DNA from: Gammaproteobacteria bacterium
GTDB taxonomy: Bacteria; Pseudomonadota; Gammaproteobacteria; Burkholderiales; Rhodocyclaceae
Reading direction: 5' to 3'
Assembly: GCA_018824085.1 (NCBI GenBank)
Contig: JAHJHI010000013.1
Span: 1-64,000, forward strand
Length of the DNA stretch: 64,000 bases
This document shows, piece after piece, positions 1-64,000 of the stretch. The translations under genes and the position numbers were made by a program. Under the pieces are notes generated by a model, which searched no databases, was not told where the DNA came from, and worked only from the letters and a program-made list of their open reading frames with translations. Position 1 is the stretch's first letter. Each line of letters begins with the position of its first letter.

Positions 1-390
1 CGCGAAGCCGGCCGCCAAGCCCGCCGCGAAGAAGGCTGCACCGGTGAAGGCCGTTGCGAAGCCGGCCGCCAAGCCCGTCGCGAAGAAGGCTGCACCGGTG
101 AAGGCCGTTGCGAAGCCGGCCGCCAAGCCCGTCGCGAAGAAGGCTGCACCGGCGAAGGCCGTTGCGAAGCCGGCCGCCAAGCCCGCCGCGAAGAAGGCTG
201 CACCGGCGAAGGCCGTTGCGAAGCCGGCCGCCAAGCCCGCTGCGAAGAAGGCTGCACCGGTGAAGGCCGTTGCGAAGCCGGCCGCCAAGCCCGCCGCGAA
301 GAAGGCTGTACCGGTGAAGGCCGCCGCGAAGCCGGCCGCCAAGCCCGCCTCGAAGAAGGCTGCGCCGGCCAGAGCCGCCGCAAAGCCGGC
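1..390 (+). repeat. 54-bp in-frame tandem repeat array
   Basis: About seven near-identical 54-bp units (18 codons) lie head to tail and encode the Lys/Ala/Pro repeats. Differences between copies are mostly single substitutions (Val/Ala at two positions). The last units, near 325-390, are more diverged. The array continues upstream of the window. Such arrays change copy number by slippage or recombination. Confidence 0.85.
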
Positions 391-589
391 CGCCAAGAAA
401 GTGGCCGCGCCCGAAGCGTCAACTCCCGTCGTGAAGGCGACGGAAGTTGCGTCGTCGGCACCAAGTCCGGTTGCCGAGTCGGCACCGGTGAAGGTTGCGA
501 CGCCGTCAACCGCTGCCACGCCCGGCATCAAGTCGTCGCTGAATCCTGCTGCCGCATGGCCGTTCCCGACGGGTTCCCGCCCGTCCTGA
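2..589 (+). CDS. Histone H1-like / AlgP-like Lys-Ala-Pro repeat protein, 5' truncated
   Basis: The reading frame is already open at the window edge, so the true N-terminus is outside; the GTG at 44 lies inside the repeats and is not a credible start. The protein consists of tandem 18-residue units of the type KAVAKPAAKPVAKKAAPV, followed by a Ser/Pro/Ala-rich tail ending in GSRPS. Very basic Lys/Ala/Pro repeats of this kind occur in bacterial H1-like and AlgP-type proteins, which bind DNA and compact the nucleoid. That function is inferred from composition only. A strong terminator follows the stop. Confidence 0.75.
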   Translation, partial: AKPAAKPAAKKAAPVKAVAKPAAKPVAKKAAPVKAVAKPAAKPVAKKAAPAKAVAKPAAKPAAKKAAPAKAVAKPAAKPAAKKAAPVKAVAKPAAKPAAKKAVPVKAAAKPAAKPASKKAAPARAAAKPAAKKVAAPEASTPVVKATEVASSAPSPVAESAPVKVATPSTAATPGIKSSLNPAAAWPFPTGSRPS

Positions 590-601
590 TGGAATGGCAT
601 G

Positions 602-635
602 ACGTGAGGCGCCTGTTCGGGCCTCACGTTTTTTT
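602..635 (+). terminator. Intrinsic terminator of the H1-like gene
   Basis: A perfect 8-bp stem (CGTGAGGC at 603-610 with GCCTCACG at 621-628) closes a 10-nt loop and runs into seven T residues (629-635). It begins 13 bases after the stop codon. Confidence 0.9.
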
Positions 636-995
636 CGCTGTTTGTTGCTGCGCTGCAACAAAAAACGCGCCGTGTTACGAAGCTTTACTTGACCTAATCC
701 TTTGAAAACAGCAAGATCGCGCCCTGTTGCTTGATCGCTCTTCCTCGACTTGAGGTCTCCGGACCGGGTCATCAGTTGTTTCAGTCAGTTCCGTCAGGCC
801 TGTTGAACCGGCCTGTTCCGGATGTTCCAAGCGTTCCGGTGTCTCCCAGACATCGCGAACCACGCGATTCAAGCGTTTCCATACACACCCATCCTTCAGG
901 GGCGGTATGGCAACCACCCGTGTCAACGGGTTCTTCCGGCTCCCGCACCAACCTCTGTCCGAGGTCGGCCCGCGAGCGCCCGAATGGAGTGCTGC
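636..995. other. Intergenic region before the lytic transglycosylase gene
   Basis: No credible gene is visible. Just after the terminator lies a perfect inverted repeat, TTTGTTGC at 641-648 and GCAACAAA at 655-662, with a 6-nt loop. Around 780-850 the sequence GTTCCG recurs at short intervals, giving an imperfect short-period repeat. The promoter of the next gene presumably lies here, but I cannot place it with confidence. Confidence 0.5.
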
Positions 996-1712
996 ATGAA
1001 AAAGTGTCTGAATATCTTCAAGGGTGCGGCCGCAATCGCACTGCATTTTGCACATGGCGGTCTTCTTGCCGTGGGTGTCATGGTGAGCGTGTTCGTCTGT
1101 GTTCGCGTTGCCGACGCGGGTCTTACGCCACGCATGCTGCCGGTGCTGCCCGAGCTTTCCCTGCTGGCGAATACGGAGTCCGGGCCGGAAGCGCTGCCGG
1201 CGTCGTTCGAAACGCCTGCGGAGCACGATGGTGGTGTACACCTGACTGCGCAGCAAAAGCAGGTCGTCGAAAACCTGTCTCGACGGTTCCGGGTGGCGGA
1301 TGCCGCGGTCAGCCAGTACGTGACCTACGCTTATGCCGCCGCCGAGCAATACCGTATTGACCCCTTGCTCATCATTGCGCTGATTTCGGTCGAGTCGGCA
1401 TTCAATCCGACGGCGGAAAGCATCTGGGGGGCGCAGGGCCTGACTCAGGTGATTCCGCGCTTCCATCCGGAAAAGCTCGCGTTGTTCGGACCGTCTGCGT
1501 CGCTGCTGGATCCGAAGGTCAGCATCTTTGTCGGCGCCCAGGTCCTGCGCGAATACATTCGTGCGACCGGCTCGGTGGAAGGTGGTCTTCAGCGCTACGT
1601 CGGTTCGATCGAAGATCCCGACCAGATCTATTCGAACAAGGTGCTGAACGAGCATCGCCGTCTCTCGGCTCTCGTGTCGGCGCACACCCAGACCGCGGAA
1701 CTCGCGATCTGA
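996..1712 (+). CDS. Lytic transglycosylase, SLT domain
   Basis: This 238-residue protein is predicted to cleave the glycan strands of peptidoglycan in the periplasm. A hydrophobic segment (residues about 9-37) acts as signal or anchor. The C-terminal half is an SLT-type domain with the catalytic glutamate in ISVESAFNP (Glu133) and the family motif GAQGLTQVIP shortly after. The ATG at 996 is chosen because GGAG lies 7 bases upstream; the frame is open further upstream, but that stretch has no signal-like sequence. The gene stands alone between long intergenic regions. Confidence 0.85.
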   Translation: MKKCLNIFKGAAAIALHFAHGGLLAVGVMVSVFVCVRVADAGLTPRMLPVLPELSLLANTESGPEALPASFETPAEHDGGVHLTAQQKQVVENLSRRFRVADAAVSQYVTYAYAAAEQYRIDPLLIIALISVESAFNPTAESIWGAQGLTQVIPRFHPEKLALFGPSASLLDPKVSIFVGAQVLREYIRATGSVEGGLQRYVGSIEDPDQIYSNKVLNEHRRLSALVSAHTQTAELAI

Positions 1713-1879
1713 ATGTGCTGACCTGCGACATGATTCCTCGCGGATAGCGGTAAACCACAGCACGCGAAGCGCGCCGAACAGCTAAAATCTCCGGTTTTCG
1801 CACTGCATCATGTTCCGCCCATCAGGCGGAGCATCGGACGCAGCGCGATACCACTCGATCGGAGGAGTTGCTGTTCACC

Positions 1880-4153
1880 ATGGACGAGCATATTCGCGCA
1901 GCTGCACTGGAGTACCACCGCAAGCCCGGCCCGGGCAAGATTTCCGTCGTTCCCACGAAGGCGCTGACCAATCAGCAGGACCTTTCGCTCGCTTATTCAC
2001 CCGGAGTAGCGGCCGCGTGCGAGGAAATCGTCGCCAATCCGTTGGAAGTGAGCTCGCTGACGGCGCGCGGCAATCTGATCGGCGTCATCACCAACGGTAC
2101 TGCGGTACTGGGCCTGGGGGCCATCGGCCCGCTCGCGGCAAAGCCGGTGATGGAAGGCAAGGGCGTACTGTTCAAGAAGTTCGCGAATATCGACGTCTTC
2201 GATATCGAACTGGACGAGCGCGATCCCGACAAGCTGGTCGACATCATTGCCGCGATGGAACCGACCTTCGGCGGCATCAATCTTGAAGACATCAAGGCAC
2301 CGGAGTGCTTCTACATCGAGCGCAAGCTGCGCGAGAGGATGAAGATTCCGGTCTTCCATGACGACCAGCACGGCACTGCAATCGTTGTTGGCGCGGCCGT
2401 TCTCAACGGCCTGAAGGCGGTCGGCAAGGACATTCGCGAGGTCAAGCTCGTGACGTCGGGCGCGGGCGCCGCGGCGCTGGCCTGTCTTGACCTGCTGGTG
2501 CTGCTCGGCATGCCGGTCGAGAACATCTGGGTGACCGACATCAAGGGTGTCGTGTATGAAGGCCGGATCGAGGACATGGAGCCGCTCAAGGCGCGCTATG
2601 CCAAGGTGACCGACAAGCGCAAGCTGGGCGAGGTCATCGATGATGCCGACGTGTTCCTCGGCCTGTCGGCCGGCGGCGTGCTGAAGGCCGACATGGTTGC
2701 GCGCATGGCGCCGCGTCCGCTGGTGCTCGCGCTTGCAAATCCCAACCCGGAAATCATGCCGGACGAGGTCAAGGCCGTGCGTCCCGATGCGGTCATCGCG
2801 ACCGGTCGTTCCGACTACCCGAACCAGGTCAACAACGTTCTCTGCTTTCCCTTCATCTTCCGTGGCGCGCTTGATGTCGGCGCAACCACGATCACTGAAG
2901 AGATGAAGCTTGCGGCCGTGCTGGCGATTGCCGATCTGGCACAGGTCGAGCAGAGCGAAATCGTGCGCGCCGCCTACGGTGAGCAGCCTCTTTCGTTCGG
3001 GCCCGAGTACCTGATTCCGAAGCCGTTCGATCCGCGCCTGATCGTCAAGATCGCGCCGGCTGTGGCGAAGGCGGCGATGGATTCCGGTGTCGCGACGCGA
3101 CCGATCGAGGATTTCGAGGCCTATCGCCAGCAGTTGAACAATATCGTGTGGATTTCCGGCCTCGTGATGAAGCCGGTATTTGCCGAGGCCAAGAGCAACC
3201 CGCAACGCATCATCTACGCCGAAGGCGAGGACGAACGTGTGCTGAGTGCGGTGCGCTACGTCGTCGATGAAGGTCTGGCAAGGCCCATCCTTGTCGGGCG
3301 TCGCGACGTGGTGCTGGCGCGCATCCAGAAACTCGGCCTGCGTCTGCGGCCCGAAGTCGACTTCGAACTGGTGACTCCGGATTCCGACCCGCGCTACAAG
3401 GAACTGTGGACCCTCTATCACAGCCTGACCGAGCGCAAGGGCATTTCCATTGAATACGCCAAGCTGGAAGCGCGCCGCCGCACCACGCTGATCGCGGCGC
3501 TGTTGACGCGGCTCGGATATGCGGACGGATTGATCTGCGGCACCTTCGGCCATTTCTCCCGCCACCTGCATTTTGTGCGGACCGTGCTCGGACTGAAGGA
3601 GGGGTCGAGCAATTTCTACACGATGAATCTGCTCAATCTGCCGGGCCGCACGTTGATGTTGTGCGACACCTACGTGAATTACGACCCGAGTGCCGAGCAG
3701 GTCGTGGAAATGACGGTGCTGGCGGCGGAAGAGGCGCGCCGTTTCGGTATCGAGCCGAAAATCGCTCTGCTTTCTCATTCCAACTTCGGATCGGACAGCA
3801 CGGCCACCGCCGAGAAGATGCGGCGTGCGCTATCGATACTCCATGCACAGCGCCCGGAGCTCGAGGTCGAGGGGGAAATGCACGGCGACGCGGCGCTGGA
3901 TCCGGATATCCGCAAGCGGATATTCCCCAACACCCGATTGCGTGACGAAGCGAATCTGCTTATCTTCCCGACACTGGATGCTGCAAATATTTCTTACAAT
4001 CTGCTGAAAACCGCGTCGGGCGAGGGCATGACCATCGGCCCCATCCTGCTGGGCGCGAAGCATCCGGTGCACATCCTTACGCCGACAGCCACCGTGCGGC
4101 GTATCGTGAATATGACCGCACTGACCGTGGTGGAGGCGAGCCAGAACCGCTGA
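1880..4153 (+). CDS. maeB: NADP-dependent malic enzyme with phosphotransacetylase-like domain
   Basis: Oxidatively decarboxylates malate to pyruvate, supplying NADPH and pyruvate. Residues about 1-420 are the malic enzyme part (LAYSPGVA near the N-terminus, [10 protein letters not shown] metal/substrate region, NAD(P)-binding [13 protein letters not shown]). Residues about 430-757 are the phosphotransacetylase-like regulatory part found in proteobacterial MaeB. The 757-residue length is close to that of E. coli MaeB. The ATG at 1880 follows GGAGGAG at 1861-1867; an in-frame TTG at 1868 would touch the Shine-Dalgarno and is less likely. A -10-like TAAAAT lies near 1785. Confidence 0.95.
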
Positions 4154-4181
4154 TTCCGCGTGTGGTGCACCAGGGGGAGGC

Positions 4182-5339
4182 ATGGTGCAGCAAGGCAGGA
4201 CAGCACTGGTTTTGTCCGGAGGCGGCGCCCGCGCCGCCTATCAGGTGGGTGTGCTGTCGGCGGTGCGCGAGTTGCTTCCGGACAAGCGCACCAATCCGTT
4301 CCCGATCGTATGCGGCACCTCCGCCGGCGCCATCAACGCGGCGTCGCTTGCGGTCTACAGCGAAGATTTCGGCGACGCGGTCGACAACCTTCTCTACATC
4401 TGGCGGAATTTCCACGCGGGCCAGGTCTATCGCGCGGATCCCTGGGGCATCGGCAAGACCGGCGCGCGCTGGCTGCTGGCGCTGATGCTGGGCTGGGCGG
4501 TCGATCGCTATCCCAAGTCGCTGCTGGACAACAGCCCGCTGCGCGAACTGCTGACCGAGCGGCTCGATTTTTCGCGCATTGACCGGGCGATACAGCGTGG
4601 AGCGCTGTATGCGCTGTCGGTCACGGCGTCGGGCTACACCTCGGGCGACAGCGTCGCATTCTTTGAAGGCGGCGCGGGCATCCAGCCGTGGAAGCGCATG
4701 CAGCGCGCGGCGATCCGCACGCCGCTGAAAGTCGAGCATCTGCTGGCATCGAGTGCCTTGCCCTTCATCTTCCCGGCCACCAAGCTCAATCGCGAGTTCT
4801 TCGGCGACGGTTCGATGCGTCAGCTGGCGCCGATAAGTCCGGCCGTGCATCTCGGCGCGGCACGCATCTTCATCATCGGGGTCACGCGCATGAATGAGCC
4901 CGACGTCCGGCGGCGCGGCGACGTCTATCCGTCGCTGGCCCAGGTCGCGGGACACGCGCTTGCCAGCATGTTTCTCGATCAGTTGATGATCGACATCGAA
5001 CAATTGCAGCGGGTCAATGACATTCTCGGGCGGGTGCCAGACAGCATGCTCGAAGAGATGGGCCTGCCGCTGCGTCCGATCGAAACGCTGGTGATCGCGC
5101 CGTCCGAGCGTCTGGACGACATTGCCGCAAAGCATGTCGATGCGCTGCCCATCGGTGTACGCACGATGCTGGGCGGTATCGGCGGCACCAAGCGCGCCGG
5201 TGGCGGGCTGGCCAGCTATCTGCTGTTCGAAAAACCGTTCACGCGGGCACTCATCGATCTCGGTTATCGCGACACCATGGCGCGGGCCGACGACGTCGTT
5301 GCCTTCCTTGGCCTCAAGCCTGCACCAGACGCGCCGTGA
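4182..5339 (+). CDS. Patatin-like phospholipase
   Basis: A 385-residue acyl hydrolase of the patatin family. The oxyanion-hole motif is SGGGARAAYQVG (residues about 12-23), the nucleophile elbow is GTSAG (Ser47), and the catalytic Asp is in FFGDGSMRQLAPI near residue 210, so the Ser-Asp dyad is complete. No clear signal peptide is present, so it probably acts in the cytoplasm or at the inner membrane face. GGGGGAGG lies just upstream of the ATG. It starts 28 bases after maeB and may be co-transcribed with it. The substrate is not predictable from sequence. Confidence 0.85.
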   Translation: MVQQGRTALVLSGGGARAAYQVGVLSAVRELLPDKRTNPFPIVCGTSAGAINAASLAVYSEDFGDAVDNLLYIWRNFHAGQVYRADPWGIGKTGARWLLALMLGWAVDRYPKSLLDNSPLRELLTERLDFSRIDRAIQRGALYALSVTASGYTSGDSVAFFEGGAGIQPWKRMQRAAIRTPLKVEHLLASSALPFIFPATKLNREFFGDGSMRQLAPISPAVHLGAARIFIIGVTRMNEPDVRRRGDVYPSLAQVAGHALASMFLDQLMIDIEQLQRVNDILGRVPDSMLEEMGLPLRPIETLVIAPSERLDDIAAKHVDALPIGVRTMLGGIGGTKRAGGGLASYLLFEKPFTRALIDLGYRDTMARADDVVAFLGLKPAPDAP

Positions 5340-5462
5340 ATAACTGCGTCACGATCAAGAACTCGCTGCAAGAATGCTTTCCAGGCTCTTATTTTCGTTT
5401 GAGAAAATGAGTTGCGCGAGTAGACTTCCTTCTCACTCGATCCGCCAGCTGGAGTTATCCGC

Positions 5463-6422
5463 ATGTTTCTGAAGTACTTGATGGTCAGCTGCACGGCGCT
5501 CACGCTGTGTTTCGGTGTTGCTCCGACCGCATTGGCTGCCGGAGGCAAGGCATCCGAGAAAACCAAGACCAGCAAGGTTTCGAAATCCAAGCGGATCAAA
5601 CAGGCAAGCCTGAAGAAAAAGGCAGTCAAGGCGGCGGCCATACCGGACTTCGATTCGCTCGGTCTTCCCAACGTCAAGTCGGCGTCCGTGCTGGTGCAGG
5701 ATCAAAGTTCGGGCGAAGTGCTGTTCGAGCGCAATTCGGACGCCGTGGTGCCGATCGCGTCCATCACCAAGCTGATGACGGCGATGGTGGCGCTGGATGC
5801 CCGCCCGTCGCTGGACGAAGTGATCGCGGTGAGCGAGGAGGACATCGACCAGCTCAAGGGCACGCGGTCGCGTCTTGCAGTGGGCACCCATCTGAAGCGC
5901 GAAGAGATGCTGCATCTCGCGCTCATGTCGTCGGAAAACCGTGCCGCGTCCGCGCTGTCGCGCCACTATGCCGGCGGCCGTCCGGCCTTCATTGCGGCCA
6001 TGAACCGCAAGGCGCGCGAACTCGGGCTCGTTGATACCGAGTTTTTCGACAGCACCGGCCTGGATCCCCACAACGTGTCGTCCGCGCGTGATCTGGCCAA
6101 GATGGTGGCCGCGTCGTCGCACTACCCGCTCATCCGCGAATTTTCCACCACGCGTGACGGCTCCTTCGCCGTCAATGGCAAGACGCTGCGCTACAACAAC
6201 ACCAACGCGCTGGTGTCGAGTTCGGATTGGGAGATCGGCCTGCAGAAGACCGGTTTCACCAACGAGGCCGGAAAGTGTCTCGTGATGCAGGCCTGGCTCA
6301 ACCAGAAGCCGGTCGTCATCGTACTGCTCGATTCGTGGGGCAAGCTCACGCGCATCGGCGACGCCAACCGCATTCGCCGCTGGGTTGAACAACTGGCGCT
6401 GCACGGTGCCAGCGAAGGCTGA
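5463..6422 (+). CDS. pbpG: D-alanyl-D-alanine endopeptidase (PBP7-type, peptidase S11)
   Basis: A low-molecular-weight penicillin-binding protein that hydrolyses D-Ala-meso-DAP cross-links in periplasmic peptidoglycan. All three active-site motifs are present: SITK (Ser100, Lys103), SSEN (the SxN element) and KTGFTNEAG. A signal peptide (residues 1-26, ending ALAA) precedes a lysine-rich linker (about 27-57). The length of 319 residues fits PbpG rather than the larger DacA/DacC, which carry a C-terminal domain. The ATG lies downstream of CTGGAG. LutA begins five bases after the stop, although the functions are unrelated. Confidence 0.9.
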   Translation: MFLKYLMVSCTALTLCFGVAPTALAAGGKASEKTKTSKVSKSKRIKQASLKKKAVKAAAIPDFDSLGLPNVKSASVLVQDQSSGEVLFERNSDAVVPIASITKLMTAMVALDARPSLDEVIAVSEEDIDQLKGTRSRLAVGTHLKREEMLHLALMSSENRAASALSRHYAGGRPAFIAAMNRKARELGLVDTEFFDSTGLDPHNVSSARDLAKMVAASSHYPLIREFSTTRDGSFAVNGKTLRYNNTNALVSSSDWEIGLQKTGFTNEAGKCLVMQAWLNQKPVVIVLLDSWGKLTRIGDANRIRRWVEQLALHGASEG

Positions 6423-6427
6423 GTGAC

Positions 6428-7177
6428 ATGACATCAGCTCCTCCGGGCGGTCGTGGCGAAGTTGGTCTGTTCGTCACGTGCCTGGTGGATCTGATGCGGC
6501 CTTCGGTCGCATTTTCATCGATCCGGCTGCTTGAAGCCGCCGGATACACGGTCGTCGTGCCGGAGGCCCAGACCTGTTGCGGACAGCCGGGCTACAACGC
6601 AGGTGACACCCGCAGCGCGCGCACGCTGGCGCGCAAGGTGATCCGCGAATTCGAGCGATTCGATCACGTTGTCGTCCCGTCCGGCTCCTGCGCCGGCATG
6701 GTCCGCGTGCATTTCCCCGAACTTTTTGTTGACGATCCGGCCTGGCACGCGCGCGCAGGGGCGCTTGCCGCGCGCACGTACGAACTGACCCAATTCCTCG
6801 TGGACATCGCCGGCATGACGCAGGCGCCGGGCGGTTTTTCCGGGTCGGTCGCCTATCACGACAGCTGCGCGGGCCTGCGCGAAATGGGCGTGAAGCGGCA
6901 GCCCAGGCTGCTCATCGATTCGATGCCGGACGTACGCCGGGTGGAACTGCGTGAATGCGAAGAGTGCTGCGGATTCGGCGGGTTGTTCTCGGTGAAGTAT
7001 CCGGACATCTCGGGCGCCATCGTGCAGCGCAAGTGCGAGCACATCCATGCCTCTGGCGCGTACGCCGTGGCACTGGGTGACCTCGGCTGCATGATGAACA
7101 TCGAAGGGCGCTTGCGCCGCACGGGTGACGGGCTCACGCAGGTGATCCACGTCGCCGAACTGCTGGCGGGGGAGTAG
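6428..7177 (+). CDS. lutA: L-lactate utilisation protein LutA, Fe-S/CCG-domain subunit
   Basis: First subunit of the LutABC iron-sulfur L-lactate dehydrogenase complex (lactate to pyruvate). It contains two cysteine-rich CCG domains: TCCGQPGYNAG (about residue 45) with SGSCAGM, and HDSCAGLREMG with CEECCGFGGLFSVK (about 177-188). At 249 residues it is of family length. It begins six bases after pbpG, lutB follows after 7 bases and lutC overlaps lutB, so the three are co-transcribed. No lactate permease or LutR-type regulator is adjacent. Confidence 0.93.
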   Translation: MTSAPPGGRGEVGLFVTCLVDLMRPSVAFSSIRLLEAAGYTVVVPEAQTCCGQPGYNAGDTRSARTLARKVIREFERFDHVVVPSGSCAGMVRVHFPELFVDDPAWHARAGALAARTYELTQFLVDIAGMTQAPGGFSGSVAYHDSCAGLREMGVKRQPRLLIDSMPDVRRVELRECEECCGFGGLFSVKYPDISGAIVQRKCEHIHASGAYAVALGDLGCMMNIEGRLRRTGDGLTQVIHVAELLAGE

Positions 7178-7184
7178 GGCGCCC

Positions 7185-8603
7185 ATGGAAATCCGGTCCA
7201 TGCACTTCGTCGACCGGGTCCGGGAGCGCCTCGATGACCCCGAACTGCAGCGCAACCTGAAGCGCACGCGCGGACGCAATGCCGCCGCCCGGGCGGCGTC
7301 GCTGGGCGGCCTGGACGACTTCGACGCGGTCCGCGCCCGCGCCACCGAAATCCGGGCGTCGGTGCTGCGCGATCTCGACCTGTGGCTCGAACGCTTCGAA
7401 CGCGAGGCAACGGCCCGCGGCGCCACCGTGCTGTGGGCGCATGACGGCGACGAGGCGTGCCGCCTCATCATCGACATCGCGCGCCGTCACGACGTGCGCA
7501 GCGTCGTCAAGTCCAAATCCATGGTGTCGGAAGAAGCGGGGCTGAACGCCGCGCTGGAGGCGGCCGGAATCCGTCCCGTCGAAACCGACCTCGGCGAATA
7601 CATTCTGCAGATCAACGACAACGAGCCGCCGTCGCACATCATCATGCCGGTGATCCACAAGTCGCGCGAACAGGTGACCGAACTGTTTGCGCGCGTGCAC
7701 GGCACCGAACCGAAGACCGATATCGAAGCGCTGACGCGGGAAGCCCGGGAGCGGCTGCGGCCGGCGTTTCTCGGCGCGGACATGGGCCTGTCCGGCGGCA
7801 ATTTCCTGGTCGCGGAAACCGGCTCGGTCGCCATCGTCACCAACGAGGGCAACGGCCGTCTGTGCACGACCATGCCGCGCGTGCATGTCGCGCTGACCGG
7901 CATCGAGAAGGTCATCCCGACGCTGGACGACCTTGCCACGCTGCTGCGCATCCTGCCGCGTTCCGCGACCGGACAGGCCATTTCGAATTACGTGTCGCTG
8001 CTTACGGGCACGAAGCACGACGGCGACGCGGACGGGCCGGCGCACATGTACTTCGTGCTGGTCGACGGCGGACGCGCGGATCTCGTCGGCAGCGACTTCG
8101 AACCCATGCTGCGCTGCATACGCTGTGGCGCCTGCATGAATCACTGCCCGGTCTACCAGACGGTGGGCGGGCATGCCTACGGCTGGGTCTATACGGGGCC
8201 GATGGGCTCGGTACTGACGCCGTTGTTCCAGGGCATCGGGAACGCCAGGGATCTGCCGCAGGCGGCCACGCTGTGCAATCAGTGCGGCGTCGTCTGCCCG
8301 GTATCGATTCCGCTGCCCGACCTGATGCGCAAGCTGCGCGAAAAGCAGGTCGAGCGCGGCATGCGGCCGTGGACGGAACGGCTTGCGATGCGCGCATGGG
8401 CCTGGGCGGCCGCCCGACCGTGGGCGTATTCGGCATGCGCGCGCGCGGCCGTGCGCTACCTGTGCTGGCTGGCCGGCGGGCGGGCGAGCATTCCGGTCAT
8501 GGGGCTGGCGCCCGGCTGGACGTCGCAACGTGATTTCCCGGCACCGGCGGCACGGACCTTTCGTGACATGTATGCGCGACAGCGCCGCGGGCGCGCATCA
8601 TGA
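7185..8603 (+). CDS. lutB: L-lactate utilisation protein LutB, ferredoxin-type subunit
   Basis: A 472-residue LutB. The N-terminal LUD domain includes GADMGLSGGNFLVAETGS. A ferredoxin-like Fe-S region follows, with CIRCGACMNHCPVY (about residue 310) and CNQCGVVCPV (about residue 365). The C-terminal segment is basic and Trp/Ala-rich. It carries electrons within the LutABC complex. The stop overlaps the lutC start by four bases (ATGA). Confidence 0.93.
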   Translation: MEIRSMHFVDRVRERLDDPELQRNLKRTRGRNAAARAASLGGLDDFDAVRARATEIRASVLRDLDLWLERFEREATARGATVLWAHDGDEACRLIIDIARRHDVRSVVKSKSMVSEEAGLNAALEAAGIRPVETDLGEYILQINDNEPPSHIIMPVIHKSREQVTELFARVHGTEPKTDIEALTREARERLRPAFLGADMGLSGGNFLVAETGSVAIVTNEGNGRLCTTMPRVHVALTGIEKVIPTLDDLATLLRILPRSATGQAISNYVSLLTGTKHDGDADGPAHMYFVLVDGGRADLVGSDFEPMLRCIRCGACMNHCPVYQTVGGHAYGWVYTGPMGSVLTPLFQGIGNARDLPQAATLCNQCGVVCPVSIPLPDLMRKLREKQVERGMRPWTERLAMRAWAWAAARPWAYSACARAAVRYLCWLAGGRASIPVMGLAPGWTSQRDFPAPAARTFRDMYARQRRGRAS

Positions 8604-9253
8604 CCAGTGCCCGTGACGACATCCTTGGCCGGCTGCGCCAGCGCCGCCCGCGTGACGACGCGATGCGGGACGCGACTGGCGAGGAGATCCGGCGCGCGAT
8701 CGCGCATCCCGAGCGGGGGCCGCGCCCGGCCGATGCCGAAGACCTGGTTGCACGCTTCGTCGAGCGCGCACGGGCGATGACGTCGAGCACCGACGTCTGC
8801 CCCGATACCGGACAGGTGCCCGCCCGTTGTGCCGCCTGGCTGCGCGCCATGCGGTTGCCGCTCGCTGTCGTCGTTGCGCCGGCTCTCGCGGATCTTGACT
8901 GGCGGGGCGCTGCATTGTCGGTTCGCATCGGTGCCGCGGGCCGTGACGATGCGGTCGGCGTCACGCCCTGTTTTCGCGCGATCGCAGAAACCGGCACGCT
9001 GATGCTGTGTTCCGGCCCGGCGACGCCGGCCGTCAACAGCCTGTTGCCGCAGACACATATCGCCATCGTGCGCAGCGAGCACATCGTGGCGGACATGGAA
9101 GCCGCCTGGCAGGCGGCGCGTGCCGAACTGACGGCATGGCCGCGCGCGGTCAACTTTGTTTCAGGCCCGTCGCGTACGGCCGATATCGAGCAGACGATCG
9201 TCTTGGGCGCGCATGGACCCTATCGCGTCCACGTACTCGTCGTCGGCACATAG
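8600..9253 (+). CDS. lutC: L-lactate utilisation protein LutC, LUD domain
   Basis: A 217-residue LUD-domain protein, third member of the LutABC operon. The family signature near the C-terminus is SGPSRTADIEQTIVLGAHGP. The start ATG overlaps the lutB stop, indicating translational coupling. The N-terminal half is shorter and more divergent than in Bacillus LutC, as is usual in proteobacteria. Confidence 0.92.
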   Translation: MTSARDDILGRLRQRRPRDDAMRDATGEEIRRAIAHPERGPRPADAEDLVARFVERARAMTSSTDVCPDTGQVPARCAAWLRAMRLPLAVVVAPALADLDWRGAALSVRIGAAGRDDAVGVTPCFRAIAETGTLMLCSGPATPAVNSLLPQTHIAIVRSEHIVADMEAAWQAARAELTAWPRAVNFVSGPSRTADIEQTIVLGAHGPYRVHVLVVGT

Positions 9254-9344
9254 TTTCGCCCTGGCGCAGCCTTGTCATCCAGATTCCGCGCTTTACACGG
9301 ATAATTGGCAAAAAAAGATCACGCAGGATCGGGGAGCTTCTGAT

Positions 9345-11444
9345 TTGATTTCTCAAAGCCTGACTTGGACGGCAAGCAAGCCGTCGCATGCACGCCGTTC
9401 GACCGCACTTGCCGTGTTGCGGGCCGCTTTCGGCGGCGGCCGTTTTCCACGCTGGCTTTTCTGCGTGCTGGCGATGCCCTGCGCAGCGCTCGCGGACGAC
9501 GAGCCGGAGCACCCGTTCCTGGATGACAACCTGCCGGTCGTGCTGTCGATGACGCGCATGCCGCAACGCATCGATGATGCGCCGGGCGCCGTCACGCTGA
9601 TCACGCGCGAGGACATCGAACGGCTCGGCTACCGTCGCCTGCCGCAATTGCTGCGCACGGTGCCGGGCATGAACGTGATGAGCGACACCGGACATTCGCC
9701 GGCGCCGTTCTATCACGGACTCGGTACGCTGAATCCGAACCGCATGCAGGTGCTGATCGACGGGCGTTCCGTCTATTCGCCGTATCTTTTCGGCTACGTG
9801 GATTGGGACGCGCTGCCGGTCACGATGGACGAGATCGAGCGGATCGAAGTCGTGCGCGGGTCGAATGCAGCCACCTATGGTTCCAACGCGGTGGCCGGTG
9901 TCGTCAATATCGTGACGCGCACCAGCCATGACGGGCCGTCAGTCATCGCCGAAGCGGGCACTGGCAGTGACGACGTGCGCGATGCGTCCGTGCGCCTGCG
10001 CCGCAGTTTCGGCGCACTCGGGCTCGCGATCAACGCCCGCACCATGGGCGACGAAGGCTTCGAATCGCGCAGCGACGACGCGCGCCTGAACGCCTTCACG
10101 GTGCGGGCCGATGTCGCACTGAACGGCGCCGATGAAATCAATGTGATGGCCGGCGCGGCAACCGGCCGGCGCGCGCTGGGCTTTCCTTTCGGCGTGCCGG
10201 GCAATCAGCTGAACCAGAACGGTTTCCGTGACATCGTCACCGACAACAATTTCGTGCATCTGCGGTTTCGCCGCTTTCTGGCGACGGACAACGAACTGTC
10301 GGTCAGCTACTACCGCAACGAGGACAAGGGCACGGAAGAGTATGTGGGCGACGGGGGCTTGCTGCTGAGCGTCGGGCCGGGAATCGTTCTCGAGCCGCTG
10401 GACTACAACCGGCGCGCGGTCAGGCAAGTCGTCGAGGTGCAGCATCAGTTCTCGCCGGTGCGTGACCTGCGCATCGCGTGGGGTGGCGAAGTCCGGCACG
10501 AAGCGCTGGAGTCGCACCGCATGTTCTACCTGACCGGGCGCGAGTCGCAGGGGCTGGTGCGGGCATCGGCAAACGCCGAGTGGCGTGCCAGCCCTGACTG
10601 GATATTCAATTTCGGCGACATGATCGAGCGTTTCCAGAACGGCTCGCTGCAGCACTCTCCGCGTCTGTTCGCCACCTGGCATGTGACGAGCGAGCACTCG
10701 TTGAAGGCGGGTGCGAGCCGCGCGTACCGGCAGCCGTCCCTCGTCGAGGAACGGGGCGACTCGCGCTTCATCGGTTCCAGCCCGTTGTTGCGGGGCGTGC
10801 CGCTGAACCGCACCTTCGTCGGCAACCCGGATCTCGATCCGGAACGGCTGGATTCGTTCGAATTTGGCTATGTCGGCCAGTTCGGCCCGATGACCGTCGA
10901 TGTGCGGCTGTTCCGCGAGAGGTTCTCGCGCCTGGTGCGGGAGACGCGTTACACCGACAACAGTTACGTGAGTCCCAACGGCATCACGTTCGCGCAGGGC
11001 GACACGGCGCTCGTCCGGGGCGTCGAGTACCAGCTGCGCTATCGGGGCGACGGGCGGGAGCTGTGGTTCTCGCACGCGCTGCCGCGCATCACGTCCGATG
11101 TCGACTGCGCCTCCGGCGCGTGTTACAGGGACACGGTACCGTCGTCCACGTGGTCGCTGACCTGGATGGAGGAGCTGCCGCGGGACTGGTCGGTGTCGGC
11201 CACGCTGTTCAGCGTGAACTCGGCCACCTGGCTCAGCGGAAGCAAGGAAATCGATGCGTACCAGACGCTGGATGCCCGCATAGCGAAGAAATTCCGCAGC
11301 GGCAACGCCCTGTGGGAAGTGGCGCTGGCGGTGACCGACATCGGTGCGGCGCACGAAACCTTCAACGACGACCAGGGTACGAAGGCGCCGTTCAATGAAG
11401 TGCCCCGGCAGACGCGGCTGACCCTGCGTACCAGCTGGTTCTGA
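9345..11444 (+). CDS. TonB-dependent outer membrane receptor
   Basis: A 699-residue TonB-dependent receptor. A signal peptide ends near ALADDEPEHP (about residue 50). The plug domain runs from VVLSMTRMPQRIDDAPGAVTLI (the TonB-box region precedes it) through about residue 200 (EIERIEVVRGSNAATYGSNAVAGVVNI). The 22-strand barrel ends in LTLRTSWF, with the terminal Phe typical of outer membrane proteins. I choose the TTG at 9345 because GGGGAG lies 8 bases upstream; the open frame extends back into lutC without a better start. The ligand is unknown; proximity to lutABC does not establish one. Confidence 0.85.
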   Translation: MISQSLTWTASKPSHARRSTALAVLRAAFGGGRFPRWLFCVLAMPCAALADDEPEHPFLDDNLPVVLSMTRMPQRIDDAPGAVTLITREDIERLGYRRLPQLLRTVPGMNVMSDTGHSPAPFYHGLGTLNPNRMQVLIDGRSVYSPYLFGYVDWDALPVTMDEIERIEVVRGSNAATYGSNAVAGVVNIVTRTSHDGPSVIAEAGTGSDDVRDASVRLRRSFGALGLAINARTMGDEGFESRSDDARLNAFTVRADVALNGADEINVMAGAATGRRALGFPFGVPGNQLNQNGFRDIVTDNNFVHLRFRRFLATDNELSVSYYRNEDKGTEEYVGDGGLLLSVGPGIVLEPLDYNRRAVRQVVEVQHQFSPVRDLRIAWGGEVRHEALESHRMFYLTGRESQGLVRASANAEWRASPDWIFNFGDMIERFQNGSLQHSPRLFATWHVTSEHSLKAGASRAYRQPSLVEERGDSRFIGSSPLLRGVPLNRTFVGNPDLDPERLDSFEFGYVGQFGPMTVDVRLFRERFSRLVRETRYTDNSYVSPNGITFAQGDTALVRGVEYQLRYRGDGRELWFSHALPRITSDVDCASGACYRDTVPSSTWSLTWMEELPRDWSVSATLFSVNSATWLSGSKEIDAYQTLDARIAKKFRSGNALWEVALAVTDIGAAHETFNDDQGTKAPFNEVPRQTRLTLRTSWF

Positions 11445-11515
11445 ACGGCCCGCGCCGGCTTCCCGTATCATGATCGCCGGATAAACAGGCGGTCCACGCG
11501 GCGGGAGACGACAGG

Positions 11516-13459
11516 GTGCGGAGTCGGTTCGGACTCAATCGACTCGGATTCCGCAGTCGCGTGCTGGTGGCGGCACTGTTGCCGTCGGTGGCGATCGCGC
11601 TGGCGCTGGCCATCCATTTCACCAGCACCCGGATTGCCGACATCGAGCGCGGCCTGATCGACCGTACGATGCTGCTCGCGAGCAGTCTGGCGCCGGCGTC
11701 GGAATACGGGCTGTTCGCCGGCAATCTCGATGTCCTCCAGTCGCTTGCCGATGCGGCGTTGCGCGAGCGCGGCGTCTCGGGTGTTCTCATTCTCGACCGG
11801 GACAATGCCGTGCTGGCACGTGCCGGTGTCGTGCAGGAGCCCTTGCTCGAGCGGCTGCGCGCACTGCGCGTACCGACACTGCTCGAGAGCAGCGCAGCAT
11901 TCCACCTTTTTGCAGCCCCGGTACTCAGTGGCCAGGTGCGTCCGGACGCGCTGTTCGACGATGCCGCCCGACCGGCGGCTGCGACGCGGATCGGTACCGT
12001 CATCGTCGCGGTGTCGCGTTTTGGCAGCACGCAGGCGCGACGCGAACTGATCACCAGTGCCATCCTGATCACGCTGGGCGGGCTGATTCTGGCTGGCGCG
12101 TTCGCGCGCATCCTGTCGGATGGCGTCACGGCGCCGGTGCGCGTGCTGGCGGAAACTGTCGAGCGCATCGAGAAAGGAGACCTTTCGGTGCGTGCCCACA
12201 CCGGTGTGCAAGGCATCCTGCTCGCGCTCGAACACGGCATCAACCGGATGGCGGCCGCGCTCGACAGCGCCCGCGCCGGACTGGAGCAGCGGGTGCGCGA
12301 CGCGACCGCGCAGCTGCAGCAGCAGAAGGAAGTGGCCGAACAGGCCAATCGCGCCAAGACGCAGTTCGTCGACGCGTTGCTGCATGACCTGAGCCAGCCC
12401 CTGATGGCCATAGGTCTGGACATCCGCACGCTCAAACTGCGCCTGCGCGACGAGGACAGCGTCAGCCTGCTGTCGCGGCTGGAACGCTCGTCGATGAAGC
12501 TCGAAAACATGAGGGACGTGCTGCTCGACGTCGCGCGGCTCGAATCGGGTGCCACGCAGCCGCGGGTGACCGATTTCCCGCTGGACCGGGTGTTCGACAG
12601 CCTGCGCGTCACGTTCGAGATGCAGGCGATCGAGAAGGGTTTGCGCTTCGAGCTGTTCCGCACCTCGCTGTGGTGTCGTTCCGACCCGCTGCTGCTGGAG
12701 CGCGTACTGGCGAACCTGCTGTCCAATGCCTTGCGCTACACGGCGCAAGGCACGGTGCTGATCGGCGCGCGCGTGCTCGCCGGCGGGCGCCTGCGCATCG
12801 AGGTCCGCGATAGCGGCCAGGGCATTCCGGCCGAGCGCATCGACGACGTGTTCACCGAATTCGTGCGCTTGCCCGATGCCGGCCCCGGTTCCGGCGGACG
12901 CGGCATGGGCCTGGGGCTGGCCATCGTCAAGCGCCTGTGCGCACTGCTCGGCCATGAGCTGTCGGTGCGCTCGCGTCCGCAGAAGGGATCCACCTTCAGC
13001 GTCGTGCTGCCGCGCGTCCAGGCTTTCGTGCAGGCGCCGGCGGTCGAGGCGATGGCCGGGCTCGAACGGCTGGCCGGGCAGCGGGTCGCGCTGATCGACG
13101 ACGACGCGACCGTGCTGCAATCGCTGCAACTGCTGCTGCATTCGTTCGGCATCGACGTGGTCGCGGGCACCTCGCACGAGTTCGTGCTGCGCCAGCTGCG
13201 CCAGGCGGGCGCACCCGCCTTCATCATCAGCGACTATCAGCTGGGCGACGGCCTGGACGGCCTGCAGGTGGTGCTCGCGCTGCGGCGTGAACTCGGCGAA
13301 GACATCCCGGCGCTCGTGATGACCGGGCTGGCCGCCACGCGGGAACTGGAGATCGAACTCGAGGAACACGGCATCCCGCTCGTTGCCAAGCCGGTGCGCC
13401 CCGTGGTGCTCGATGCCGTCATCGGCGGCATGCTGGACGCCGCGGATGACGACGACTGA
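11516..13459 (+). CDS. Hybrid sensor histidine kinase with C-terminal receiver
   Basis: A 647-residue membrane sensor kinase. Order: transmembrane segment (about 14-32), extracytoplasmic sensor (to about 175, containing ASEYGLFAGNLD as in BarA-type kinases), second transmembrane segment, HAMP (about 200-250), HisKA with phospho-acceptor His in LLHDLSQPLMAIG (about 295), HATPase (N box NLLSNALRY, G boxes DSGQGIP and GMGLGLAIVK), and a receiver domain from about 520 with conserved DDD, phospho-Asp in ISDYQLGD and Lys in VAKPVRP. GTG start at 11516 preceded by GCGGGAG. It converges on the LuxR-type regulator at 13532, the likely partner. Confidence 0.88.
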   Translation: MRSRFGLNRLGFRSRVLVAALLPSVAIALALAIHFTSTRIADIERGLIDRTMLLASSLAPASEYGLFAGNLDVLQSLADAALRERGVSGVLILDRDNAVLARAGVVQEPLLERLRALRVPTLLESSAAFHLFAAPVLSGQVRPDALFDDAARPAAATRIGTVIVAVSRFGSTQARRELITSAILITLGGLILAGAFARILSDGVTAPVRVLAETVERIEKGDLSVRAHTGVQGILLALEHGINRMAAALDSARAGLEQRVRDATAQLQQQKEVAEQANRAKTQFVDALLHDLSQPLMAIGLDIRTLKLRLRDEDSVSLLSRLERSSMKLENMRDVLLDVARLESGATQPRVTDFPLDRVFDSLRVTFEMQAIEKGLRFELFRTSLWCRSDPLLLERVLANLLSNALRYTAQGTVLIGARVLAGGRLRIEVRDSGQGIPAERIDDVFTEFVRLPDAGPGSGGRGMGLGLAIVKRLCALLGHELSVRSRPQKGSTFSVVLPRVQAFVQAPAVEAMAGLERLAGQRVALIDDDATVLQSLQLLLHSFGIDVVAGTSHEFVLRQLRQAGAPAFIISDYQLGDGLDGLQVVLALRRELGEDIPALVMTGLAATRELEIELEEHGIPLVAKPVRPVVLDAVIGGMLDAADDDD

Positions 13460-13531
13460 AAACCGCGCCGTGGCTCAAACCGGCCGGGCCCGTGCGACGG
13501 ATGATGCACTCATCAACCGTCGCACGGGTGA

Positions 13532-14191
13532 TCAGGCTCGCGGCGTGCGCCGGGGCAGGCGAATGCCCATTTCCGAAAGTGCGAACAGCGCCTGCGTGCG
13601 GTTCTTGACGCCGAGCAGCCGCAGGATGGTCGAAATGTGCGTCTTCGCGGTGCCGTCCGAAATGCCCAGTTCGCGGCAGATGAGCTTGTTCGGCATGCCC
13701 TCTATCATCAGCGCGAGCACCTGGATCTGGCGCGGCGTGAGTCCGATGTCGGCGACGTTCTGCACGCTCGGTCGTGGCGGGCGCGCGTTGCTCGCTTCGT
13801 TCAGCACCTGCTGCGGCACGTAGATGCCGCCTTTCATCACCAGCTGCAACGCACTGACGAGAACGGACGTGGTCGAACTTTTCGAAATGAAGCCCATCGC
13901 ACCCTGGTCGATGGCGCGGGTTATCGTGTCGCGGTCGTCCTGCGCCGAAATGACGACGACAGGCACGTCGGGGTAGTCGGTGCGCACCTGTGTCAGCAGC
14001 GATGTGCCCTCGGCGTCGGGCAGATTCAGGTCCAGCATGACGAGATCCGGGCGCAATCCGCCGCGCAGCATGGCCAGCGCACGCGCCGCCAGCAGTGCGC
14101 AACGGATGTCCGGCTCATTGTCGATTTCGGTCAGTACGCTGCGCAGTCCCTCGACGACGAGGGGCTGGTCTTCGACGATCAGTACCTGCAT
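13532..14191 (-). CDS. LuxR/NarL-family response regulator
   Basis: A 219-residue two-domain regulator. The receiver domain (1-120) has Asp in LVMLDLNLPD as phosphorylation site, and ISKSS carries the conserved Lys. The C-terminal LuxR-type helix-turn-helix runs from LTPRQIQVLALMIEGM to about residue 205. The start ATG is at 14191; the much longer open frame upstream has no homology. It is convergent with the hybrid kinase at 11516, and such kinase plus NarL pairs often act together, so I infer pairing. Confidence 0.88.
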   Translation of the reverse strand: MQVLIVEDQPLVVEGLRSVLTEIDNEPDIRCALLAARALAMLRGGLRPDLVMLDLNLPDAEGTSLLTQVRTDYPDVPVVVISAQDDRDTITRAIDQGAMGFISKSSTTSVLVSALQLVMKGGIYVPQQVLNEASNARPPRPSVQNVADIGLTPRQIQVLALMIEGMPNKLICRELGISDGTAKTHISTILRLLGVKNRTQALFALSEMGIRLPRRTPRA

Positions 14192-14284
14192 GGGATGACC
14201 CGTGGCGAGGTGAAGCCGTGATTTTATATGCCAGTGGCCGGCCACCGCCACCGCTGGCTGAATCTGACGAGGGGAGAAGCAGGC

Positions 14285-14656
14285 TTGGGCAAGGGATTGA
14301 TACTGTTTGGACACGGCTCGCGCGATCCCGAATGGGCGCGGCCGCTGCGTGAAGTCGCGGCCCGGATCGCCGACGCGCCCGATGCGCCGTGGGTCGAGCT
14401 GGCGTTCCTCGAATTTCTCGAACCGTCGCTCGACGTCGCCTGTGACCGGCTGGTGGCGCAGGGGGCTACCCATGTTGCGGTCGTGCCGATGTTCATCGCG
14501 CAGAGCGGCCACGTGAGGCGTGACGTGCCGGCCCGCATCGAGGCCGCGCGAGCGCGCCATCCGGCGCTGCGCATCGAGCTCGCCGTCGCGGTGGGCGAGG
14601 ACACGCGCGTGCAGGCGATCATGGCCGACGTTGCGCGGGCCGCGCTGCTGCCCTGA
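14285..14656 (+). CDS. CbiX/SirB-like sirohydrochlorin chelatase
   Basis: A 123-residue protein of the CbiX small chelatase family, which inserts Co2+ or Fe2+ into sirohydrochlorin for cobalamin or siroheme. It contains the metal/porphyrin-binding motif LILFGHGSRDPEWARPL at the N-terminus and FIAQSGHVRRDVP, with the second conserved His. The TTG at 14285 has GAGGGGAGAAG 6-16 bases upstream; an ATG at 14228 is possible but would add residues without homology. It is divergent from the LuxR-type regulator. Siroheme supply would suit a nitrite reductase elsewhere, but that link is only inference. Confidence 0.82.
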   Translation: MGKGLILFGHGSRDPEWARPLREVAARIADAPDAPWVELAFLEFLEPSLDVACDRLVAQGATHVAVVPMFIAQSGHVRRDVPARIEAARARHPALRIELAVAVGEDTRVQAIMADVARAALLP

Positions 14657-14756
14657 AGAAAGGTTCAAGGGCACGCCGCGGCTGCCGTTACCAGCGAATC
14701 GAAGGGGCACATTGACATTCATGGTGTGCCCCGTTCACCGTCCCGTGGAGTGCTGC

Positions 14757-15662
14757 ATGCCGCTTGTTTCAGCCCGGATCAGGGTGCTGGTTGTCGACGA
14801 CGAACCCTGCAATCTGGAGCTCATCCGCGAGTATCTGGACGGTCAGGCCTATTTGCTGACCGTTGCCCATGACGGTGCCGAGGCGTGGGCGCTGCTCGAT
14901 GACGCCGAGCAGCATTTCGACCTGCTCGTGCTCGACCGGATGATGCCCAGGGTCGACGGCATGGAAGTGCTGCGGCGGGTGGCCCGCACGCCGCGCCTGA
15001 GCGGGCTGCCGGTCATCATGCAGACGGCTGCCGCCACGCCCGACCAGGTGCGCGAGGGGCTTGCGGCCGGTGCGCGCTACTACCTGACCAAGCCGTACGA
15101 ACCGGATGCCTTGCTGGCCATCATGAAGTCGGCGCTTGACGAATCCCGGCGCCACCGCGAGATCCAGCTGCAGTACGACAGCCTGCGCCAGGCGATGTCG
15201 CTGCTTGCCGGCGCCGAGTTCGCGTTCTCGACGCTGGCCGAAGCGGCGCAGCTGGCGTCACTGGCGTCACTGGCGGCGCCGCAGCCCGGCAACATCGTCA
15301 TGGGCTTGAGCGAGCTTCTGATCAATGCGGTCGAGCACGGCAACCTCGGCATCAGTTATGCCGAAAAGTCCCGTCTGCGCATGGACGAGTGCTGGGAAGA
15401 GGAGGTCGAGCGGCGCCTTCTGCTGCCGGAGAACGCCGGCAAACGGGCCCGTTTGTCCATTGCGCGATCCGATGGCGAGCTGCGTTACACCATCAGTGAT
15501 CACGGCGGCGGATTCGAATTCGAGCGCTATCTGGATTTCGATCCGGCACGCGCATTCGATCCCAACGGGCGCGGCATCGCGATGGCGCGCCAGCTCTCGT
15601 TCCAGCGCCTCGAGTATCGCGAAGGCGGGCGTGTCGTTGTTGCCGTGGTGAATCTGCAGTGA
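14757..15662 (+). CDS. Response regulator fused to RsbW/HATPase-like domain
   Basis: A 301-residue fusion. Residues about 6-125 are a receiver (VVDDEPCN, phospho-Asp in LLVLDRMMPRVDG, Lys in YLTKPYEP). After a coiled linker, residues about 165-301 form an ATPase domain of the anti-sigma kinase type, with the N box LSELLINAVEHGNL and the G box DHGGGFEF...NGRGIAMARQL. It likely works with the overlapping phosphatase gene at 15659 in a partner-switching type pathway. The start is set by GTGGAG 6 bases upstream. No STAS antagonist or sigma factor is adjacent. Confidence 0.85.
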   Translation: MPLVSARIRVLVVDDEPCNLELIREYLDGQAYLLTVAHDGAEAWALLDDAEQHFDLLVLDRMMPRVDGMEVLRRVARTPRLSGLPVIMQTAAATPDQVREGLAAGARYYLTKPYEPDALLAIMKSALDESRRHREIQLQYDSLRQAMSLLAGAEFAFSTLAEAAQLASLASLAAPQPGNIVMGLSELLINAVEHGNLGISYAEKSRLRMDECWEEEVERRLLLPENAGKRARLSIARSDGELRYTISDHGGGFEFERYLDFDPARAFDPNGRGIAMARQLSFQRLEYREGGRVVVAVVNLQ

Positions 15663-16807
15663 CCGGCGCGCACGCATCGCCGGCTGACGCCGCAGTGCTG
15701 ACGGTGCTGGTCGTCGACGATGCGCTGGTCGGACGCGCCACCGTCGGCGCGCTGGTGCGGCGGCTCGGCTACCGCTGTGTGGAAGCATCGGACGGCGCGT
15801 CGGCGATCAGGTTGTTTCACGAAACACGTCCCGACGTCGTGCTGATGGACGTGATGATGCCGGGCATCGACGGCCTGTCGGCCACGCGGGAACTGCGCCG
15901 CCTCAGTACCGGCACCTGGCTGCCCATCCTGCTGCTGTCGGCGCGTTCGGACGACGCCGACATGCTGGAGGGACTGGAGGCCGGCGCCGACGACTATCTG
16001 ACCAAACCGATCAATTTCTCCATCCTCGCCGCCAAGCTGGCGGCCTGCGCGCGCCAGCGGGACATGGTTGCCTGCATGGCGCGCTTTCGCGCGGAGCAGG
16101 AAGAGGAGATCGAATTCGCACGGCACGTCATCGAGCGCCAGGTACAGGGCAAGATGGACCCCGATCCGCGCGTGCGCCATTCGGTCACGCCCACCGCGCA
16201 GTTCTCGGGCGACATCGTCGCGGTGTCGCGCGCCGACTCCGAGGGGCGCTACGCGCTGCTTGCCGACGCCACCGGACACGGCCTGTCGGCGGCGATCAGC
16301 GTGCTGCCGGTGCTGCAGGTGTTCTTCGGCATGGCGCAGAAGGGCCTCGCGCTGTCGCTGATGATCCGGGAGATCAACCGGCATCTGTTGTCGACGCTGC
16401 CGGTCGGGCGCTTCGTCGCGGCCGCCATGGTGCGGCTCGAGGACGGGCACGGCGAGATCTGGGTCGGCGGTACGCCGGATGTGCTGTGGCTCGACGCGGC
16501 CGGCGCCGTCAGGCAGCGCTTCGTGTCCGACGGTCTGCCGCTGGGCATCGATTGCGACGGCACGCTGGCGGGCGAGACCCGGGCCTTGCGCTGGTCGCCG
16601 GGCGATCAGCTCGTGTTCTGTTCGGACGGCTTGCTCGAAGCCCGCGACGCGGCGGGCACGCCATTCGGCAGCGCGCGGCTCGAACATGCGCTGCGCTCGG
16701 GTGACGCGCCCGGGCGCCACGAGGCGGTGCGCTCGGCGCTGTCCGTGCATCTGAACGGAGCGCTCGCGCACGACGACGTGTCGCTCATGGTCATCGATCT
16801 CGACTGA
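15659..16807 (+). CDS. Response regulator with PP2C/SpoIIE phosphatase domain
   Basis: A 382-residue protein with an N-terminal receiver (residues about 14-135: VVDDALVG, phospho-Asp in VVLMDVMMPGIDG, Lys in YLTKPINF), a helical linker, and a PP2C-type Ser/Thr phosphatase domain (about 175-382: GDIVAVSRADSEGRYALLADATGHGLSAA with metal-binding Asp residues, FCSDGLLEARD, and AHDDVSLMVIDL near the end). The GTG start overlaps the previous stop by four bases (GTGA), so the two are translationally coupled. Together they resemble an RsbW/RsbU-like output module controlled by phosphorelay. Confidence 0.88.
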   Translation: MTGAHASPADAAVLTVLVVDDALVGRATVGALVRRLGYRCVEASDGASAIRLFHETRPDVVLMDVMMPGIDGLSATRELRRLSTGTWLPILLLSARSDDADMLEGLEAGADDYLTKPINFSILAAKLAACARQRDMVACMARFRAEQEEEIEFARHVIERQVQGKMDPDPRVRHSVTPTAQFSGDIVAVSRADSEGRYALLADATGHGLSAAISVLPVLQVFFGMAQKGLALSLMIREINRHLLSTLPVGRFVAAAMVRLEDGHGEIWVGGTPDVLWLDAAGAVRQRFVSDGLPLGIDCDGTLAGETRALRWSPGDQLVFCSDGLLEARDAAGTPFGSARLEHALRSGDAPGRHEAVRSALSVHLNGALAHDDVSLMVIDLD

Positions 16808-16860
16808 CGCGCGCTCCGGCGCCGTCGATCACGCCTGTTCGCGTGCCCGGCCGGCGCACA

Positions 16861-16876
16861 TGGCACGGTGGTTGCA
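16861..16876 (+). promoter_or_regulatory. Sigma54 (-24/-12) promoter of nasT
   Basis: TGGCACGGTGGTTGCA matches the sigma54 consensus TGGCACGN4TTGCW at every fixed position, with GG and GC spaced 10 bases apart. The predicted transcript starts near 16888, about 24 bases before the nasT ATG. Requires an AAA+ activator, presumably NtrC; I see no convincing activator site in the short region upstream. Confidence 0.85.
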
Positions 16877-16911
16877 TCACTTGACGCATAGAAACCACTT
16901 GTCCTGTACCG

Positions 16912-17493
16912 ATGGCTGTACTCAATGTCCTGATCGTGGATGAATCGCGCAAGCGTGCAGCGGAAATCTGCGCCGGCCTCGCCTGCGCCGGATACCAGGT
17001 TGCCGCCGTGCTGACGAGTGCCTACGACCTGCACAACAAGGTCCAGGAGCTGAAGCCGGACGTCATCCTGATCCAGACCGATTCGCCGTCGCGCGACACG
17101 CTCGAGCACATGGCGGCGATGGACCGTGACATGCCGCGTCCGGTCGTCGTGTTTGCCAATGATTCGGACAGCAAGACGATACGCCGCGCGATGAAGGCGG
17201 GTGTCTCCGCCTACGTCGTCGACGGGCTGGAACCCAAGCGGATAAAGCCTGTCATCGATGTCGCGCTGGCGCGCTTCGAAGAGCACCAGGAGTTGCGTCG
17301 TTCGCGCGACGAAGCCCGCCAGAAACTGTCCGAGCGCATCGCCGTCGACCGCGCCAAGGGCGTGCTCATGAAGCTGCGCGGCATCGACGAGGATGCCGCC
17401 TACCATTCGCTGCGCAAGCTGGCGATGGAGCGCGGCAAGACCATCGCCGCCGTATCCGAAGACCTCCTCGCCACCGCCCGCCTGCTCGGCTGA
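16912..17493 (+). CDS. nasT: ANTAR-domain RNA-binding antiterminator NasT
   Basis: A 193-residue NasT/AmiR-type protein. The N-terminal receiver-like domain (1-120) has VDES but only a weak match at the phosphorylation site (LIQTDSPSRDTLE), typical of NasT. A coiled coil follows (about 120-140), then the C-terminal ANTAR three-helix domain (ERIAVDRAKGVLMKL...AYHSLRKLAMERG). NasT binds paired hexaloop hairpins in nas leader RNAs and prevents termination; NasS holds it inactive without nitrate. The nasS gene follows after 442 bases under its own leader, and matching hairpins are present at 17713 and 30994. Confidence 0.92.
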   Translation: MAVLNVLIVDESRKRAAEICAGLACAGYQVAAVLTSAYDLHNKVQELKPDVILIQTDSPSRDTLEHMAAMDRDMPRPVVVFANDSDSKTIRRAMKAGVSAYVVDGLEPKRIKPVIDVALARFEEHQELRRSRDEARQKLSERIAVDRAKGVLMKLRGIDEDAAYHSLRKLAMERGKTIAAVSEDLLATARLLG

Positions 17494-17567
17494 GCAGCGC
17501 CGGGCAGGCGGCACCTCCCTTCCTCCGGTTCAGCGTTCGTCGCCGTGGTGCGCGCGCGCCGGTTCTT

Positions 17568-17582
17568 GCACCGCACAAGTGC
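17568..17582 (+). promoter_or_regulatory. Candidate NtrC site upstream of the nasS operon
   Basis: GCACC-GCACA-AGTGC differs at one position from the NtrC consensus GCACC-N5-GGTGC. It sits about 100 bp upstream of the sigma54 promoter at 17682, a normal enhancer distance. A similar element occupies the same relative position before nrtA, and both are preceded by TT. Confidence 0.5.
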
Positions 17583-17681
17583 GTACAACCGGCTGGCGCA
17601 CGCGCCGCGTCTGGCGCCGGGCCGTCCCGTGCGACGCTGAAATGCCGCGCCGGCATGCGTTCCGGCGACATCGGGCATTTG

Positions 17682-17697
17682 TGGCACGGACTCTGCT
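17682..17697 (+). promoter_or_regulatory. Sigma54 (-24/-12) promoter of the nasS operon
   Basis: TGGCACGGACTCTGCT has an intact -24 box and GC at -12, with one mismatch (C for T) in the -12 element and correct 10-base spacing. Predicted transcription start near 17708, leaving a leader of about 228 nt before nasS. The region 17494-17681 upstream holds the candidate NtrC site but no gene. Confidence 0.8.
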
Positions 17698-17712
17698 TTT
17701 ATCGGTTCGAGG

Positions 17713-17750
17713 CGCAACAACGATGTTGCGACCAGTGGAGCGCGAGCTCC
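17713..17750 (+). promoter_or_regulatory. ANTAR-target RNA hairpins in the nasS leader
   Basis: Hairpin 1: CGCAAC (17713-17718), hexaloop AACGAT, GTTGCG (17725-17730); the loop has A at position 1 and G at position 4 as in known ANTAR-binding RNAs. Six bases later hairpin 2: GGAG (17737-17740), loop CGCGAG, CTCC (17747-17750); G is at position 4 but C replaces A at position 1, and it could also fold as a GCGA tetraloop. Hairpin 1 is convincing; hairpin 2 is a plausible but imperfect partner. Confidence 0.68.
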
Positions 17751-17761
17751 TTCGCAGGGAC

Positions 17762-17811
17762 AAGGGCGTCCATCTTGCCGGCCATCACGCCGGAAGATGC
17801 ACGCCCTTTTT
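17762..17811 (+). terminator. Leader attenuator terminator before nasS
   Basis: A long interrupted stem: AAGGGCGT (17762-17769) with ACGCCCTT (17801-17808), a C/C mismatch, CATCTT with AAGATG, a bulged G and CCGG with CCGG, then a U-run (17807-17811). It lies about 55 nt into the leader RNA and 125 nt before the nasS ATG, where a constitutive terminator would block the operon. It is therefore read as an attenuator relieved by NasT. Confidence 0.82.
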
Positions 17812-17935
17812 ACTTCTGGATGCTGATCATGACGACACGGACCGCTCGATGGCTGATTCACCCGGACGCGCACGCGCTGCGCCGCGCCGGCCCTTGCCCG
17901 GATGGGGTGCGACGCGCGCACGGAAGGCTGCCATC

Positions 17936-19126
17936 ATGAATACGGCATCCCAAGGCACACGCACCGCGGCATGGGTGGCCGGCTCGGACGCGCCCGAACG
18001 GAAGGAAGTGCGCATCGGCTTCATGCCGCTGACCGATTGTTCGTCGCTGGTGATGGCGGCCGAGCAGAAGTTCGACGAGAAGTACGGCATCAAGATACTG
18101 CTGTCCAAGGAGGCGTCCTGGGCGGCGGTGCGCGACAAGCTCGTCAACGGCGAACTGGACGCGGCGCACGTGCTGTACGGCCTCGTCTATGGCGTGCACA
18201 TGGGCATAGGCGGGCCGAAGAAGGACATGGCCGCGCTGATGACGCTGAACAACAACGGGCAGGGCATCTCTCTGTCCTCGCAGATGCGCGACGTCGGCGT
18301 CAGCGACGGCCAGACGCTGGCGCGTGCCGTTGCCGCGAACCCGTCCGGCACCTACACGTTCGCGCAGACCTTTCCGACCGGCACGCACGCCATGTGGCTG
18401 TACTACTGGCTGGCCGCGTTCGGCATCAATCCGTTCCGCGACGTGAAGAGCATCGTCGTGCCGCCGCCGCAGATGATAGACAACTGCCGCGTCGGCAACA
18501 TGCATGGCTTCTGCGTCGGCGAGCCGTGGAACCAGCGCGGCATCGCCGACGGCGTGAGCTTTTCCGTCGCGTCGTCGCAGGACGTGTGGGCCGATCACCC
18601 CGAGAAGGTGCTCGGCACCACCGCCGACTGGGCCGACCGCCATCCCAATACCGCACGCGCGCTGACGGCCGCCGTGCTCGAAGCCAGCCGCTGGATAGAC
18701 GCGTCGGCGTCGCATCGACGCCGGACGGCGGAGACGGTCGCGGCCAAGCCCTACATCAACACCGACATGGACGTCATTCTCGGACGGATGCTCGGGCGCT
18801 ACGAGGACGGGCTCGGCCGCAGCTGGGAAGACCCGAACGCGATGAAGTTCTTCAACGACGGCGCGGTGAACTTTCCCTACCTGTCCGACGGCATGTGGTT
18901 CCTGACGCAGCACCGGCGCTGGGGCCTGCTCGGCGAGGACCCGGACTACCGGGCCGTGGCGCGCGCGATCAACCGCATCGACATCTACACCCAGGCGGCC
19001 ACCGCTGCCGGCGTTGCGCTGCCGGCCAGCGACATGCGCAGCCACCGGCTGATGGATGGCGTGGTGTGGAACGGCAACGACCCGGCGCGCTACGCCAGCG
19101 CATTCAACGTGAACAACCTCGCCTGA
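17936..19126 (+). CDS. nasS: Nitrate sensor NasS (NrtA-like, cytoplasmic)
   Basis: A 396-residue NrtA/CmpA-family protein without any signal peptide; it starts MNTASQGTRTAAWVAG directly before the ligand-binding fold (RIGFMPLTDCSSLVMA). The motifs FAQTFPTGTHAMWLYYWLA and GFCVGEPWN are those of NasS-type sensors. NasS binds nitrate in the cytoplasm and releases NasT, unlike the secreted NrtA at 31189, which shares the fold. The start has GGAAGG 8 bases upstream. It is the first gene of a six-gene operon and is itself behind an ANTAR leader, unlike the common nasS-nasT order. Confidence 0.85.
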   Translation: MNTASQGTRTAAWVAGSDAPERKEVRIGFMPLTDCSSLVMAAEQKFDEKYGIKILLSKEASWAAVRDKLVNGELDAAHVLYGLVYGVHMGIGGPKKDMAALMTLNNNGQGISLSSQMRDVGVSDGQTLARAVAANPSGTYTFAQTFPTGTHAMWLYYWLAAFGINPFRDVKSIVVPPPQMIDNCRVGNMHGFCVGEPWNQRGIADGVSFSVASSQDVWADHPEKVLGTTADWADRHPNTARALTAAVLEASRWIDASASHRRRTAETVAAKPYINTDMDVILGRMLGRYEDGLGRSWEDPNAMKFFNDGAVNFPYLSDGMWFLTQHRRWGLLGEDPDYRAVARAINRIDIYTQAATAAGVALPASDMRSHRLMDGVVWNGNDPARYASAFNVNNLA

Positions 19127-19183
19127 ACGGGCGGTGCAGCGGCCCCGACACGACACGCCTCCGACACGGAACCGATCCTTGCC

Positions 19184-21187
19184 ATGAACAGCCCGCAGAC
19201 ACTCGATGCGCTGACCATGCCCGGCGCGAGCCACGCAGCGGACGACGCGCCGCTGCCGACCGTCGTCATCGGCAGCGGGCCGGTCGGCCTGCGCCTCGCC
19301 CACGAGCTGTGCGCGCGCAATCCGGGCGGTCGCGTCATCGTCTATGGCGACGAGCCGCAGGCGCCGTACAACCGCGTGAAGCTGTCGTCATGGCTGGCCG
19401 GCGAGATCGGCTACGGCGGCCTGGCCGGCGACGTGGCGCTGCCACCGCAAGCGCAGTGCGAGCTGCGGCTGGGCCGGCGCATCGCCGCCATCGACACCAC
19501 GGCGCAGGTCGTCACGGATGCGGCCGGCGAGCGCCAGCGCTACGGCGCGCTGGTGCTGGCGACCGGTTCGCGCCCGCGGGTGCCCGAGACGCCCGGCATG
19601 CAATTGCCGGGTGTCTATACCTTCCGGGATTTCGCCGATGCGCAGTCGCTGTTCGCGCGCCAGGTGCGCAGCCGCCACACCGTCGTGCTCGGCGGCGGCC
19701 TGCTCGGCATCGAAACGGCGCGCGGCATGCGGCGGCTCAATACCGACGTCACGCTGATCGACCATTCCGAACACCTGATGTCGCGCCAGCTCGACGCGCC
19801 GGGCGCAGCGCTGCTGCGCGATCACGTCGAGCGCGCAGGCATCCGGGTGCGGCTCAATGATCCGGTCATGGAAGTGCTCGGCGAGGAGCGGGTCAGCGGC
19901 GTGCGCCTGCTCGGCGGCGAATGCCTCGAGTGCGACACGCTGGTGCTGGCGACCGGCATCGTGGCCCGCATCGAACTGGCGCGCAGCGCGGGCATCGCGG
20001 TCGGCCGCGGCATCCGCGTCGACGACCGGATGCGCACGTCAGACCCGTACGTCTATGCCGTCGGCGAATGCGCCGAGCACCGAGGCATCGTCTATGGCCT
20101 GGTCGCGCCGGGCTACGAACAGGCGGCCGTCGCCGCGCACGTGATCAGCGGCGGCGACGCGAGCTATGCCGGCACGGTGTCGGCCACGCGGCTCAAGGTG
20201 CTGGGCGTGCCGGTGATGAGCATCGGTTCGGTCAGCGGCGCGCGAGCCGATCTTGCACGCGAGGTGCGTCACGCGTCGGCCGACGGCGAAGCCTGTCGCA
20301 GCGTCGTCGTGCGCCGCGGCGTCATCGTCGGCGCGACCTCGGTCGGTGTCTGGCCCGAGGCACGCCGCGTACAGGAGGCGGTCACCCACGGCCGGCGCGT
20401 CTGGCCCTGGCAGCTGTTGCGCTTCCGTCGCACCGGCATGCTGTGGCCCGACTCCGGCGCCGACTCGGTCACCGCGTGGCCGGCAGACGCCGTCGTATGC
20501 AACTGCACCGGCGTCACGCGCGCCCGGCTGGACGGCGCCATCGCCAGCGGATGCCGCAGCGTGGCCGAGCTGTCGGCCTGTACCGGTGCGTCGACGGTGT
20601 GCGGTTCATGCAAGCCGCAACTGGCTGAACTGCTCGGCGGCAGTGCGGCGCTCGAACCGGAGCGCGACGCCGGCTGGCTGTGGGGCGGCGGCCTCGCGGC
20701 GCTGCTGCTGGCGGCGCTGGTCTGGCTGCCGCTGGACATTCCCTATCCCGATACCGCGTCGCTGCGCGTGCATTGGGATCTGCTGTGGCGCGACGGATTC
20801 GTGAAGCAGGTGAGCGGTTTCACGCTGCTCGGCATCGCCGTGCTGCTGGCGGCGCTGTCGCTGCGCAAACGCGTGCCCGCGCTGGCGAAGACCGGACGCT
20901 ATGCGACCTGGCGCGCACTGCACATCGGTCTGGGCGTCGCCGTGCTGGTCGCCCTGGCCGTGCATGCGGGCGGACGCATGGGCAGCAACCTGAATCTGTG
21001 GCTGTCGGCATGCATGGCCGGTGCCGCGCTGGCCGGCGCGTTCGCCAGTCTGGGCATCGCGCGCAACCACGTGCCGGCGCATCCGGCGCGGCGCTGGCGT
21101 CCGGCCGCCACCTGGGTCCACGTGCTGCTGCTGTGGCCGCTGCCGGTGCTGCTCGGCTTCCACATCCTGAAGACCTACTGGTACTGA
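19184..21187 (+). CDS. NAD(P)H/FAD/[2Fe-2S] oxidoreductase fused to a putative di-heme b membrane domain
   Basis: A 667-residue fusion. Residues about 20-420 form a NirB/NasC-like FAD/NAD(P)H reductase: GSGPVGLRLAHEL (FAD), GGGLLGIETARGM (NAD). Residues 439-476 carry a BFD-type [2Fe-2S] motif, CxC-X31-CxxC (CNC at 439, CGSC at 473). The siroheme half of NirB is absent. The C-terminal about 180 residues hold four or five transmembrane segments, two of which carry His pairs spaced H-X13-H (His580/594 and His646/660), as in di-heme cytochromes b. It probably moves electrons from NADH across the membrane to the cytochrome encoded two bases downstream. The acceptor reaction is not known. Confidence 0.8.
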   Translation: MNSPQTLDALTMPGASHAADDAPLPTVVIGSGPVGLRLAHELCARNPGGRVIVYGDEPQAPYNRVKLSSWLAGEIGYGGLAGDVALPPQAQCELRLGRRIAAIDTTAQVVTDAAGERQRYGALVLATGSRPRVPETPGMQLPGVYTFRDFADAQSLFARQVRSRHTVVLGGGLLGIETARGMRRLNTDVTLIDHSEHLMSRQLDAPGAALLRDHVERAGIRVRLNDPVMEVLGEERVSGVRLLGGECLECDTLVLATGIVARIELARSAGIAVGRGIRVDDRMRTSDPYVYAVGECAEHRGIVYGLVAPGYEQAAVAAHVISGGDASYAGTVSATRLKVLGVPVMSIGSVSGARADLAREVRHASADGEACRSVVVRRGVIVGATSVGVWPEARRVQEAVTHGRRVWPWQLLRFRRTGMLWPDSGADSVTAWPADAVVCNCTGVTRARLDGAIASGCRSVAELSACTGASTVCGSCKPQLAELLGGSAALEPERDAGWLWGGGLAALLLAALVWLPLDIPYPDTASLRVHWDLLWRDGFVKQVSGFTLLGIAVLLAALSLRKRVPALAKTGRYATWRALHIGLGVAVLVALAVHAGGRMGSNLNLWLSACMAGAALAGAFASLGIARNHVPAHPARRWRPAATWVHVLLLWPLPVLLGFHILKTYWY

Positions 21188-21189
21188 GC

Positions 21190-22650
21190 ATGAGCGCGAC
21201 GACATCGAGGAACCGCCTGCTGTGGCTGACCTGGACCGTGCTCAGCGCGCTGTCCGCCGGGCTGTTGTGGTTCGGGCTGCAGGCGGGCACGGAGGCGCCG
21301 GGGCCGATGAACGTCGTGCGCACCGCCTTCCTGCCGGGGCAGACCAGCCACGGCCATCACCAGATCGAGCTGGCCTGTTCGACCTGCCACGGCAGCGAAG
21401 CCTTCACGGCCGCGGACGTGATGCAGGACGCCTGTACGCAGTGCCACGGCGCCGAACTGAAGAACGTGGATGACTCGCACCCGCGCAGCAAGTTCACCGA
21501 TCCGCGCAACGCCGAGCGGGCGGCGCGTCTGGACGCCGCGCACTGCGTCACCTGCCACGTCGAGCACAAGCCCGACATCACGCATGCCATGGGGGTGACG
21601 CTGCCGACGGATTTCTGCGTCATCTGCCACCAGGATGTCGCCGATGACCGCCCGAGCCACGCCGGGCTGGGTTTCGACACCTGCGCCAGCAGCGGTTGCC
21701 ACAACTTCCATGACAACCGTGCGCTGTATGGCGACTTCCTCGTCAAGCACGCCGGCAAACCCGACCTGCTGGACACGCGCGAAGTGCTGCCACGTGACTG
21801 GAAGACGGTGCTGGAGGAGTTGTACGAGAGCTACCCGATAGACCGCTTCCCGCTGCAGGCGCTGACCGAGCCGGATGCCCCCGCCGGCAAGGGCAGCGCA
21901 CAGGTGCATGACGAGGTGAACAAGGACTGGCTGGCAACGTCGCACGCGAAGGCCGGCGTCAACTGCAGCGGCTGCCATGAGGTCGCGCCGGCGGCCGGAC
22001 AGCCGGCGATGTGGGCGGACCGCCCCGATCACACCGTGTGCGCCACCTGCCACAAGCCGGAAGTGAACACCTTCCTCGCCGGCAGGCACGGCATGCGGCT
22101 GGCCGCCGGCATGCCGGCGATGACACCGGCGGAAGCCATGATTCCGATGAAGGCGGACGCGCCGCATGACGGCATCGGCTGCACCACCTGCCACGGCGCG
22201 CACCGGTTCGATACCGCGCACGCGGCGACCGACGGCTGCCTCGCCTGCCACGCCGACGAGCACAGCAAGGCGTTCGGCGCATCGCCACACGCCGCGCTCG
22301 CAGCGAAGGAGGCGAGCGGGGCGCTGCCGGCCGGCAGCGCGGTGACCTGCGCCACCTGCCACATGCCGCGCATCGAGCACCGCACCGACGACGTGCGCCG
22401 CACGCTGGTGCAGCACAACCAGAACGACACGCTGCGCCCGTCCGACAAGATGCTGCGCCCGGTCTGCATGCGCTGCCACAGCCTGCAGTTCTCGATCGAC
22501 GCGCTGGCCGATGCCGGGCTGGTCGCGCGCAACTTCAGGGGCAAGCCTTCGCTTCATGTCGAAAGCATCGACTGGGCGCTGAAGGATGCCGCGCGAGCCG
22601 AGGCGGAACGCCAGGCCGCGAAAACCGGAAACCCCGATGGGCAGCCATGA
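21190..22650 (+). CDS. Undecaheme membrane-anchored cytochrome c
   Basis: A 486-residue protein with one N-terminal hydrophobic helix (about 10-27, uncleaved anchor or signal) and eleven heme c motifs: ten CXXCH (the first at residue 63, the last CMRCH at 426) plus one CX4CH (CASSGCH, about residue 169). A region of about 100 residues lacking motifs splits the hemes into groups of five and six. No CXXCK motif is present, so it is not an obvious NrfA-type nitrite reductase. It most resembles periplasmic multiheme electron carriers. ATG two bases after the flavoprotein stop, so the genes are coupled. Confidence 0.8.
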   Translation: MSATTSRNRLLWLTWTVLSALSAGLLWFGLQAGTEAPGPMNVVRTAFLPGQTSHGHHQIELACSTCHGSEAFTAADVMQDACTQCHGAELKNVDDSHPRSKFTDPRNAERAARLDAAHCVTCHVEHKPDITHAMGVTLPTDFCVICHQDVADDRPSHAGLGFDTCASSGCHNFHDNRALYGDFLVKHAGKPDLLDTREVLPRDWKTVLEELYESYPIDRFPLQALTEPDAPAGKGSAQVHDEVNKDWLATSHAKAGVNCSGCHEVAPAAGQPAMWADRPDHTVCATCHKPEVNTFLAGRHGMRLAAGMPAMTPAEAMIPMKADAPHDGIGCTTCHGAHRFDTAHAATDGCLACHADEHSKAFGASPHAALAAKEASGALPAGSAVTCATCHMPRIEHRTDDVRRTLVQHNQNDTLRPSDKMLRPVCMRCHSLQFSIDALADAGLVARNFRGKPSLHVESIDWALKDAARAEAERQAAKTGNPDGQP

Positions 22651-22699
22651 ACTGCGCACCGGACACCCCCGCCATCCACCCGCCCTCAGGAGCATTGCC

Positions 22700-23263
22700 A
22701 TGAAAGTGATCCGCCTCTTCACCGCAGCATCCACCCTCGCGCTCAGCGCCGGTCTCACCCAGGCTGCCGACACCGCCGGCTGGAGCTACAAGGACATTGC
22801 CGACGCGCTGCATGCCGTCATGGAATCCGATCGCACCGTCTATACCCGGCTCATCGTCAACCGCCTGCAGAACGAGGAGAAGGTCATCAAGGCAAGCGAG
22901 CACTGGAAGGACGACAAGGCGCTGGTGCTGCCGGCGCAGATGTTCCGCTTCGGCGCGGAAATGGTGGCCGAGAAGGACGCCGGCTTCACCTATTCGTTGC
23001 TGTCCGAGTGGCCGATCAACAAGCAGAACGCGGCCAAGACCGACGTCGAGAAGGCCGGTCTGTCCGAGATCGCGAAAACCGGCAAGCCCTTCTACAAGGA
23101 GGAAACGCTGGGCGGCAAGAAATTCTTCACCGCCGTCTATCCGGACAAGGCCGTCGCCAAGGCCTGCATCAGCTGTCACAACGACCACAAGGACACGCCG
23201 CGCCGTGACTTCAAGATGGGCGAAGTGATGGGCGGCGTGGTGCTGCGCCTGCCGATGAAGTGA
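22700..23263 (+). CDS. Periplasmic DUF3365/Tll0287-like c-type heme protein
   Basis: A 187-residue protein with a clear signal peptide (ending GLTQAADT, about residue 21) and a single heme motif CISCH near residue 157. The fold signature (KDIADALHAVMES... AVYPDKAVAKACISCHNDH) matches the Tll0287-like/DUF3365 family, a PAS-like domain with c-type heme. AGGAG precedes the ATG. The family is linked to redox sensing or electron transfer; here the position in a cytochrome operon favours a periplasmic electron-transfer or sensing role. Confidence 0.8.
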   Translation: MKVIRLFTAASTLALSAGLTQAADTAGWSYKDIADALHAVMESDRTVYTRLIVNRLQNEEKVIKASEHWKDDKALVLPAQMFRFGAEMVAEKDAGFTYSLLSEWPINKQNAAKTDVEKAGLSEIAKTGKPFYKEETLGGKKFFTAVYPDKAVAKACISCHNDHKDTPRRDFKMGEVMGGVVLRLPMK

Positions 23264-23270
23264 GGCCGTG

Positions 23271-23636
23271 ATGAGCACGCAGCACATCCGTCTTGTCGTC
23301 GTGCTGGGCGCACTGGTCTGGCCGTTGCACGCGGCGGCGGCCGGTGGCGGCTGGCCGGAATTCGACGACGCGCATCTGCAGGCCGGGCGCGAAGTGTGGC
23401 TCGGCACCTGTCGCGAGTGCCATGCCAATTCGCTGTCCGACGCGCCGCAGGCTAAGGACCGTGACGCCTGGCGCCCGCGCGCCGCGAAGGGGCGCGAGGC
23501 GCTGTACCGGCACGCGCTCGACGGCTTCGAGGGGCCGTCCGGCACCGAAATGCCGGCGCGTGGCGGCAATGCGTCACTCACCGACGCCGAGGTGAAATCG
23601 GCCGTCGATTACATGTTGAAAGTCGCCGTGCCCTGA
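23271..23636 (+). CDS. Small monoheme cytochrome c (class I/c5-like)
   Basis: A 121-residue periplasmic cytochrome with a signal peptide (ending HAAAAGG, about residue 22), heme motif CRECH near residue 45, a candidate axial Met in TEMPARGGN near residue 95 and a C-terminal helix (LTDAEVKSAVDYMLK). It starts seven bases after the previous stop; GTG at 23268 is an alternative in-frame start. It likely shuttles electrons to or from the undecaheme cytochrome. Confidence 0.85.
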   Translation: MSTQHIRLVVVLGALVWPLHAAAAGGGWPEFDDAHLQAGREVWLGTCRECHANSLSDAPQAKDRDAWRPRAAKGREALYRHALDGFEGPSGTEMPARGGNASLTDAEVKSAVDYMLKVAVP

Positions 23637-23672
23637 GCGGGCAAGGCGCGAAACCCGAACGAGGAACACATC

Positions 23673-24083
23673 ATGACTCCGCAACAAATCGATACGCTCA
23701 AGTCGTCCTGGGCCAAGGTGGTGCCGATCAAGGACACCGCGGCCGAACTGTTCTACGGCAAGCTGTTCGAGCTTGACCCGGCCGTCAAGCCGCTGTTCAG
23801 CGGCGACATGAAGGAGCAGGGCCGCAAGCTGATGGCCGCGATCAACACCGTGGTGAACGGCGTGGACAATCTCGCGCCGATGATTCCGGTGCTGCAGGAG
23901 ATGGGCAAGCGCCACGTCGCCTACGGCGTGACGGACGCGCACTACGACACCGTCGGCGCGGCGCTGATCTGGACGCTGGGCCAGGGGCTGGGCGACGGCT
24001 TCACGCCTGACGTGAAGGACGTCTGGGTCGGCGCCTACGGCACCATCTCGGGCGTCATGAAGGAGGCCGCAGCGACCGCCTGA
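23673..24083 (+). CDS. Single-domain bacterial globin
   Basis: A 136-residue single-domain globin, family length, without reductase domain or signal peptide. The proximal His lies in GKRHVAYGVTDAHYDTVG (about residue 85), and helix B/E features follow VPIKDTAAELFYGKLFELDPAVKPLF. Such globins bind O2 or NO and with a reductase act as NO dioxygenase. As last gene of a NasST-controlled operon, protection from NO or nitrite-derived species is the best guess. A 9-bp inverted repeat (24091-24099 with 24113-24121) follows but has no U-run. Confidence 0.88.
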   Translation: MTPQQIDTLKSSWAKVVPIKDTAAELFYGKLFELDPAVKPLFSGDMKEQGRKLMAAINTVVNGVDNLAPMIPVLQEMGKRHVAYGVTDAHYDTVGAALIWTLGQGLGDGFTPDVKDVWVGAYGTISGVMKEAAATA

Positions 24084-24165
24084 GCGTCGCGCACGGCCGT
24101 TCGCGGTGCGGGCGGCCGTGCCGTCCGGCGCTATCATCACGGCTCGACGTTTCCGTGGTCATGGC

Positions 24166-24867
24166 ATGCCGGACGCACCCCTTTCGCTGTTGCTGGTCGA
24201 CGATGACCACGAACTGAGCGCGCTGCTGGGCGAGTACATCGCGAACGAAGGTTTTGCGGTGGAGCACCTGAGCGATGGCGCACAGGCACTGGAGCGGTTG
24301 CGCAACGCCCGCGTCGACATCGTCGTGCTCGACGTCATGATGCCGCTGATGTCGGGCATCGAAGTGCTGCGGCGCCTGCGGGCGTTCTCCGGCGTGCCCG
24401 TGCTCATGCTGACGGCGCGCGGCGATGATATCGATTGCGTGCTGGCACTGGAACTCGGCGCCGACGACTACGTGCAGAAGCCCTGCGCGCCGCGCGAGCT
24501 CGTCGCGCGGCTGCGCGCCATCCTGCGCCGCATGTCGGCGCTTCGCACGCACGCGGCGGCGTCCGGCAGCATTGTCGTCGGGGCGCTGGCCGTGTGGCCG
24601 CAGCGCCGCGCGGCCGAATACGGCAGCACGCCGATCGCGCTCACCAGCACCGAATACAGCCTGCTTGAAGTGCTGATGCGCCACGCCGGCAGCGTCGTGT
24701 CGAAGAACGACCTGTCGCTGAAGGCGCTGGGCCGGGCGATGGGGCCGTACGACCGCAATGTCGATGTTCATGTCAGCGCCATCCGCCAGAAGATCGCGCC
24801 GCTCTCCGGCGGCCGTGCGCTGATCCAGACCGTGCGCGGCGTCGGCTACCAGCTCGTGCGCGACTGA
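24166..24867 (+). CDS. OmpR-family response regulator, CpxR-like
   Basis: A 233-residue regulator: receiver (1-120; VDDDHELS, phospho-Asp in VVLDVMMPLMSG, Lys in VQKPCAPREL) and winged helix (about 140-230; LTSTEYSLLEVLMRHAGSVVSK, DRNVDVHVSAIRQKI). The domain is closest to the CpxR subgroup. ATG at 24166; an upstream GTG at 24157 is possible. Its stop overlaps the kinase start by one base. A triple CpxR-type repeat sits before the EF-hand gene downstream, a likely target. Confidence 0.85.
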   Translation: MPDAPLSLLLVDDDHELSALLGEYIANEGFAVEHLSDGAQALERLRNARVDIVVLDVMMPLMSGIEVLRRLRAFSGVPVLMLTARGDDIDCVLALELGADDYVQKPCAPRELVARLRAILRRMSALRTHAAASGSIVVGALAVWPQRRAAEYGSTPIALTSTEYSLLEVLMRHAGSVVSKNDLSLKALGRAMGPYDRNVDVHVSAIRQKIAPLSGGRALIQTVRGVGYQLVRD

Positions 24868-26150
24868 TGGGGCGCCTTTTCTGGAAGCTCTTCGCGGCCT
24901 TCGTCATGGCGCTGGCGCTGTCCGGCCTGCTCGTCGCCGCCACGCTGTCCGTGCTGATGCCGGGCGCGCGCGGCCCGGCGCCGCGTGCGGCATTCATGGC
25001 CGACACCGCCGCGCGCATGCTGCAGTCGACCGACGCGGATACCGTGCGCACGCTGCTTGAGAGCTGGCGCGACGCGGCAGACGCGCGCCCGCGTGTGGTC
25101 GGGCCGGACGGCCGCGAGCTGCTCGGACGCGAAGCGGGTGACGGACGTGGCGCAGGGGGCCGGATCATCGACGTCGATGTCGCCGGCGCGACCTGGCGCG
25201 TCATCGAAGGCCGGCGCATGAGCGGGCCGCCGACTCGCGGCGGATGGCGACTGCCGCCGCCGCCCTTCATTGAAATCGTTGCCGGCGTGCTCGGCGCGCT
25301 CGCCTTCAGCGCGGCCCTCGCGTGGTATCTGTCGCGCCCGGTGCGCCATCTGCACCGGGCGTTCGACGCGCTCGCCAAGGGGCGGCTGGATGTGCGCGTC
25401 GCGCCGCTCATCGGCTCCCGGCGCGACGAGATCGCCGACCTCGGCCGCGGCTTCGACCGCATGGCGGCGCAGATCGAACATCTGTTGCAAGCGCAGCGCA
25501 CGCTGCTGCACGACGTGTCACACGAGCTGCGCTCGCCGCTGGCGCGCATGACGGCGGCCATCGGACTCGCGCGGCAGGACCCGGCACGCGGCGACGCCAT
25601 GTTCGAGCGCGTCGAGCGCGAGGCGGCCCGGCTGGACGTACTGGTGGGAGAGCTGCTGGGGCTGTCGCGGCTGGAGTACGACGCCGGGCGCAGCGCGCCG
25701 CAGAACGTGGACCTGCGCGCGCTGCTGCAGCAGGTGGCTGACGACGCGCGCTTCGAGGCGCGCGCGGGCGGCGGCGACGTGGAACTCGTCGCCGTGGCGG
25801 CACGGGTCAGCGGCCATGCGGAACTGCTGCGCCGCGCACTCGACAACGTGCTGCGCAATGCCGTGAAGCACGCGCCGGCCGGGCGTTGCGTACAGGTGGT
25901 TCTCGCAGCCGGTGCGGGCACGGCGCGCATTGCGGTGACCGACTGCGGCGGCGGCGTTGCCGAAGCCGAGCTCGAACGCATCTTCGACCCGTTCTTCCGC
26001 ACGGCCCGGGGCGAGGCCGAGAACGGCTGCGGGCTCGGCCTCGCCATCGCGCGGCGCGCGGTCGAAGCGCATGGCGGCACCATAGGCGCGAGCAATGCGC
26101 CCGGCGGCGGACTGCGCATCGACATCGTGCTGCCGCTCGCGGCGCACTGA
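24867..26150 (+). CDS. Sensor histidine kinase, CpxA-like
   Basis: A 427-residue kinase: transmembrane helix about 8-32, a small periplasmic domain of about 95 residues, second helix about 130-155 preceded by a Pro-rich stretch (RLPPPPF), HAMP (to about 205), HisKA with the phospho-acceptor in LLHDVSHELRSPL (His about 217), and HATPase with DNVLRNAVKHAP (N box), TDCGGGV and CGLGLAIARR (G boxes). Start overlaps the regulator stop (TGATG). Confidence 0.88.
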   Translation: MGRLFWKLFAAFVMALALSGLLVAATLSVLMPGARGPAPRAAFMADTAARMLQSTDADTVRTLLESWRDAADARPRVVGPDGRELLGREAGDGRGAGGRIIDVDVAGATWRVIEGRRMSGPPTRGGWRLPPPPFIEIVAGVLGALAFSAALAWYLSRPVRHLHRAFDALAKGRLDVRVAPLIGSRRDEIADLGRGFDRMAAQIEHLLQAQRTLLHDVSHELRSPLARMTAAIGLARQDPARGDAMFERVEREAARLDVLVGELLGLSRLEYDAGRSAPQNVDLRALLQQVADDARFEARAGGGDVELVAVAARVSGHAELLRRALDNVLRNAVKHAPAGRCVQVVLAAGAGTARIAVTDCGGGVAEAELERIFDPFFRTARGEAENGCGLGLAIARRAVEAHGGTIGASNAPGGGLRIDIVLPLAAH

Positions 26151-26493
26151 CGCGGCGTCTTTACGCGATGCCGGGCGGCAGCATCTGCCGTGCCGGTGCC
26201 TGCCGCCGCCCGCGATGCACCGCGCCGCCCTGACCGGCATTCCTGCCGCCCTTGCCGCATTTTCCGATCCATGACAATCGGGTCGGCCTGCGCGCCGTTG
26301 TGTGAAGACCGGCGTGTCCTGCCCGGCGGTTCCTTTACGCTTCCTTACCCGTCTTTACCCGCGCAGCCCGTCAGTGCGCGCGCTTCTGGCCGATAACTTG
26401 CCATGAAGGCATACGGGGCCGATGTATCCGGGGCCCGTGCCCGCTGCGCGATTCCGCCGCTGCGGGCGTCCATCAACCCGAAGGGAGTGCGAA
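26151..26493. other. Leader region of the EF-hand gene
   Basis: No gene is visible. It contains the three phased TTTAC/CTTAC elements at 26333-26357 and a good Shine-Dalgarno (AAGGGAG at 26481-26487) before the ATG at 26494. A single further TTTAC lies at 26160. Confidence 0.6.
26333..26357 (-). promoter_or_regulatory. Triple CpxR-type direct repeat
   Basis: TTTAC (26333-26337), CTTAC (26343-26347) and TTTAC (26353-26357) are spaced exactly 10 bp start to start. On the minus strand this reads GTAAA-N5-GTAAG-N5-GTAAA. CpxR boxes are GTAAA pairs with 4-8 bp between them. The array lies 137 bp upstream of the EF-hand start and 183 bp downstream of the CpxA-like kinase gene. Confidence 0.6.
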
Positions 26494-27183
26494 ATGAGCG
26501 TTTCAGGAATCGGTGACCGCAGCGTCGCCATGATGATGCAGACAACGCAGCGGCAGCAGAAGCCGGACGTCGCCGACATGGCGGCGCAGGCCTTTGCCGC
26601 CATGGATGCCGCAGGCAAGGGCTATATCGACAGCAGCGACCTGGCCGGCGCGCTGTCGTCATCGGGCGGTGACAGTGCGTCGGCCGACGCGCTGTTCAGT
26701 TCGATCGACGGCGACAGCGACGGCAAGGTGACGGTGCAGGAACTGACCAGTACGCTGCAGAAGGTCGCTGAACAGTTCGAAGCGGGATTCGGCGCCGCAC
26801 GGGTCGGCCAGGCCATGGGCAACCGGCCGCCGCCGCCTCCGCCGCCGCCATCGGGCGAAGATGAGGGGCTGACAGTGGACGAGCTCGGCGCCATGGCCGA
26901 AGAAGCGGCTGCTTCCGGCAGCGCCGATGCGAGCGGGCTGAGCGAACTGGTGAACGCTTTCGACGAAGCCGATACCGACGGCGACGGCAAGGTGTCCTTC
27001 CAGGAAGCGATGGCATTCCGCGAGGCCAGCAGCGACACCGGCGCGGCAAAGGGCGGCGAACGCCCGGCGCCGCCGGACGACGCGGCTCGCGAGGAGCGCG
27101 TACTGGCGCGCGTGCTCGACATGCTGTCCCGGTACGAACAGGACGGCGGCAGCACGACGACCGGCCTGTCTGTGCAGGCCTGA
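26494..27183 (+). CDS. EF-hand calcium-binding protein
   Basis: A 229-residue protein with two good EF-hand loops, DGDSDGKVTVQE (about residues 73-84) and DTDGDGKVSFQE (about 158-169), and two weaker ones (DAAGKGYIDSSD near 38 and a degenerate copy after the proline run). Eight consecutive prolines (about residues 112-119) separate the two halves. No signal peptide is visible; the N-terminus is Met/Gln-rich (MMMQTTQRQQ). It probably senses or buffers Ca2+. The CpxRA-like pair just upstream and the repeat array suggest envelope or Ca2+ stress control. Confidence 0.82.
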   Translation: MSVSGIGDRSVAMMMQTTQRQQKPDVADMAAQAFAAMDAAGKGYIDSSDLAGALSSSGGDSASADALFSSIDGDSDGKVTVQELTSTLQKVAEQFEAGFGAARVGQAMGNRPPPPPPPPSGEDEGLTVDELGAMAEEAAASGSADASGLSELVNAFDEADTDGDGKVSFQEAMAFREASSDTGAAKGGERPAPPDDAAREERVLARVLDMLSRYEQDGGSTTTGLSVQA

Positions 27184-27316
27184 AGCGCCTTGCTCCCGGG
27201 CGACGTCCGGTGCGGACGGCGCCCCGGGGGCGGTCTGGCGGGCTTTGCCCGTGCCCGGGCGCCGCTCGCCGCCGCTCTGGGCGATAATCCGGCTTTTCCC
27301 GGCCTGCGCATCGCCC

Positions 27317-27811
27317 ATGAAAGTTTTCGGATTTGCCGGTTACAGCGGCTCCGGCAAGACGACGCTGATCGAACAGCTCATTCCCCATTTCGTGCTGGAA
27401 GGGCTGACCGTCTCGCTGATCAAGCATGCTCATGCGGGCTTCGACATCGATCGCCCGGGCAAGGACTCCTTCCGCCTGCGCGAAGCGGGTTGTTCCGAAG
27501 TGCTGCTGACGTCGAACAACCGCTGGGTCCTGATGCACGAATTGCGTGGCCAGTCCGAACCGGGGCTGGACCAGCAGATCGCCGCGCTGAGCCCGTGCGA
27601 CCTCGTGCTGGTCGAAGGTTTCAAGGCGTCGCCGATTCCCAAGCTGGAAATCCACCGCCCCGCCTACGGCAGACCGCTGATGTATCCGGAGAACCCGCAC
27701 GTCGTCGCCGTGGCGACCGACGAAGCGATGGAACTTCCGTTGCCCCGGCTCGACCTCAATGACGTGGAGGCGATCGCTGCCTTCATCCTCAGCCACCAGG
27801 GATTCCGATGA
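27317..27811 (+). CDS. mobB: Molybdopterin-guanine dinucleotide biosynthesis protein MobB
   Basis: A 164-residue P-loop GTPase ([15 protein letters not shown], residues about 8-22) with the MobB hallmarks HAGFDIDRPGKDSFRLREAG and LVLVEGFKASPIPKLEIHR. It assists MobA in attaching GMP to molybdopterin to form MGD, used by nitrate reductases. ATG chosen at the conserved MKVFGFAG start; a -10-like GATAAT lies about 30 bases upstream. Its stop overlaps moeA by four bases. Confidence 0.93.
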   Translation: MKVFGFAGYSGSGKTTLIEQLIPHFVLEGLTVSLIKHAHAGFDIDRPGKDSFRLREAGCSEVLLTSNNRWVLMHELRGQSEPGLDQQIAALSPCDLVLVEGFKASPIPKLEIHRPAYGRPLMYPENPHVVAVATDEAMELPLPRLDLNDVEAIAAFILSHQGFR

Positions 27812-29028
27812 ACGAAATGCTCACGCTTGATGCGGCCCTTGAGCGCCTGCTTGCCGCAGCGCGCCCGATCGCCGACACCGAAACGGTTTCGACCTTCCAG
27901 GCCAGTGGCCGCGTACTGGCCGTCGACCAGCGCTCGTCGCTGACGGTGCCGCCGCTCGACAACAGCAGCATGGACGGCTACGCGGTGCGCACGGCCGACA
28001 TCGACGCGGCCGGCGCCTGCCTGCCGGTCAGCCAGCGCATTGCGGCCGGCCATGTCGGCGAAGCGCTGGCGCCGAAGACCTGCGCGCGCATCTTCACCGG
28101 CGCGCCGGTGCCGCCGGGCGCCGATGCCATCGTGATGCAGGAGTCCACGCGCACGACGGCGGACGGCGTCTGTTTCGACGACATGCCGACGCCGGGCGCG
28201 TGGATACGGCGGGCCGGCGAGGACATACGCGCCGGCGATACGGTGCTGACGGCCGGCACGCGGCTGCGTGCGCAGGAAGTCGGGCTCGCCGCGTCGGTCG
28301 GGCTGGCCGACCTGCCGGTCGTGCGCCGGCCGCGTGTCGCACTCTTTTCCACCGGCGACGAACTGGTCATGCCGGGCGAGGCGCTGCCGCCCGGCGGCAT
28401 CTACAACTCGAACCGCTACACGCTGCGTGCGCTGTGCGAGGCGCTTGGCTGCGACGTGCTCGATCTGGGCATCGTGCCGGACCGTCTCGACGCCACCCGC
28501 GCGGCGCTGCGCGAAGCGGCGGCGCAGTGCGACCTGATCCTGACCAGCGGCGGCGTCGGCGTCGGCGAAGAAGACCACATCAAGCCGGCGCTGACAGCGG
28601 AAGGCGCGCTCGACAGCTGGAAGATCGCGATGAAGCCGGGCAAGCCGCTGGCTTTCGGTCACGTGCGACGTGGCCAGGGCGGTGGCCAGGCCGATTTCAT
28701 CGGTCTGCCGGGCAATCCGGTGTCCAGCTTCGTCACCTTCCTGCTGCTGGTGCGGCCCTTCATCCTGCGCCGCACCGGGGTGAAGGACGTGGCACCGCGT
28801 CCGTTCGCCGTCCGCGCCGGCTTCGACTGGCCGCGGCCCGACCGTCGGCGCGAATTCCTGCGCGTGCGCAGGAATGCCGACGGCGCCGTCGAACTGTTCG
28901 CCAACCAGAGTTCCGGCGTGCTGACCTCCACCGTCTGGGGCGACGGTCTGGTCGACCTCGCGGCCGGGCAGACCGTCGCGCGTGGCGACGTGCTGTCCTT
29001 CCTGCCTTTCGAATCACTGCTTTACTGA
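27808..29028 (+). CDS. moeA: Molybdopterin molybdenumtransferase MoeA
   Basis: A 406-residue MoeA, which inserts molybdate into adenylated molybdopterin. Conserved segments: PPLDNSSMDGYAVR (about 50-63), SNRYTLRALCEALG, the MPT-binding region SGGVGVGEEDHIK and MKPGKPLAFG, and LPGNPVSSFVTF. The start overlaps mobB (ATGA). Part of a mobB-moeA-moaD-moaE operon that would supply Moco to a nitrate reductase not in this window. Confidence 0.95.
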   Translation: MNEMLTLDAALERLLAAARPIADTETVSTFQASGRVLAVDQRSSLTVPPLDNSSMDGYAVRTADIDAAGACLPVSQRIAAGHVGEALAPKTCARIFTGAPVPPGADAIVMQESTRTTADGVCFDDMPTPGAWIRRAGEDIRAGDTVLTAGTRLRAQEVGLAASVGLADLPVVRRPRVALFSTGDELVMPGEALPPGGIYNSNRYTLRALCEALGCDVLDLGIVPDRLDATRAALREAAAQCDLILTSGGVGVGEEDHIKPALTAEGALDSWKIAMKPGKPLAFGHVRRGQGGGQADFIGLPGNPVSSFVTFLLLVRPFILRRTGVKDVAPRPFAVRAGFDWPRPDRRREFLRVRRNADGAVELFANQSSGVLTSTVWGDGLVDLAAGQTVARGDVLSFLPFESLLY

Positions 29029-29037
29029 GAGCCGTTC

Positions 29038-29292
29038 ATGAACATCAAGGTGCTCTATTTCGCCGCGCTGCGTGAAGCGCTCGGAACCCCGGGCGAGACG
29101 CTCGCGCTGCCGCCGGGGTGCACCACGCTGGCCGATGTGCGCGCGCTGATTGCCGCGCGTGGCGGCGACTGGGAGAAGCTGGCGCAGATGAAGAACCTGC
29201 GTGCCGCGATCAACCAGCGCATGGCCGAGCCGTCGAGCACGCTGGCCGACGGCGACGAGGTGGCATTCTTTCCGCCGGTGACCGGAGGCTGA
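29038..29292 (+). CDS. moaD: Molybdopterin synthase sulfur carrier MoaD
   Basis: An 84-residue ubiquitin-like protein ending in the required Gly-Gly (PPVTGG), which is thiocarboxylated and donates sulfur to precursor Z. It lies 9 bases after moeA and 1 base before moaE. Confidence 0.95.
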   Translation: MNIKVLYFAALREALGTPGETLALPPGCTTLADVRALIAARGGDWEKLAQMKNLRAAINQRMAEPSSTLADGDEVAFFPPVTGG

Positions 29293-29293
29293 C

Positions 29294-29749
29294 ATGAGTT
29301 TTTCAGCGTGCGTGCAGGAAGCCGATTTCGATATCGGCGCCGAGATCGACACCCTGCTGGGCGAGCGCGGCGACGTCGGCGCCGTGGCCACCTTCAGTGG
29401 CCTGGTGCGCGACATGAATGACGGCAGCGGCGTGCACGCAATGACGCTGGAGCACTATCCCGGCATGACCGAAGCGGCGCTGACCGACATCATCGATCAG
29501 GCGCGCGCGCGCTGGCAGATCATGGGCGCGCGCGTCGTGCATCGCGTCGGCCAACTGCGTCCGCGCGACCGTATCGTGCTGGTCATCGTTGCCGGTGCGC
29601 ATCGTGGCGAGGCGTTCGCCGCCTGCGAATTCATCATGGATTTCCTGAAGACCCGCGCGCCGTTCTGGAAGCGCGAGGACACGCCGGACGGCAGCCGCTG
29701 GGTCGACGCCCGCGAATCCGACGACAGCGCCGCGCAGCGCTGGAAGTAG
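29294..29749 (+). CDS. moaE: Molybdopterin synthase catalytic subunit MoaE
   Basis: A 151-residue MoaE. Conserved features: GAVATFSGLVRDMN, LEHYPGMTE, RVVHRVGQLRPRDRIVLV, AFAACEFIMDFLKTRAPFWKRE (with the active-site lysines). It forms the heterotetramer with MoaD that makes molybdopterin. Last gene of the Moco operon. Confidence 0.95.
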   Translation: MSFSACVQEADFDIGAEIDTLLGERGDVGAVATFSGLVRDMNDGSGVHAMTLEHYPGMTEAALTDIIDQARARWQIMGARVVHRVGQLRPRDRIVLVIVAGAHRGEAFAACEFIMDFLKTRAPFWKREDTPDGSRWVDARESDDSAAQRWK

Positions 29750-30134
29750 GGCGGCAGCACGCCTTCTGGCCGCGTACAAGCGCCGGCGCACCGCGCGGCA
29801 CTGACGGCACGAAACCGGGTGTCATTACCCTTGTTGCATCGGTGAGCGCCCCGCACCGGCGCCGGAACTGATAACTACTGCAACAAGTGACGCCCTGACG
29901 GCACCATTTCCCCCGCGCCGGTCTTTTTGCACGGACGCATCCTTTGCCCCCCTATACCTTGCGTCTTCCCGACGACAGCGGACCATCGCAGGTGCTGTCG
30001 TCGAAGGCGCTCCGCGCGGCCATCCGGGCCGCCGGGCGTCGACGTGCCGGATGGCGCATCGGGCCAGCGCAGACAAACGCTCCCATGCCCGTGATGCGCG
30101 GACCGGCCGCACAGACATTCAAGGGAGACGCATT
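29750..30134. other. Intergenic region between moaE and the PEP-CTERM gene
   Basis: No gene is visible. It contains a separated perfect 9-bp inverted repeat, CTTGTTGCA at 29830-29838 and TGCAACAAG at 29879-29887, with 40 bases between the arms. A Shine-Dalgarno (AAGGGAG) precedes the GTG at 30135. No clear terminator follows moaE. Confidence 0.5.
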
Positions 30135-30695
30135 GTGACGATACAAAAAACACTGTTGGGCATGACGCTGGGCGCACTGTTGCTGGCCGCCGGAACGACG
30201 CAGGCGGCACCCATCCGCTACGATTTCACCGCTGACGGCATCGCCGGCTATTTCAGCTACGAGGACAGCACGCCGACGACAGGCAACGGCCCGTTCGCCG
30301 CGGGCGGCGCGGCCTACGCGGCGCTGGCGTTCTCGATAAACGGCAGCGACATCCTGAATCCCGTCGTGATCCTCTACGACAACTACGGTTCGGCCGGCAA
30401 CGACTTCTTCTATGTCGCGAACATGACCGGAAGCACCTATCTGCAACTGAGCGGCGACTTCCTGTCGGACAATCTGCTCACGTCCTTCGGTGACGCGCGC
30501 TCTCTGGCGTCCTTCACCGGCAATTTCGATGACTCGCTGTACGGCTATGGCACTGGCACGGTGGCCCTGCGCTCACTGGCCGGTTCAGTGCCGCAGCAAC
30601 AGACCGTGCCGGAGCCGGCCACGCTGTCGCTGATCGGTCTCGGTGTGGCGGGCGCACTGTTCGCGCGTCGGCGTGCCGGCTCGAAGACGTCCTGA
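30135..30695 (+). CDS. PEP-CTERM sorting domain protein
   Basis: A 186-residue exported protein with a signal peptide (ending TTQAAPIRY, about residue 25) and a C-terminal PEP-CTERM signal: VPEPATLSLIGLGVAGALFARRR (motif PEP, hydrophobic helix, basic tail), recognised by an exosortase. The central part is rich in Gly, Ser, Tyr and Asp. GTG start with AAGGGAG 7 bases upstream. Such proteins are linked to exopolysaccharide surface layers. The neighbours show no specific partner. A terminator follows. Confidence 0.85.
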   Translation: MTIQKTLLGMTLGALLLAAGTTQAAPIRYDFTADGIAGYFSYEDSTPTTGNGPFAAGGAAYAALAFSINGSDILNPVVILYDNYGSAGNDFFYVANMTGSTYLQLSGDFLSDNLLTSFGDARSLASFTGNFDDSLYGYGTGTVALRSLAGSVPQQQTVPEPATLSLIGLGVAGALFARRRAGSKTS

Positions 30696-30732
30696 ATTCC
30701 GTCGCCGGGGCACGCTCCCGGCCGGATGTTTC

Positions 30733-30758
30733 AAACCCGCTGCGGCGGGTTTTTTTTC
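30733..30758 (+). terminator. Terminator of the PEP-CTERM gene
   Basis: AAACCCGC (30733-30740), a TGCG loop and GCGGGTTT (30745-30752), followed by a run of T to 30758. It isolates the nrt promoter region from upstream transcription. Confidence 0.9.
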
Positions 30759-30828
30759 GTCCGCGCCATGACGCGGACCCGGACGGGCTGAGCCCGCCGC
30801 GCATGCCGCCCGCGTCGAACGTTGCACC

Positions 30829-30843
30829 GCACCACGCGTGTGC
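30829..30843 (+). promoter_or_regulatory. Candidate NtrC site upstream of nrtA
   Basis: GCACC-ACGCG-TGTGC differs at one position from GCACC-N5-GGTGC and lies about 109 bp upstream of the sigma54 promoter. The same TTGCACCGCAC string precedes the nasS operon site at 17566-17576, which supports a shared activator. Confidence 0.5.
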
Positions 30844-30951
30844 GGCTACCGGCTTTCGTGCGCGCTATCGGGGCGTTCCGCACGCTTTCCGGTGGCACCT
30901 CATCTGGCCAGATTCGCCGCAAATGGCGTGTTCATGCCAAACAGGATGATC

Positions 30952-30967
30952 TGGCACATCGATTGCT
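30952..30967 (+). promoter_or_regulatory. Sigma54 (-24/-12) promoter of nrtABCD
   Basis: TGGCACATCGATTGCT has both boxes intact (TGGCAC and TTGC), with 10 bases between GG and GC. Predicted start near 30978, giving a leader of about 211 nt before nrtA. Confidence 0.85.
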
Positions 30968-30993
30968 AAACAGTACCGAGCCCTCTGGGCCAC

Positions 30994-31086
30994 CGACTTT
31001 CCAATGGCGGAAGGTCGCAGCGCGCATGACGCCGTTTCTTGCCGATTGCGCGCCTCATCACGACAGGCGGCCCACTGACGGGTTGC
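30994..31086 (+). promoter_or_regulatory. ANTAR-target RNA: paired hexaloop hairpins in the nrt leader
   Basis: Hairpin 1: CGACTTTCC (30994-31002), loop AATGGC, GGAAGGTCG (31009-31017), 9 bp with one G-U. Hairpin 2: GCGGCCC (31067-31073), loop ACTGAC, GGGTTGC (31080-31086), 7 bp with two G-U pairs. Both loops are six bases with A at position 1 and G at position 4, the ANTAR-target signature. The linker of about 50 nt is longer than in typical ANTAR RNAs. Confidence 0.75.
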
Positions 31087-31097
31087 TCCGGACACCG

Positions 31098-31150
31098 GCG
31101 TCCACGAACCTCTGGTCATCAGACCGGCGTTCGTGGGCGCTTTTTTTTTT
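31098..31150 (+). terminator. Leader attenuator terminator before nrtA
   Basis: GCGTCCACGAAC (31098-31109) pairs with GTTCGTGGGCGC (31129-31140), 12 bp with one G-U and internal pairing in the loop, followed by ten T residues (31141-31150). It ends 38 bases before the nrtA ATG and downstream of the two hexaloop hairpins: a classic attenuator, expected to be overridden by NasT when nitrate is present. Confidence 0.92.
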
Positions 31151-31188
31151 GCCGGGCCATGTGCCCGTTTGCCTGGGAGTAGACCGAT

Positions 31189-32595
31189 ATGAACCGCAAC
31201 CCGTCTTCGCGCCATCCGCTTCAGGCGCACGCTGACAGCGTGCGCCGTACGCTGATGAGCGCCGTGCTCGTTGCCGGCGTGCTCGGCATGCCGGCACTTG
31301 CCGCCGACAAGATCGAGAAACCCGACCTGAAGTTTGGCTTCATCAAGCTGACCGACATGGTGCCGCTGGCGATCGCCTACGAGAAGCGCTACTTCGAGGA
31401 TGAAGGCCTGTACGTCACGCTGGAAGCGCAGGCCAACTGGAAGGTGCTGCTGGACCGCGTCATCTCCGGAGAGCTTGACGGCGCGCACATGCTGGCCGGC
31501 CAGCCGCTCGGCGCGACGATAGGCTACGGTACCAAGGCCGACGTCATCACGGCGTTCAGCATGGACCTGAATGGCAACGGCATCACCGTGTCGAATGCGG
31601 TGATGGCGAAGCTCAAGGAAAAGCTGCCCAGACAGGCGGACGGCAAGCCGGTGCATCCGGTGAAGGCCGAGTACCTGAAGCCGGTCGTCGATGCCTACAG
31701 GAAGGAGGGCAAGCCGTTCAAGATGGGCATGGTGTTCCCGGTGTCCACGCACAACTACGAGCTGCGCTACTGGCTCGCGTCGGGTGGCATGAATCCCGGC
31801 TACTACGCACCGCTCAAGGGCGACACCTCCGGCAACATCAGCGCCGACGTGCTGCTGTCGGTGACGCCGCCGCCGCAGATGCCGGCGACGATGGAAGCCG
31901 GCACCATCGACGGCTATTGCGTGGGCGAGCCGTGGAATCAGCAGGCCGTGGTCAAGGGCATCGGCGCGCCGGTCATCACCGATTACGAAATCTGGAAGAA
32001 CAATCCGGAGAAGGTGTTCGGCGTGACCGCGGGCTGGAACGACAAGTATCCGAACACCCACAAGGCTGTCGTGAAGGCGCTGATCCGCGCCGCCTACTGG
32101 CTGGACGCCGACAACAACAAGAACCGCAAGGAAGCCGCGCGGATCATTTCGAAGTCCGGCTATGTCGGCGCCGACTTCGACGTGATCGACAACAGCATGA
32201 CCGGCACCTTCGAATACGAGAAGGGTGACGTGCGTCCGGTGCCCGACTTCAACGTGTTCTTCCGCTACAACGCGACCTATCCGTACTACTCGGATGCCAT
32301 CTGGTACCTGACGCAGATGCGCCGCTGGGGCCAGATCGCCGAGTACAAGCCGGACAGCTGGTACAAGGACATCGCGAAGCAGGTCTATCGCTCGGACATC
32401 TACGCGGCGGCTGCGAAGGAGCTGATCGCGGAAGGGAAGATGAAGGCGTCGGACTTCCCGGACTTCGCGAAGGAAAGCGGCTTCAAGCCCGCCACCAACG
32501 AGTTCATCGATGGCGTGACGTATGACGGCAGCAAGCCGAACGCCTACATCGACAGCCTGAAGATCGGCCTCAAGGGCAAGGACGTCGTCAAGTAA
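31189..32595 (+). CDS. nrtA: Nitrate ABC transporter substrate-binding protein NrtA
   Basis: A 468-residue NrtA/CmpA-family binding protein with a signal peptide (residues 1-39, ending MPALAADK). The mature part begins [27 protein letters not shown] and contains [21 protein letters not shown] and [14 protein letters not shown]. It captures nitrate (possibly nitrite) in the periplasm. The family also binds bicarbonate (CmpA), but the NasST-type leader and the Moco genes nearby favour nitrate. GGGAG lies 11 bases upstream of the ATG. Confidence 0.92.
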
Positions 32596-32711
32596 GGGCC
32601 GCCCGCAGCGGCGGCATGCGACGGGCGCCCGCCAGTGCGCCCCGTCTCCGGTCCGGGACAGCGAAGGCCCTGCCGGAGGCGCCGATTCGATACAACCCGA
32701 GGTGGACAGCC

Positions 32712-33725
32712 ATGCTCAATTCAACGGCGAACTTTCTCAACCGGACCGGCTTCACATGGTTCGTCCCTTTCATCAGGCTTGCGGCGGGTGAGGATCCGCG
32801 CGAGCAGTTCCGCGACATCCTGCTGCAGATCGGCGTTCCGGTGCTGGCGCTCGCGCTGTTCCTCGGGCTGTGGAACGTGCTCGCCGCCGGTGTGCAGACC
32901 AGCCTCGGCGCGATTCCGGGGCCGGTCCAGGTGGCGGAGGAGGCGATCGGCCTGATCGACGAATACCACGCCGAGCGTGCGAAGGAAGACGCCTTCTACG
33001 AACGCCAGAAGGTGCGCAATGCCGAGATGCTGGCGCAGGATCCGGCGGCCACCGTGGTGATCCGCCAATGGACCGGCAAGCCGACCTATCTGGACCAGAT
33101 CATCACCAGTCTCTACACGGTGTTTACCGGCTTTGCGATCGGCACGCTGGTGGCGGTGCCGCTGGGCGTGCTGTGCGGCCTGAGCCGCACCTTCCAGCTC
33201 GCGCTCAATCCGCTGATACAGATATTCCGGCCGGTGTCTCCGCTGGCCTGGCTGCCCATCGTCACGCTGATGGTCAGCGCGCTCTATGTGAGCGCGGATC
33301 CCATGTTCCAGAAGTCCTTCGTCGTGTCGGCCATCACCGTCACGCTGTGCTCGCTGTGGCCGACGCTGATCAATACGGCGGTGGGGGTGGCGTCGATCGA
33401 CAAGGACCTGCTCAACGTGTCCAGGGTGCTGCGCCTGTCCTGGTGGACCAAGGTGACCAAGATCGTGCTGCCGTCGTCGCTCAAGCTCATCTTCACCGGC
33501 CTGCGCCTGTCGCTCGGGGTGGGCTGGATGGTGCTCATCGCAGCGGAAATGCTGGCGCAGAACCCGGGCCTGGGCAAGTTCGTCTGGGACGAATTCCAGA
33601 ACGGAAGTTCGCAGTCGCTCGGCCGAATCATGGTGGCGGTATTCACCATCGGTTTCGTCGGCTTCCTGCTCGACCGCGTCATGAACACGCTGCAGCAGCT
33701 CGCCAGCTTCGGCGACACTCACTGA
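32712..33725 (+). CDS. nrtB: Nitrate ABC transporter permease NrtB
   Basis: A 337-residue inner membrane permease. The core has the usual MetI-type fold with LGVGWMVLIAAEMLAQNPGLGKFVWDEFQNG (EAA-like loop region, residues about 270-300). Compared with cyanobacterial NrtB, an extra charged segment of about 60 residues (about 80-140, EYHAERAKEDAFYERQKVRN) separates the first helix from the core. ATG chosen with GAGGTGG upstream; it lies 116 bases after nrtA. Confidence 0.92.
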   Translation: MLNSTANFLNRTGFTWFVPFIRLAAGEDPREQFRDILLQIGVPVLALALFLGLWNVLAAGVQTSLGAIPGPVQVAEEAIGLIDEYHAERAKEDAFYERQKVRNAEMLAQDPAATVVIRQWTGKPTYLDQIITSLYTVFTGFAIGTLVAVPLGVLCGLSRTFQLALNPLIQIFRPVSPLAWLPIVTLMVSALYVSADPMFQKSFVVSAITVTLCSLWPTLINTAVGVASIDKDLLNVSRVLRLSWWTKVTKIVLPSSLKLIFTGLRLSLGVGWMVLIAAEMLAQNPGLGKFVWDEFQNGSSQSLGRIMVAVFTIGFVGFLLDRVMNTLQQLASFGDTH

Positions 33726-33737
33726 GCGGAGGCACAC

Positions 33738-35498
33738 ATGTACAACACCCTGTTGCGTGCCACCCCCGACGCCGCGCTTGCCGGCACTGCCGCGCCGGCT
33801 GCCGCGAATGGCGCGCTGGCGCCAGCGCCGGCCTTCCTGCGGCTGCAGCATCTCGGCAAGTCCTATGGCAGCGGCCGCCAGGCCACATCGGTGCTCAAGG
33901 ACATCAACCTCGACATCCGCGAGCACGAGTTCGTGGCCATCGTCGGCTTTTCCGGCAGCGGCAAGACGACGCTGATATCGCTGATCGCGGGCCTCATCCA
34001 GCCGGATTCGGGCGCCGTCCTGCTCAACGGCGATCCGGTCACCGGTCCGGGACCGGATCGCGGCGTGGTGTTCCAGAGCTATTCACTGATGCCGTGGATG
34101 ACGGTGCGCCAGAACGTGGCGCTCGCAGTCGACCAGGTGTTCGGCAACGAGTCGGCCGAGGCGCGCAACGCGCGCGTCGAGAAGTACATCGAAATGGTGA
34201 ATCTCACGCCGGCGATGGACAAGAAGCCGTCCGAGCTGTCCGGCGGCATGCGTCAGCGCGTGTCGGTCGCGCGCGCGCTGGCGGCCAGCCCGGACATCCT
34301 GTTGCTGGACGAGCCGCTGTCGGCGCTCGATGCGCTCACGCGCGGCAACCTGCAGGACGAGATCATCCGCATCTGGAGCCAGGAACAGAAGACCGTCATC
34401 CTGATCACCAATGACGTGGATGAAGCCATCATCATGGCCGACCGCATCATCCCGCTGAATCCGGGGCCCGGTGCAACACTCGGGCCTGAGTTCCGCGTCG
34501 GCATCGAGCGTCCGCGCGACCGCACGCAGATGAACCACTCGCCGGAATTCAAGCGTTTGCGCAAGGAGGTGACCGAGTACCTGATGAAGGTCGGTGCCGC
34601 CCAGGGCGGCGCGCAGGACAACGTGATCGCGCTGCCCGGCGTGCTGCCGAACACCAGCAGCGAGTACCAGGCCTCACTCGCGCCGGCACGACCGGCCGCC
34701 GAGCTGCCGGCGCCGCATCTCGACCGTTACGTCGAGTTCTCAAGGGTGTCGAAGGTCTATCCGACGAAGAAGGGACCGGTCACCGTGGTGGAGGAATTCG
34801 ACCTGCGCATCCGCAAGGGCGAATTCATTTCCGTCATCGGCCACTCCGGCTGCGGCAAGTCGACGGTGCTGTCGATGATGGCGGGCCTGAACGACACCAG
34901 CGAAGGGGTCATCGTGCTCGACGGGCGCGAAATCGCCACCGCCGGACCGGACCGCGGCATCGTGTTCCAGGCGCCCAGCCTGGTGCCCTGGCTGAGTGCG
35001 TTCGATAACGTCGCGCTCGGCGTGGCGCAGGTCTATCCGCACGCCAGCCGCGCGGAGCGCCACAACATCGTCGAGCACTACCTGAACCGGGTCGGTCTGG
35101 CCGATTCGGCCGGCAAGAAGGCGTACGAACTGTCCAACGGCATGAAGCAGCGGGTCGGCATCGCGCGTGCGTTTGCGTTGTCACCCAAGATGCTGCTGCT
35201 CGACGAGCCGTTCGGCATGCTGGATTCGCTCACCCGCTGGGACCTGCAGGAAGTGCTGATGGAAGTGTGGCGCCGCACGCAGCTCACCGCGATGATGGTG
35301 ACGCACGACGTCGACGAAGCCATCCTGCTGGCTGACCGCGTCGTCATGATGACGAACGGCCCGCGCGCCCGCGTCGGCAAGGTGCTTGAAATCAACCTGC
35401 CGCGCCCGCGCAGCCGCAAGTCCCTGCTGGAGCACCCGGACTACTACCGCCTGCGCGAGGAACTGCTCGACTTCCTGGAGCACTGCGGCCACGGCTGA
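33738..35498 (+). CDS. nrtCD: Nitrate ABC transporter, two fused ATP-binding domains
   Basis: A 586-residue protein with two complete ABC ATPases. Domain 1 (about 30-270): Walker [10 protein letters not shown], signature [14 protein letters not shown], Walker [14 protein letters not shown]. Domain 2 (about 330-580): [36 protein letters not shown]. In cyanobacteria NrtC carries one ATPase plus an NrtA-like domain and NrtD one ATPase; here two ATPases are in one chain and the NrtA-like regulatory domain is missing. It follows nrtB by 12 bases and ends at a strong bidirectional terminator. Confidence 0.9.
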
Positions 35499-35503
35499 TC
35501 GCG

Positions 35504-35547
35504 CATGAAAAAGGCCGTCCCGGTTTGCCGGAACGGCCTTTTTCATG
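35504..35547. terminator. Bidirectional terminator between nrtCD and nosR
   Basis: CATGAAAAAGGCCGT (35504-35518) pairs perfectly with ACGGCCTTTTTCATG (35533-35547). The A-run and T-run inside the 15-bp stem let it work on both strands. The stop codon of the minus-strand nosR-like gene (35543-35545) lies inside the 3' arm. Confidence 0.92.
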
Positions 35548-37672
35548 ACGTTGCCGGTGCACCCCTCACCGGTATCGACACCGGTACGACGGTGCGGCCC
35601 TTGCGCGCGTAGAGCAGTACCGGCGCGCAGCGCTGCGGGTCGGCGTGGATGCCGACACAGTCGAGGCACTGGAAGCAGTCGTCATAACGGATGTCGCCGG
35701 AGCGGTCGATCGCGTCATATTCGCAACGGTGGCGGCAGGTCTGGCAGGGCTTGCCGCACTCGGCGCGACGCACCAGCCAGTCGAACCGGCGCAGCTTGCC
35801 GCCGAGCGCCATGGCGGCGCCGAGCGGACACAGGTAGCGGCAGAAGAACTTGTAGCTGAACGCACCGGCCAGCAGCAGGCCGAGCGCCCATGCAACATAC
35901 GGCCAGCTGCGGTCGAAGCCGACGGTGATCGCCGTCTTGAATGGCTCGATCTCCACCAGGCTTTCCGCCACCTTGGGCGCCAGTGCGGCGGCGATCACCA
36001 GTGCGAGCAGGATGACGAAGCGGCCGCGGTCCAGCACGCCGGCGAGCCGCGCAGGCAGGCGGATCTGCGGTACGTGCAGCGCTTTGGCCAGCATGGCCAC
36101 GAACTCCTGCAATGCGCCAAAGGGGCAGAGCCAGCCGCAGAACGTGCCGCGTCCCCAGATGAAGAAGCTGATGGCGGTGAAGGCGATGATGAGCAGCGAC
36201 ACCGGGTCGTACAGGAAGCTCGCCAGATTCTGGCCGGCGGACAGCGTCTTGATGGCGCCGGTGATCTGCACGACGGACAGCTGTCCCTGCGCGTACCAGC
36301 CGATGAAGATCAGCGTGAAGGCGAGGAAGCCGCTGCGGAACAGCTTGAGCCGCAGCGCATTGCGCGCCATCCACTGCGGCTTTGACAGCACCACGGTCAG
36401 CAGCAGCAGTGCCGCACCGATGGCGGCGAGGTCGGGCCAGCGGCCCTGCCAGGCAAGCAGCCACTCGGGCAGCGGCGTCGGCGGATACGCGAACAGCGAC
36501 GCGGGTGGTGCGTAGTCGAACGAGACGCTCTTGTGCGTGATTCGCGGCAGCATCATGCCCTTTGCGCGGGTGATCGTCAGTGCGAGCTGCATCGGCCGCG
36601 CGGGGTCGAGCGCCGCCTCGGCATAGACGCGGAACACGCCGGATGCGTTGAAGCGCGGCGCGCCTTCCGGTGCCGGATGGTCGAACACGAGATCGCGCAT
36701 TTCGGCCGGCAGATCGCCCTGCGTCAGCGACAGCCGCGGCGGCGGTGTGCCCGGCACGAAGTCCCTGCCAAGAAAGGCCTCGCGCCCGCGGCTGGCTATC
36801 CACAACGCATGCTGGCCCGGTTCGAGCTTCTGCATCAGGTCGGCATGGCGCGCATCGCCAAGTACCGCGCGGCCGATGCCGGGTGCGTTCAGGTAGCCGA
36901 CGTAGAGCTCGATCAGCGTGTCGTCCGGGTGTGCGAGTGCGTCGTCGTCCACGCCTTCTCCGTCGGTGCCGGCAAACAGCTTCTCTGCTTCCCGCTGCGT
37001 TACCGTCAGCCGGCCGATCCAGCCGCGTTCGACCAGCGCGTCGAAGGACAGTTTTTCGTAGACGTCAGTGCGCGCGTGCGCGGCGGGGCCGCGCGATCCG
37101 GGGTCGGCGAAGCCGAGCCGGGCGCGTGCCACGGCCAGACCGGCGGCCAGCACCGTCTGGTTCACGATGCGCACCGAGGCGGTCGCCTTGGTCACGCCGT
37201 CCAGCACCACGCGCCGCTCGCTGCCGCCGGTTCGCGTGTTGCCGTAGGCCGACGACACGGTGATTTCCTGGCGCAGGTTGCGTCCGGCGTACTGCTTCAC
37301 GAATTCGTTGAGGGGTGCTTCGCCCAGACCGCTGAGGAATACCGGTTCGTGCTGGCGCAGTACCGTGACGTCCGTGAAGGTGCCGCTGCGGTCCAGCGTG
37401 ATGAGCAGATTCATCGGCGTGCCCTCGAAGCCGGGGATGGGGGCGAGGTCTATCGATTCGAACACATAGGCGACCGGGCCGGCGTCCGGCTCCAGTTCGC
37501 TGGTGACGGGCCAGGCGGGCACGTCGGCCAGCTTCGGCTGCACGTGCAGCGGCGGCGGAAAGCGGCGCGCCAGCTGGTCCAGCGACAGGTCGCCGGCGAG
37601 TGCCGGGAACATGTGCAGCAACGCCAGCGTTGCGACGCAGACGCGGATGATGCGCAGGGCGGTCAGGGCCAT
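35543..37672 (-). CDS. nosR: NosR/NirI-family FMN-binding and 4Fe-4S membrane protein
   Basis: A 709-residue NosR-type protein: signal peptide (ending FPALAGDL, about residue 25), periplasmic FMN-binding domain with the flavinylation-type motif DGVTKATASV (near 160-170), several transmembrane helices (from about 410), the two C-X3-CP motifs (CGWLCPFG and CRYLCPLG) and a C-terminal polyferredoxin-like Cys cluster (CGKPCQTCRHRC...CFQCLDC). NosR supplies electrons for N2O reductase NosZ or related Nir systems. No nosZ or nir genes are in the window. Symbol given by family, not by proven role. Confidence 0.85.
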   Translation of the reverse strand: MALTALRIIRVCVATLALLHMFPALAGDLSLDQLARRFPPPLHVQPKLADVPAWPVTSELEPDAGPVAYVFESIDLAPIPGFEGTPMNLLITLDRSGTFTDVTVLRQHEPVFLSGLGEAPLNEFVKQYAGRNLRQEITVSSAYGNTRTGGSERRVVLDGVTKATASVRIVNQTVLAAGLAVARARLGFADPGSRGPAAHARTDVYEKLSFDALVERGWIGRLTVTQREAEKLFAGTDGEGVDDDALAHPDDTLIELYVGYLNAPGIGRAVLGDARHADLMQKLEPGQHALWIASRGREAFLGRDFVPGTPPPRLSLTQGDLPAEMRDLVFDHPAPEGAPRFNASGVFRVYAEAALDPARPMQLALTITRAKGMMLPRITHKSVSFDYAPPASLFAYPPTPLPEWLLAWQGRWPDLAAIGAALLLLTVVLSKPQWMARNALRLKLFRSGFLAFTLIFIGWYAQGQLSVVQITGAIKTLSAGQNLASFLYDPVSLLIIAFTAISFFIWGRGTFCGWLCPFGALQEFVAMLAKALHVPQIRLPARLAGVLDRGRFVILLALVIAAALAPKVAESLVEIEPFKTAITVGFDRSWPYVAWALGLLLAGAFSYKFFCRYLCPLGAAMALGGKLRRFDWLVRRAECGKPCQTCRHRCEYDAIDRSGDIRYDDCFQCLDCVGIHADPQRCAPVLLYARKGRTVVPVSIPVRGAPATS

Positions 37673-37714
37673 GGACGGAACTTGGCTTGGAACGATCCGA
37701 GACGCTAACACGGC

Positions 37715-37743
37715 TGCAACATTGCCTTACGTTGCACTGCAAC
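37715..37743. promoter_or_regulatory. TGCAAC/GTTGCA palindromes between nosR and the Sel1 gene
   Basis: TGCAAC (37715-37720), GTTGCA (37731-37736) and TGCAAC (37738-37743): the last two form a perfect GTTGCA-C-TGCAAC palindrome. It lies in the divergent promoter region of nosR and the Sel1 gene. Similar elements occur at 641-662 and 29830-29887. Regulator unknown. Confidence 0.4.
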
Positions 37744-37803
37744 TCGATGGCCCCGGCGCCGGTCGCACACATACGTACTGTCGTTCCGGGAGGCCTCACC
37801 CCG

Positions 37804-38373
37804 ATGTCCGCGAATCGATCTTCCGGCGCCATTCCGTTCGCGCTGAGAGCCGCCATCGGGCTCGGCCTGCTGCCGCCGTCGGCCGCGACGCTGTTCGGCA
37901 GCGACAACGCGGCCGTCGTTCGCATGCCGACGCAGGCTCTCGCCAGGGCTGCGGCCGAGTTCCGCATGGGCCGGCATGCCGAGGCGCGGCGTATCTGGCG
38001 CGTGCTGGCGCGGTGTGGCCATGCCGAAGCCTGGTACCGGCTCGGCCTGCTCGCAGAGGGCGGTCTGGGAGAAGCGCGTGATCCGGGTGAAGCACGGCGG
38101 CGCTACGAGAATGGCGCACGCGCCGGCAGCCGTCCCGCTGCGCTGCGCCTCGGCATGCTGCTGCAGACCGGCAGGCTCGGCGTGACCGATCCTGCGGGCG
38201 CGCGGCGCTGGCTCAAGGCGGCGGCCGATGCCGGGGAGGGTTCGAGCGCGGAGCAACTCGACGCGCTGCGTGCGCTGGCGCGTGCAGCGCGTCCGGTGCG
38301 CAGCGTCAGGCTGCTGTCAACGGCAAGGTCAAACGTGCTCGCAGGCCGCCTTCCTCGCATCGATGGAGCGTGA
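37804..38373 (+). CDS. Sel1/TPR-repeat protein
   Basis: A 189-residue protein with two or three Sel1-like repeats (AEAWYRLGLLAEGGLGEARDPGEARRRYENGARAGSRPAALRLGMLLQTGRLG, residues about 78-140) after a hydrophobic N-terminal segment. Sel1 proteins are scaffolds for protein-protein contacts. The tail is basic. The last 68 bases overlap the end of the convergent kinase gene. Start at ATG 37804; an upstream ATG at 37687 would add a non-homologous stretch. Confidence 0.65.
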   Translation: MSANRSSGAIPFALRAAIGLGLLPPSAATLFGSDNAAVVRMPTQALARAAAEFRMGRHAEARRIWRVLARCGHAEAWYRLGLLAEGGLGEARDPGEARRRYENGARAGSRPAALRLGMLLQTGRLGVTDPAGARRWLKAAADAGEGSSAEQLDALRALARAARPVRSVRLLSTARSNVLAGRLPRIDGA

Positions 38374-39709
38374 GATCACCGCCCTGAGCGCGTGCGATCG
38401 CGCGCGCGATGGCCAGCCCGAGCCCGCTGCCGCCGGTGTGACGGGCACGCGACGCCTCAAGCCGCACATAGGGTTCAAACACGCGTTCGAGTTCTTCTTC
38501 CGGAATGCCCGGGCCGTTGTCGTCGATGTCGATCCGGACACCGTGCTCGGTCGACGACATCGTGACCTTGATGTGCCCGCCGCCGTAGCGGCGTGCGTTG
38601 TCCATCAGGTTGGCCAGACAGCGGCGCACGACGGACGGACGCAAGGTGACCGGTTTCGCGATGTGGCCGTGCACCGAAATGTCGGCACCGAGCGCGGCGA
38701 TGTCGTCGGCCACGCCTTCCACCAGCGCGTCCAGCCGGGTCGGTGACGGTGCTTCCGAACTTTCTCCGGCACGCAGGAAGGCGAGCGTGTCGTCTATCAG
38801 TGTTTCCATTTCGGCAAGGTCGCGCTCGATCGCCTCGCACACCGGGCTCTGCGGCAGCTGTTCCAGACGCAGGCGCACACGCGTGATCGGCAGACGCAGG
38901 TCGTGCGACACACCGGCCAGCGCCTGCGCCCGCGTGTGGATCAGCGTGCGCAACGCGCGCTGCATGCGGTTGAACGCGCGGGCTGCACTGGCCACCTCGC
39001 GCGGACCGGCCTCACGCAGCGGCGCCTGTTCGAGGTCGCTGGCCAGTCCGTCGGCCGCGCGCGCGAACATGGCGAGCGGACGCGTCAGGCGGCGCACCAC
39101 CCAGACCGACAGCAGGCTGACGGCGGCGGCCACCATCAGCAGGCCGCCGATGATGCGCAGCGGTCGCTCGACCGAGGCTGGCGGCGGCAGGTAGTGGACG
39201 GTGAGCACGCTGCCGTCACGCAGCCGCGCCTGCGTGGACACGACCTCCATCGGCTTCTTCAGCAGGCGGTGTGCAAGCGGAGGATGACGCTGCCGCCGCA
39301 GCGACGAACCGTCGTGCAGCGCGGCCGGCGACATTTCCTGCATGACGACCTGATGCGGGTAGCGTTCGGCGATGCGCTCGCGCAGCTTGCCGGCGAATAT
39401 GTCGAAGTCGTCATTGAGCGGCTGCATCGCCGCGTACCAGGGCTCGTCGAGCGACAGCGATGTGCTCGGGCTTTCCAGCAGGCGCAACAGGCGCTGGCGA
39501 TCCGCCGGCGCGGTGTCGTCGATCAGCGTGATCGACTCCGCCATGCGTTGCGCGGCATATTCTCCGCGCATGTGCCGGGACAGGCGCACGCGGTCGTCCA
39601 CCACCAGCCACAGGCCCAGCGCGTTGGCAAGCAGCAGGCCGCCCAGCAGCACGCACAGCAGTTGCGCGAACAGCGTGCGCGGCCACAACGACGGGAGCCG
39701 GCGTTTCAA
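38306..39709 (-). CDS. Sensor histidine kinase, EnvZ/RstB-like
   Basis: A 467-residue kinase: two transmembrane helices (about 12-35 and 185-207) around a periplasmic domain of about 150 residues, HAMP (to about 260), HisKA with His in LAGVSHDLRLPITRV (about 275), and HATPase with LMDNARRYGGG, DDNGPGIP and GSGLGLAIARAIARAQGG. It overlaps the start of nothing but its own partner: its ATG overlaps the regulator stop by four bases. Cognate of the OmpR-type regulator just upstream. Signal unknown. Confidence 0.9.
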   Translation of the reverse strand: MKRRLPSLWPRTLFAQLLCVLLGGLLLANALGLWLVVDDRVRLSRHMRGEYAAQRMAESITLIDDTAPADRQRLLRLLESPSTSLSLDEPWYAAMQPLNDDFDIFAGKLRERIAERYPHQVVMQEMSPAALHDGSSLRRQRHPPLAHRLLKKPMEVVSTQARLRDGSVLTVHYLPPPASVERPLRIIGGLLMVAAAVSLLSVWVVRRLTRPLAMFARAADGLASDLEQAPLREAGPREVASAARAFNRMQRALRTLIHTRAQALAGVSHDLRLPITRVRLRLEQLPQSPVCEAIERDLAEMETLIDDTLAFLRAGESSEAPSPTRLDALVEGVADDIAALGADISVHGHIAKPVTLRPSVVRRCLANLMDNARRYGGGHIKVTMSSTEHGVRIDIDDNGPGIPEEELERVFEPYVRLEASRARHTGGSGLGLAIARAIARAQGGDLTLHRCEEGGLRARLTLPLTAA

Positions 39710-40437
39710 CAGTGCTTCTCCACGGGCGCCGACAGCACGTAGCCCTCGTTGCGCAGCGTGCGTATGATGCGCGGTTCCCGGCCATCGTCGCCGAGGCGTC
39801 GCCGCAGGCGACTGATCATCACGTCCACGGTGCGGTCGAACGGCCCCGCCGAGCGACCGGCAAGCACATCCATGAGCTGGTCGCGCGACAGCACGCGGTT
39901 GGGGTTTTCTGCCAGCGCGTTGAGCATGCGGAATTCACCGCTGGACAACGGTGTCACCACGCCCTGCGCATCGACCAGATGGCGCGCGCCGAGATCGAGC
40001 GTCCAGCCGGCGAATTTCAGCGACCGGGTGCTGCCGTCGCCGTCGCTGCTGTCGGGGGCGCGCCGCAGGATGCTGCGGCAGCGCGCCAGCAGTTCGCGCG
40101 GGTGGAAGGGTTTGGGCAGATAGTCGTCGGCGCCCATTTCGAGCCCGATGATGCGGTCCAGCTCGTCGCCGCGCGCGGTCAGCATGAGGATGGGCAGGCG
40201 CGAGCGCGCGCGGATTTCGCGGCATAGCGCCAGACCGTCGTCGCCCGGCAGCATGACGTCGAGGATGAGCAGGTCGCAGCCGTCGGCTTCGAGCGCGGAT
40301 CGCAGTCCGTGGCCGTCGGCCACGCAGCGCACCTGCATGTCGTGCTTGCCGAGATAGTCGCGCAGCAATTCACGCAGATCGGGATCGTCATCGACGACCA
40401 GGATGCGCGGCTGGGAAGGAGCGGTGTTCGAGGCCAT
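39706..40437 (-). CDS. OmpR-family response regulator
   Basis: A 243-residue regulator: receiver (VVDDDPDLREL, phospho-Asp in LLILDVMLPGDDG, Lys in LPKPFHPRELLAR) and winged-helix DNA-binding domain (LSSGEFRMLNALAENPNRVLSRDQLMD...TVDVMISRLRRRLGDD). The linker contains a Ser/Asp-rich stretch. It is divergent from the SSS symporter; GTAAA repeats lie between them. Confidence 0.9.
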   Translation of the reverse strand: MASNTAPSQPRILVVDDDPDLRELLRDYLGKHDMQVRCVADGHGLRSALEADGCDLLILDVMLPGDDGLALCREIRARSRLPILMLTARGDELDRIIGLEMGADDYLPKPFHPRELLARCRSILRRAPDSSDGDGSTRSLKFAGWTLDLGARHLVDAQGVVTPLSSGEFRMLNALAENPNRVLSRDQLMDVLAGRSAGPFDRTVDVMISRLRRRLGDDGREPRIIRTLRNEGYVLSAPVEKHC

Positions 40438-40498
40438 GCGGTCAGCTTAGCGATTCCGGAGCTGGCCGGGGGCATTCCGGACAATTGCGCACAGCGTG

Positions 40499-40514
40499 TT
40501 TACGCGCCATTTAC
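40499..40514 (-). promoter_or_regulatory. GTAAA direct repeat between the OmpR-type regulator and the symporter
   Basis: TTTAC at 40499-40503 and 40510-40514, i.e. GTAAA-N6-GTAAA on the minus strand (11-bp period), within the CpxR/OmpR-type spacing. Placed 62 bp upstream of the regulator start and 48 bp upstream of the symporter start, so it could serve either or both. Confidence 0.5.
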
Positions 40515-40561
40515 ATGACAGCGCGGGCTTGAAGGGCCGCGCACCGTCCTGGAGGAATCCG

Positions 40562-42091
40562 ATGCTGCAGACCGTCGATCTGGTCATCGTCGCCATCTAT
40601 CTGCTGGTCACGCTCGGCGTGTGCCTGTGCGTGATCCAGCGCAAGCCGGATGCCGACGAACTCTTTCTTGCCGGGCGCAGCCTCGGCCCGCTGGCGATCG
40701 GCCTGTCGCTGTTCGCGTCCAACATTTCGTCGACCACATTGATCGGCCTGCCGGGTGCCGCCTACAGCCACGGCATCGCGGTGGCGAACTACGAATGGAT
40801 GGCCGCGCTGGTACTGGTGTTTACCGCCGTATTCGTGCTGCCGGCGTTCATCGGCGGGCGACTGACGACGGTCCCGGAATTGCTGGAGCGCCGCTTCGAT
40901 GCGCGACTGCGCCGTTATCTGTCCGCCACCTCGCTGTTCCTCAGCCTCGCGCTCGACACCGCCGGCAGCCTCTATGCCGGCGCGCTCATCCTGTCGCAGC
41001 TCGTGCCGGGGCTGACCATCGGCACGACCTGCGCCGCGCTGGCGCTGTTTGCCGGCCTCTATACCGCTGCCGGCGGCCTGCGTGCCGTCGTCTACACCGA
41101 CATGCTGCAGGCCGTGGTGCTGCTGCTCGGCGCCTGTGTCATGAGCTGGGTCGTGTTCGGCCAGTTCGACTACAGCTGGCGCGCGGTGGCGGATGCGTTG
41201 CCGGCGGAGCGGCTGTCGCTGCTGCGCCCGATGGATGACCCCGCGCTGCCCTGGCTGGGCACTCTGATCGGCCTGCCGGTGCTCGGTTTCTACTACTGGA
41301 CGATGAACCAGTACGTCGCGCAGCGCCTGCTCGGCGCGCGCGACCTGCGCGCGGCCGGGCAGGGCGCCGTGTTCGCCGCGCTGCTCAAGCTGCTGCCACT
41401 GTTCCTCATGGTGATGCCGGGCGCGATGGCCGCCGCGCTGATGCCGGGGCTGGACCAGCCGGACACGGTGTTCGTGCGGCTCATCGTCGCCTATGCGCCG
41501 GTCGGTCTGGCCGGCCTGATGATCGCCGGGCTGCTGGCGGCCATGATGTCGAGCGTCGATTCGGCGCTGAATTCCGCGTCCACGCTGTTGATCTGCGATT
41601 TCGTGCAGCCGCGCAGACCGCAGATGACGGCGCAGCAGATGGGGCGCCTGGGTCGCTGGTCGACTCTCGGCTTCATGTTGCTGGCCGCGCTGTGGGCACC
41701 GCAGATCCAGCACTTTCCGGGGCTTTTCGCCTACCTGCAGCAGGCGTTTGCCTATGTCACGCCGCCACTGGTGGCGGTGTTCGCGCTGGCGATGATGAGC
41801 CGCCGCCTGAGTGCGTCAGCCGCGCTGCGCGCGCTCGTGACCGGACACCTGATCAGCGCGGCGGGATTCGCCGCCAGCATGGCCGGCTGGTTCACGCTGC
41901 ACTTCACCATCGTCGCCGGCGTGCTGTTCGGGCTCACGCTGCTGGCAGCGCCGCTCTGGCAGCTGCTGGGCGGCGCACCGACGACGGCGGTGCGCGTGCT
42001 GCCCGACCCGGCGCGCGCGCCGCGGTCGATCCGCGTCGGCGCCGCGCTTGTCGCCTTGCTGGTGGCTATTCTGGTTTGGGTTCTGCGCTGA
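40562..42091 (+). CDS. Sodium/solute symporter (SSS family)
   Basis: A 509-residue permease with about 13 predicted transmembrane helices and SSS-family signatures (LFLAGRSLGPLAIGLSLFASNISSTTLIGLPGAAYSHG in the N-terminal part; GLMIAGLLAAMMSSVDSALNSASTLLICDF near 340-370). Resembles SGLT-type sugar or related solute:Na+ symporters, but the substrate is not evident. GGAGGA 5 bases before the ATG. It overlaps the next minus-strand gene by 26 bases. Confidence 0.9.
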   Translation: MLQTVDLVIVAIYLLVTLGVCLCVIQRKPDADELFLAGRSLGPLAIGLSLFASNISSTTLIGLPGAAYSHGIAVANYEWMAALVLVFTAVFVLPAFIGGRLTTVPELLERRFDARLRRYLSATSLFLSLALDTAGSLYAGALILSQLVPGLTIGTTCAALALFAGLYTAAGGLRAVVYTDMLQAVVLLLGACVMSWVVFGQFDYSWRAVADALPAERLSLLRPMDDPALPWLGTLIGLPVLGFYYWTMNQYVAQRLLGARDLRAAGQGAVFAALLKLLPLFLMVMPGAMAAALMPGLDQPDTVFVRLIVAYAPVGLAGLMIAGLLAAMMSSVDSALNSASTLLICDFVQPRRPQMTAQQMGRLGRWSTLGFMLLAALWAPQIQHFPGLFAYLQQAFAYVTPPLVAVFALAMMSRRLSASAALRALVTGHLISAAGFAASMAGWFTLHFTIVAGVLFGLTLLAAPLWQLLGGAPTTAVRVLPDPARAPRSIRVGAALVALLVAILVWVLR

Positions 42092-42467
42092 CGCGCGGCG
42101 GCGAAACAAGCACGAGCAGCCCCAGCAGCAGGCCGGCGGCCGCGTAGTCGGTGCTGTACAGCACCAGGCCGGCGGCGCCGCTCAACAGCGCGATGCGTGC
42201 GAACGGCCGGCTGCCCGACAGCAGGGCCAGTGCACCGCTTGCCAGCGCCAGCCAGCCGATGCGCTGGTCGATGAACAGCTGCGGCAGCCAGGTGCGCAGC
42301 GCGCAGCGCCAGTCGTCGGTGCCACCGGCGCACAGGGCGCCCAGCGTGTCGGACTGCATCAGTCCGTAGCGGATGGCCAGCGCGCCGGCAAAGCTCAGGA
42401 AAACAGCGGCAAGCAGCCTGGAAGAGAAGCGCTTCGGCGCGGCATGATCAAGTGCGTCGTCAGGCAT
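42066..42467 (-). CDS. Small membrane protein of unknown function
   Basis: A 133-residue protein with three to four hydrophobic segments (about 20-38, 73-90, 96-125) and a conserved-looking WRCALRTWLPQLFIDQRIGW loop. Start ATG at 42467 (MPDDALDHAA). I do not recognise the family. Its end overlaps the symporter end by 26 bases. Divergent from the glucan synthase. Confidence 0.6.
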   Translation of the reverse strand: MPDDALDHAAPKRFSSRLLAAVFLSFAGALAIRYGLMQSDTLGALCAGGTDDWRCALRTWLPQLFIDQRIGWLALASGALALLSGSRPFARIALLSGAAGLVLYSTDYAAAGLLLGLLVLVSPPRVSAEPKPE

Positions 42468-42655
42468 GTGAGACTCGGTTGTAGGTGATTTCCGGCATGA
42501 CCGATGGGCGCAATTGCGCTGTGTTAGCATCGCCGCGCTGCAGCATCAGACCGGATTCGGCGTCAGTCGCGGCGTTCCGGTACAGGCATGCGCAGCCCTT
42601 TACCTTACCGGAAAAGCAGTGGCCGGCAACATCCGGCCGCGCACGCAAACACTGC

Positions 42656-45253
42656 ATGAAAAGACAGATTTCCATCGCACGGATCCTGATTGCCCTGTTG
42701 ATCGCCGGCGGTGTGGCCGCCGTTCACTTCGGCTTGTGGGCCATGTTCAATCAGCCGGTCAGCGTGGTCGAGCCGCTCGACTACATCGACGGCTTCTCCT
42801 ACAGCCCGTACCGGCGCGACCAGTCGCCGTTGCAGGGCAAATACCCGAGCTACGAAGAGATTTCGCAGGACATGGTGCAGCTGGGCGCCATCGCCCACCG
42901 CATCCGTACCTACAATTCGTCGGAAAACCCGGAAGTGTCTGCACTGGCCGGTGCGCAGGGACTGCGACTGACCGCGGGCGCCTGGATTGACGCGGACCGC
43001 GTGAAGAACCGGCGCGAGATCGGCGCCCTGCTGGCGGACGCGCGCATGCATCCGAGCATCGACCGGCTGATGGTCGGCAACGAGGCGCTGCTGCGCGGCG
43101 ACGTGACGCTGCCGGCCATGTTCGAATACCTGGACGAGGTCCGGCAGGCGTCCGACCTGCCGGTGTCCACCGCCGAGCCCTGGCACGTATGGCTGAAGAA
43201 TCCCGAGCTGGCGGAACACGTCGACTATCTGGCCGTCCATCTGCTGCCGTATCACGAGGGCGTGCCGGTGGACAAGGCGGTCGATTACGCGATGGCGCGC
43301 TATCAGGAACTCATCGACGCGTTTCCCGGCAAGCCGATCCTGATCGCCGAAGTGGGCTGGCCGAGCAAGGGGCCGACGATACAGGCGTCCGTCGCGTCGG
43401 AGGAGAACCAGGCGCGCTTCGTGCGGGAGTTCCTCTACAGCGCGCTGTGCAAGAACCTTGACTACTTCCTGATCGAGGCGTACGACCAGCCGTGGAAGAT
43501 CGACATCGAGGGCTGGGCCGGCGCCTACTGGGGCGTGTTCAATGCCGATCGCGAACTGAAGTTTCCGCTGGAAGGCCGGGTCGACCCGAACAGCGGCTGG
43601 ATCGACGATGCGCTCGTCGCCACCGTGTTCGCGCTGGTGCCGATGCTGCTGCTGTGTCTGGCGCAGCGCGGCATGAGCATTGCAGGCCAGCTGTGGATGT
43701 GCGTGTTGATACAGGCTTGCGTCACCGCCGTGGTGATCGCGGCGCGCCTGCCCGCCGATTACTACTTTTCGCTGCGTGATCTCACCGCGCTGATCGGACT
43801 GGTGTTCGGCGTCGTGCTGACGGCCGGGGTGCTGCTGACCAACGGATTCGAGTTCGCCGAGGTGTTCTTCAAGCAGCGCTGGCGCCGCGCCTACAAGCCG
43901 GCCACGCCGGTGCCGGCCGACCAGCAGCCCTTCGTGTCCGTCCATCTGGCCTGCTGCAACGAACCGCCGGACATGGTCATCGCGACGATAGACAGCCTGG
44001 CGGCGATGGACTACCAGAACTTCGAGGTCATCGTCGTCGACAACAACACGCGCAACGAGGCGCTGTGGAAGCCGGTGGAAGCCCGCATGCTCGAACTGGG
44101 GCCGCGCTTCCGTTTCTTCCATCTGCCGAAATGGCCGGGTTTCAAGGCCGGTGCGCTGAACTTCGCGCTCAAGCACACTGATCCGCGCGCCGAGGTGGTG
44201 GGCGTCGTCGATGCCGACTACGTGGTGACGCCGGACTGGCTCAGCGCGCTCATTCCGCATTTCGACGACAAGAACGTCGCCGTCGTGCAGGCGCCGCAGG
44301 CGCACCGCGACTGGGAGCAGCACCCGTTCCGCCGCATGTGCAACTGGGAGTTCGACGGGTTTTTCCGCATCGGCATGCATCACCGCCACGAACGCAACGC
44401 GCTGATCCAGCACGGCACGATGACGCTGGTGCGCCGCCTGCGTCTGGAAGAGTCGGGCAGCTGGTCGGAGTGGTGCATCTGCGAGGACACCGAACTCGGC
44501 CTGCGCCTGCTCGAGCGCGGCGACGAATTGCGCTACATCGACCGCGTGTTCGGACGTGGCCTGACGCCGGCCAGCTTCGCGGCGCTGAAGTCGCAGCGCT
44601 TCCGCTGGGCGTTCGGCGCGATGCAGATCCTGAAGGCGCACTGGCGTTCGCTGTTCGGCCCCAGCGCACTGACGATGGGCCAGCGCTATCACTTCATCAC
44701 CGGCTGGTTCTCGTGGTTCGGTGATTCGCTGCAGTTCCTGTTCGCGCTCGGCGCCATCGGCTGGACCGCGGCCATGCTGATCTGGCCCAAGATGTTCTCG
44801 CTGCCGGTGACCGTCATGCTGGCGCCGGTACTCGGCCTGCTGGTGGCCAAGACGGTGATGGGCCCGATTCTCTACCGGCGCGCGATGGATTGTCCGTGGG
44901 CCGACATTGCGGGTGCGTCGCTGGTCAGCATGGGCCTGTCGCATTCGATCGCGCGCGGCGTGATCGCCGGTCTGACGCACAAGCGCGGCGTGTTCCTGCG
45001 CACCGCGAAGGGCAAGGGTGACAGCGGTCTGGCGAAGTTCTTCCTGCCGATCAAGGAAGAGACTTATCTGCTGCTGTCATTGATCGTCGCCGGTTCGGCG
45101 ATGCTGCTGGTGCGCGGCTCGCAGAGCATCGAAGTGCTGCTCTGGGTCACCATGCTGGGCCTGCAGTCGATGCCGTATCTGGCCGCGCTGGGCTGCCAGT
45201 TCATCGCCCAGTTGCCGGACCGTCCGGTCGCGGCGGCCACCGTCGCGGCCTGA
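42656..45253 (+). CDS. ndvB: GH17-like/GT2 beta-1,3-glucan synthase (NdvB-like)
   Basis: An 865-residue membrane glucosyltransferase. N-terminal anchor (about 8-30), a GH17-like domain (about 40-310) that keeps both glutamates (VGNEALLR and IAEVGWPSKG), transmembrane helices (about 315-395), then a processive GT2 domain with FVSVHLACCNEP, DADYVVTPDW (DxD), EDTELGLRLLERG and QRFRW (QxxRW), and C-terminal helices. The architecture and length match Pseudomonas NdvB, which makes cyclic beta-1,3-glucans. Symbol based on similarity; the product here is not proven. Confidence 0.8.
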   Translation: MKRQISIARILIALLIAGGVAAVHFGLWAMFNQPVSVVEPLDYIDGFSYSPYRRDQSPLQGKYPSYEEISQDMVQLGAIAHRIRTYNSSENPEVSALAGAQGLRLTAGAWIDADRVKNRREIGALLADARMHPSIDRLMVGNEALLRGDVTLPAMFEYLDEVRQASDLPVSTAEPWHVWLKNPELAEHVDYLAVHLLPYHEGVPVDKAVDYAMARYQELIDAFPGKPILIAEVGWPSKGPTIQASVASEENQARFVREFLYSALCKNLDYFLIEAYDQPWKIDIEGWAGAYWGVFNADRELKFPLEGRVDPNSGWIDDALVATVFALVPMLLLCLAQRGMSIAGQLWMCVLIQACVTAVVIAARLPADYYFSLRDLTALIGLVFGVVLTAGVLLTNGFEFAEVFFKQRWRRAYKPATPVPADQQPFVSVHLACCNEPPDMVIATIDSLAAMDYQNFEVIVVDNNTRNEALWKPVEARMLELGPRFRFFHLPKWPGFKAGALNFALKHTDPRAEVVGVVDADYVVTPDWLSALIPHFDDKNVAVVQAPQAHRDWEQHPFRRMCNWEFDGFFRIGMHHRHERNALIQHGTMTLVRRLRLEESGSWSEWCICEDTELGLRLLERGDELRYIDRVFGRGLTPASFAALKSQRFRWAFGAMQILKAHWRSLFGPSALTMGQRYHFITGWFSWFGDSLQFLFALGAIGWTAAMLIWPKMFSLPVTVMLAPVLGLLVAKTVMGPILYRRAMDCPWADIAGASLVSMGLSHSIARGVIAGLTHKRGVFLRTAKGKGDSGLAKFFLPIKEETYLLLSLIVAGSAMLLVRGSQSIEVLLWVTMLGLQSMPYLAALGCQFIAQLPDRPVAAATVAA

Positions 45254-45256
45254 ACC

Positions 45257-46819
45257 ATGACTTCATCCTCGCCGCGCGCCCCGCGCTGGGCGCGCTACGC
45301 GCTGGTCCACGTACTGGCGCTTGCACTGATCGTGCTGTGGCTGTGGCAGCGGAACCAGCCGCAGTCGCTGGCCGACGTGCCGCCGGACGCGTCCCGCCTG
45401 CAGTGCGTGTCGTACGCGCCCTATTACCGGGCCGGCGAATCGCCGCTGGTGGAGGACTATCGGGTCAGCCGCGAGCGCATCGACGCCGACCTCGAACGGC
45501 TGTCGAAGATTTCCGGCTGCGTGCGCCTGTATTCGGTCGATCAGGGGCTGGACCAGGTGCCGCAACTGGCGGCGCAGCACGGCCTGAAGGTGTTGCTCGG
45601 CGCGTGGATCGGCGGTGACGCGGAGAAGAACGACGCCGAACTGTCGCAGGCGATCGCGCTCGCCAATCGCTACGGCGACGTGGTGCGCGGCCTCATCGTC
45701 GGCAACGAGGTGTTGCTGCGCCGCGAACAGACCGCCGACGCGATGGCCGAATACCTGGAACGGGCGCGCCGCGAAACGACGGTGCCGGTCACCTATGCCG
45801 ACGTGTGGGAGTTCTGGTTGAAGAACGCCGGGCTGGCACAGCACGTCGATTTCGTCACCGTGCACATCCTGCCCTACTGGGAAGATGCGCCGCAGCCGGT
45901 GGACGGCGCGCTCGCGCACGTCGAATCGGTCATGGAGCGGGTGCAGGCCGTGTTCGACAAACCGCTGCTCATCGGTGAGACGGGATGGCCCAGCGAAGGC
46001 AAGCAGCGCGACGGCGCACGGCCGGGGCTGATCGAGCAGGCGCGTTTCCTGCGCGAGTTCCTGATCGCGGCCGAGGCGCACGGCTGGCGCTACAACATCA
46101 TCGAAGCGTTCGATCAGCCGTGGAAGCGCCAGCTCGAGGGCACGGTGGGCGGTTTCTGGGGCGTGCTCGATTCGGACGGGCGCGCCAAGTTCGCGTGGCA
46201 TGGCGACATCGCCGAGCGGCGCGACAGCGCACGCTCACTGTTTGCCGGCGCAGCCGGGCTTGCAGTGGCCGTGCTGCTGGCGTTGCTGGCTCGTTTGCGC
46301 CGCTCCGGCGCACTGGCCGCTTACGGGCTGTCGGGCGCGTTCGCAGGGGTCGTCGCGCCGCTGCAGTTCGAATACCTGACGCTCGCCAGCCGCAACGGCA
46401 TCGAGTGGGCCGCTTTGGGCGCGGTTGCCGCGGCCGGCTGGCTGGCCTGGGCCGCGCTGCCCTTCGTCATGGCCGGGCGCGGCCGGCGCTGGATGCGTGC
46501 CGCGTGCCGCGCATTGCTGTTCGCGCTGGCCTACAGCGGACTGGTGCTGGCCGTCGATGGCCGCTACCGCGACTTCCCCTTCCTGCTCTTCCTGCTGCCG
46601 GTCGTCCTGTTCGGCGTGGCGGCGGCCTGGGCGCGTTTCGACGTGCTGCCGCCACTGCCCGAGGCCCGGCTGTTCGCGCTGATTGCCGTTGCCGGTGCCG
46701 TGCTGGCCTGGCTGACCGACTGGCGCAACCCGCAGGCGCTGGCCTGGGCGGTGCTCACTGTCGTGCTGGCCGGTGCCTGCGTTGCGCGTGCGCGGCGCAG
46801 CCCGGACGTCGGCGCCTGA
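45257..46819 (+). CDS. Membrane-bound GH17 family protein (beta-1,3-glucanase/transglucosidase-like)
   Basis: A 520-residue protein: one N-terminal helix, an extracytoplasmic GH17 domain (about 45-315) with catalytic Glu in IVGNEVLLR and nucleophile Glu in LIGETGWPSEG, then six or seven C-terminal transmembrane helices (330-515) not typical of plain glucanases. It begins three bases after the glucan synthase and its GH17 part is paralogous to that of the synthase. Probably trims, cyclises or branches the glucan made by the neighbour. Confidence 0.82.
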   Translation: MTSSSPRAPRWARYALVHVLALALIVLWLWQRNQPQSLADVPPDASRLQCVSYAPYYRAGESPLVEDYRVSRERIDADLERLSKISGCVRLYSVDQGLDQVPQLAAQHGLKVLLGAWIGGDAEKNDAELSQAIALANRYGDVVRGLIVGNEVLLRREQTADAMAEYLERARRETTVPVTYADVWEFWLKNAGLAQHVDFVTVHILPYWEDAPQPVDGALAHVESVMERVQAVFDKPLLIGETGWPSEGKQRDGARPGLIEQARFLREFLIAAEAHGWRYNIIEAFDQPWKRQLEGTVGGFWGVLDSDGRAKFAWHGDIAERRDSARSLFAGAAGLAVAVLLALLARLRRSGALAAYGLSGAFAGVVAPLQFEYLTLASRNGIEWAALGAVAAAGWLAWAALPFVMAGRGRRWMRAACRALLFALAYSGLVLAVDGRYRDFPFLLFLLPVVLFGVAAAWARFDVLPPLPEARLFALIAVAGAVLAWLTDWRNPQALAWAVLTVVLAGACVARARRSPDVGA

Positions 46820-46826
46820 GTGAACA

Positions 46827-47927
46827 CTAGGCGAACAGCTTCGGGTATTCGCGCGGCTGGCAGCGCAGGTATTGCGGTGCGACGCTGACCTGCGCGCCGA
46901 GCTTTGCCGCGGCGTGCCAGGGCCAGCGTGGGTCGTACAGCAGGCCGCGCGCCAGCGCCACCATGTCGGCCTGGCCGTCGGCGATGATCGCCTGCGCGTG
47001 CTCCGGTTCGGTGATCAGGCCGACCGCGACTGTCGGCAGCGCGCTGTCGCGCCGTATGCGGGCGGCGAAATCGACCTGGTAACCCGGTGACAGCACGATC
47101 TGCTGCTGCGGCGACACGCCTCCGCTCGATACGTGGATGAAGCTCGCGCCGCGTGCCTTCAGTGCCTGCGCAAACGTCACGCTCTGTTCGACGTCCCAGC
47201 CGCCGTCGACCCAGTCGGTGGCGGAAATGCGCACGCCGACAGGTTTGCCGGCCGGGAACGCGTCGCGCACCGCGTCGAACACTTCGAGCGGAAAGCGCAT
47301 GCGGTTTTCCGGCGAGCCGCCCCAGGCGTCGCGGCGGACATTGGCCAGTGGCGACAGGAACTGGTGCAGCAGGTAGCCGTGCGCGGCATGCAGTTCGATC
47401 GCATCAAGACCGAGCCGGGCAGCGCGACGGGCCGCGTCGGCGAACGCGCGCCGCACGCGTGCGAGCCCGTCCGCGTCGAGTTCGGTCGGCGCATGCTCGC
47501 CCGGGTTGTGAGCCAGCGCGGACGGAGCGACCGTCTGCCAGCCACCCTGCGCGGGGCCGATCTGCGCGCCGCCTTCCCAGGGCCGGGCCACCGATGCCTT
47601 GCGCCCCGCGTGACCGAGCTGGATGGCGACCGGCATCGCCGAATGTGCGCGCACAGCGTCGAGCACGCGTCGCAGCGCAGTTTCGTTGGCGTCGCACCAC
47701 AGCCCGAGGTCGGCCGCGGAAATGCGGCCTTCGGGCGCGACCGCGGTCGCTTCGATGATGAGCAGCGCGGCGCCGGACAGCGCGAGCTGTCCCAGATGCA
47801 TCAGGTGCCAGTCGGTGGCGTTGCCGTCCTGTGCCGAGTACTGGCACATCGGCGCGACGACGATGCGGTTCGACAATGACAGGCCGTCGATCTGCAGTGG
47901 CTGGAACAGCGGGCTGGGTGTGGTCAT
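46827..47927 (-). CDS. Old yellow enzyme family ene-reductase (YqjM-like)
   Basis: A 366-residue FMN flavoprotein of the YqjM class of old yellow enzymes: RIVVAPMCQYSAQDG near the N-terminus, IQLGHAGRKAS, the His-Ala-Ala-His pocket in AIELHAAHGYLLHQFLSP, and the C-terminal Arg-rich QYLRCQPREYP. Reduces activated C=C bonds with NAD(P)H. Start ATG 47927 lacks a clear ribosome site; an in-frame ATG at 47972 is possible. It lies downstream of the DUF1348 gene on the same strand, 77 bases away, so the two may form a TetR-controlled unit. Confidence 0.88.
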   Translation of the reverse strand: MTTPSPLFQPLQIDGLSLSNRIVVAPMCQYSAQDGNATDWHLMHLGQLALSGAALLIIEATAVAPEGRISAADLGLWCDANETALRRVLDAVRAHSAMPVAIQLGHAGRKASVARPWEGGAQIGPAQGGWQTVAPSALAHNPGEHAPTELDADGLARVRRAFADAARRAARLGLDAIELHAAHGYLLHQFLSPLANVRRDAWGGSPENRMRFPLEVFDAVRDAFPAGKPVGVRISATDWVDGGWDVEQSVTFAQALKARGASFIHVSSGGVSPQQQIVLSPGYQVDFAARIRRDSALPTVAVGLITEPEHAQAIIADGQADMVALARGLLYDPRWPWHAAAKLGAQVSVAPQYLRCQPREYPKLFA

Positions 47928-48004
47928 GACGGATCCGGAAGGTGTTGGCGGGAGTTCTTTGAGTACCGCCATGGTGCGGCGTTCGCACCATGGCGCGCTG
48001 TCGG

Positions 48005-48478
48005 TCAGAGCCCGAGTGCGCTCAGGCCCGGATGGTCGTCCGGCCGGCGTCCCTGCGGCCAGCGGAACAGCCGCTGCGCCTCGCTGATGGGCACATCGTT
48101 GATGCTCGCGTGGCGGTGCGCCATCAGGCCGCGCTCGTCGAATTCCCAGTTCTCGTTGCCGCAGGCGCGGAACCAGTTGCCGTCGGCATCGCGCCATTCG
48201 TAGGCGAAGCGCACCGCGATCCGGTTGCCGGTCGTCGCCCACAGCTCCTTGATCAACCGGTATTCGTTTTCCTTCGCCCACTTGCGCGTCAGGAAGTCGA
48301 CGATTTCGGCGCGCCCCGTCAGGAACTCCGAGCGATTGCGCCAGCGGCTGTCTTCGGTATAGGCCAGCGATACCCGTTGCGGGTCGCGGCTGTTCCAGCC
48401 GTCCTCGGCTGCGCGCACCTTCTGCGCGGCGGTTTCGACGGTGAAGGGCGGCAGTGGCGGGCGGGCCGGATCGGTCAT
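48005..48478 (-). CDS. DUF1348/SnoaL-like (NTF2 fold) protein
   Basis: A 157-residue protein of the nuclear-transport-factor-2-like DUF1348 family, identified by [41 protein letters not shown] and [24 protein letters not shown]. Enzymatic role not established for the family. AGGAG lies 8 bases before the ATG. Divergent from the TetR regulator across two operator-like palindromes. Confidence 0.88.
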
Positions 48479-48530
48479 GGCAAATCTCCTGGGCGGGATG
48501 AAGGATGCGGGCTGCGGCACCGCGCGGGAT

Positions 48531-48569
48531 ACAGATCTGTCTACATGCTTGTACAAGACAGGTCTGTCT
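48531..48569. promoter_or_regulatory. Twin TetR operator candidates
   Basis: ACAGATCTGT (48531-48540, perfect palindrome) and AGACAG-GT-CTGTCT (48556-48569, perfect arms) share the core ACAG(A/G)TCTGT followed by CT. They lie between the divergent DUF1348 gene and the TetR gene, 14 bases before the TetR ATG, so binding would repress both. Confidence 0.65.
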
Positions 48570-48583
48570 GTCAACATGCATGC

Positions 48584-49165
48584 ATGAATACGACACTGGA
48601 TGATCTGGCCGGTCCCGGGGCGCTGCCGGAACAGGATGCCCGCACGCGCGTGCTTGAAACGGCGTACCGGCTGTTCTATCGCAACGGCCTGCGCGCGACC
48701 GGCATCGATCGCATCATCGCCGAGTCTGGCGTTGCGAAGATGTCCTTCTATCGCCATTTTCCGTCCAAACAGGTGCTGATCGAGGCGTATCTCGAACTGC
48801 GCCACGCGCGCTGGATGGCCTGGCTCGATGCCCGGCTGAGCGGCGCCCGCAGCGGCCGGGCCTGGCTGGAGCAGCTGCCGGATGCGCTCGACGACTGGTT
48901 CCGCGCGCCGGGATTTCGCGGCTGCGCCTTCATCAACGGCTATGCCGAGGCGGACAGCGACGCACCGGCGGTCACGGTGACGCACAAGCGTGCGCTTGGC
49001 GCGCGCATCGAGGCGTGCTGCGGCGACGCCGGCTTCGAGCGGCCGGACGAGGCGGCGGCCGAACTGCTGCTGGCGGTCGAGGGGGCGATCGTGCGCGCCC
49101 AGATGGCCGGCGCCGGCGCCGCGACGCCGCCGCTGCGCCGGCTGTTCGCGCGCGTGCTCGGCTGA
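48584..49165 (+). CDS. TetR-family transcriptional regulator
   Basis: A 193-residue repressor with the TetR helix-turn-helix (residues about 17-65: [43 protein letters not shown]) and a C-terminal ligand-binding part ([14 protein letters not shown]). Likely controls the divergent DUF1348/ene-reductase unit and itself through the palindromes upstream. The inducer is unknown; electrophiles reduced by the ene-reductase are a reasonable guess. Confidence 0.88.
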
Positions 49166-49186
49166 CGCACGGCCGGATCAGGCTGT

Positions 49187-49951
49187 TCAGCGGTGCCAGG
49201 CCTGCATGGCACGCGCCTGTGGCTGCACGGTTTCGCCGGCCGGGTTCAACAGCCACTGCCATTGCCCGATCTGCCGCCAGCCGCTGTTCGTCAGATGCGC
49301 CGGCCAGGCCGGCAGCAGCACCTCGACCTCCCGCCCCGACGCCGGATCGGTCTGCGCGTATTCGATCAGCAGACAGGCGTGGGCGGCCCGCTGCAGCGCG
49401 TTGACGTGGGTCTGCTGCAGCGCGCGGGCGAACTGGCCGATGCGTTGTTCGTCGGTGCCGCGCTTGCGCAGGGCGGCGCCGGGCAGCAGGGGCAGCTGGC
49501 TCAGCAGATTGACCGACGCGCACCACGCCTGCGCCGGCATGGCGGGCGCAGCGCGCGCCGGGTCTGCGGACAGGTCGTCGAGAACGCCGGTCACGTCCAG
49601 CGGCGTGCAGACCACGCGCCCCGGGTGACGCCGGGCGGCGGCACGTGCCGCCGGCGAGAACGCGACATCGACCAGGTCGATGGGCTCGAACTGGCGCAGC
49701 AGCTCCGGCAGCGGCACGTCGTGCAGCAGGCCCGCGCCCATGATCCAGGCGCGGCTCGGCGGCACGGGCGACGCCGCGGCCGCGCGCGCGGAATCGAGCA
49801 GCGCCGCGCGGGTGTGCGCGAGATGGGGCGCCCAGTGCGAACGCAGCCGGCGATGGCGCGTCTGCAGCGCGGCGGCTTCGCTGCGGAACCCAAGCCGGCG
49901 CGCAGCGGGCAGACAGTCGAGGCGGCTCCAGGCGAACAGTTCTTCGATCAT
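49187..49951 (-). CDS. Conserved protein of unknown function, downstream of mtfA
   Basis: A 254-residue protein without signal peptide. The middle part (WIMGAGLLHDVPLPELLRQFEPIDLVDVAFSPAARAAAR) looks like a glycine-rich nucleotide or S-adenosylmethionine-binding fold (GAGLLHD, then acidic VD), so it may be a degenerate methyltransferase. No catalytic motif is recognisable. Its start overlaps the mtfA stop by four bases, implying coupled expression. Confidence 0.6.
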   Translation of the reverse strand: MIEELFAWSRLDCLPAARRLGFRSEAAALQTRHRRLRSHWAPHLAHTRAALLDSARAAAASPVPPSRAWIMGAGLLHDVPLPELLRQFEPIDLVDVAFSPAARAAARRHPGRVVCTPLDVTGVLDDLSADPARAAPAMPAQAWCASVNLLSQLPLLPGAALRKRGTDEQRIGQFARALQQTHVNALQRAAHACLLIEYAQTDPASGREVEVLLPAWPAHLTNSGWRQIGQWQWLLNPAGETVQPQARAMQAWHR

Positions 49952-50742
49952 CGCGGCGCCTGCGGTGTCGGCGGAAACAGCGCACGTGCGCGCGGCGCCG
50001 GATCCTGCCGGTAGAACAGTGCCAGTTCGCCGTAAAGCCCGGGCCAGGTGTCCTGCACCAGATCCGGAATTTCGAAGAAGCACTCGGACATGACCGCGAA
50101 GAATTCGGCCGGGCTTTCCGCCGCGTACGGGTCGATGCCGGTGTCGACGCCGGCGTCGACCTCCGCGCAGAATCCTTCGTAGGCGCTCGACCAGACCTGC
50201 GCCCAGCGCTGCACGCTCATGCCCTCATGCAGCGGCGGAAGGCCGTCCGGCTCGCCGTTGCGCATGTCCAGCTTGTGAGCGAATTCATGGATGACGACGT
50301 TGATGCCGTCCGCTGCCTGTGCGTCCGGTTGCCAGGACAGCACGACCGGGCCGCCCGACCACGCTTCGCCCATCAGCGGTTCGGCGTATTCATGCACCAC
50401 GCCTGCGTCGTCGACCGTCTGGCGCGGGACGAGGAAATCACCGGGATAGATCACCACGCCGACCCAGCCGTCGTACCAGTCCAGCCCGAGCTTGAGCACC
50501 GGCAGGCAGGCCTGCAGCGCGATCTCGAGCAGCATGTCGTCGTCCAGCACCATCTCGTGTGCGCCATGGAACTGTTTGCTGGCGATGAAGCGGCACGCAA
50601 TGTCGCGCAGCGCCGGGCGGTCCTGCACCGGCAGGAAGTCGAGAAAGGGCAGCCTCGCTTCGACGCGCGCCCAGGTTTCGGGCGGCACGTCCGGCAGCGG
50701 CGCCGGGGCGCGGCCGAGCGCCTGTGTGATCCAGTGAAACAT
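49948..50742 (-). CDS. mtfA: Zinc peptidase MtfA (M90 family)
   Basis: A 264-residue M90 metallopeptidase related to Mlc titration factor A, with the HExxH motif in VVIHEFAHKLDMRNG (about residue 155) and the family region AESPAEFFAVMSECFFEIPDLV (about 210). E. coli MtfA binds the repressor Mlc and influences glucose PTS genes. No Mlc or PTS gene is seen here. Overlaps the next gene by four bases (ATGA). Confidence 0.88.
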   Translation of the reverse strand: MFHWITQALGRAPAPLPDVPPETWARVEARLPFLDFLPVQDRPALRDIACRFIASKQFHGAHEMVLDDDMLLEIALQACLPVLKLGLDWYDGWVGVVIYPGDFLVPRQTVDDAGVVHEYAEPLMGEAWSGGPVVLSWQPDAQAADGINVVIHEFAHKLDMRNGEPDGLPPLHEGMSVQRWAQVWSSAYEGFCAEVDAGVDTGIDPYAAESPAEFFAVMSECFFEIPDLVQDTWPGLYGELALFYRQDPAPRARALFPPTPQAPR

Positions 50743-50760
50743 CCGGAAAAAGGTCCTCGC

Positions 50761-50789
50761 TTGCTTAAGGTCGGGTCGGCGCCTATCGT
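50761..50789 (+). promoter_or_regulatory. Putative sigma70 promoter of the small peptide gene
   Basis: TTGCTT (50761-50766), 17 bases, TATCGT (50784-50789): four of six matches in each box and ideal spacing. It lies 36 bp upstream of the start codon of the small gene and is divergent from mtfA. Confidence 0.45.
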
Positions 50790-50810
50790 ACTGGCTCCTA
50801 AACGACGAAA

Positions 50811-50820
50811 GGAGGTGATC
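50811..50820 (+). promoter_or_regulatory. Full-length Shine-Dalgarno
   Basis: AAAGGAGGTGATC (50808-50820) is complementary to the whole anti-Shine-Dalgarno end of 16S rRNA, far longer than usual, five bases before the ATG at 50825. It predicts very efficient translation initiation of a 42-codon gene. Confidence 0.8.
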
Positions 50821-50824
50821 CGTG

Positions 50825-50953
50825 ATGAAACGTCTCGCGATCTTGCTGGGGCTGACGATGTTTGCATCGTCCAGTGCAGTGCTGGCCTGCCCGGCAGAAA
50901 AGCACGGTGATGCCAAACCCCAGAGCTCCCAGCCGGAAAAGCCGAAGACCTGA
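50825..50953 (+). CDS. Small exported peptide / lipoprotein, 42 residues
   Basis: Encodes MKRLAILLGLTMFASSSAVL followed by ACPAEKHGDAKPQSSQPEKPKT. The first 21 residues are a signal peptide; VLAC is either a lipobox or a signal peptidase I site followed by Cys22. The mature part is about 20 residues, rich in Lys, Pro and Gln. No family recognised; size and shape recall entericidin-type small lipoproteins, without sequence similarity. Own promoter, strong Shine-Dalgarno and own terminator mark it as a real gene. Confidence 0.7.
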   Translation: MKRLAILLGLTMFASSSAVLACPAEKHGDAKPQSSQPEKPKT

Positions 50954-50985
50954 TTCCAGACAACTGTCGTGAGACAGATGCCTGC

Positions 50986-51019
50986 CGGGGCGGCCGAGTG
51001 ATCGACCGCCCCTTTTTTT
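50986..51019 (+). terminator. Terminator of the small peptide gene
   Basis: GGGGCGG (50987-50993) and CCGCCCC (51006-51012) form a 7-bp GC stem followed by seven T residues (51013-51019). It is 33 bases after the stop and isolates relA. Confidence 0.9.
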
Positions 51020-51099
51020 GACCCCGACGACGCCGTCGTCACCTGCCGCATGCTGCTGCGCCGCAAGCCGAGGTGCCGGGGATGCGGGATAATCCAGCC

Positions 51100-53298
51100 A
51101 TGGTATCTGTCGTTCATTCCCTCTCCAGCGCCGACAGCGCGCGCACCACCCTCGAACTGCTGGCTGACGGTCTCGGCGACGCTGACGCCGACGTGCTGCG
51201 CGGCGCGCATGACATGGTGGCGCCGCTGCTTGCCGACAAATGCCTGGAAACCGGCGAGCCGATGCACGACCACGTCGTCGGCCAGGCGCTGATCTGCGCG
51301 TCGCTGCGGCTTGACGTGGAAACCCGGCTGGCGGCGCTGCTGTTCCCGCTGCATGACGTGCATGAAGATGCCGAGGCGCGCATCACCGAGCACTTCGGGC
51401 CGTCCGTCAGCGCGCTCGTGAGCGGTTTGCAGCGGCTCGACAACCTGCGCCTGATCACCCGCGCGCATGCGTCGCAGAGCGTGAGCGGCGCGGACATCGG
51501 CAATCAGGCGGAAGTGCTGCGCAAGATGGTGCTCGCCATGGTGGCGGACGTGCGCGTCGTCATGCTGCGTCTGGCGTCGCGGGTGCAGAGCCTGCGCTGG
51601 CTCACCATCAATCCGACCGAACAGCGACTGGAGCTGGCGCGCGAGTCGCTCGACATCTATGCGCCGCTCGCCAACCGTCTCGGCGTGTGGCAGCTGAAGT
51701 GGGAGCTGGAAGACCTGTCTTTCCGCTTCCTCGAACCCGACATCTACAAGCGCATCGCGAAGCAGCTCGACGAAAAGCGTGTCGAGCGCGAGGCCTTCAT
51801 CGCCGACGCGATGGTGAAGCTCAAGTCCGAGCTCGAAGCGAGCGGCATCCAGGCGGAAATACAGGGGCGCCCGAAGCACATCTACAGCATCTGGAACAAG
51901 ATGCGCGCGAAGCGCATCGAGTTCGCCGAGGTGTATGACGTGCGCGCGCTGCGCGTGCTGGTCAACGAAGTGCGCGACTGCTACGGCGCGCTCGGCGTCG
52001 TGCACCAGTTGTGGCAGCCGCTGCCGCGCGAGTTCGACGACTACATCGCGCATCCCAAGGGCAACAACTACCGTTCGCTGCACACCGCCGTGCTGGCGCC
52101 GGACGGGCGCTCGCTCGAAGTGCAGATCCGCACGCTGGACATGCATCGTCACGCCGAGATGGGCGTCGCGGCGCACTGGCGTTACAAGGAAGGGTCGGGC
52201 GAGGAAAAGGGCTACGACGACAAGATCGCGTGGTTGCGCCAGCTGCTGTCGTGGCGCGACGAAATCGCCGATCACTCGGAATGGGTGGAACAGTTCAAGC
52301 GCGCGGCGCTCGACGACACCATTTATGTGCTGACGCCGCAGGGCAAGGTGATCGACCTGCCGCAAGGCGCCACGCCGGTCGATTTCGCGTATCGCCTGCA
52401 CACCGATCTGGGCCATCGCTGTCGGGGCGCGCGCGTCAACGGCCAGCTCGTGCCGCTGAACACGCAGCTCGACAACGGCCAGCGCGTTGAAATCATCGCC
52501 GCGAAGCAGGGCGGGCCGTCACGCGACTGGCTCAATGCGCAGCAGGGCTATCTGTCGACCCATCAGGCGCGGGTCAAGGTGCGGCGCTGGTTTGCCCAGA
52601 TCGAAGAAGCGGAGACGCTGGCCCAGGGCCGTGCATGGCTCACGCGCGAACTGGCGCGTGACGGCGCGAGCCAGACCAGTCTGGATGACTTGGCGCAGAA
52701 ACTCGGTTTCGGCAGCGTGGATGCGCTGTGCATCGCGTGCGCCCACGGCGAGGTCGGCCCGCGTGCGCTGCACGTTGCGCTGAAGGGTGAGGCGCCGGTC
52801 GTCGAGGAGCCCGAAATCAAGCCGCGCGCGCCGCGCGCCGTGGGCGAGCGCGGCGTGCTGGTGGAAGGCGTGGGCAAGCTGCTGACCCAGCTCGGGCGCT
52901 GCTGCAAGCCGGCGCCGCCCGACGCGATATCCGGCTTCGTCACGCGCGGGCGTGGCGTGGCCATTCACCGCAGCGACTGCCCGAACTACATCAACATGGT
53001 TGCGCGCAACCCGGAACGGGTCATCGATGCCCAGTGGGGTGACGCGGCCGGGGGCGATTCGGAATCCCGCTTTGCGGCCGACCTGCATGTGGAGGCGCAC
53101 GACCGCCAGGGCCTGCTGCGCGACATTTCGGAGGTCTTGTCGCGCGAGAAGATCAACGTGACCGCCGTGACGACGATGTCCAAGGGGGGCATGGCGAGGA
53201 TGAGCTTCACCGTCGAGATCGCCGGTGTCGGCCAGATCAAGCGGATGCTCGGCCTGATTCGCGAGGTGGAAGGCGTCGAGGACGCGCGCCGCGGCTGA
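51100..53298 (+). CDS. relA: (p)ppGpp synthetase RelA
   Basis: A 732-residue long RSH protein. The N-terminal hydrolase-type domain is degenerate: it has an FPL insertion before HDVHED, and the distal Asp/Asn motif of active hydrolases is replaced by RLASRVQSLRW. The synthetase domain (about 230-370) is intact (GRPKHIYSIWNKM, EVYDVRALRVLV, HPKGNNYRSLHTAV). TGS (about 405-465) and C-terminal ACT (about 660-730) domains follow. It thus makes but probably does not hydrolyse (p)ppGpp. ATG at 51100; GTG at 51073 is an alternative. Confidence 0.92.
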   Translation: MVSVVHSLSSADSARTTLELLADGLGDADADVLRGAHDMVAPLLADKCLETGEPMHDHVVGQALICASLRLDVETRLAALLFPLHDVHEDAEARITEHFGPSVSALVSGLQRLDNLRLITRAHASQSVSGADIGNQAEVLRKMVLAMVADVRVVMLRLASRVQSLRWLTINPTEQRLELARESLDIYAPLANRLGVWQLKWELEDLSFRFLEPDIYKRIAKQLDEKRVEREAFIADAMVKLKSELEASGIQAEIQGRPKHIYSIWNKMRAKRIEFAEVYDVRALRVLVNEVRDCYGALGVVHQLWQPLPREFDDYIAHPKGNNYRSLHTAVLAPDGRSLEVQIRTLDMHRHAEMGVAAHWRYKEGSGEEKGYDDKIAWLRQLLSWRDEIADHSEWVEQFKRAALDDTIYVLTPQGKVIDLPQGATPVDFAYRLHTDLGHRCRGARVNGQLVPLNTQLDNGQRVEIIAAKQGGPSRDWLNAQQGYLSTHQARVKVRRWFAQIEEAETLAQGRAWLTRELARDGASQTSLDDLAQKLGFGSVDALCIACAHGEVGPRALHVALKGEAPVVEEPEIKPRAPRAVGERGVLVEGVGKLLTQLGRCCKPAPPDAISGFVTRGRGVAIHRSDCPNYINMVARNPERVIDAQWGDAAGGDSESRFAADLHVEAHDRQGLLRDISEVLSREKINVTAVTTMSKGGMARMSFTVEIAGVGQIKRMLGLIREVEGVEDARRG

Positions 53299-53326
53299 GC
53301 GGACGCGTCGTCTGTGGCCGGGCGGA

Positions 53327-53401
53327 TGGTAGCCCCGACAGGAATCGAACCTGTACCTACCCCTTAGGAGGGGGTCGTTGTATCCATTCAACTACGGAGC
53401 C
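53327..53401 (-). tRNA. tRNA-Arg (anticodon CCU)
   Basis: On the minus strand a 75-nt cloverleaf including an encoded CCA: acceptor GGCTCCG pairing with CGGGGCT (with G-U pairs), anticodon arm ACCCC-CTCCTAA-GGGGT with CCT at the anticodon, T arm ACAGG-TTCGATT-CCTGT. Reads AGG codons. It lies 28 bases downstream of relA and convergent with it. Confidence 0.93.
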
Positions 53402-53433
53402 AGCGGGCCGGATTGTACCCGTCCGGGCGGATT

Positions 53434-54897
53434 TCATGCGCCGTCGCCGAATGCATGGACGTAGTCGATCGGCGCGTGGTCCGGTTTCGCATGCCGGTAG
53501 GGCAGCGTGATGCGGCGCGGTGAGGCGACGCCCGCGTGCGCGAGAAACGCGGCGCCGTCGGCCCCCTTGCCGATCAGCAGGTATCGTCCGTGCATTGCGG
53601 CGAGCGCGGTGCCGTCGGGTTGCCAGACGCTGACGGGTGCGCGCGGGAAGCGGATGCGCAATACGCCGGCGAGCACCTTGTCGTGCGTGACGATGGGCGC
53701 CTGCCCGTCATAGCCGGCCGCGATCAGCGCGCTGGCAAGTTCGGCCACCGGCTCGTTGAGTTCGTCCGGGCGATCGCGCCAGCCATCAAAAACCGGCCGC
53801 AGGCTCAGCAGCGTGATGAACAGGAGCGCCAGCGCGAACAGCGTGCGGTGCAGCCAGCGCCGCCGCGGATGGCTGGCAAGGTCGGGGCGGCCACAGAAAT
53901 AGATCAGCGGCGCCATGAACAGCAATGGTTGCAGCCAGCGGCCCTTGAAGTGGCTGGCGCCGCCGACGAACACCATTGCAAGCAGCAGCGCGACGAGTGC
54001 GACGAGGTAGCGGCGCCAGAAGGCGGCGTAGGGCGCGTCGGCCGTCCGTGGCCAGGCGGCGCGGCCGAACACCGCGGCGAGCGCGAGCGCGAACGCCGCG
54101 AGCGTTGCAGCGAATGCGTTGCCCAGACTGCCCAGACCGCGCGCGAATCCGCTGAGCACGCCGGGCGCCGCACCCATCTTCTCCAGCGTGCGCGCGCTGG
54201 CCAAATGCCAGTGATCGACCAGCCAGAGCGCGTGCGGCGCGACGACGGCGGCGGCGACCAGCATCGACAGGAATATCCAGCGGGTGCGCCAGACGCCGCG
54301 CATCTGCGGCGTCGTCAGGACGGCGAGCGCGAGGGCGGTGGCGAACATCGCGAAGCTGTATTTCGACAGCGCGCCGAGGCCGATCGCGGCGCCCAGTGCG
54401 ACGTGGAGTGCCGGACGCAGGCGTGGCGGCGGGTTCTGCGCCAGGCGCACGACGATGCAGAGCGTCGCGGCGGCCAGCGTGGTGACGAGCACCGAGTGCG
54501 TCAGGTCGCGCTGGGACTCCCAGCCGATCTGCGGCAACAACAGCATCGAGGCGCTGGCCAGCAGCGCGAGTGGCGCGGCCATCATGCGGCGGGCGGTGAG
54601 CCACACGAAAACGTAGGTCAACGCGAGCAGGGCGTTCTTGAGCAGCGACAGCGACAGCACCGATACACCGGCGATCCGGAACATGCCCCACTGCAGCCAT
54701 GTGTAGAGCGGCGGCTGCACGCCATAGCCGGCGGCAAGCTGCTGGGTCCAGACCGCCTGTTCGGCTTCGTCGAGTTCCAGCGCATCCGACACGAATATCC
54801 GTGACAGCACGTGCGCGGCGAAATAGGCCAGCAGCAGCGCGAGCAGCCACGGAGCCGACGGACGGCGCTCGTCGGAGGAGGTCAGGGGTGCGTTCAT
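53434..54897 (-). CDS. ArnT/PMT-like membrane glycosyltransferase
   Basis: A 487-residue integral membrane protein with about ten helices, an N-terminal acidic motif after the first helix (VSDALELDEAEQAVWTQQLAAGY) and a C-terminal soluble part, as in GT-C enzymes that use polyprenyl-phosphate sugars (GT39/GT83, ArnT-like). It likely transfers a sugar to lipid A or another envelope acceptor. The divergent GT2 gene at 54951 could supply the polyprenyl-phosphate sugar. Start at MNAPLTSSDERR (54897); acceptor unknown. Confidence 0.78.
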   Translation of the reverse strand: MNAPLTSSDERRPSAPWLLALLLAYFAAHVLSRIFVSDALELDEAEQAVWTQQLAAGYGVQPPLYTWLQWGMFRIAGVSVLSLSLLKNALLALTYVFVWLTARRMMAAPLALLASASMLLLPQIGWESQRDLTHSVLVTTLAAATLCIVVRLAQNPPPRLRPALHVALGAAIGLGALSKYSFAMFATALALAVLTTPQMRGVWRTRWIFLSMLVAAAVVAPHALWLVDHWHLASARTLEKMGAAPGVLSGFARGLGSLGNAFAATLAAFALALAAVFGRAAWPRTADAPYAAFWRRYLVALVALLLAMVFVGGASHFKGRWLQPLLFMAPLIYFCGRPDLASHPRRRWLHRTLFALALLFITLLSLRPVFDGWRDRPDELNEPVAELASALIAAGYDGQAPIVTHDKVLAGVLRIRFPRAPVSVWQPDGTALAAMHGRYLLIGKGADGAAFLAHAGVASPRRITLPYRHAKPDHAPIDYVHAFGDGA

Positions 54898-54950
54898 CCC
54901 CGCAGTGTCCGTGGCCTCTCTTAATCTATTGTTAACGGCAGGGGGCCAGC

Positions 54951-55982
54951 ATGGCGGCTGGCAACACAAGACCCCCGACCATGCTGCAGATGCTTGAAAT
55001 CGCCCATCCCGAAGCACTGGCATTGGCCGAGGCGCAGCCCGAGGTGTCGGTCGTCATCCCTGTGTACAACGAGGTCGACAACCTGACCGAACTGGTCGGC
55101 CGCGTTCATGATGCGCTCGCACCCACCGGGCGCTCCTTCGAACTCATCCTCATCGACGACGGGTCGCGCGACGGCAGTGCCGCGATGCTTGAACGGCTGG
55201 CCGTGCAGCGGCCCTGGCTGCGCCCGGTGCTGCTGGCGCGCAACTACGGGCAATCGAGCGCCCTGCAGGCGGGCTTCGACCGCGTGCAGGGCCGTTACGT
55301 GGTCACGCTCGACGGTGACCTGCAGAACGACCCGCTGGACATTCCGGCCATGCTGGACCGGCTCGACAGCGATGACAGCGTGGACATGATTTCAGGCTGG
55401 CGCCGACAGCGCCAGGACAAGGCGCTGTCACGCCGCCTGCCGTCCGTCATCGCAAACCGCCTCATTTCGCGTGCGACCAGCGTTCATCTGCACGACTACG
55501 GCTGTGCGCTGAAGGCGTACCGCCGCCACGTCATCGACCGCATCCATCTGTACGGCGAACTGCACCGTTTCATTCCGTCGCTCGCGCAGGACGCCGGCGC
55601 ACGCATCGCCGAGGTGCCGGTGCGCCACCATGCGCGCACGCGCGGGCAGTCGAAGTACGGCATCGACCGCACCTTCCGTGTCATTCTCGACCTCGTGCTC
55701 GTCGTCTTCTTCATGCGCTATCGCCAGCGACCGCTGCATGCCTTCGGCGCGCTCGGACTTTGGCTGGCGACGCCCGGTGTGGCCATTCTCGGCTGGCTCG
55801 CCGTGCTCAAGCTCGGGGGCGACGACATCGGCGGACGCCCGTTGCTGATCGCCGGCGTCATGCTGCTGCTCATGGGCGTGCAGCTCGTCGTTGCCGGGCT
55901 GGTGGGCGAATTGCTCATACGCATCTATCACGAAGGACGCGGCAGTCCGCAGTACCACACGCGCGAGCCGCTCGCGCGATGA
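54951..55982 (+). CDS. DPM1/ArnC-like GT2 polyprenyl-phosphate glycosyltransferase
   Basis: A 343-residue membrane GT2: SVVIPVYNEVDNLTELV, LIDDGSRDGS, ARNYGQSSALQAGFDRVQGRYVVTLDGDLQNDP, ending in two transmembrane helices (about 255-325). Makes polyprenyl-phosphate-linked sugars at the inner membrane. It is divergent from the GT-C enzyme and overlaps the flippase-like gene by four bases, so the three may form a lipid-sugar modification module. Confidence 0.85.
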   Translation: MAAGNTRPPTMLQMLEIAHPEALALAEAQPEVSVVIPVYNEVDNLTELVGRVHDALAPTGRSFELILIDDGSRDGSAAMLERLAVQRPWLRPVLLARNYGQSSALQAGFDRVQGRYVVTLDGDLQNDPLDIPAMLDRLDSDDSVDMISGWRRQRQDKALSRRLPSVIANRLISRATSVHLHDYGCALKAYRRHVIDRIHLYGELHRFIPSLAQDAGARIAEVPVRHHARTRGQSKYGIDRTFRVILDLVLVVFFMRYRQRPLHAFGALGLWLATPGVAILGWLAVLKLGGDDIGGRPLLIAGVMLLLMGVQLVVAGLVGELLIRIYHEGRGSPQYHTREPLAR

Positions 55983-56935
55983 CGCGCAAGGGGGCGCTGC
56001 GCGTGGGCGCCGCTGCCGCGCTGCTGGCGGGCGTCATCTGGCTGGCCGATCCGGCAACCGTGCTGCAGGCGATACGCGGTGTCGATGGCGACTGGTTCGC
56101 GTTCGGCGCAAGTCTGGCCATCCTGTCCAATATCGTGTCGGCGCTGCGCTGGCGGGCGCTGTCCGTCTGGCTCGGCCAGCGGCTCGCCGCGATCGCGGCC
56201 GTCACGCTGTATTTTCGGGCGGTGGCGCTGAACGCGTTGCTGCCCGGCGCCGTGGTCGGCGGTGATGTCTACCGGATGCTGTCGCTGCGGCGCACCGGCC
56301 AGCCCGCGCTCGAAGCCGGCCTGTCCGTCATGCTGGACCGCCTCAGCGGCCTGTGGATGCTGCTCATCATCGGCGCGCTGGCGTGTGCCGCCGGGGCCGC
56401 CGGGGGCTCGCCGCTGCTGCCGGCGAACTGGCCGGGTGCGCCGGCCCTCGGCGTGCTCGCCTTGCTGCTGTGGGTGGCACCGCTGCCCGCACTGGCATTC
56501 GCACGGCGCGTGGCAGGGCGGCTGCGCGCACGCGCGCAGTGGGCAGAGCGGGTCGCGTGTGTGGCGCACCTGCCGGCGCCGGGCCGGCAGTTCCTGCTGC
56601 AGTCGGTCGCGTCGGCGCTGGTGCAGTGGCTGTCGATCGCAGCCTTCGCGCTGGGCGGGCGGGCGCTCGGCGTCGACCTGCCCGCCTGGGCCTGGGCCGC
56701 TGCTGCGGCACCGACCTTCCTGATGGCGGCACTGCCGGTGAGTTTCGGCGGCTGGGGTACGCGCGAGGCGGCCGCCGGCGTGTGCCTGGGCGCTTTCGGC
56801 GTGCCCGTTGCGCAGGCCGTGGGCGTGTCGGTGCTGTATGGCCTGTTCGGCGTGCTGCAGGCGCTCGCCGGCAGCATCGTGTTCGCGCTGGCGCGCCCGC
56901 TGGCGCCGGCCTGCGCACCGTCCGACAAGGGCTGA
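55979..56935 (+). CDS. UPF0104/AglD-type (lysylphosphatidylglycerol synthase TM) membrane protein
   Basis: A 318-residue polytopic membrane protein of the UPF0104/AglD2 family, with the typical NALLPGAVVGGDVYRML and MLDRLSGLW motifs (about residues 85-130) and PVSFGGWGTREAAA. Family members act as flippases or lipid-modifying proteins. The ATG overlaps the previous stop (ATGA), linking it to the GT2 gene. Confidence 0.85.
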   Translation: MTRKGALRVGAAAALLAGVIWLADPATVLQAIRGVDGDWFAFGASLAILSNIVSALRWRALSVWLGQRLAAIAAVTLYFRAVALNALLPGAVVGGDVYRMLSLRRTGQPALEAGLSVMLDRLSGLWMLLIIGALACAAGAAGGSPLLPANWPGAPALGVLALLLWVAPLPALAFARRVAGRLRARAQWAERVACVAHLPAPGRQFLLQSVASALVQWLSIAAFALGGRALGVDLPAWAWAAAAAPTFLMAALPVSFGGWGTREAAAGVCLGAFGVPVAQAVGVSVLYGLFGVLQALAGSIVFALARPLAPACAPSDKG

Positions 56936-57035
56936 ACCGCACCCGGCCGCAGAGCCTTCTCACCGACGGCGCGGTATCCACCGGGCCGGGCGATATACTG
57001 CTCCGCCTCTTCACCTCGCCTTTCCCGGTTCCGCC

Positions 57036-58934
57036 ATGCCCCTGATCACCCTGGACAACGCCTGCCTCGCCTTCGGCGACCTGCCTCTGCTCGACCATAC
57101 GGCGCTGGTCGTGGAACCGGGCGAGCGGCTGGCGCTGATCGGCCGCAACGGTACCGGCAAATCCAGCCTGCTGAAGATTCTTGCCGGCGACGCCGCGCTC
57201 GACGACGGCGTGTTCTGGCGCCAGACCGGGCTCAAGCTCGCCTATGTGGCGCAGGAGCCGAAATTCGAGCCCGGCGCGCGCGTGTTCGACGCGATCGCGC
57301 AGGGACTGGGCGAACTGTCGGCACTGCTGATCGAGTACCACGACGTGGCGGAGGCGGTGGCGCACGGTGACATGGACGTGCTGGACCGCATGTCCGAGCT
57401 GCAGGACGCGCTCGAACACCACCAGGCCTGGCGCTTCGAACAGCGCATCGAACAGGCGCTGGCGCGGCTTGCGCTGCCGGGCGACGCGCTGGTCGATGCG
57501 CTGTCCGGCGGCATGCTCAAGCGCGTCGCGCTGGCGCGTGCGCTGGTGGCCGAGCCCGACATGCTGCTGCTGGACGAGCCGACCAACCACCTCGATCTCG
57601 ACGGCATCGCCTGGCTGGAGTCGCTGCTGAACGATTTCCGCGGCGCGAGCCTCGTCATCACGCACGACCGGCGCTTTCTCGACAGCTTCGCCACCCGCAT
57701 CATCGAACTCGACCGCGGCCAGTTGCGCAGCTACCCCGGCCGCTATGCGCAGTACCTGCTGCGCAAGGCGGAGGAGCTCGCCGCCGAGGCGCTGGAGACG
57801 GCACGGGCCGACAAGCTGCTGGCGCAGGAAGAGGTGTGGATACGCAAGGGCGTGGAGGCGCGGCGCACGCGCGCGCAGTTCCGCGTGAAGCGGCTGGACG
57901 AGCTGCGCGAGCGGCGCGAAGCGCGACGCGACCAGCTCGGGCGCGCGCGCATCGAGGTCGATCGTGGCGAGGCCTCGGGCGAGCTGGTGGCCGAACTCGA
58001 GAACGTCAGCAAGGGGTTCGACCGTGGCGTGGTCGTGCGCGACTTTTCGACCCGCATCGTGCGCGGCGACAAGGTCGGTTTCATCGGACCGAACGGCGCC
58101 GGCAAGACGACGTTGCTCAAGCTCATCCTCGGGCAGCTGGAGCCGGACAGCGGCACGGTGCGCAACGGCTCGCGCATCCAGATCGCCTATTTCGACCAGT
58201 TCCGCGAACAGCTGGATGACTCCGCGACGCTGGCAGAAGTCATCAGTCCGGGTTCGGATTTCGTGGAGTTCGCGGGCCGCCGCCAGCACGTCATCGGCTA
58301 TCTCGGCGATTTCCTGTTCGCGCCGCAGCGCGCGCGCGCCAAGGTCGAATCGCTGTCCGGCGGCGAGCGCAACCGGCTGTTGCTGGCGCGCCTGTTCGCG
58401 CGCCCCGCCAATGTGCTGGTGCTGGACGAGCCGACCAACGATCTCGACATGGAAACGCTGGACCTGCTCGAACAGCTGCTGCAGGACTACGACGGCACCG
58501 TGCTGCTGGTGTCGCATGACCGCGCCTTCCTCGACGCCGTGGTGACGCAGACGATCGCCTTCGAGGGCGAGGGCCGCTGGCGTGAATACGTCGGTGGCTA
58601 TACCGACTGGCTCGCGCAGCGCGTGGTGTCGCCTGTCAGTGCGCCGGGTGCACCGGGTGCGCCGCGCACCGTCGCGCCGGCGCCGGTGGCCGCGCCGGCC
58701 AGCGTGCCGGCACCCGCAAAGGTGAAGCTCGCTTTCAAGGAACAGAAGGAGCTGGATGGTCTGCCGGAGCGCATCAGCGCGCTGGAAGGCGAACAGTCGG
58801 CACTGACCGCGCAGCTCTCGGACGGCACGCTGGCCGGGGCGGATGCGGCAAAGCTGGCGACGCGTCTGGGGGAGCTTGGAACGGAGATCGAAAACGCCAT
58901 GGCGCGCTGGGAAGAACTCGAAGCGCGCCGCTGA
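57036..58934 (+). CDS. uup: ABC-F ATPase Uup
   Basis: A 632-residue ABC-F protein without membrane domains: domain 1 Walker A GRNGTGKSS, signature LSGGMLKRVALARA, LLLDEPTNHLDLDG; linker about 235-305; domain 2 GPNGAGKTT, LSGGERNRLLLARL, LDEPTNDLDMET; C-terminal coiled coil after an Ala/Pro linker (QKELDGLPERISALEGEQ). The C-terminal domain is the mark of Uup, a ribosome/DNA-associated ABC-F factor. Starts after TTCCGCC without a strong Shine-Dalgarno. Confidence 0.92.
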   Translation: MPLITLDNACLAFGDLPLLDHTALVVEPGERLALIGRNGTGKSSLLKILAGDAALDDGVFWRQTGLKLAYVAQEPKFEPGARVFDAIAQGLGELSALLIEYHDVAEAVAHGDMDVLDRMSELQDALEHHQAWRFEQRIEQALARLALPGDALVDALSGGMLKRVALARALVAEPDMLLLDEPTNHLDLDGIAWLESLLNDFRGASLVITHDRRFLDSFATRIIELDRGQLRSYPGRYAQYLLRKAEELAAEALETARADKLLAQEEVWIRKGVEARRTRAQFRVKRLDELRERREARRDQLGRARIEVDRGEASGELVAELENVSKGFDRGVVVRDFSTRIVRGDKVGFIGPNGAGKTTLLKLILGQLEPDSGTVRNGSRIQIAYFDQFREQLDDSATLAEVISPGSDFVEFAGRRQHVIGYLGDFLFAPQRARAKVESLSGGERNRLLLARLFARPANVLVLDEPTNDLDMETLDLLEQLLQDYDGTVLLVSHDRAFLDAVVTQTIAFEGEGRWREYVGGYTDWLAQRVVSPVSAPGAPGAPRTVAPAPVAAPASVPAPAKVKLAFKEQKELDGLPERISALEGEQSALTAQLSDGTLAGADAAKLATRLGELGTEIENAMARWEELEARR

Positions 58935-58946
58935 ACGGCGGCGCAC

Positions 58947-59834
58947 TCAGGCCGGCGGCGCAATGTCCGTGTCGGGCAGGAGGTCGTCGGGTGCGGCGCG
59001 TGGCGGTGGCGAGCCGTCCATCGGCAGTCCGAGGCGCCCGAGCAGTGTCTCGTGATTGATCCGCAGCAAGGTTTCGATTTCCTTGAAATCATCCGGCAGC
59101 GCCGCGTCGTCCCATCCCCGCGCGCTGTGACGGGCCAGATTCACCGCGAGTGTCACGTTGCGGGTGCGCGGCGTGGCGGCGTGGCCGTCATCCATGAGGT
59201 CGATCAGCAGTGGCGGCAGCTTCCAGGCGCGCGCCAGTGCCAGCTGCAGTTCCTGGGCCGACACGTTGAATGTGGCCTTCTGCGCGCTGGCGGTGCGCAT
59301 GCCCGGGTTGCTGCGCAGCGTGTCGCGCAGTTGCAGGGACAGTTGCGGCGCGAACACCCAGCACATGATTTCCGCGACGTCGTGCAGCAGCGTGGCGACG
59401 GTGATTTCGTCCACGTCCATGTCGTGGCGCATCAAGGCCCACTCGCGTGCCCAGCTCGATGCGCGGCGTGCGCGGGCGATGACGCGCATGACGCCGAGCA
59501 GCGCCTGCGGATGGGTGTGCAGATGGTCTTCCAGCGTGGGCAGGTCACTGAAGTGGGCGAAGAAGGGCGTGATGCCTATCATCATCAGCGCGCGTTCGAT
59601 GGTGGTGATGTCCGTGTGCTGGCTGCGGCGGCGATTCGCTTCAATGAAGGCAAGCACGCGCAGCGTCATCAGCGGGTCGTGCAGGATGACCTGCGCGATG
59701 GTGCGCGCGCTGACGGTGTTTTCGGCCTGCTTCAGCAGCGCGAGTTCGCGCGCGGTGCGCGCGAGTACCGGCAGCGTGCGGCCACCGAGATAGGTGACCC
59801 ATCCTTCGATCGTGGTGTACGGCGCTTCGCGCAT
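58947..59834 (-). CDS. HDOD-domain protein
   Basis: A 295-residue protein dominated by an HDOD domain (about 20-215: QVILHDPLMTLRVLAFIEANRRRSQHTDITTIERALMMIGITPFF, ATLLHDVAEIMCW). HDOD is an HD-related domain without phosphodiesterase activity, tied to signalling. The start at 59834 is chosen because GAAGGA lies 8 bases upstream; ATG 59843 is an alternative. Convergent with uup. Confidence 0.85.
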   Translation of the reverse strand: MREAPYTTIEGWVTYLGGRTLPVLARTARELALLKQAENTVSARTIAQVILHDPLMTLRVLAFIEANRRRSQHTDITTIERALMMIGITPFFAHFSDLPTLEDHLHTHPQALLGVMRVIARARRASSWAREWALMRHDMDVDEITVATLLHDVAEIMCWVFAPQLSLQLRDTLRSNPGMRTASAQKATFNVSAQELQLALARAWKLPPLLIDLMDDGHAATPRTRNVTLAVNLARHSARGWDDAALPDDFKEIETLLRINHETLLGRLGLPMDGSPPPRAAPDDLLPDTDIAPPA

Positions 59835-59950
59835 GACTGGCATCCTTCGTTCCGATGACGGGTTAACGGCCCGGAACGGCGCTGGCTGAACGGTGGTGCC
59901 GGGCTCGCGATGCCGCAGCATAATGCCGGACCGTTCAGGCGGCGCGCCTG

Positions 59951-60160
59951 TCAGTTTTCATCGGCGTCGTCAGCGTCGTCCGTGTCGACCATGCTGTCGT
60001 TGTCCGCGTCGCCGCCGGCGTCCGCAACGAGGGTCATCGCATTGATCTGCGCAATCTGGTCGATCAGGCTGGGCATGACCGGAATGGGTTCGCCGGTCTG
60101 GAGCGGGCGGCGTGTGTGGCGGAAGCCAAGTGTGTCGGACGTCGGGCGCGGCATGGACAT
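59951..60160 (-). CDS. Small acidic-tailed protein, 69 residues
   Basis: Starts MSMPRPTSDTLGFRHTRRPL and ends in a highly acidic tail (DADNDSMVDTDDADDADEN) after a short hydrophobic stretch (PSLIDQIAQINAMTLV). AGAGGAG lies 8 bases upstream of the ATG at 60160. No family recognised. It is divergent from earP. Confidence 0.6.
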   Translation of the reverse strand: MSMPRPTSDTLGFRHTRRPLQTGEPIPVMPSLIDQIAQINAMTLVADAGGDADNDSMVDTDDADDADEN

Positions 60161-60287
60161 GGCGTGACTCCTCTTGCTGTCTGTGGATGAATGATCGCGA
60201 TGGTTTCCATGATTACGACGTATGGCTCCCGGACTTGAAGACATGTCGAACCCCCTTCCGACACATCCATCACGGAATCCTGACGGC

Positions 60288-61409
60288 ATGGCACCCGATT
60301 GCGACCTGTTCTGCAGTGTCGTCGATAATTTCGGCGACATCGGCGTGTGCTGGCGACTGGCTCGCGTGCTCGCGCAGGCGCACGGCTGGCAGGTGCGGCT
60401 GTGGGTTGACGCGCCGCAGGCGCTGGCGCGCATCAAGCCGCGCGGAGCCGTGGTGCCCGGTGTCCGGGTGATGCACTGGCGCGACGACATGCCTGCGTGC
60501 GTGCCCGCGCCCTGCGTCATCGAGGCCTTTGCGTGCGCGTTGCCGGCGGATTTTGTTGCGGCCATGGCGCGATGCGACATGCCGCCGCGCTGGATCAATC
60601 TCGAGTATCTCAGTGCCGAGGACTGGGTTGAAGGCTGTCACGGACTGCCGTCGCGCGATCCCGTGACCGGCCTGACCAAGCACTTCTTTTTCCCCGGCTT
60701 TACCGCGCGTACCGGCGGACTGCTGCGCGAACGCGACCTGTTTGCACGCCGCGACGCGTGGCGTGCAGCGCAGCACGAGCGGCCCGAAGAGAGCTTCAAA
60801 CGGCTCGGCATGCAGCCGCGTGACGATGCACTGCAGCTGTCGCTGTTCAGTTACGAATCGACGGCGCTCGCTTCACTGCTCGACGCGCTGCGCGACCGTC
60901 CGCGCCCGACGCAGTTGTGGGTGCCGGAAGGGCGCTCGCTCGCGGCGCTGTCCGGTTTGCTGGCGCAGCCGCTGGCGGCGGGCAATACGGCCGGGCGTGG
61001 CACGCTGTCCGTGCACGCGCTGGCTTTCATGGATCAGGACGACTACGACGCGTTGCTGTGGCACTGCGACGCCAATATCGTGCGCGGCGAAGACTCCTTC
61101 GTGCGCGCGCAGTGGGCAGCGCGGCCGATGCTGTGGCAGGCCTACGCCCAGGATGACGCGGCACATCTGCCCAAGCAGGAGGCCTTCGTCGAGCGCTACG
61201 CCGCCGGGCTGGACGCGCTGCATGCGGCGAACCTGCGCACCCTTCACGCCGGGCTGAATGGCGGCGCGACGACAGGCCCGCTTCCCTGGGGCGCGTGGCT
61301 CGACAGCCTGCCCGAATTGACGCTGCACGCGGCCGTCTGGGCGGATCAGCTCGCCGCACAAGCCGACCTCGCAAGCCAGCTTGTTTTGTTTAATCAGACA
61401 CCTATATAA
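60288..61409 (+). CDS. earP: EF-P arginine rhamnosyltransferase EarP
   Basis: A 373-residue inverting glycosyltransferase that rhamnosylates Arg32 of EF-P using dTDP-rhamnose. The N-terminus [23 protein letters not shown] is diagnostic, with [19 protein letters not shown] and the nucleotide-sugar region [32 protein letters not shown]. The start at 60288 gives [14 protein letters not shown], matching other EarP; an ATG at 60243 is possible. Followed by efp 113 bases later. Confidence 0.95.
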
Positions 61410-61521
61410 TGCCGGGTTTGCCGCAACGGGCGTTGCAGGAAGATTGCCGGAGGTCGCGGCAGGCTTTGCTGTGAAGGGCACGCATGCGGCGCCAACCCCC
61501 CCAGGATCAGGTAGATACCGC

Positions 61522-62079
61522 ATGAAAACCGCTCAGGAACTGCGCGCAGGAAACGTCGTCAGGGTCGGCAGTGACGCACTCGTCGTGCTCAAGGCCGATT
61601 ACAACAAATCCGGCCGCAACGCTGCCGTCGTCAAGATGAAGCTGAAGAACCTGCTGACCGGCTCGGGTTCCGAAACGGTCTACAAGGCAGACGACAAGTT
61701 CGAGGTGGTCATCCTCGATCGCAAGGAAGTCACCTATTCGTATTTCGCCGATCCGATGTATGTCTTCATGGACGCCGACTACAACCAGTTCGAGGTCGAA
61801 GCCGAGAACATGGGCGATTCGCTGAACTACATCGAAGACGGCATGGCCTGCGAAGTCGTGTTCTACGACGGCCGCGCCATTTCCGTCGAAATGCCGAATT
61901 CGGTCGTGCGCCTGATCGAGTACACCGAACCGGCCGTCAAGGGCGACACGTCGGGCAAGGTGCTCAAGCCGGCGCGCATCAATACCGGCTACGAAGTGTC
62001 GGTGCCGCTGTTCTGCGAAATCGGTGACAAGATCGAAATCGACACCCGCACCGGCGAGTACAAGAATCGCGTGAAATGA
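61522..62079 (+). CDS. efp: Elongation factor P, arginine type
   Basis: A 185-residue EF-P with three beta-barrel domains, which relieves ribosome stalling at polyproline. The modification loop is [11 protein letters not shown], with Arg at position 32 instead of Lys, the substrate of the adjacent EarP. Its own client could include the polyproline-containing EF-hand protein at 26494. ATG has no overlapping neighbour; a terminator follows 34 bases after the stop. Confidence 0.96.
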
Positions 62080-62112
62080 CCGCGTGTCGGCGACCATGTG
62101 TCGCGTCGTCGG

Positions 62113-62142
62113 ACAAAGCCCCGCCCGAGTGCGGGGCTTTGT
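62113..62142. terminator. Bidirectional terminator between efp and the methyltransferase
   Basis: ACAAAGCCCCGC (62113-62124) and GCGGGGCTTTGT (62131-62142), a perfect 12-bp stem with a CCGAGT loop. The AAA/TTT ends serve both converging genes, though the U-run is short. Confidence 0.8.
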
Positions 62143-62145
62143 CGT

Positions 62146-62796
62146 TTACGCCGCGACCGGCCTGCGCCAGACGCTTGCCAGCCAGATCTGCCGCTCGCGC
62201 GGCAGTCCGGGCGGGCGGTAGTAGTGGGTCAGTTCGGAAAACCCCGCGCCGCCCATGAACGCGCGCCAGCCGTCGAGGGTGTGGTAACTGCCGAAGCGTT
62301 CGCCGTACCAGCCCTCCTGGCCGTCACCGCGCGGATTGGAGCTGAACAGCACGCCGCCCGGACGCAGCGTGTGCCACAGCGCCTCGAGAACGCCTGGCAG
62401 TGCGCGTGCCGGAACGTGGAACAGCGACGCGTTCGCGAACACGCCATCGAAGGCGGCCGGCGGCAGGTCCAGGGACAGGAAGTTCTGTTCGAGCACCGGG
62501 CAGCCGCTGTAGGCACGCGCCATTGCTGCGGGTTTTGCTGCACCCTCGAGCCCGGTGGCCCGGTGGCCCATGCGCGCCAGCGTCAGCAGGTCCCGGCCCG
62601 GTCCGCAGCCGAAATCAAGCACGTCGTAGGGTGGTTCGCCGGCGATGCAGGCCAGCATCGTCGCGATGTTCTGCCGCACATCGTGGTCGCGCGTGCCTTC
62701 CCAGTAGTCGTCGGCGCAGCGGTCATAGTGACCGAGCGTCGAACTGGCCATCCGCTCGGGATCGTCGGCGGGCGAACGTGTGTCGTCTGATTCCAT
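62146..62796 (-). CDS. Class I SAM-dependent methyltransferase
   Basis: A 216-residue methyltransferase: motif I VLDFGCGPGRDLLTLARMG (residues about 58-76), motif II FDGVFANASLFHVP, motif III LRPGGVLFSSNPRGDG. Substrate not predictable. AGGAAA lies 5 bases before the ATG at 62796. Convergent with efp. Confidence 0.85.
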   Translation of the reverse strand: MESDDTRSPADDPERMASSTLGHYDRCADDYWEGTRDHDVRQNIATMLACIAGEPPYDVLDFGCGPGRDLLTLARMGHRATGLEGAAKPAAMARAYSGCPVLEQNFLSLDLPPAAFDGVFANASLFHVPARALPGVLEALWHTLRPGGVLFSSNPRGDGQEGWYGERFGSYHTLDGWRAFMGGAGFSELTHYYRPPGLPRERQIWLASVWRRPVAA

Positions 62797-63080
62797 ATGA
62801 ATTTCCTGCGGTCGGATGCGGGCTGGCGAAGGGGCATTCCGTAACATCAGGAAATGCCTTCGGCAAGTCGCTGTAAACCTTCTACTATCAATAAAAGGAT
62901 GCGCGCGCGCAGCACGCAGGATCTCGCGCCGATCGCGCACCGCAGCACGTGCCGCGACATGATAACGACAGAAGCGGACGGTGACAGCGGTGTCCCGCAT
63001 CGGCGTTCCATGTTGTTCCCTCTGAGGGGTGGTGTGGCCGCCCGGGAACAGCTGTCGTCGACCGAACAGGAGAACGAGTC

Positions 63081-63680
63081 ATGAAAAGTGCAAGACCCCT
63101 CGATATTTCAATGGATCAGGCCGCCGAGGCACTTGAACACGAGTTCATTCCGCCTTTGATGGTCTTTCACACCGAGCCGGACGCGTGGTGCACGCCCTGG
63201 GACCGGCAACTGGATGCGGCACGCGCCTGGCAGGATGCAGGGGGCAACGTCGATAACGTGTGGGATGTGTGGGTACAGACGCCGCATCGCAGCGGTTCCA
63301 TGAGCCGCTTGCCGGACGAGGCGCCGACGATGGCGACCATCGTGCGCATGACGACGACCGTGGTGGCGGTGAGGGAACGGCTGTTGCGCGTGCAGACGGA
63401 GGCGACCGAGGTCGCGCGTGCCGAAATGGCGCTCCGGTGCGCGCCGTCGACCGATGTCGCCAATAACGACGGGCCATCCAGCCGGCGCTCGCTTGAAGAG
63501 CAGAACAGCGAGCGCGTGCTGGCGCTGGCGCGTGCCTGCGTCGACATGCTGGACGCTGCGCGCAGCAGCGTCGCCGCGCTTGCGGGCATGCCGGACAGGC
63601 GTGCGCCGCAGGAGGCGCCCTTTGTCGAGCGTCGCCGCTCGAATGTGGTGATCGGTTTCCCCGACCGCCGTACCGGCTGA
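63081..63680 (+). CDS. Conserved-looking protein of unknown function
   Basis: A 199-residue soluble protein. The N-terminal part has an acidic, aromatic stretch (DQAAEALEHEFIPPLMVFHTEPDAWCTPWDRQLDAARAWQDAGG); the middle is helical and Thr/Arg-rich (MATIVRMTTTVVAVRERLLRVQTEATEVARAEMALR), somewhat phasin-like in character; the tail is basic. No catalytic motif found. GGAG lies 8 bases upstream of the ATG. The 284 bases before it hold no other gene. Confidence 0.55.
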   Translation: MKSARPLDISMDQAAEALEHEFIPPLMVFHTEPDAWCTPWDRQLDAARAWQDAGGNVDNVWDVWVQTPHRSGSMSRLPDEAPTMATIVRMTTTVVAVRERLLRVQTEATEVARAEMALRCAPSTDVANNDGPSSRRSLEEQNSERVLALARACVDMLDAARSSVAALAGMPDRRAPQEAPFVERRRSNVVIGFPDRRTG

Positions 63681-63696
63681 CCGGGAAGGAAGCGGT

Positions 63697-64000
63697 TCAG
63701 GCCGTGACACCGGCCGCTTCCGCTGCTTCGGTGTCTGCCACGTCTGCGCCGAGAAAACCGCCGCTCTGGTGCGCCCACAGACGGGCGTAGAGGCCACCGC
63801 GCGCCAGCAGGCTGTGGTGATCGCCTTCTTCGACGATGCGTCCGTGATCGAGCACGATAAGCCGGTCCATCGCTGCAATCGTCGACAGGCGGTGCGCGAT
63901 GGCAACGACGGTCTTGCCTTCCATCAGGCGATACAGGCTGGCCTGGATCGCCGCTTCGACTTCGGAATCAAGCGCGCTGGTCGCCTCGTCCAGCAGCAGG
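63697..64000 (-). CDS. ABC transporter ATP-binding domain, fragment at window edge
   Basis: Only the C-terminal about 100 residues are present; the 5' part lies outside the window. Visible are Walker B and D-loop ([18 protein letters not shown]), the switch His in [27 protein letters not shown] and a short tail ending [11 protein letters not shown]. This is typical of MsbA/ATM1-type exporters with fused membrane and ATPase domains. Confidence 0.9.

Follow-up and report, generated by a model that had tools for sequence, protein, structure and literature searches.

Analysis of the window, a 64,000-nucleotide stretch of contig JAHJHI010000013.1 from a Rhodocyclaceae genome (GCA_018824085.1), suggests that a six-gene operon encodes an electron-export module that serves nitrate assimilation under NasT control and would most likely keep nitric oxide (NO) and related species low; we assign this reading a probability of about 45%. 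The anatomy and regulation of the operon are strongly supported; its terminal reaction is inferred. The components recognised were NADH/FAD and [2Fe-2S] domains, two b-haem sites, an 11-haem c-type protein, a Cache c-haem protein, a globin and an antitermination leader. All six ORFs were open at the expected position and strand, with intergenic gaps of 2–57 nt, and the Pyr_redox_2, Fer2_BFD, Cytochrom_c3_2, Tll0287-like, Cytochrome_CBB3 and Globin matches each exceeded their Pfam cut-offs, bearing out the six genes and gene types claimed by the first-pass annotation (Table 1). Molybdenum cofactor genes, absent from that annotation, lie between the operon and the nrt transporter genes. A two-component pair was found 3′ of the globin gene, as it was 3′ of the module in M. 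thermotolerans.

Table 1. Positions of the module genes and associated features in the window.
Feature	Position	Strand	Description
nasT, response regulator with ANTAR RNA-binding domain (antiterminator)	16912-17493	+	Pfam ANTAR 1e-16, Response_reg 5.9e-9
NasT-type leader RNA	17713-17811	+	Two hexaloop hairpins, second overlapping intrinsic terminator
Leader hairpin 1	17713-17730	+	Loop AACGAT
Leader hairpin 2	17758-17771	+	Loop AAGGGC; overlaps intrinsic terminator 17762-17811
SBP/'nasS' gene	17936-19126	+	NMT1_2/NrtA-type solute-binding protein; Pfam NMT1_2 5.6e-96
FAD-BFD-membrane protein gene	19184-21187	+	NADH/FAD (NirB N-terminal half), BFD [2Fe-2S] and five-helix di-haem b domain
11-haem cytochrome c gene	21190-22650	+	Membrane-anchored; c3-like N-terminal half, HAO-like C-terminal half
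DUF3365/Tll0287 (sCache_heme) stand-alone c-haem protein gene	22700-23263	+	Pfam 4.2e-20
Single-haem cytochrome c gene	23271-23636	+	Pfam Cytochrome_CBB3 5.6e-11; signal peptide by eye
Single-domain haemoglobin (flavohaemoglobin type) gene	23673-24083	+	Pfam Globin 2.7e-15
Second NasT-type leader, 5′ of nrt genes	31066-31150 (end approximate)	+	R1 match 31068-31105, E 0.00096
Nitrate ABC transporter genes	31189-35498	+	nrtA by position 31189-32595, permease 32616-33725, double ATPase 33738-35498

Nitrate control of the module is well supported, because a leader RNA of the type recognised by NasR and NasT precedes the FAD gene or the first gene of the operon. In the window, two hexaloop hairpins (A1, G4) with a terminator overlap (terminator z −5.8) were located 5′ of the operon; this copy was recovered only by the strict scan, which gave 0 matches in 20 shuffles of one strand, and the same hairpin pair was present in M. 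thermotolerans (L056). The covariance model R1 matched the operon leader weakly (17737–17773, E 0.36), probably because of a long spacer. Among the related loci, the strict scan placed a leader before 10 of 64 module FAD genes and 18 of 50 binding-protein genes versus 0 of 154 cytochrome/DUF3365 genes and 1 of 485 others (FAD versus other genes, Fisher p 2.4e-9), where the FAD set excludes genes outside 600–770 residues, more than 400 nt from the following cytochrome or short of upstream DNA. R1, which by construction matches the sites of its own alignment (A9), gave 51 matches at E ≤ 0.1 in the 80 loci, comprising 23 before FAD genes, 21 before binding-protein genes, one before nasT, one before a porin gene, four before other genes and one before none. 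Pair counts in A9 lean towards structure, since its 19 sites were picked for their stems and a purine-rich second loop; it replaced a 22-site alignment, with L088, L109 and the window site dropped. The C-G closing pair was not a picking criterion and was invariant (19/19) in both hairpins, in agreement with the NasR SELEX motif in the available text of PMC7496416. At E ≤ 1, R1 detected no leader in the nasA–nirB stretches fetched from this genome (L146, L147). A search of Rfam gave nothing at the leader position and one match elsewhere (E 0.59, below the gathering score). The nasT gene was within the fetched stretch of 34/80 loci.

The operon had been described as nitrate-responsive, and this appears to hold, resting on nasT and the leader RNA more than on 'nasS'. 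By sequence, the 'nasS' product is a transporter-type binding protein minus its export signal. In a tree with 50 homologues it grouped with proteins in which a twin-arginine-like start was recognised by eye, and apart from the nasT-linked group that lacks a signal; inspection by eye revealed no export signal in the window copy, and a twin-arginine-like start was present in the L056 copy. The proposal that this gene encodes a nitrate sensor thus agrees with the missing signal and fails on membership of the NasS clade, and the product is possibly a cytosolic nitrate sensor. NCBIfam models matched two of the nrt genes (TIGR01183, 2e-46, below cut-off; TIGR01184, 3.5e-186, above cut-off) and gave no match to the first. 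These genes, both leaders and nasT were all missing from the first-pass annotation.

The membrane part of the FAD protein, previously a putative di-haem b domain, was substantiated by four histidines forming two HX13H pairs (H580, H594, H646 and H660), invariant in 43 aligned homologues, and by a structure model with five membrane helices (pLDDT 88.8). The [2Fe-2S] ligands C439, C441, C473 and C476 were invariant in the same homologues. The 50 Foldseek matches listed of 1763 for the model of the FAD protein were FAD enzymes, and the membrane part alone matched no Pfam family above cut-off (best DUF7937, 18 versus 31 bits). Electrons would pass from NADH through FAD and [2Fe-2S] to an inner haem b (H580/H646) and on to an outer haem b (H594/H660) and the 11-haem protein, a direction that is assumed, and from there to the DUF3365 haem and, in loci that have it, the small cytochrome c. 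The sequence evidence thus supports the earlier suggestion of an NADH-fed transmembrane path into a periplasmic haem wire.

The cytochrome contains ten CxxCH motifs and one CX4CH, confirming an 11-haem membrane-anchored protein, and 79 of 79 called relatives had 11 haem motifs and zero CXXCK. A spare histidine was conserved for each haem, in 47/47 sequences at ten sites and 46/47 at H97. The C-terminal half is akin by sequence to HAO, eight-haem nitrite reductases and NrfA; NrfA membership was not indicated, as CXXCK was absent and Pfam Cytochrom_C552 scored 15.3 bits against a cut-off of 24.1. The best alignments to all three HAO-type groups (A4, A5 and A6; probabilities 96.9, 99.4 and 98.3) equated cytochrome haems 6–10 with HAO haems 2, 3, 5, 6 and 7, and in two of the three groups haem 11 with HAO haem 8, a colinear pattern covering 5/8 HAO haems for A4 and 6/8 for A5 and A6. 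In each, HAO haem 4, the catalytic haem of the active site, lay opposite a gap. A second register to A4, the strongest PF13447 group, was nearly equal (probability 96.5, E 9.5e-10) and set haem 6 of the cytochrome opposite HAO haem 4; for A5 and A6 the second and third registers were weaker. The structure model (pLDDT 79, modest) had HAO as its best Foldseek match, a weak one (E 9.6e-3, TM 0.27–0.30), and the remaining 15 matches had E ≥ 3.9. Since the best alignments leave haem 4 without a counterpart and every haem has a conserved spare histidine, the cytochrome looks like an electron wire, an HAO relative that would have lost its active-site haem and been joined to a c3-like half.

The DUF3365 protein, with a signal peptide seen by eye, has one CXXCH in 77/77 aligned proteins and no conserved Cys outside this motif. 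Fifty-nine of the 77 lack a further Cys after residue 30, a count made with the axial site not aligned to a solved relative, as no sequence alignment to solved relatives was obtained. Met41, Met81, Met177, His68 and His163 were conserved in 70–77 of 77, and one of these could be the sixth haem ligand. Two DUF3365-family proteins are assayed in the available text of PMC12889525, where the stand-alone member released NO fast and removal of its axial Cys left the release fast; a missing Cys alone is thus not predictive of tight NO binding.

The globin had no visible signal peptide and matched the NCBIfam flavohaemoprotein model below cut-off (6.1e-19). Its slot held a globin in 66 of 80 loci, a truncated haemoglobin (PF01152) in five and a COX2-COX1-SCO cluster in two, a NOR-like haem-copper oxidase whose COX1 lacks HPEVY; no globin or substitute was found in 7/80, one of them at a contig end. 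These swaps point to NO. In the available text of PMC4724949, the Bradyrhizobium narK-bjgb-flp-nasC operon provides NasT-regulated nitrate assimilation with NO detoxification. We suggest that the module holds NO and related species low during uptake and reduction of nitrate and nitrite. Its periplasmic branch would terminate at the DUF3365 haem, a possible NO-binding site. Cytosolic NO would be dealt with by the globin, which might receive its electrons from the FAD domain of the module, in line with the proposal for Flp/Bjgb (PMC4724949, available text).

The cytochrome was present in 27/369 sampled genomes of the class, and at least 457 relatives were confirmed. The best 80 of these were compared by locus; they span Beta-, Gamma- and Alphaproteobacteria and MAGs named Nitrospirota, Verrucomicrobiia, Opitutales and Poribacteria, with the near-identical pairs L048/L049 and L061/L065 each counted twice. 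Conserved order in other genomes, proposed earlier as a check, was observed: FAD–cytochrome–DUF3365–globin was kept in 65/80 loci, so the operon is more than chance. A FAD match, which could in principle be NirB, was within 5 kb of the cytochrome in 79/80 loci, and DUF3365 was found in 78/80; the small cytochrome c (42/80) is an optional member. Gene calls followed homology and length, with some starts wrong. Mean identity was highest for DUF3365 (0.60), followed by globin (0.555 over 1431 pairs), cytochrome (0.50) and FAD protein (0.44), and the small cytochrome had 0.42 over 325 pairs. No specific nitrate gene was found in the fetched stretch of 34/80 loci. A shared non-nitrate context was rejected for the loci without nitrate genes, as the commonest Pfam families occurred in just 2 of the 75 neighbour proteins scanned (153 listed). 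In L061, L065 and L103, an apparent fusion that joins the cytochrome to the membrane domain was also discarded, as the 744–745-residue ORFs start out of frame and tblastn locates the FAD protein there.

The 11-haem cytochrome might itself act as an alternative nitrite reductase in assimilation, forming ammonium from nitrite or hydroxylamine, given its kinship to HAO, eight-haem nitrite reductases and NrfA, its top Foldseek match, the nitrate control and the alternative A4 register with a haem opposite HAO haem 4. We consider this very unlikely, because the best alignments to all three groups leave HAO haem 4 in a gap and a full NirB, together with a NasA-like protein, is encoded elsewhere in this genome; the conserved spare histidines and the lack of CXXCK also argue against it. 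Full NirB occurred in 23/28 module genomes, and in 22/27 versus 144/342 other sampled genomes (p 8e-5). Of the roles envisaged by the first-pass annotation, the NO-related one is favoured by the globin-slot swaps and the Bradyrhizobium parallel, and direct reduction of nitrite or hydroxylamine by the cytochrome is not.

It is rather doubtful that the FAD/[2Fe-2S] domain donates electrons to NasA in the role of Flp or NasB, with the wire adding or removing electrons at the membrane. Bradyrhizobium requires Flp for growth on nitrate (PMC4724949, available text), a NasC/NasA family match, none above the family cut-off, was found in 25/28 module genomes, and a nasA cluster member lay in the stretch of 9/80 loci. 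However, NasA of this genome lies outside the module, near nirB on another contig, the 11-haem and DUF3365 proteins are left unexplained, and L122 retains membrane domain, wire and DUF3365 without the FAD domain. A redox valve or sensor, passing surplus NADH electrons to the wire with DUF3365 as periplasmic redox/NO sensor or donor to other periplasmic carriers, is unlikely: stand-alone DUF3365 proteins are regarded as redox-like and the tested one binds NO weakly (PMC12889525, available text), and the small cytochrome is optional, but no signalling partner is conserved, the regulator cluster of the two-component pair 3′ of the globin gene being found in only 3/80 loci (L056, L085 and L123). 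It also seems doubtful that the module is an NADH-driven periplasmic NO (or nitrite) reductase with the Cache-domain c-haem as active site, fed by an HAO relative turned wire through catalytic haem loss and switched by NasT antitermination.

If electron export that keeps NO low is the correct reading, nitrate assimilation, usually drawn as cytosolic, consumes NADH for redox chemistry in the periplasm, and a nitrogen-cycle enzyme fold became an electron wire through loss of its active-site haem. The module would bear on NO and N2O release from nitrate-assimilating bacteria. It is widespread, and no study of it came up in searches of the open-access literature, consistent with the earlier remark that the gene combination matches no described pathway.

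Compared with the HAO/octahaem family, the cytochrome shares in the best alignments haems 2, 3, 5, 6 and 7, joined by haem 8 for two of the three groups, in the same order, but it lacks a counterpart of haem 1 and, in those alignments, of haem 4, has a c3-like half and membrane anchor added, and carries no recognised catalytic site. The FAD protein resembles NirB in its FAD/NADH and BFD [2Fe-2S] parts (residues 27–485 align to NirB 2–466), whereas it has a di-haem b membrane domain in place of the sirohaem domain; TIGR02374 scored 374 bits against a cut-off of 578.35, and NIR_SIR was absent among its Pfam matches. Transmembrane reductases of the NADPH oxidase/ferric reductase type pass electrons from cytosolic NAD(P)H-FAD to two b haems on paired helices, a layout shared by the module, which differs in its NirB-type FAD domain, extra [2Fe-2S] cluster and dedicated 11-haem acceptor. 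As in the sCache_heme proteins in the available text of PMC12889525, the module DUF3365 carries one CXXCH; it stands alone like the redox group but lacks a conserved Cys outside the motif, as does the NO-sensing example. The Bradyrhizobium operon shares NasS-NasT control, a single-domain haemoglobin with a FAD/NAD(P)H protein and the link to nitrate assimilation, and the globin and flavoprotein of the module likewise lie within a NasT-type operon; nasC, however, is inside the Bradyrhizobium operon, and a membrane domain, multihaem cytochrome and DUF3365 are not described there in the available text (PMC4724949).

ORF, motif and Pfam inspection confirmed the six genes proposed by the first-pass annotation in this 4.28-Mb source genome, and the closest named relative of the 11-haem cytochrome among the matches listed was that of Methyloversatilis thermotolerans (locus L056, 78% identity). 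The distribution of the module was patchy: the cytochrome occurred in 2/13 genomes of the genus (source genome counted), 2/41 relatives and 27/369 sampled genomes of the class. A GTDB scan confirmed at least 457 cytochrome relatives, and the best 80 of these, including two near-identical pairs, were used as loci. By tblastn, an FAD match lay within 5 kb of the cytochrome in 79/80 of these best loci, the remaining one being a contig end, and DUF3365, globin and small cytochrome genes were present in 78, 66 and 42, respectively. The order FAD–cytochrome–DUF3365–globin was kept in 65/80. The anatomy and conservation of the module are well supported.

Coordinates of the module, leader-like places and other features
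Feature	Sequence	Positions	Strand
CbiX/sirohydrochlorin-chelatase-like ORF	window	14228-14656	
Strict-scan leader	window	17713	+
Binding protein 'nasS'	window	17936-19126	+
FAD-BFD-membrane protein	window	19184-21187	+
11-haem cytochrome	window	21190-22650	+
DUF3365 protein	window	22700-23263	+
Small cytochrome c	window	23271-23636	+
Globin	window	23673-24083	+
CpxR/CpxA-like pair	window	24106-26150	
mobB-, moeA-, moaD-, moaE-like ORFs	window	27245-29749	
moeA	window	27808-29028	
Strict-scan leader	window	31066	+
Strict-scan match	window	39848	+
Second DUF3365 protein (L001)	G000:C32	107914-108411	
Di-haem protein without FAD domain	L122	1-1316	

The operon lies downstream of nasT, and in the 442-nt gap stand two hexaloop hairpins; a terminator (z -5.8) overlaps the second. 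PMC7496416 describes the ANTAR target as a pair of hairpins, each closed by C:G and topped by a hexaloop with A1 and G4, in which the second hairpin shares sequence with a terminator. A strict scan found three places on the plus strand of the window, zero on its minus strand and zero in 20 shuffles of one strand. The third place, at 39848, with two hexaloops and a terminator, gave no match at E ≤ 1 to R1, a covariance model of the leader, and may be a chance match. Across the best 80 of at least 457 loci, strict-scan leaders preceded 10/64 module FAD genes and 18/50 binding-protein genes, 0/154 cytochrome or DUF3365 genes and 1/485 other genes. R1 was built from 19 sites, which match it by construction, and gave 51 matches at E ≤ 0.1 in the same best 80 loci: 23 before FAD genes, 21 before binding-protein genes, one each before nasT, a porin gene and no gene, and four before other genes, three of which (L061, L065, L103) are sites of a miscalled FAD frame. 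The leader was also found in five loci whose fetched stretch has no nitrate gene (L072, L074, L085, L087, L088), and R1 found nothing in the fetched nasA–nirB stretches of the source genome. NasT-type control of the module is well supported.

A specific nitrate-related gene was present in 46/80 of the best loci (33/54 among long loci). Contig C24 of the source genome carries a NasA-like gene and nirB together with phosphatase/kinase-like and NarK-like genes, both assigned by eye. Full NirB was found in 22/27 module genomes versus 144/342 others of the class sample; a NasC/NasA family match was found in 25/28 module genomes, zero of them above the family cut-off. At E ≤ 0.001, neither HAO (PF13447) nor NrfA (PF02335) was matched in the source genome. 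The proposed nitrate sensor 'nasS' groups with binding proteins of M. thermotolerans, L053, L047 and L048 that have a twin-arginine-like start; the window copy lacks that start and begins at the mature part. A permease gene adjoins the counterpart in L056 and is missing beside the window copy. The window protein may now be cytosolic, which would give it a NasS-like role by another route.

Several neighbouring genes were also recorded. A CpxR/CpxA-like two-component pair lies immediately 3' of the globin gene and follows the module in M. thermotolerans too (L024, 77% regulator identity); the regulator cluster occurs in 3/80 of the best loci. The mobB-, moaD- and moaE-like ORFs (by eye) and moeA (by Pfam search) lie in the stretch from the operon to the nrt genes, and the small CbiX-like ORF, found by eye, adjoins other regulator genes upstream of the operon. 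Porin-like genes of cluster c9 lie near the module in nine loci: L070, whose member matches Alginate_exp; L084, where an R1 leader precedes it; L097, L114, L119 and L125, where it is immediately 5' of the FAD gene; and L091, L102 and L113.

NirB residues 2-466 align with residues 27-485 of the membrane protein, which shares the FAD/BFD part and lacks the sirohaem domain. The putative di-haem b domain was borne out by four membrane histidines invariant in 43 homologues, as are the four BFD cysteines. The structure model predicts helices at 496-514, 538-560, 573-595, 603-626 and 634-650/652-666. Loop 561-572 is basic (five K/R, no D/E), which agrees with a cytosolic FAD domain; loop 627-633, with one K/R only, is little informative on orientation. 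Given an FAD domain inside, H580/H646 would be the inner haem ligands and H594/H660 the outer pair. In L122, the gene before those of the cytochrome and DUF3365 encodes a di-haem membrane protein that lacks the FAD part, and stops occur upstream of it in all three frames.

In the globin, Tyr28 and Gln49 are each conserved in 67/67 aligned sequences and His81 in 66/67, which is the B10, E7 and F8 pattern of flavohaemoglobins. Among the 14 globin-less loci of the best 80, five carry a truncated haemoglobin, following the small module cytochrome in four; in L105 DUF3365 and small cytochrome genes lie upstream of it. Two others (L053 by Pfam, L073 by tblastn) have genes for COX2- and COX1-type subunits, the former with a CuA-like motif (by eye) and the latter without HPEVY, along with an SCO1/SenC-type gene; this is presumably the norS-norY-senC arrangement of a proposed NO reductase, judged from the motif rather than from a family match. 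Neither globin nor substitute was found in 7/80 (L067, L083, L084, L099 at a contig end, L118, L122, L123). NO handling is the best, though unproven, account of the exchangeable slot and of a parallel in Bradyrhizobium (PMC4724949).

DUF3365 is the most conserved component (mean identity 0.60), with one CXXCH per protein in 77/77 aligned sequences from the best 80 loci. According to a preprint on two family members of the sCache_heme type, a signalling-module fusion without an axial Cys binds NO tightly, and a stand-alone member with an axial Cys binds it weakly, as does its C59A variant (PMC12889525); the weak binding of this stand-alone protein qualifies the unproven NO reading. The module proteins have no conserved Cys outside the haem motif, and 59/77 have none after residue 30; this absence by itself does not predict tight NO binding. 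An NO-displaceable Met ligand, as described for GSU0935 (PMC8396549), is possible because Met41, Met81 and Met177 are each conserved in at least 74/77 sequences. The second DUF3365 protein of the source genome looks like a signalling member: inspection by eye shows membrane helices and a HAMP-like part, and its gene precedes an ORF of 703 residues.

The 11-haem assignment was upheld, with 11 haem motifs in 79/79 homologues called in the best 80 loci, and CXXCK was absent from all 79. Eleven extra histidines are conserved in 47 aligned cytochromes (ten in 47/47, H97 in 46/47), enough by sequence for bis-His ligation of each haem, and a haem wire may be inferred because the ligands are conserved. 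Cytochrom_c3_2 matches the N-terminal half (9e-14), and the cytochrome profile matches PDB NrfA, eight-haem nitrite reductases and HAO-like proteins. The top Foldseek match, Brocadia HAO, was weak (E 9.6e-3, TM 0.27-0.30); the other 15 had E ≥ 3.9 and included four NrfA chains. Three HAO-type groups were drawn from a PF13447 search of the class, namely A4 (eight strong matches), A5 (12 intermediate) and A6 (four weaker), and their top profile alignments with the cytochrome had probabilities of 96.9, 99.4 and 98.3 (E 1.6e-10, 4.2e-21 and 1.2e-14), respectively. In all three, HAO haems 2, 3, 5, 6 and 7 correspond to cytochrome haems 6-10, and in two of three HAO haem 8 corresponds to haem 11. 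HAO haem 4, the catalytic haem in HAO and related enzymes, faces a gap in all three. A second A4 register (probability 96.5, E 9.5e-10) sets haem 4 opposite cytochrome haem 6 and counts against a missing haem 4; the alternative registers of A5 and A6 are far weaker. The simplest reading is that the cytochrome is an HAO-related conductor.
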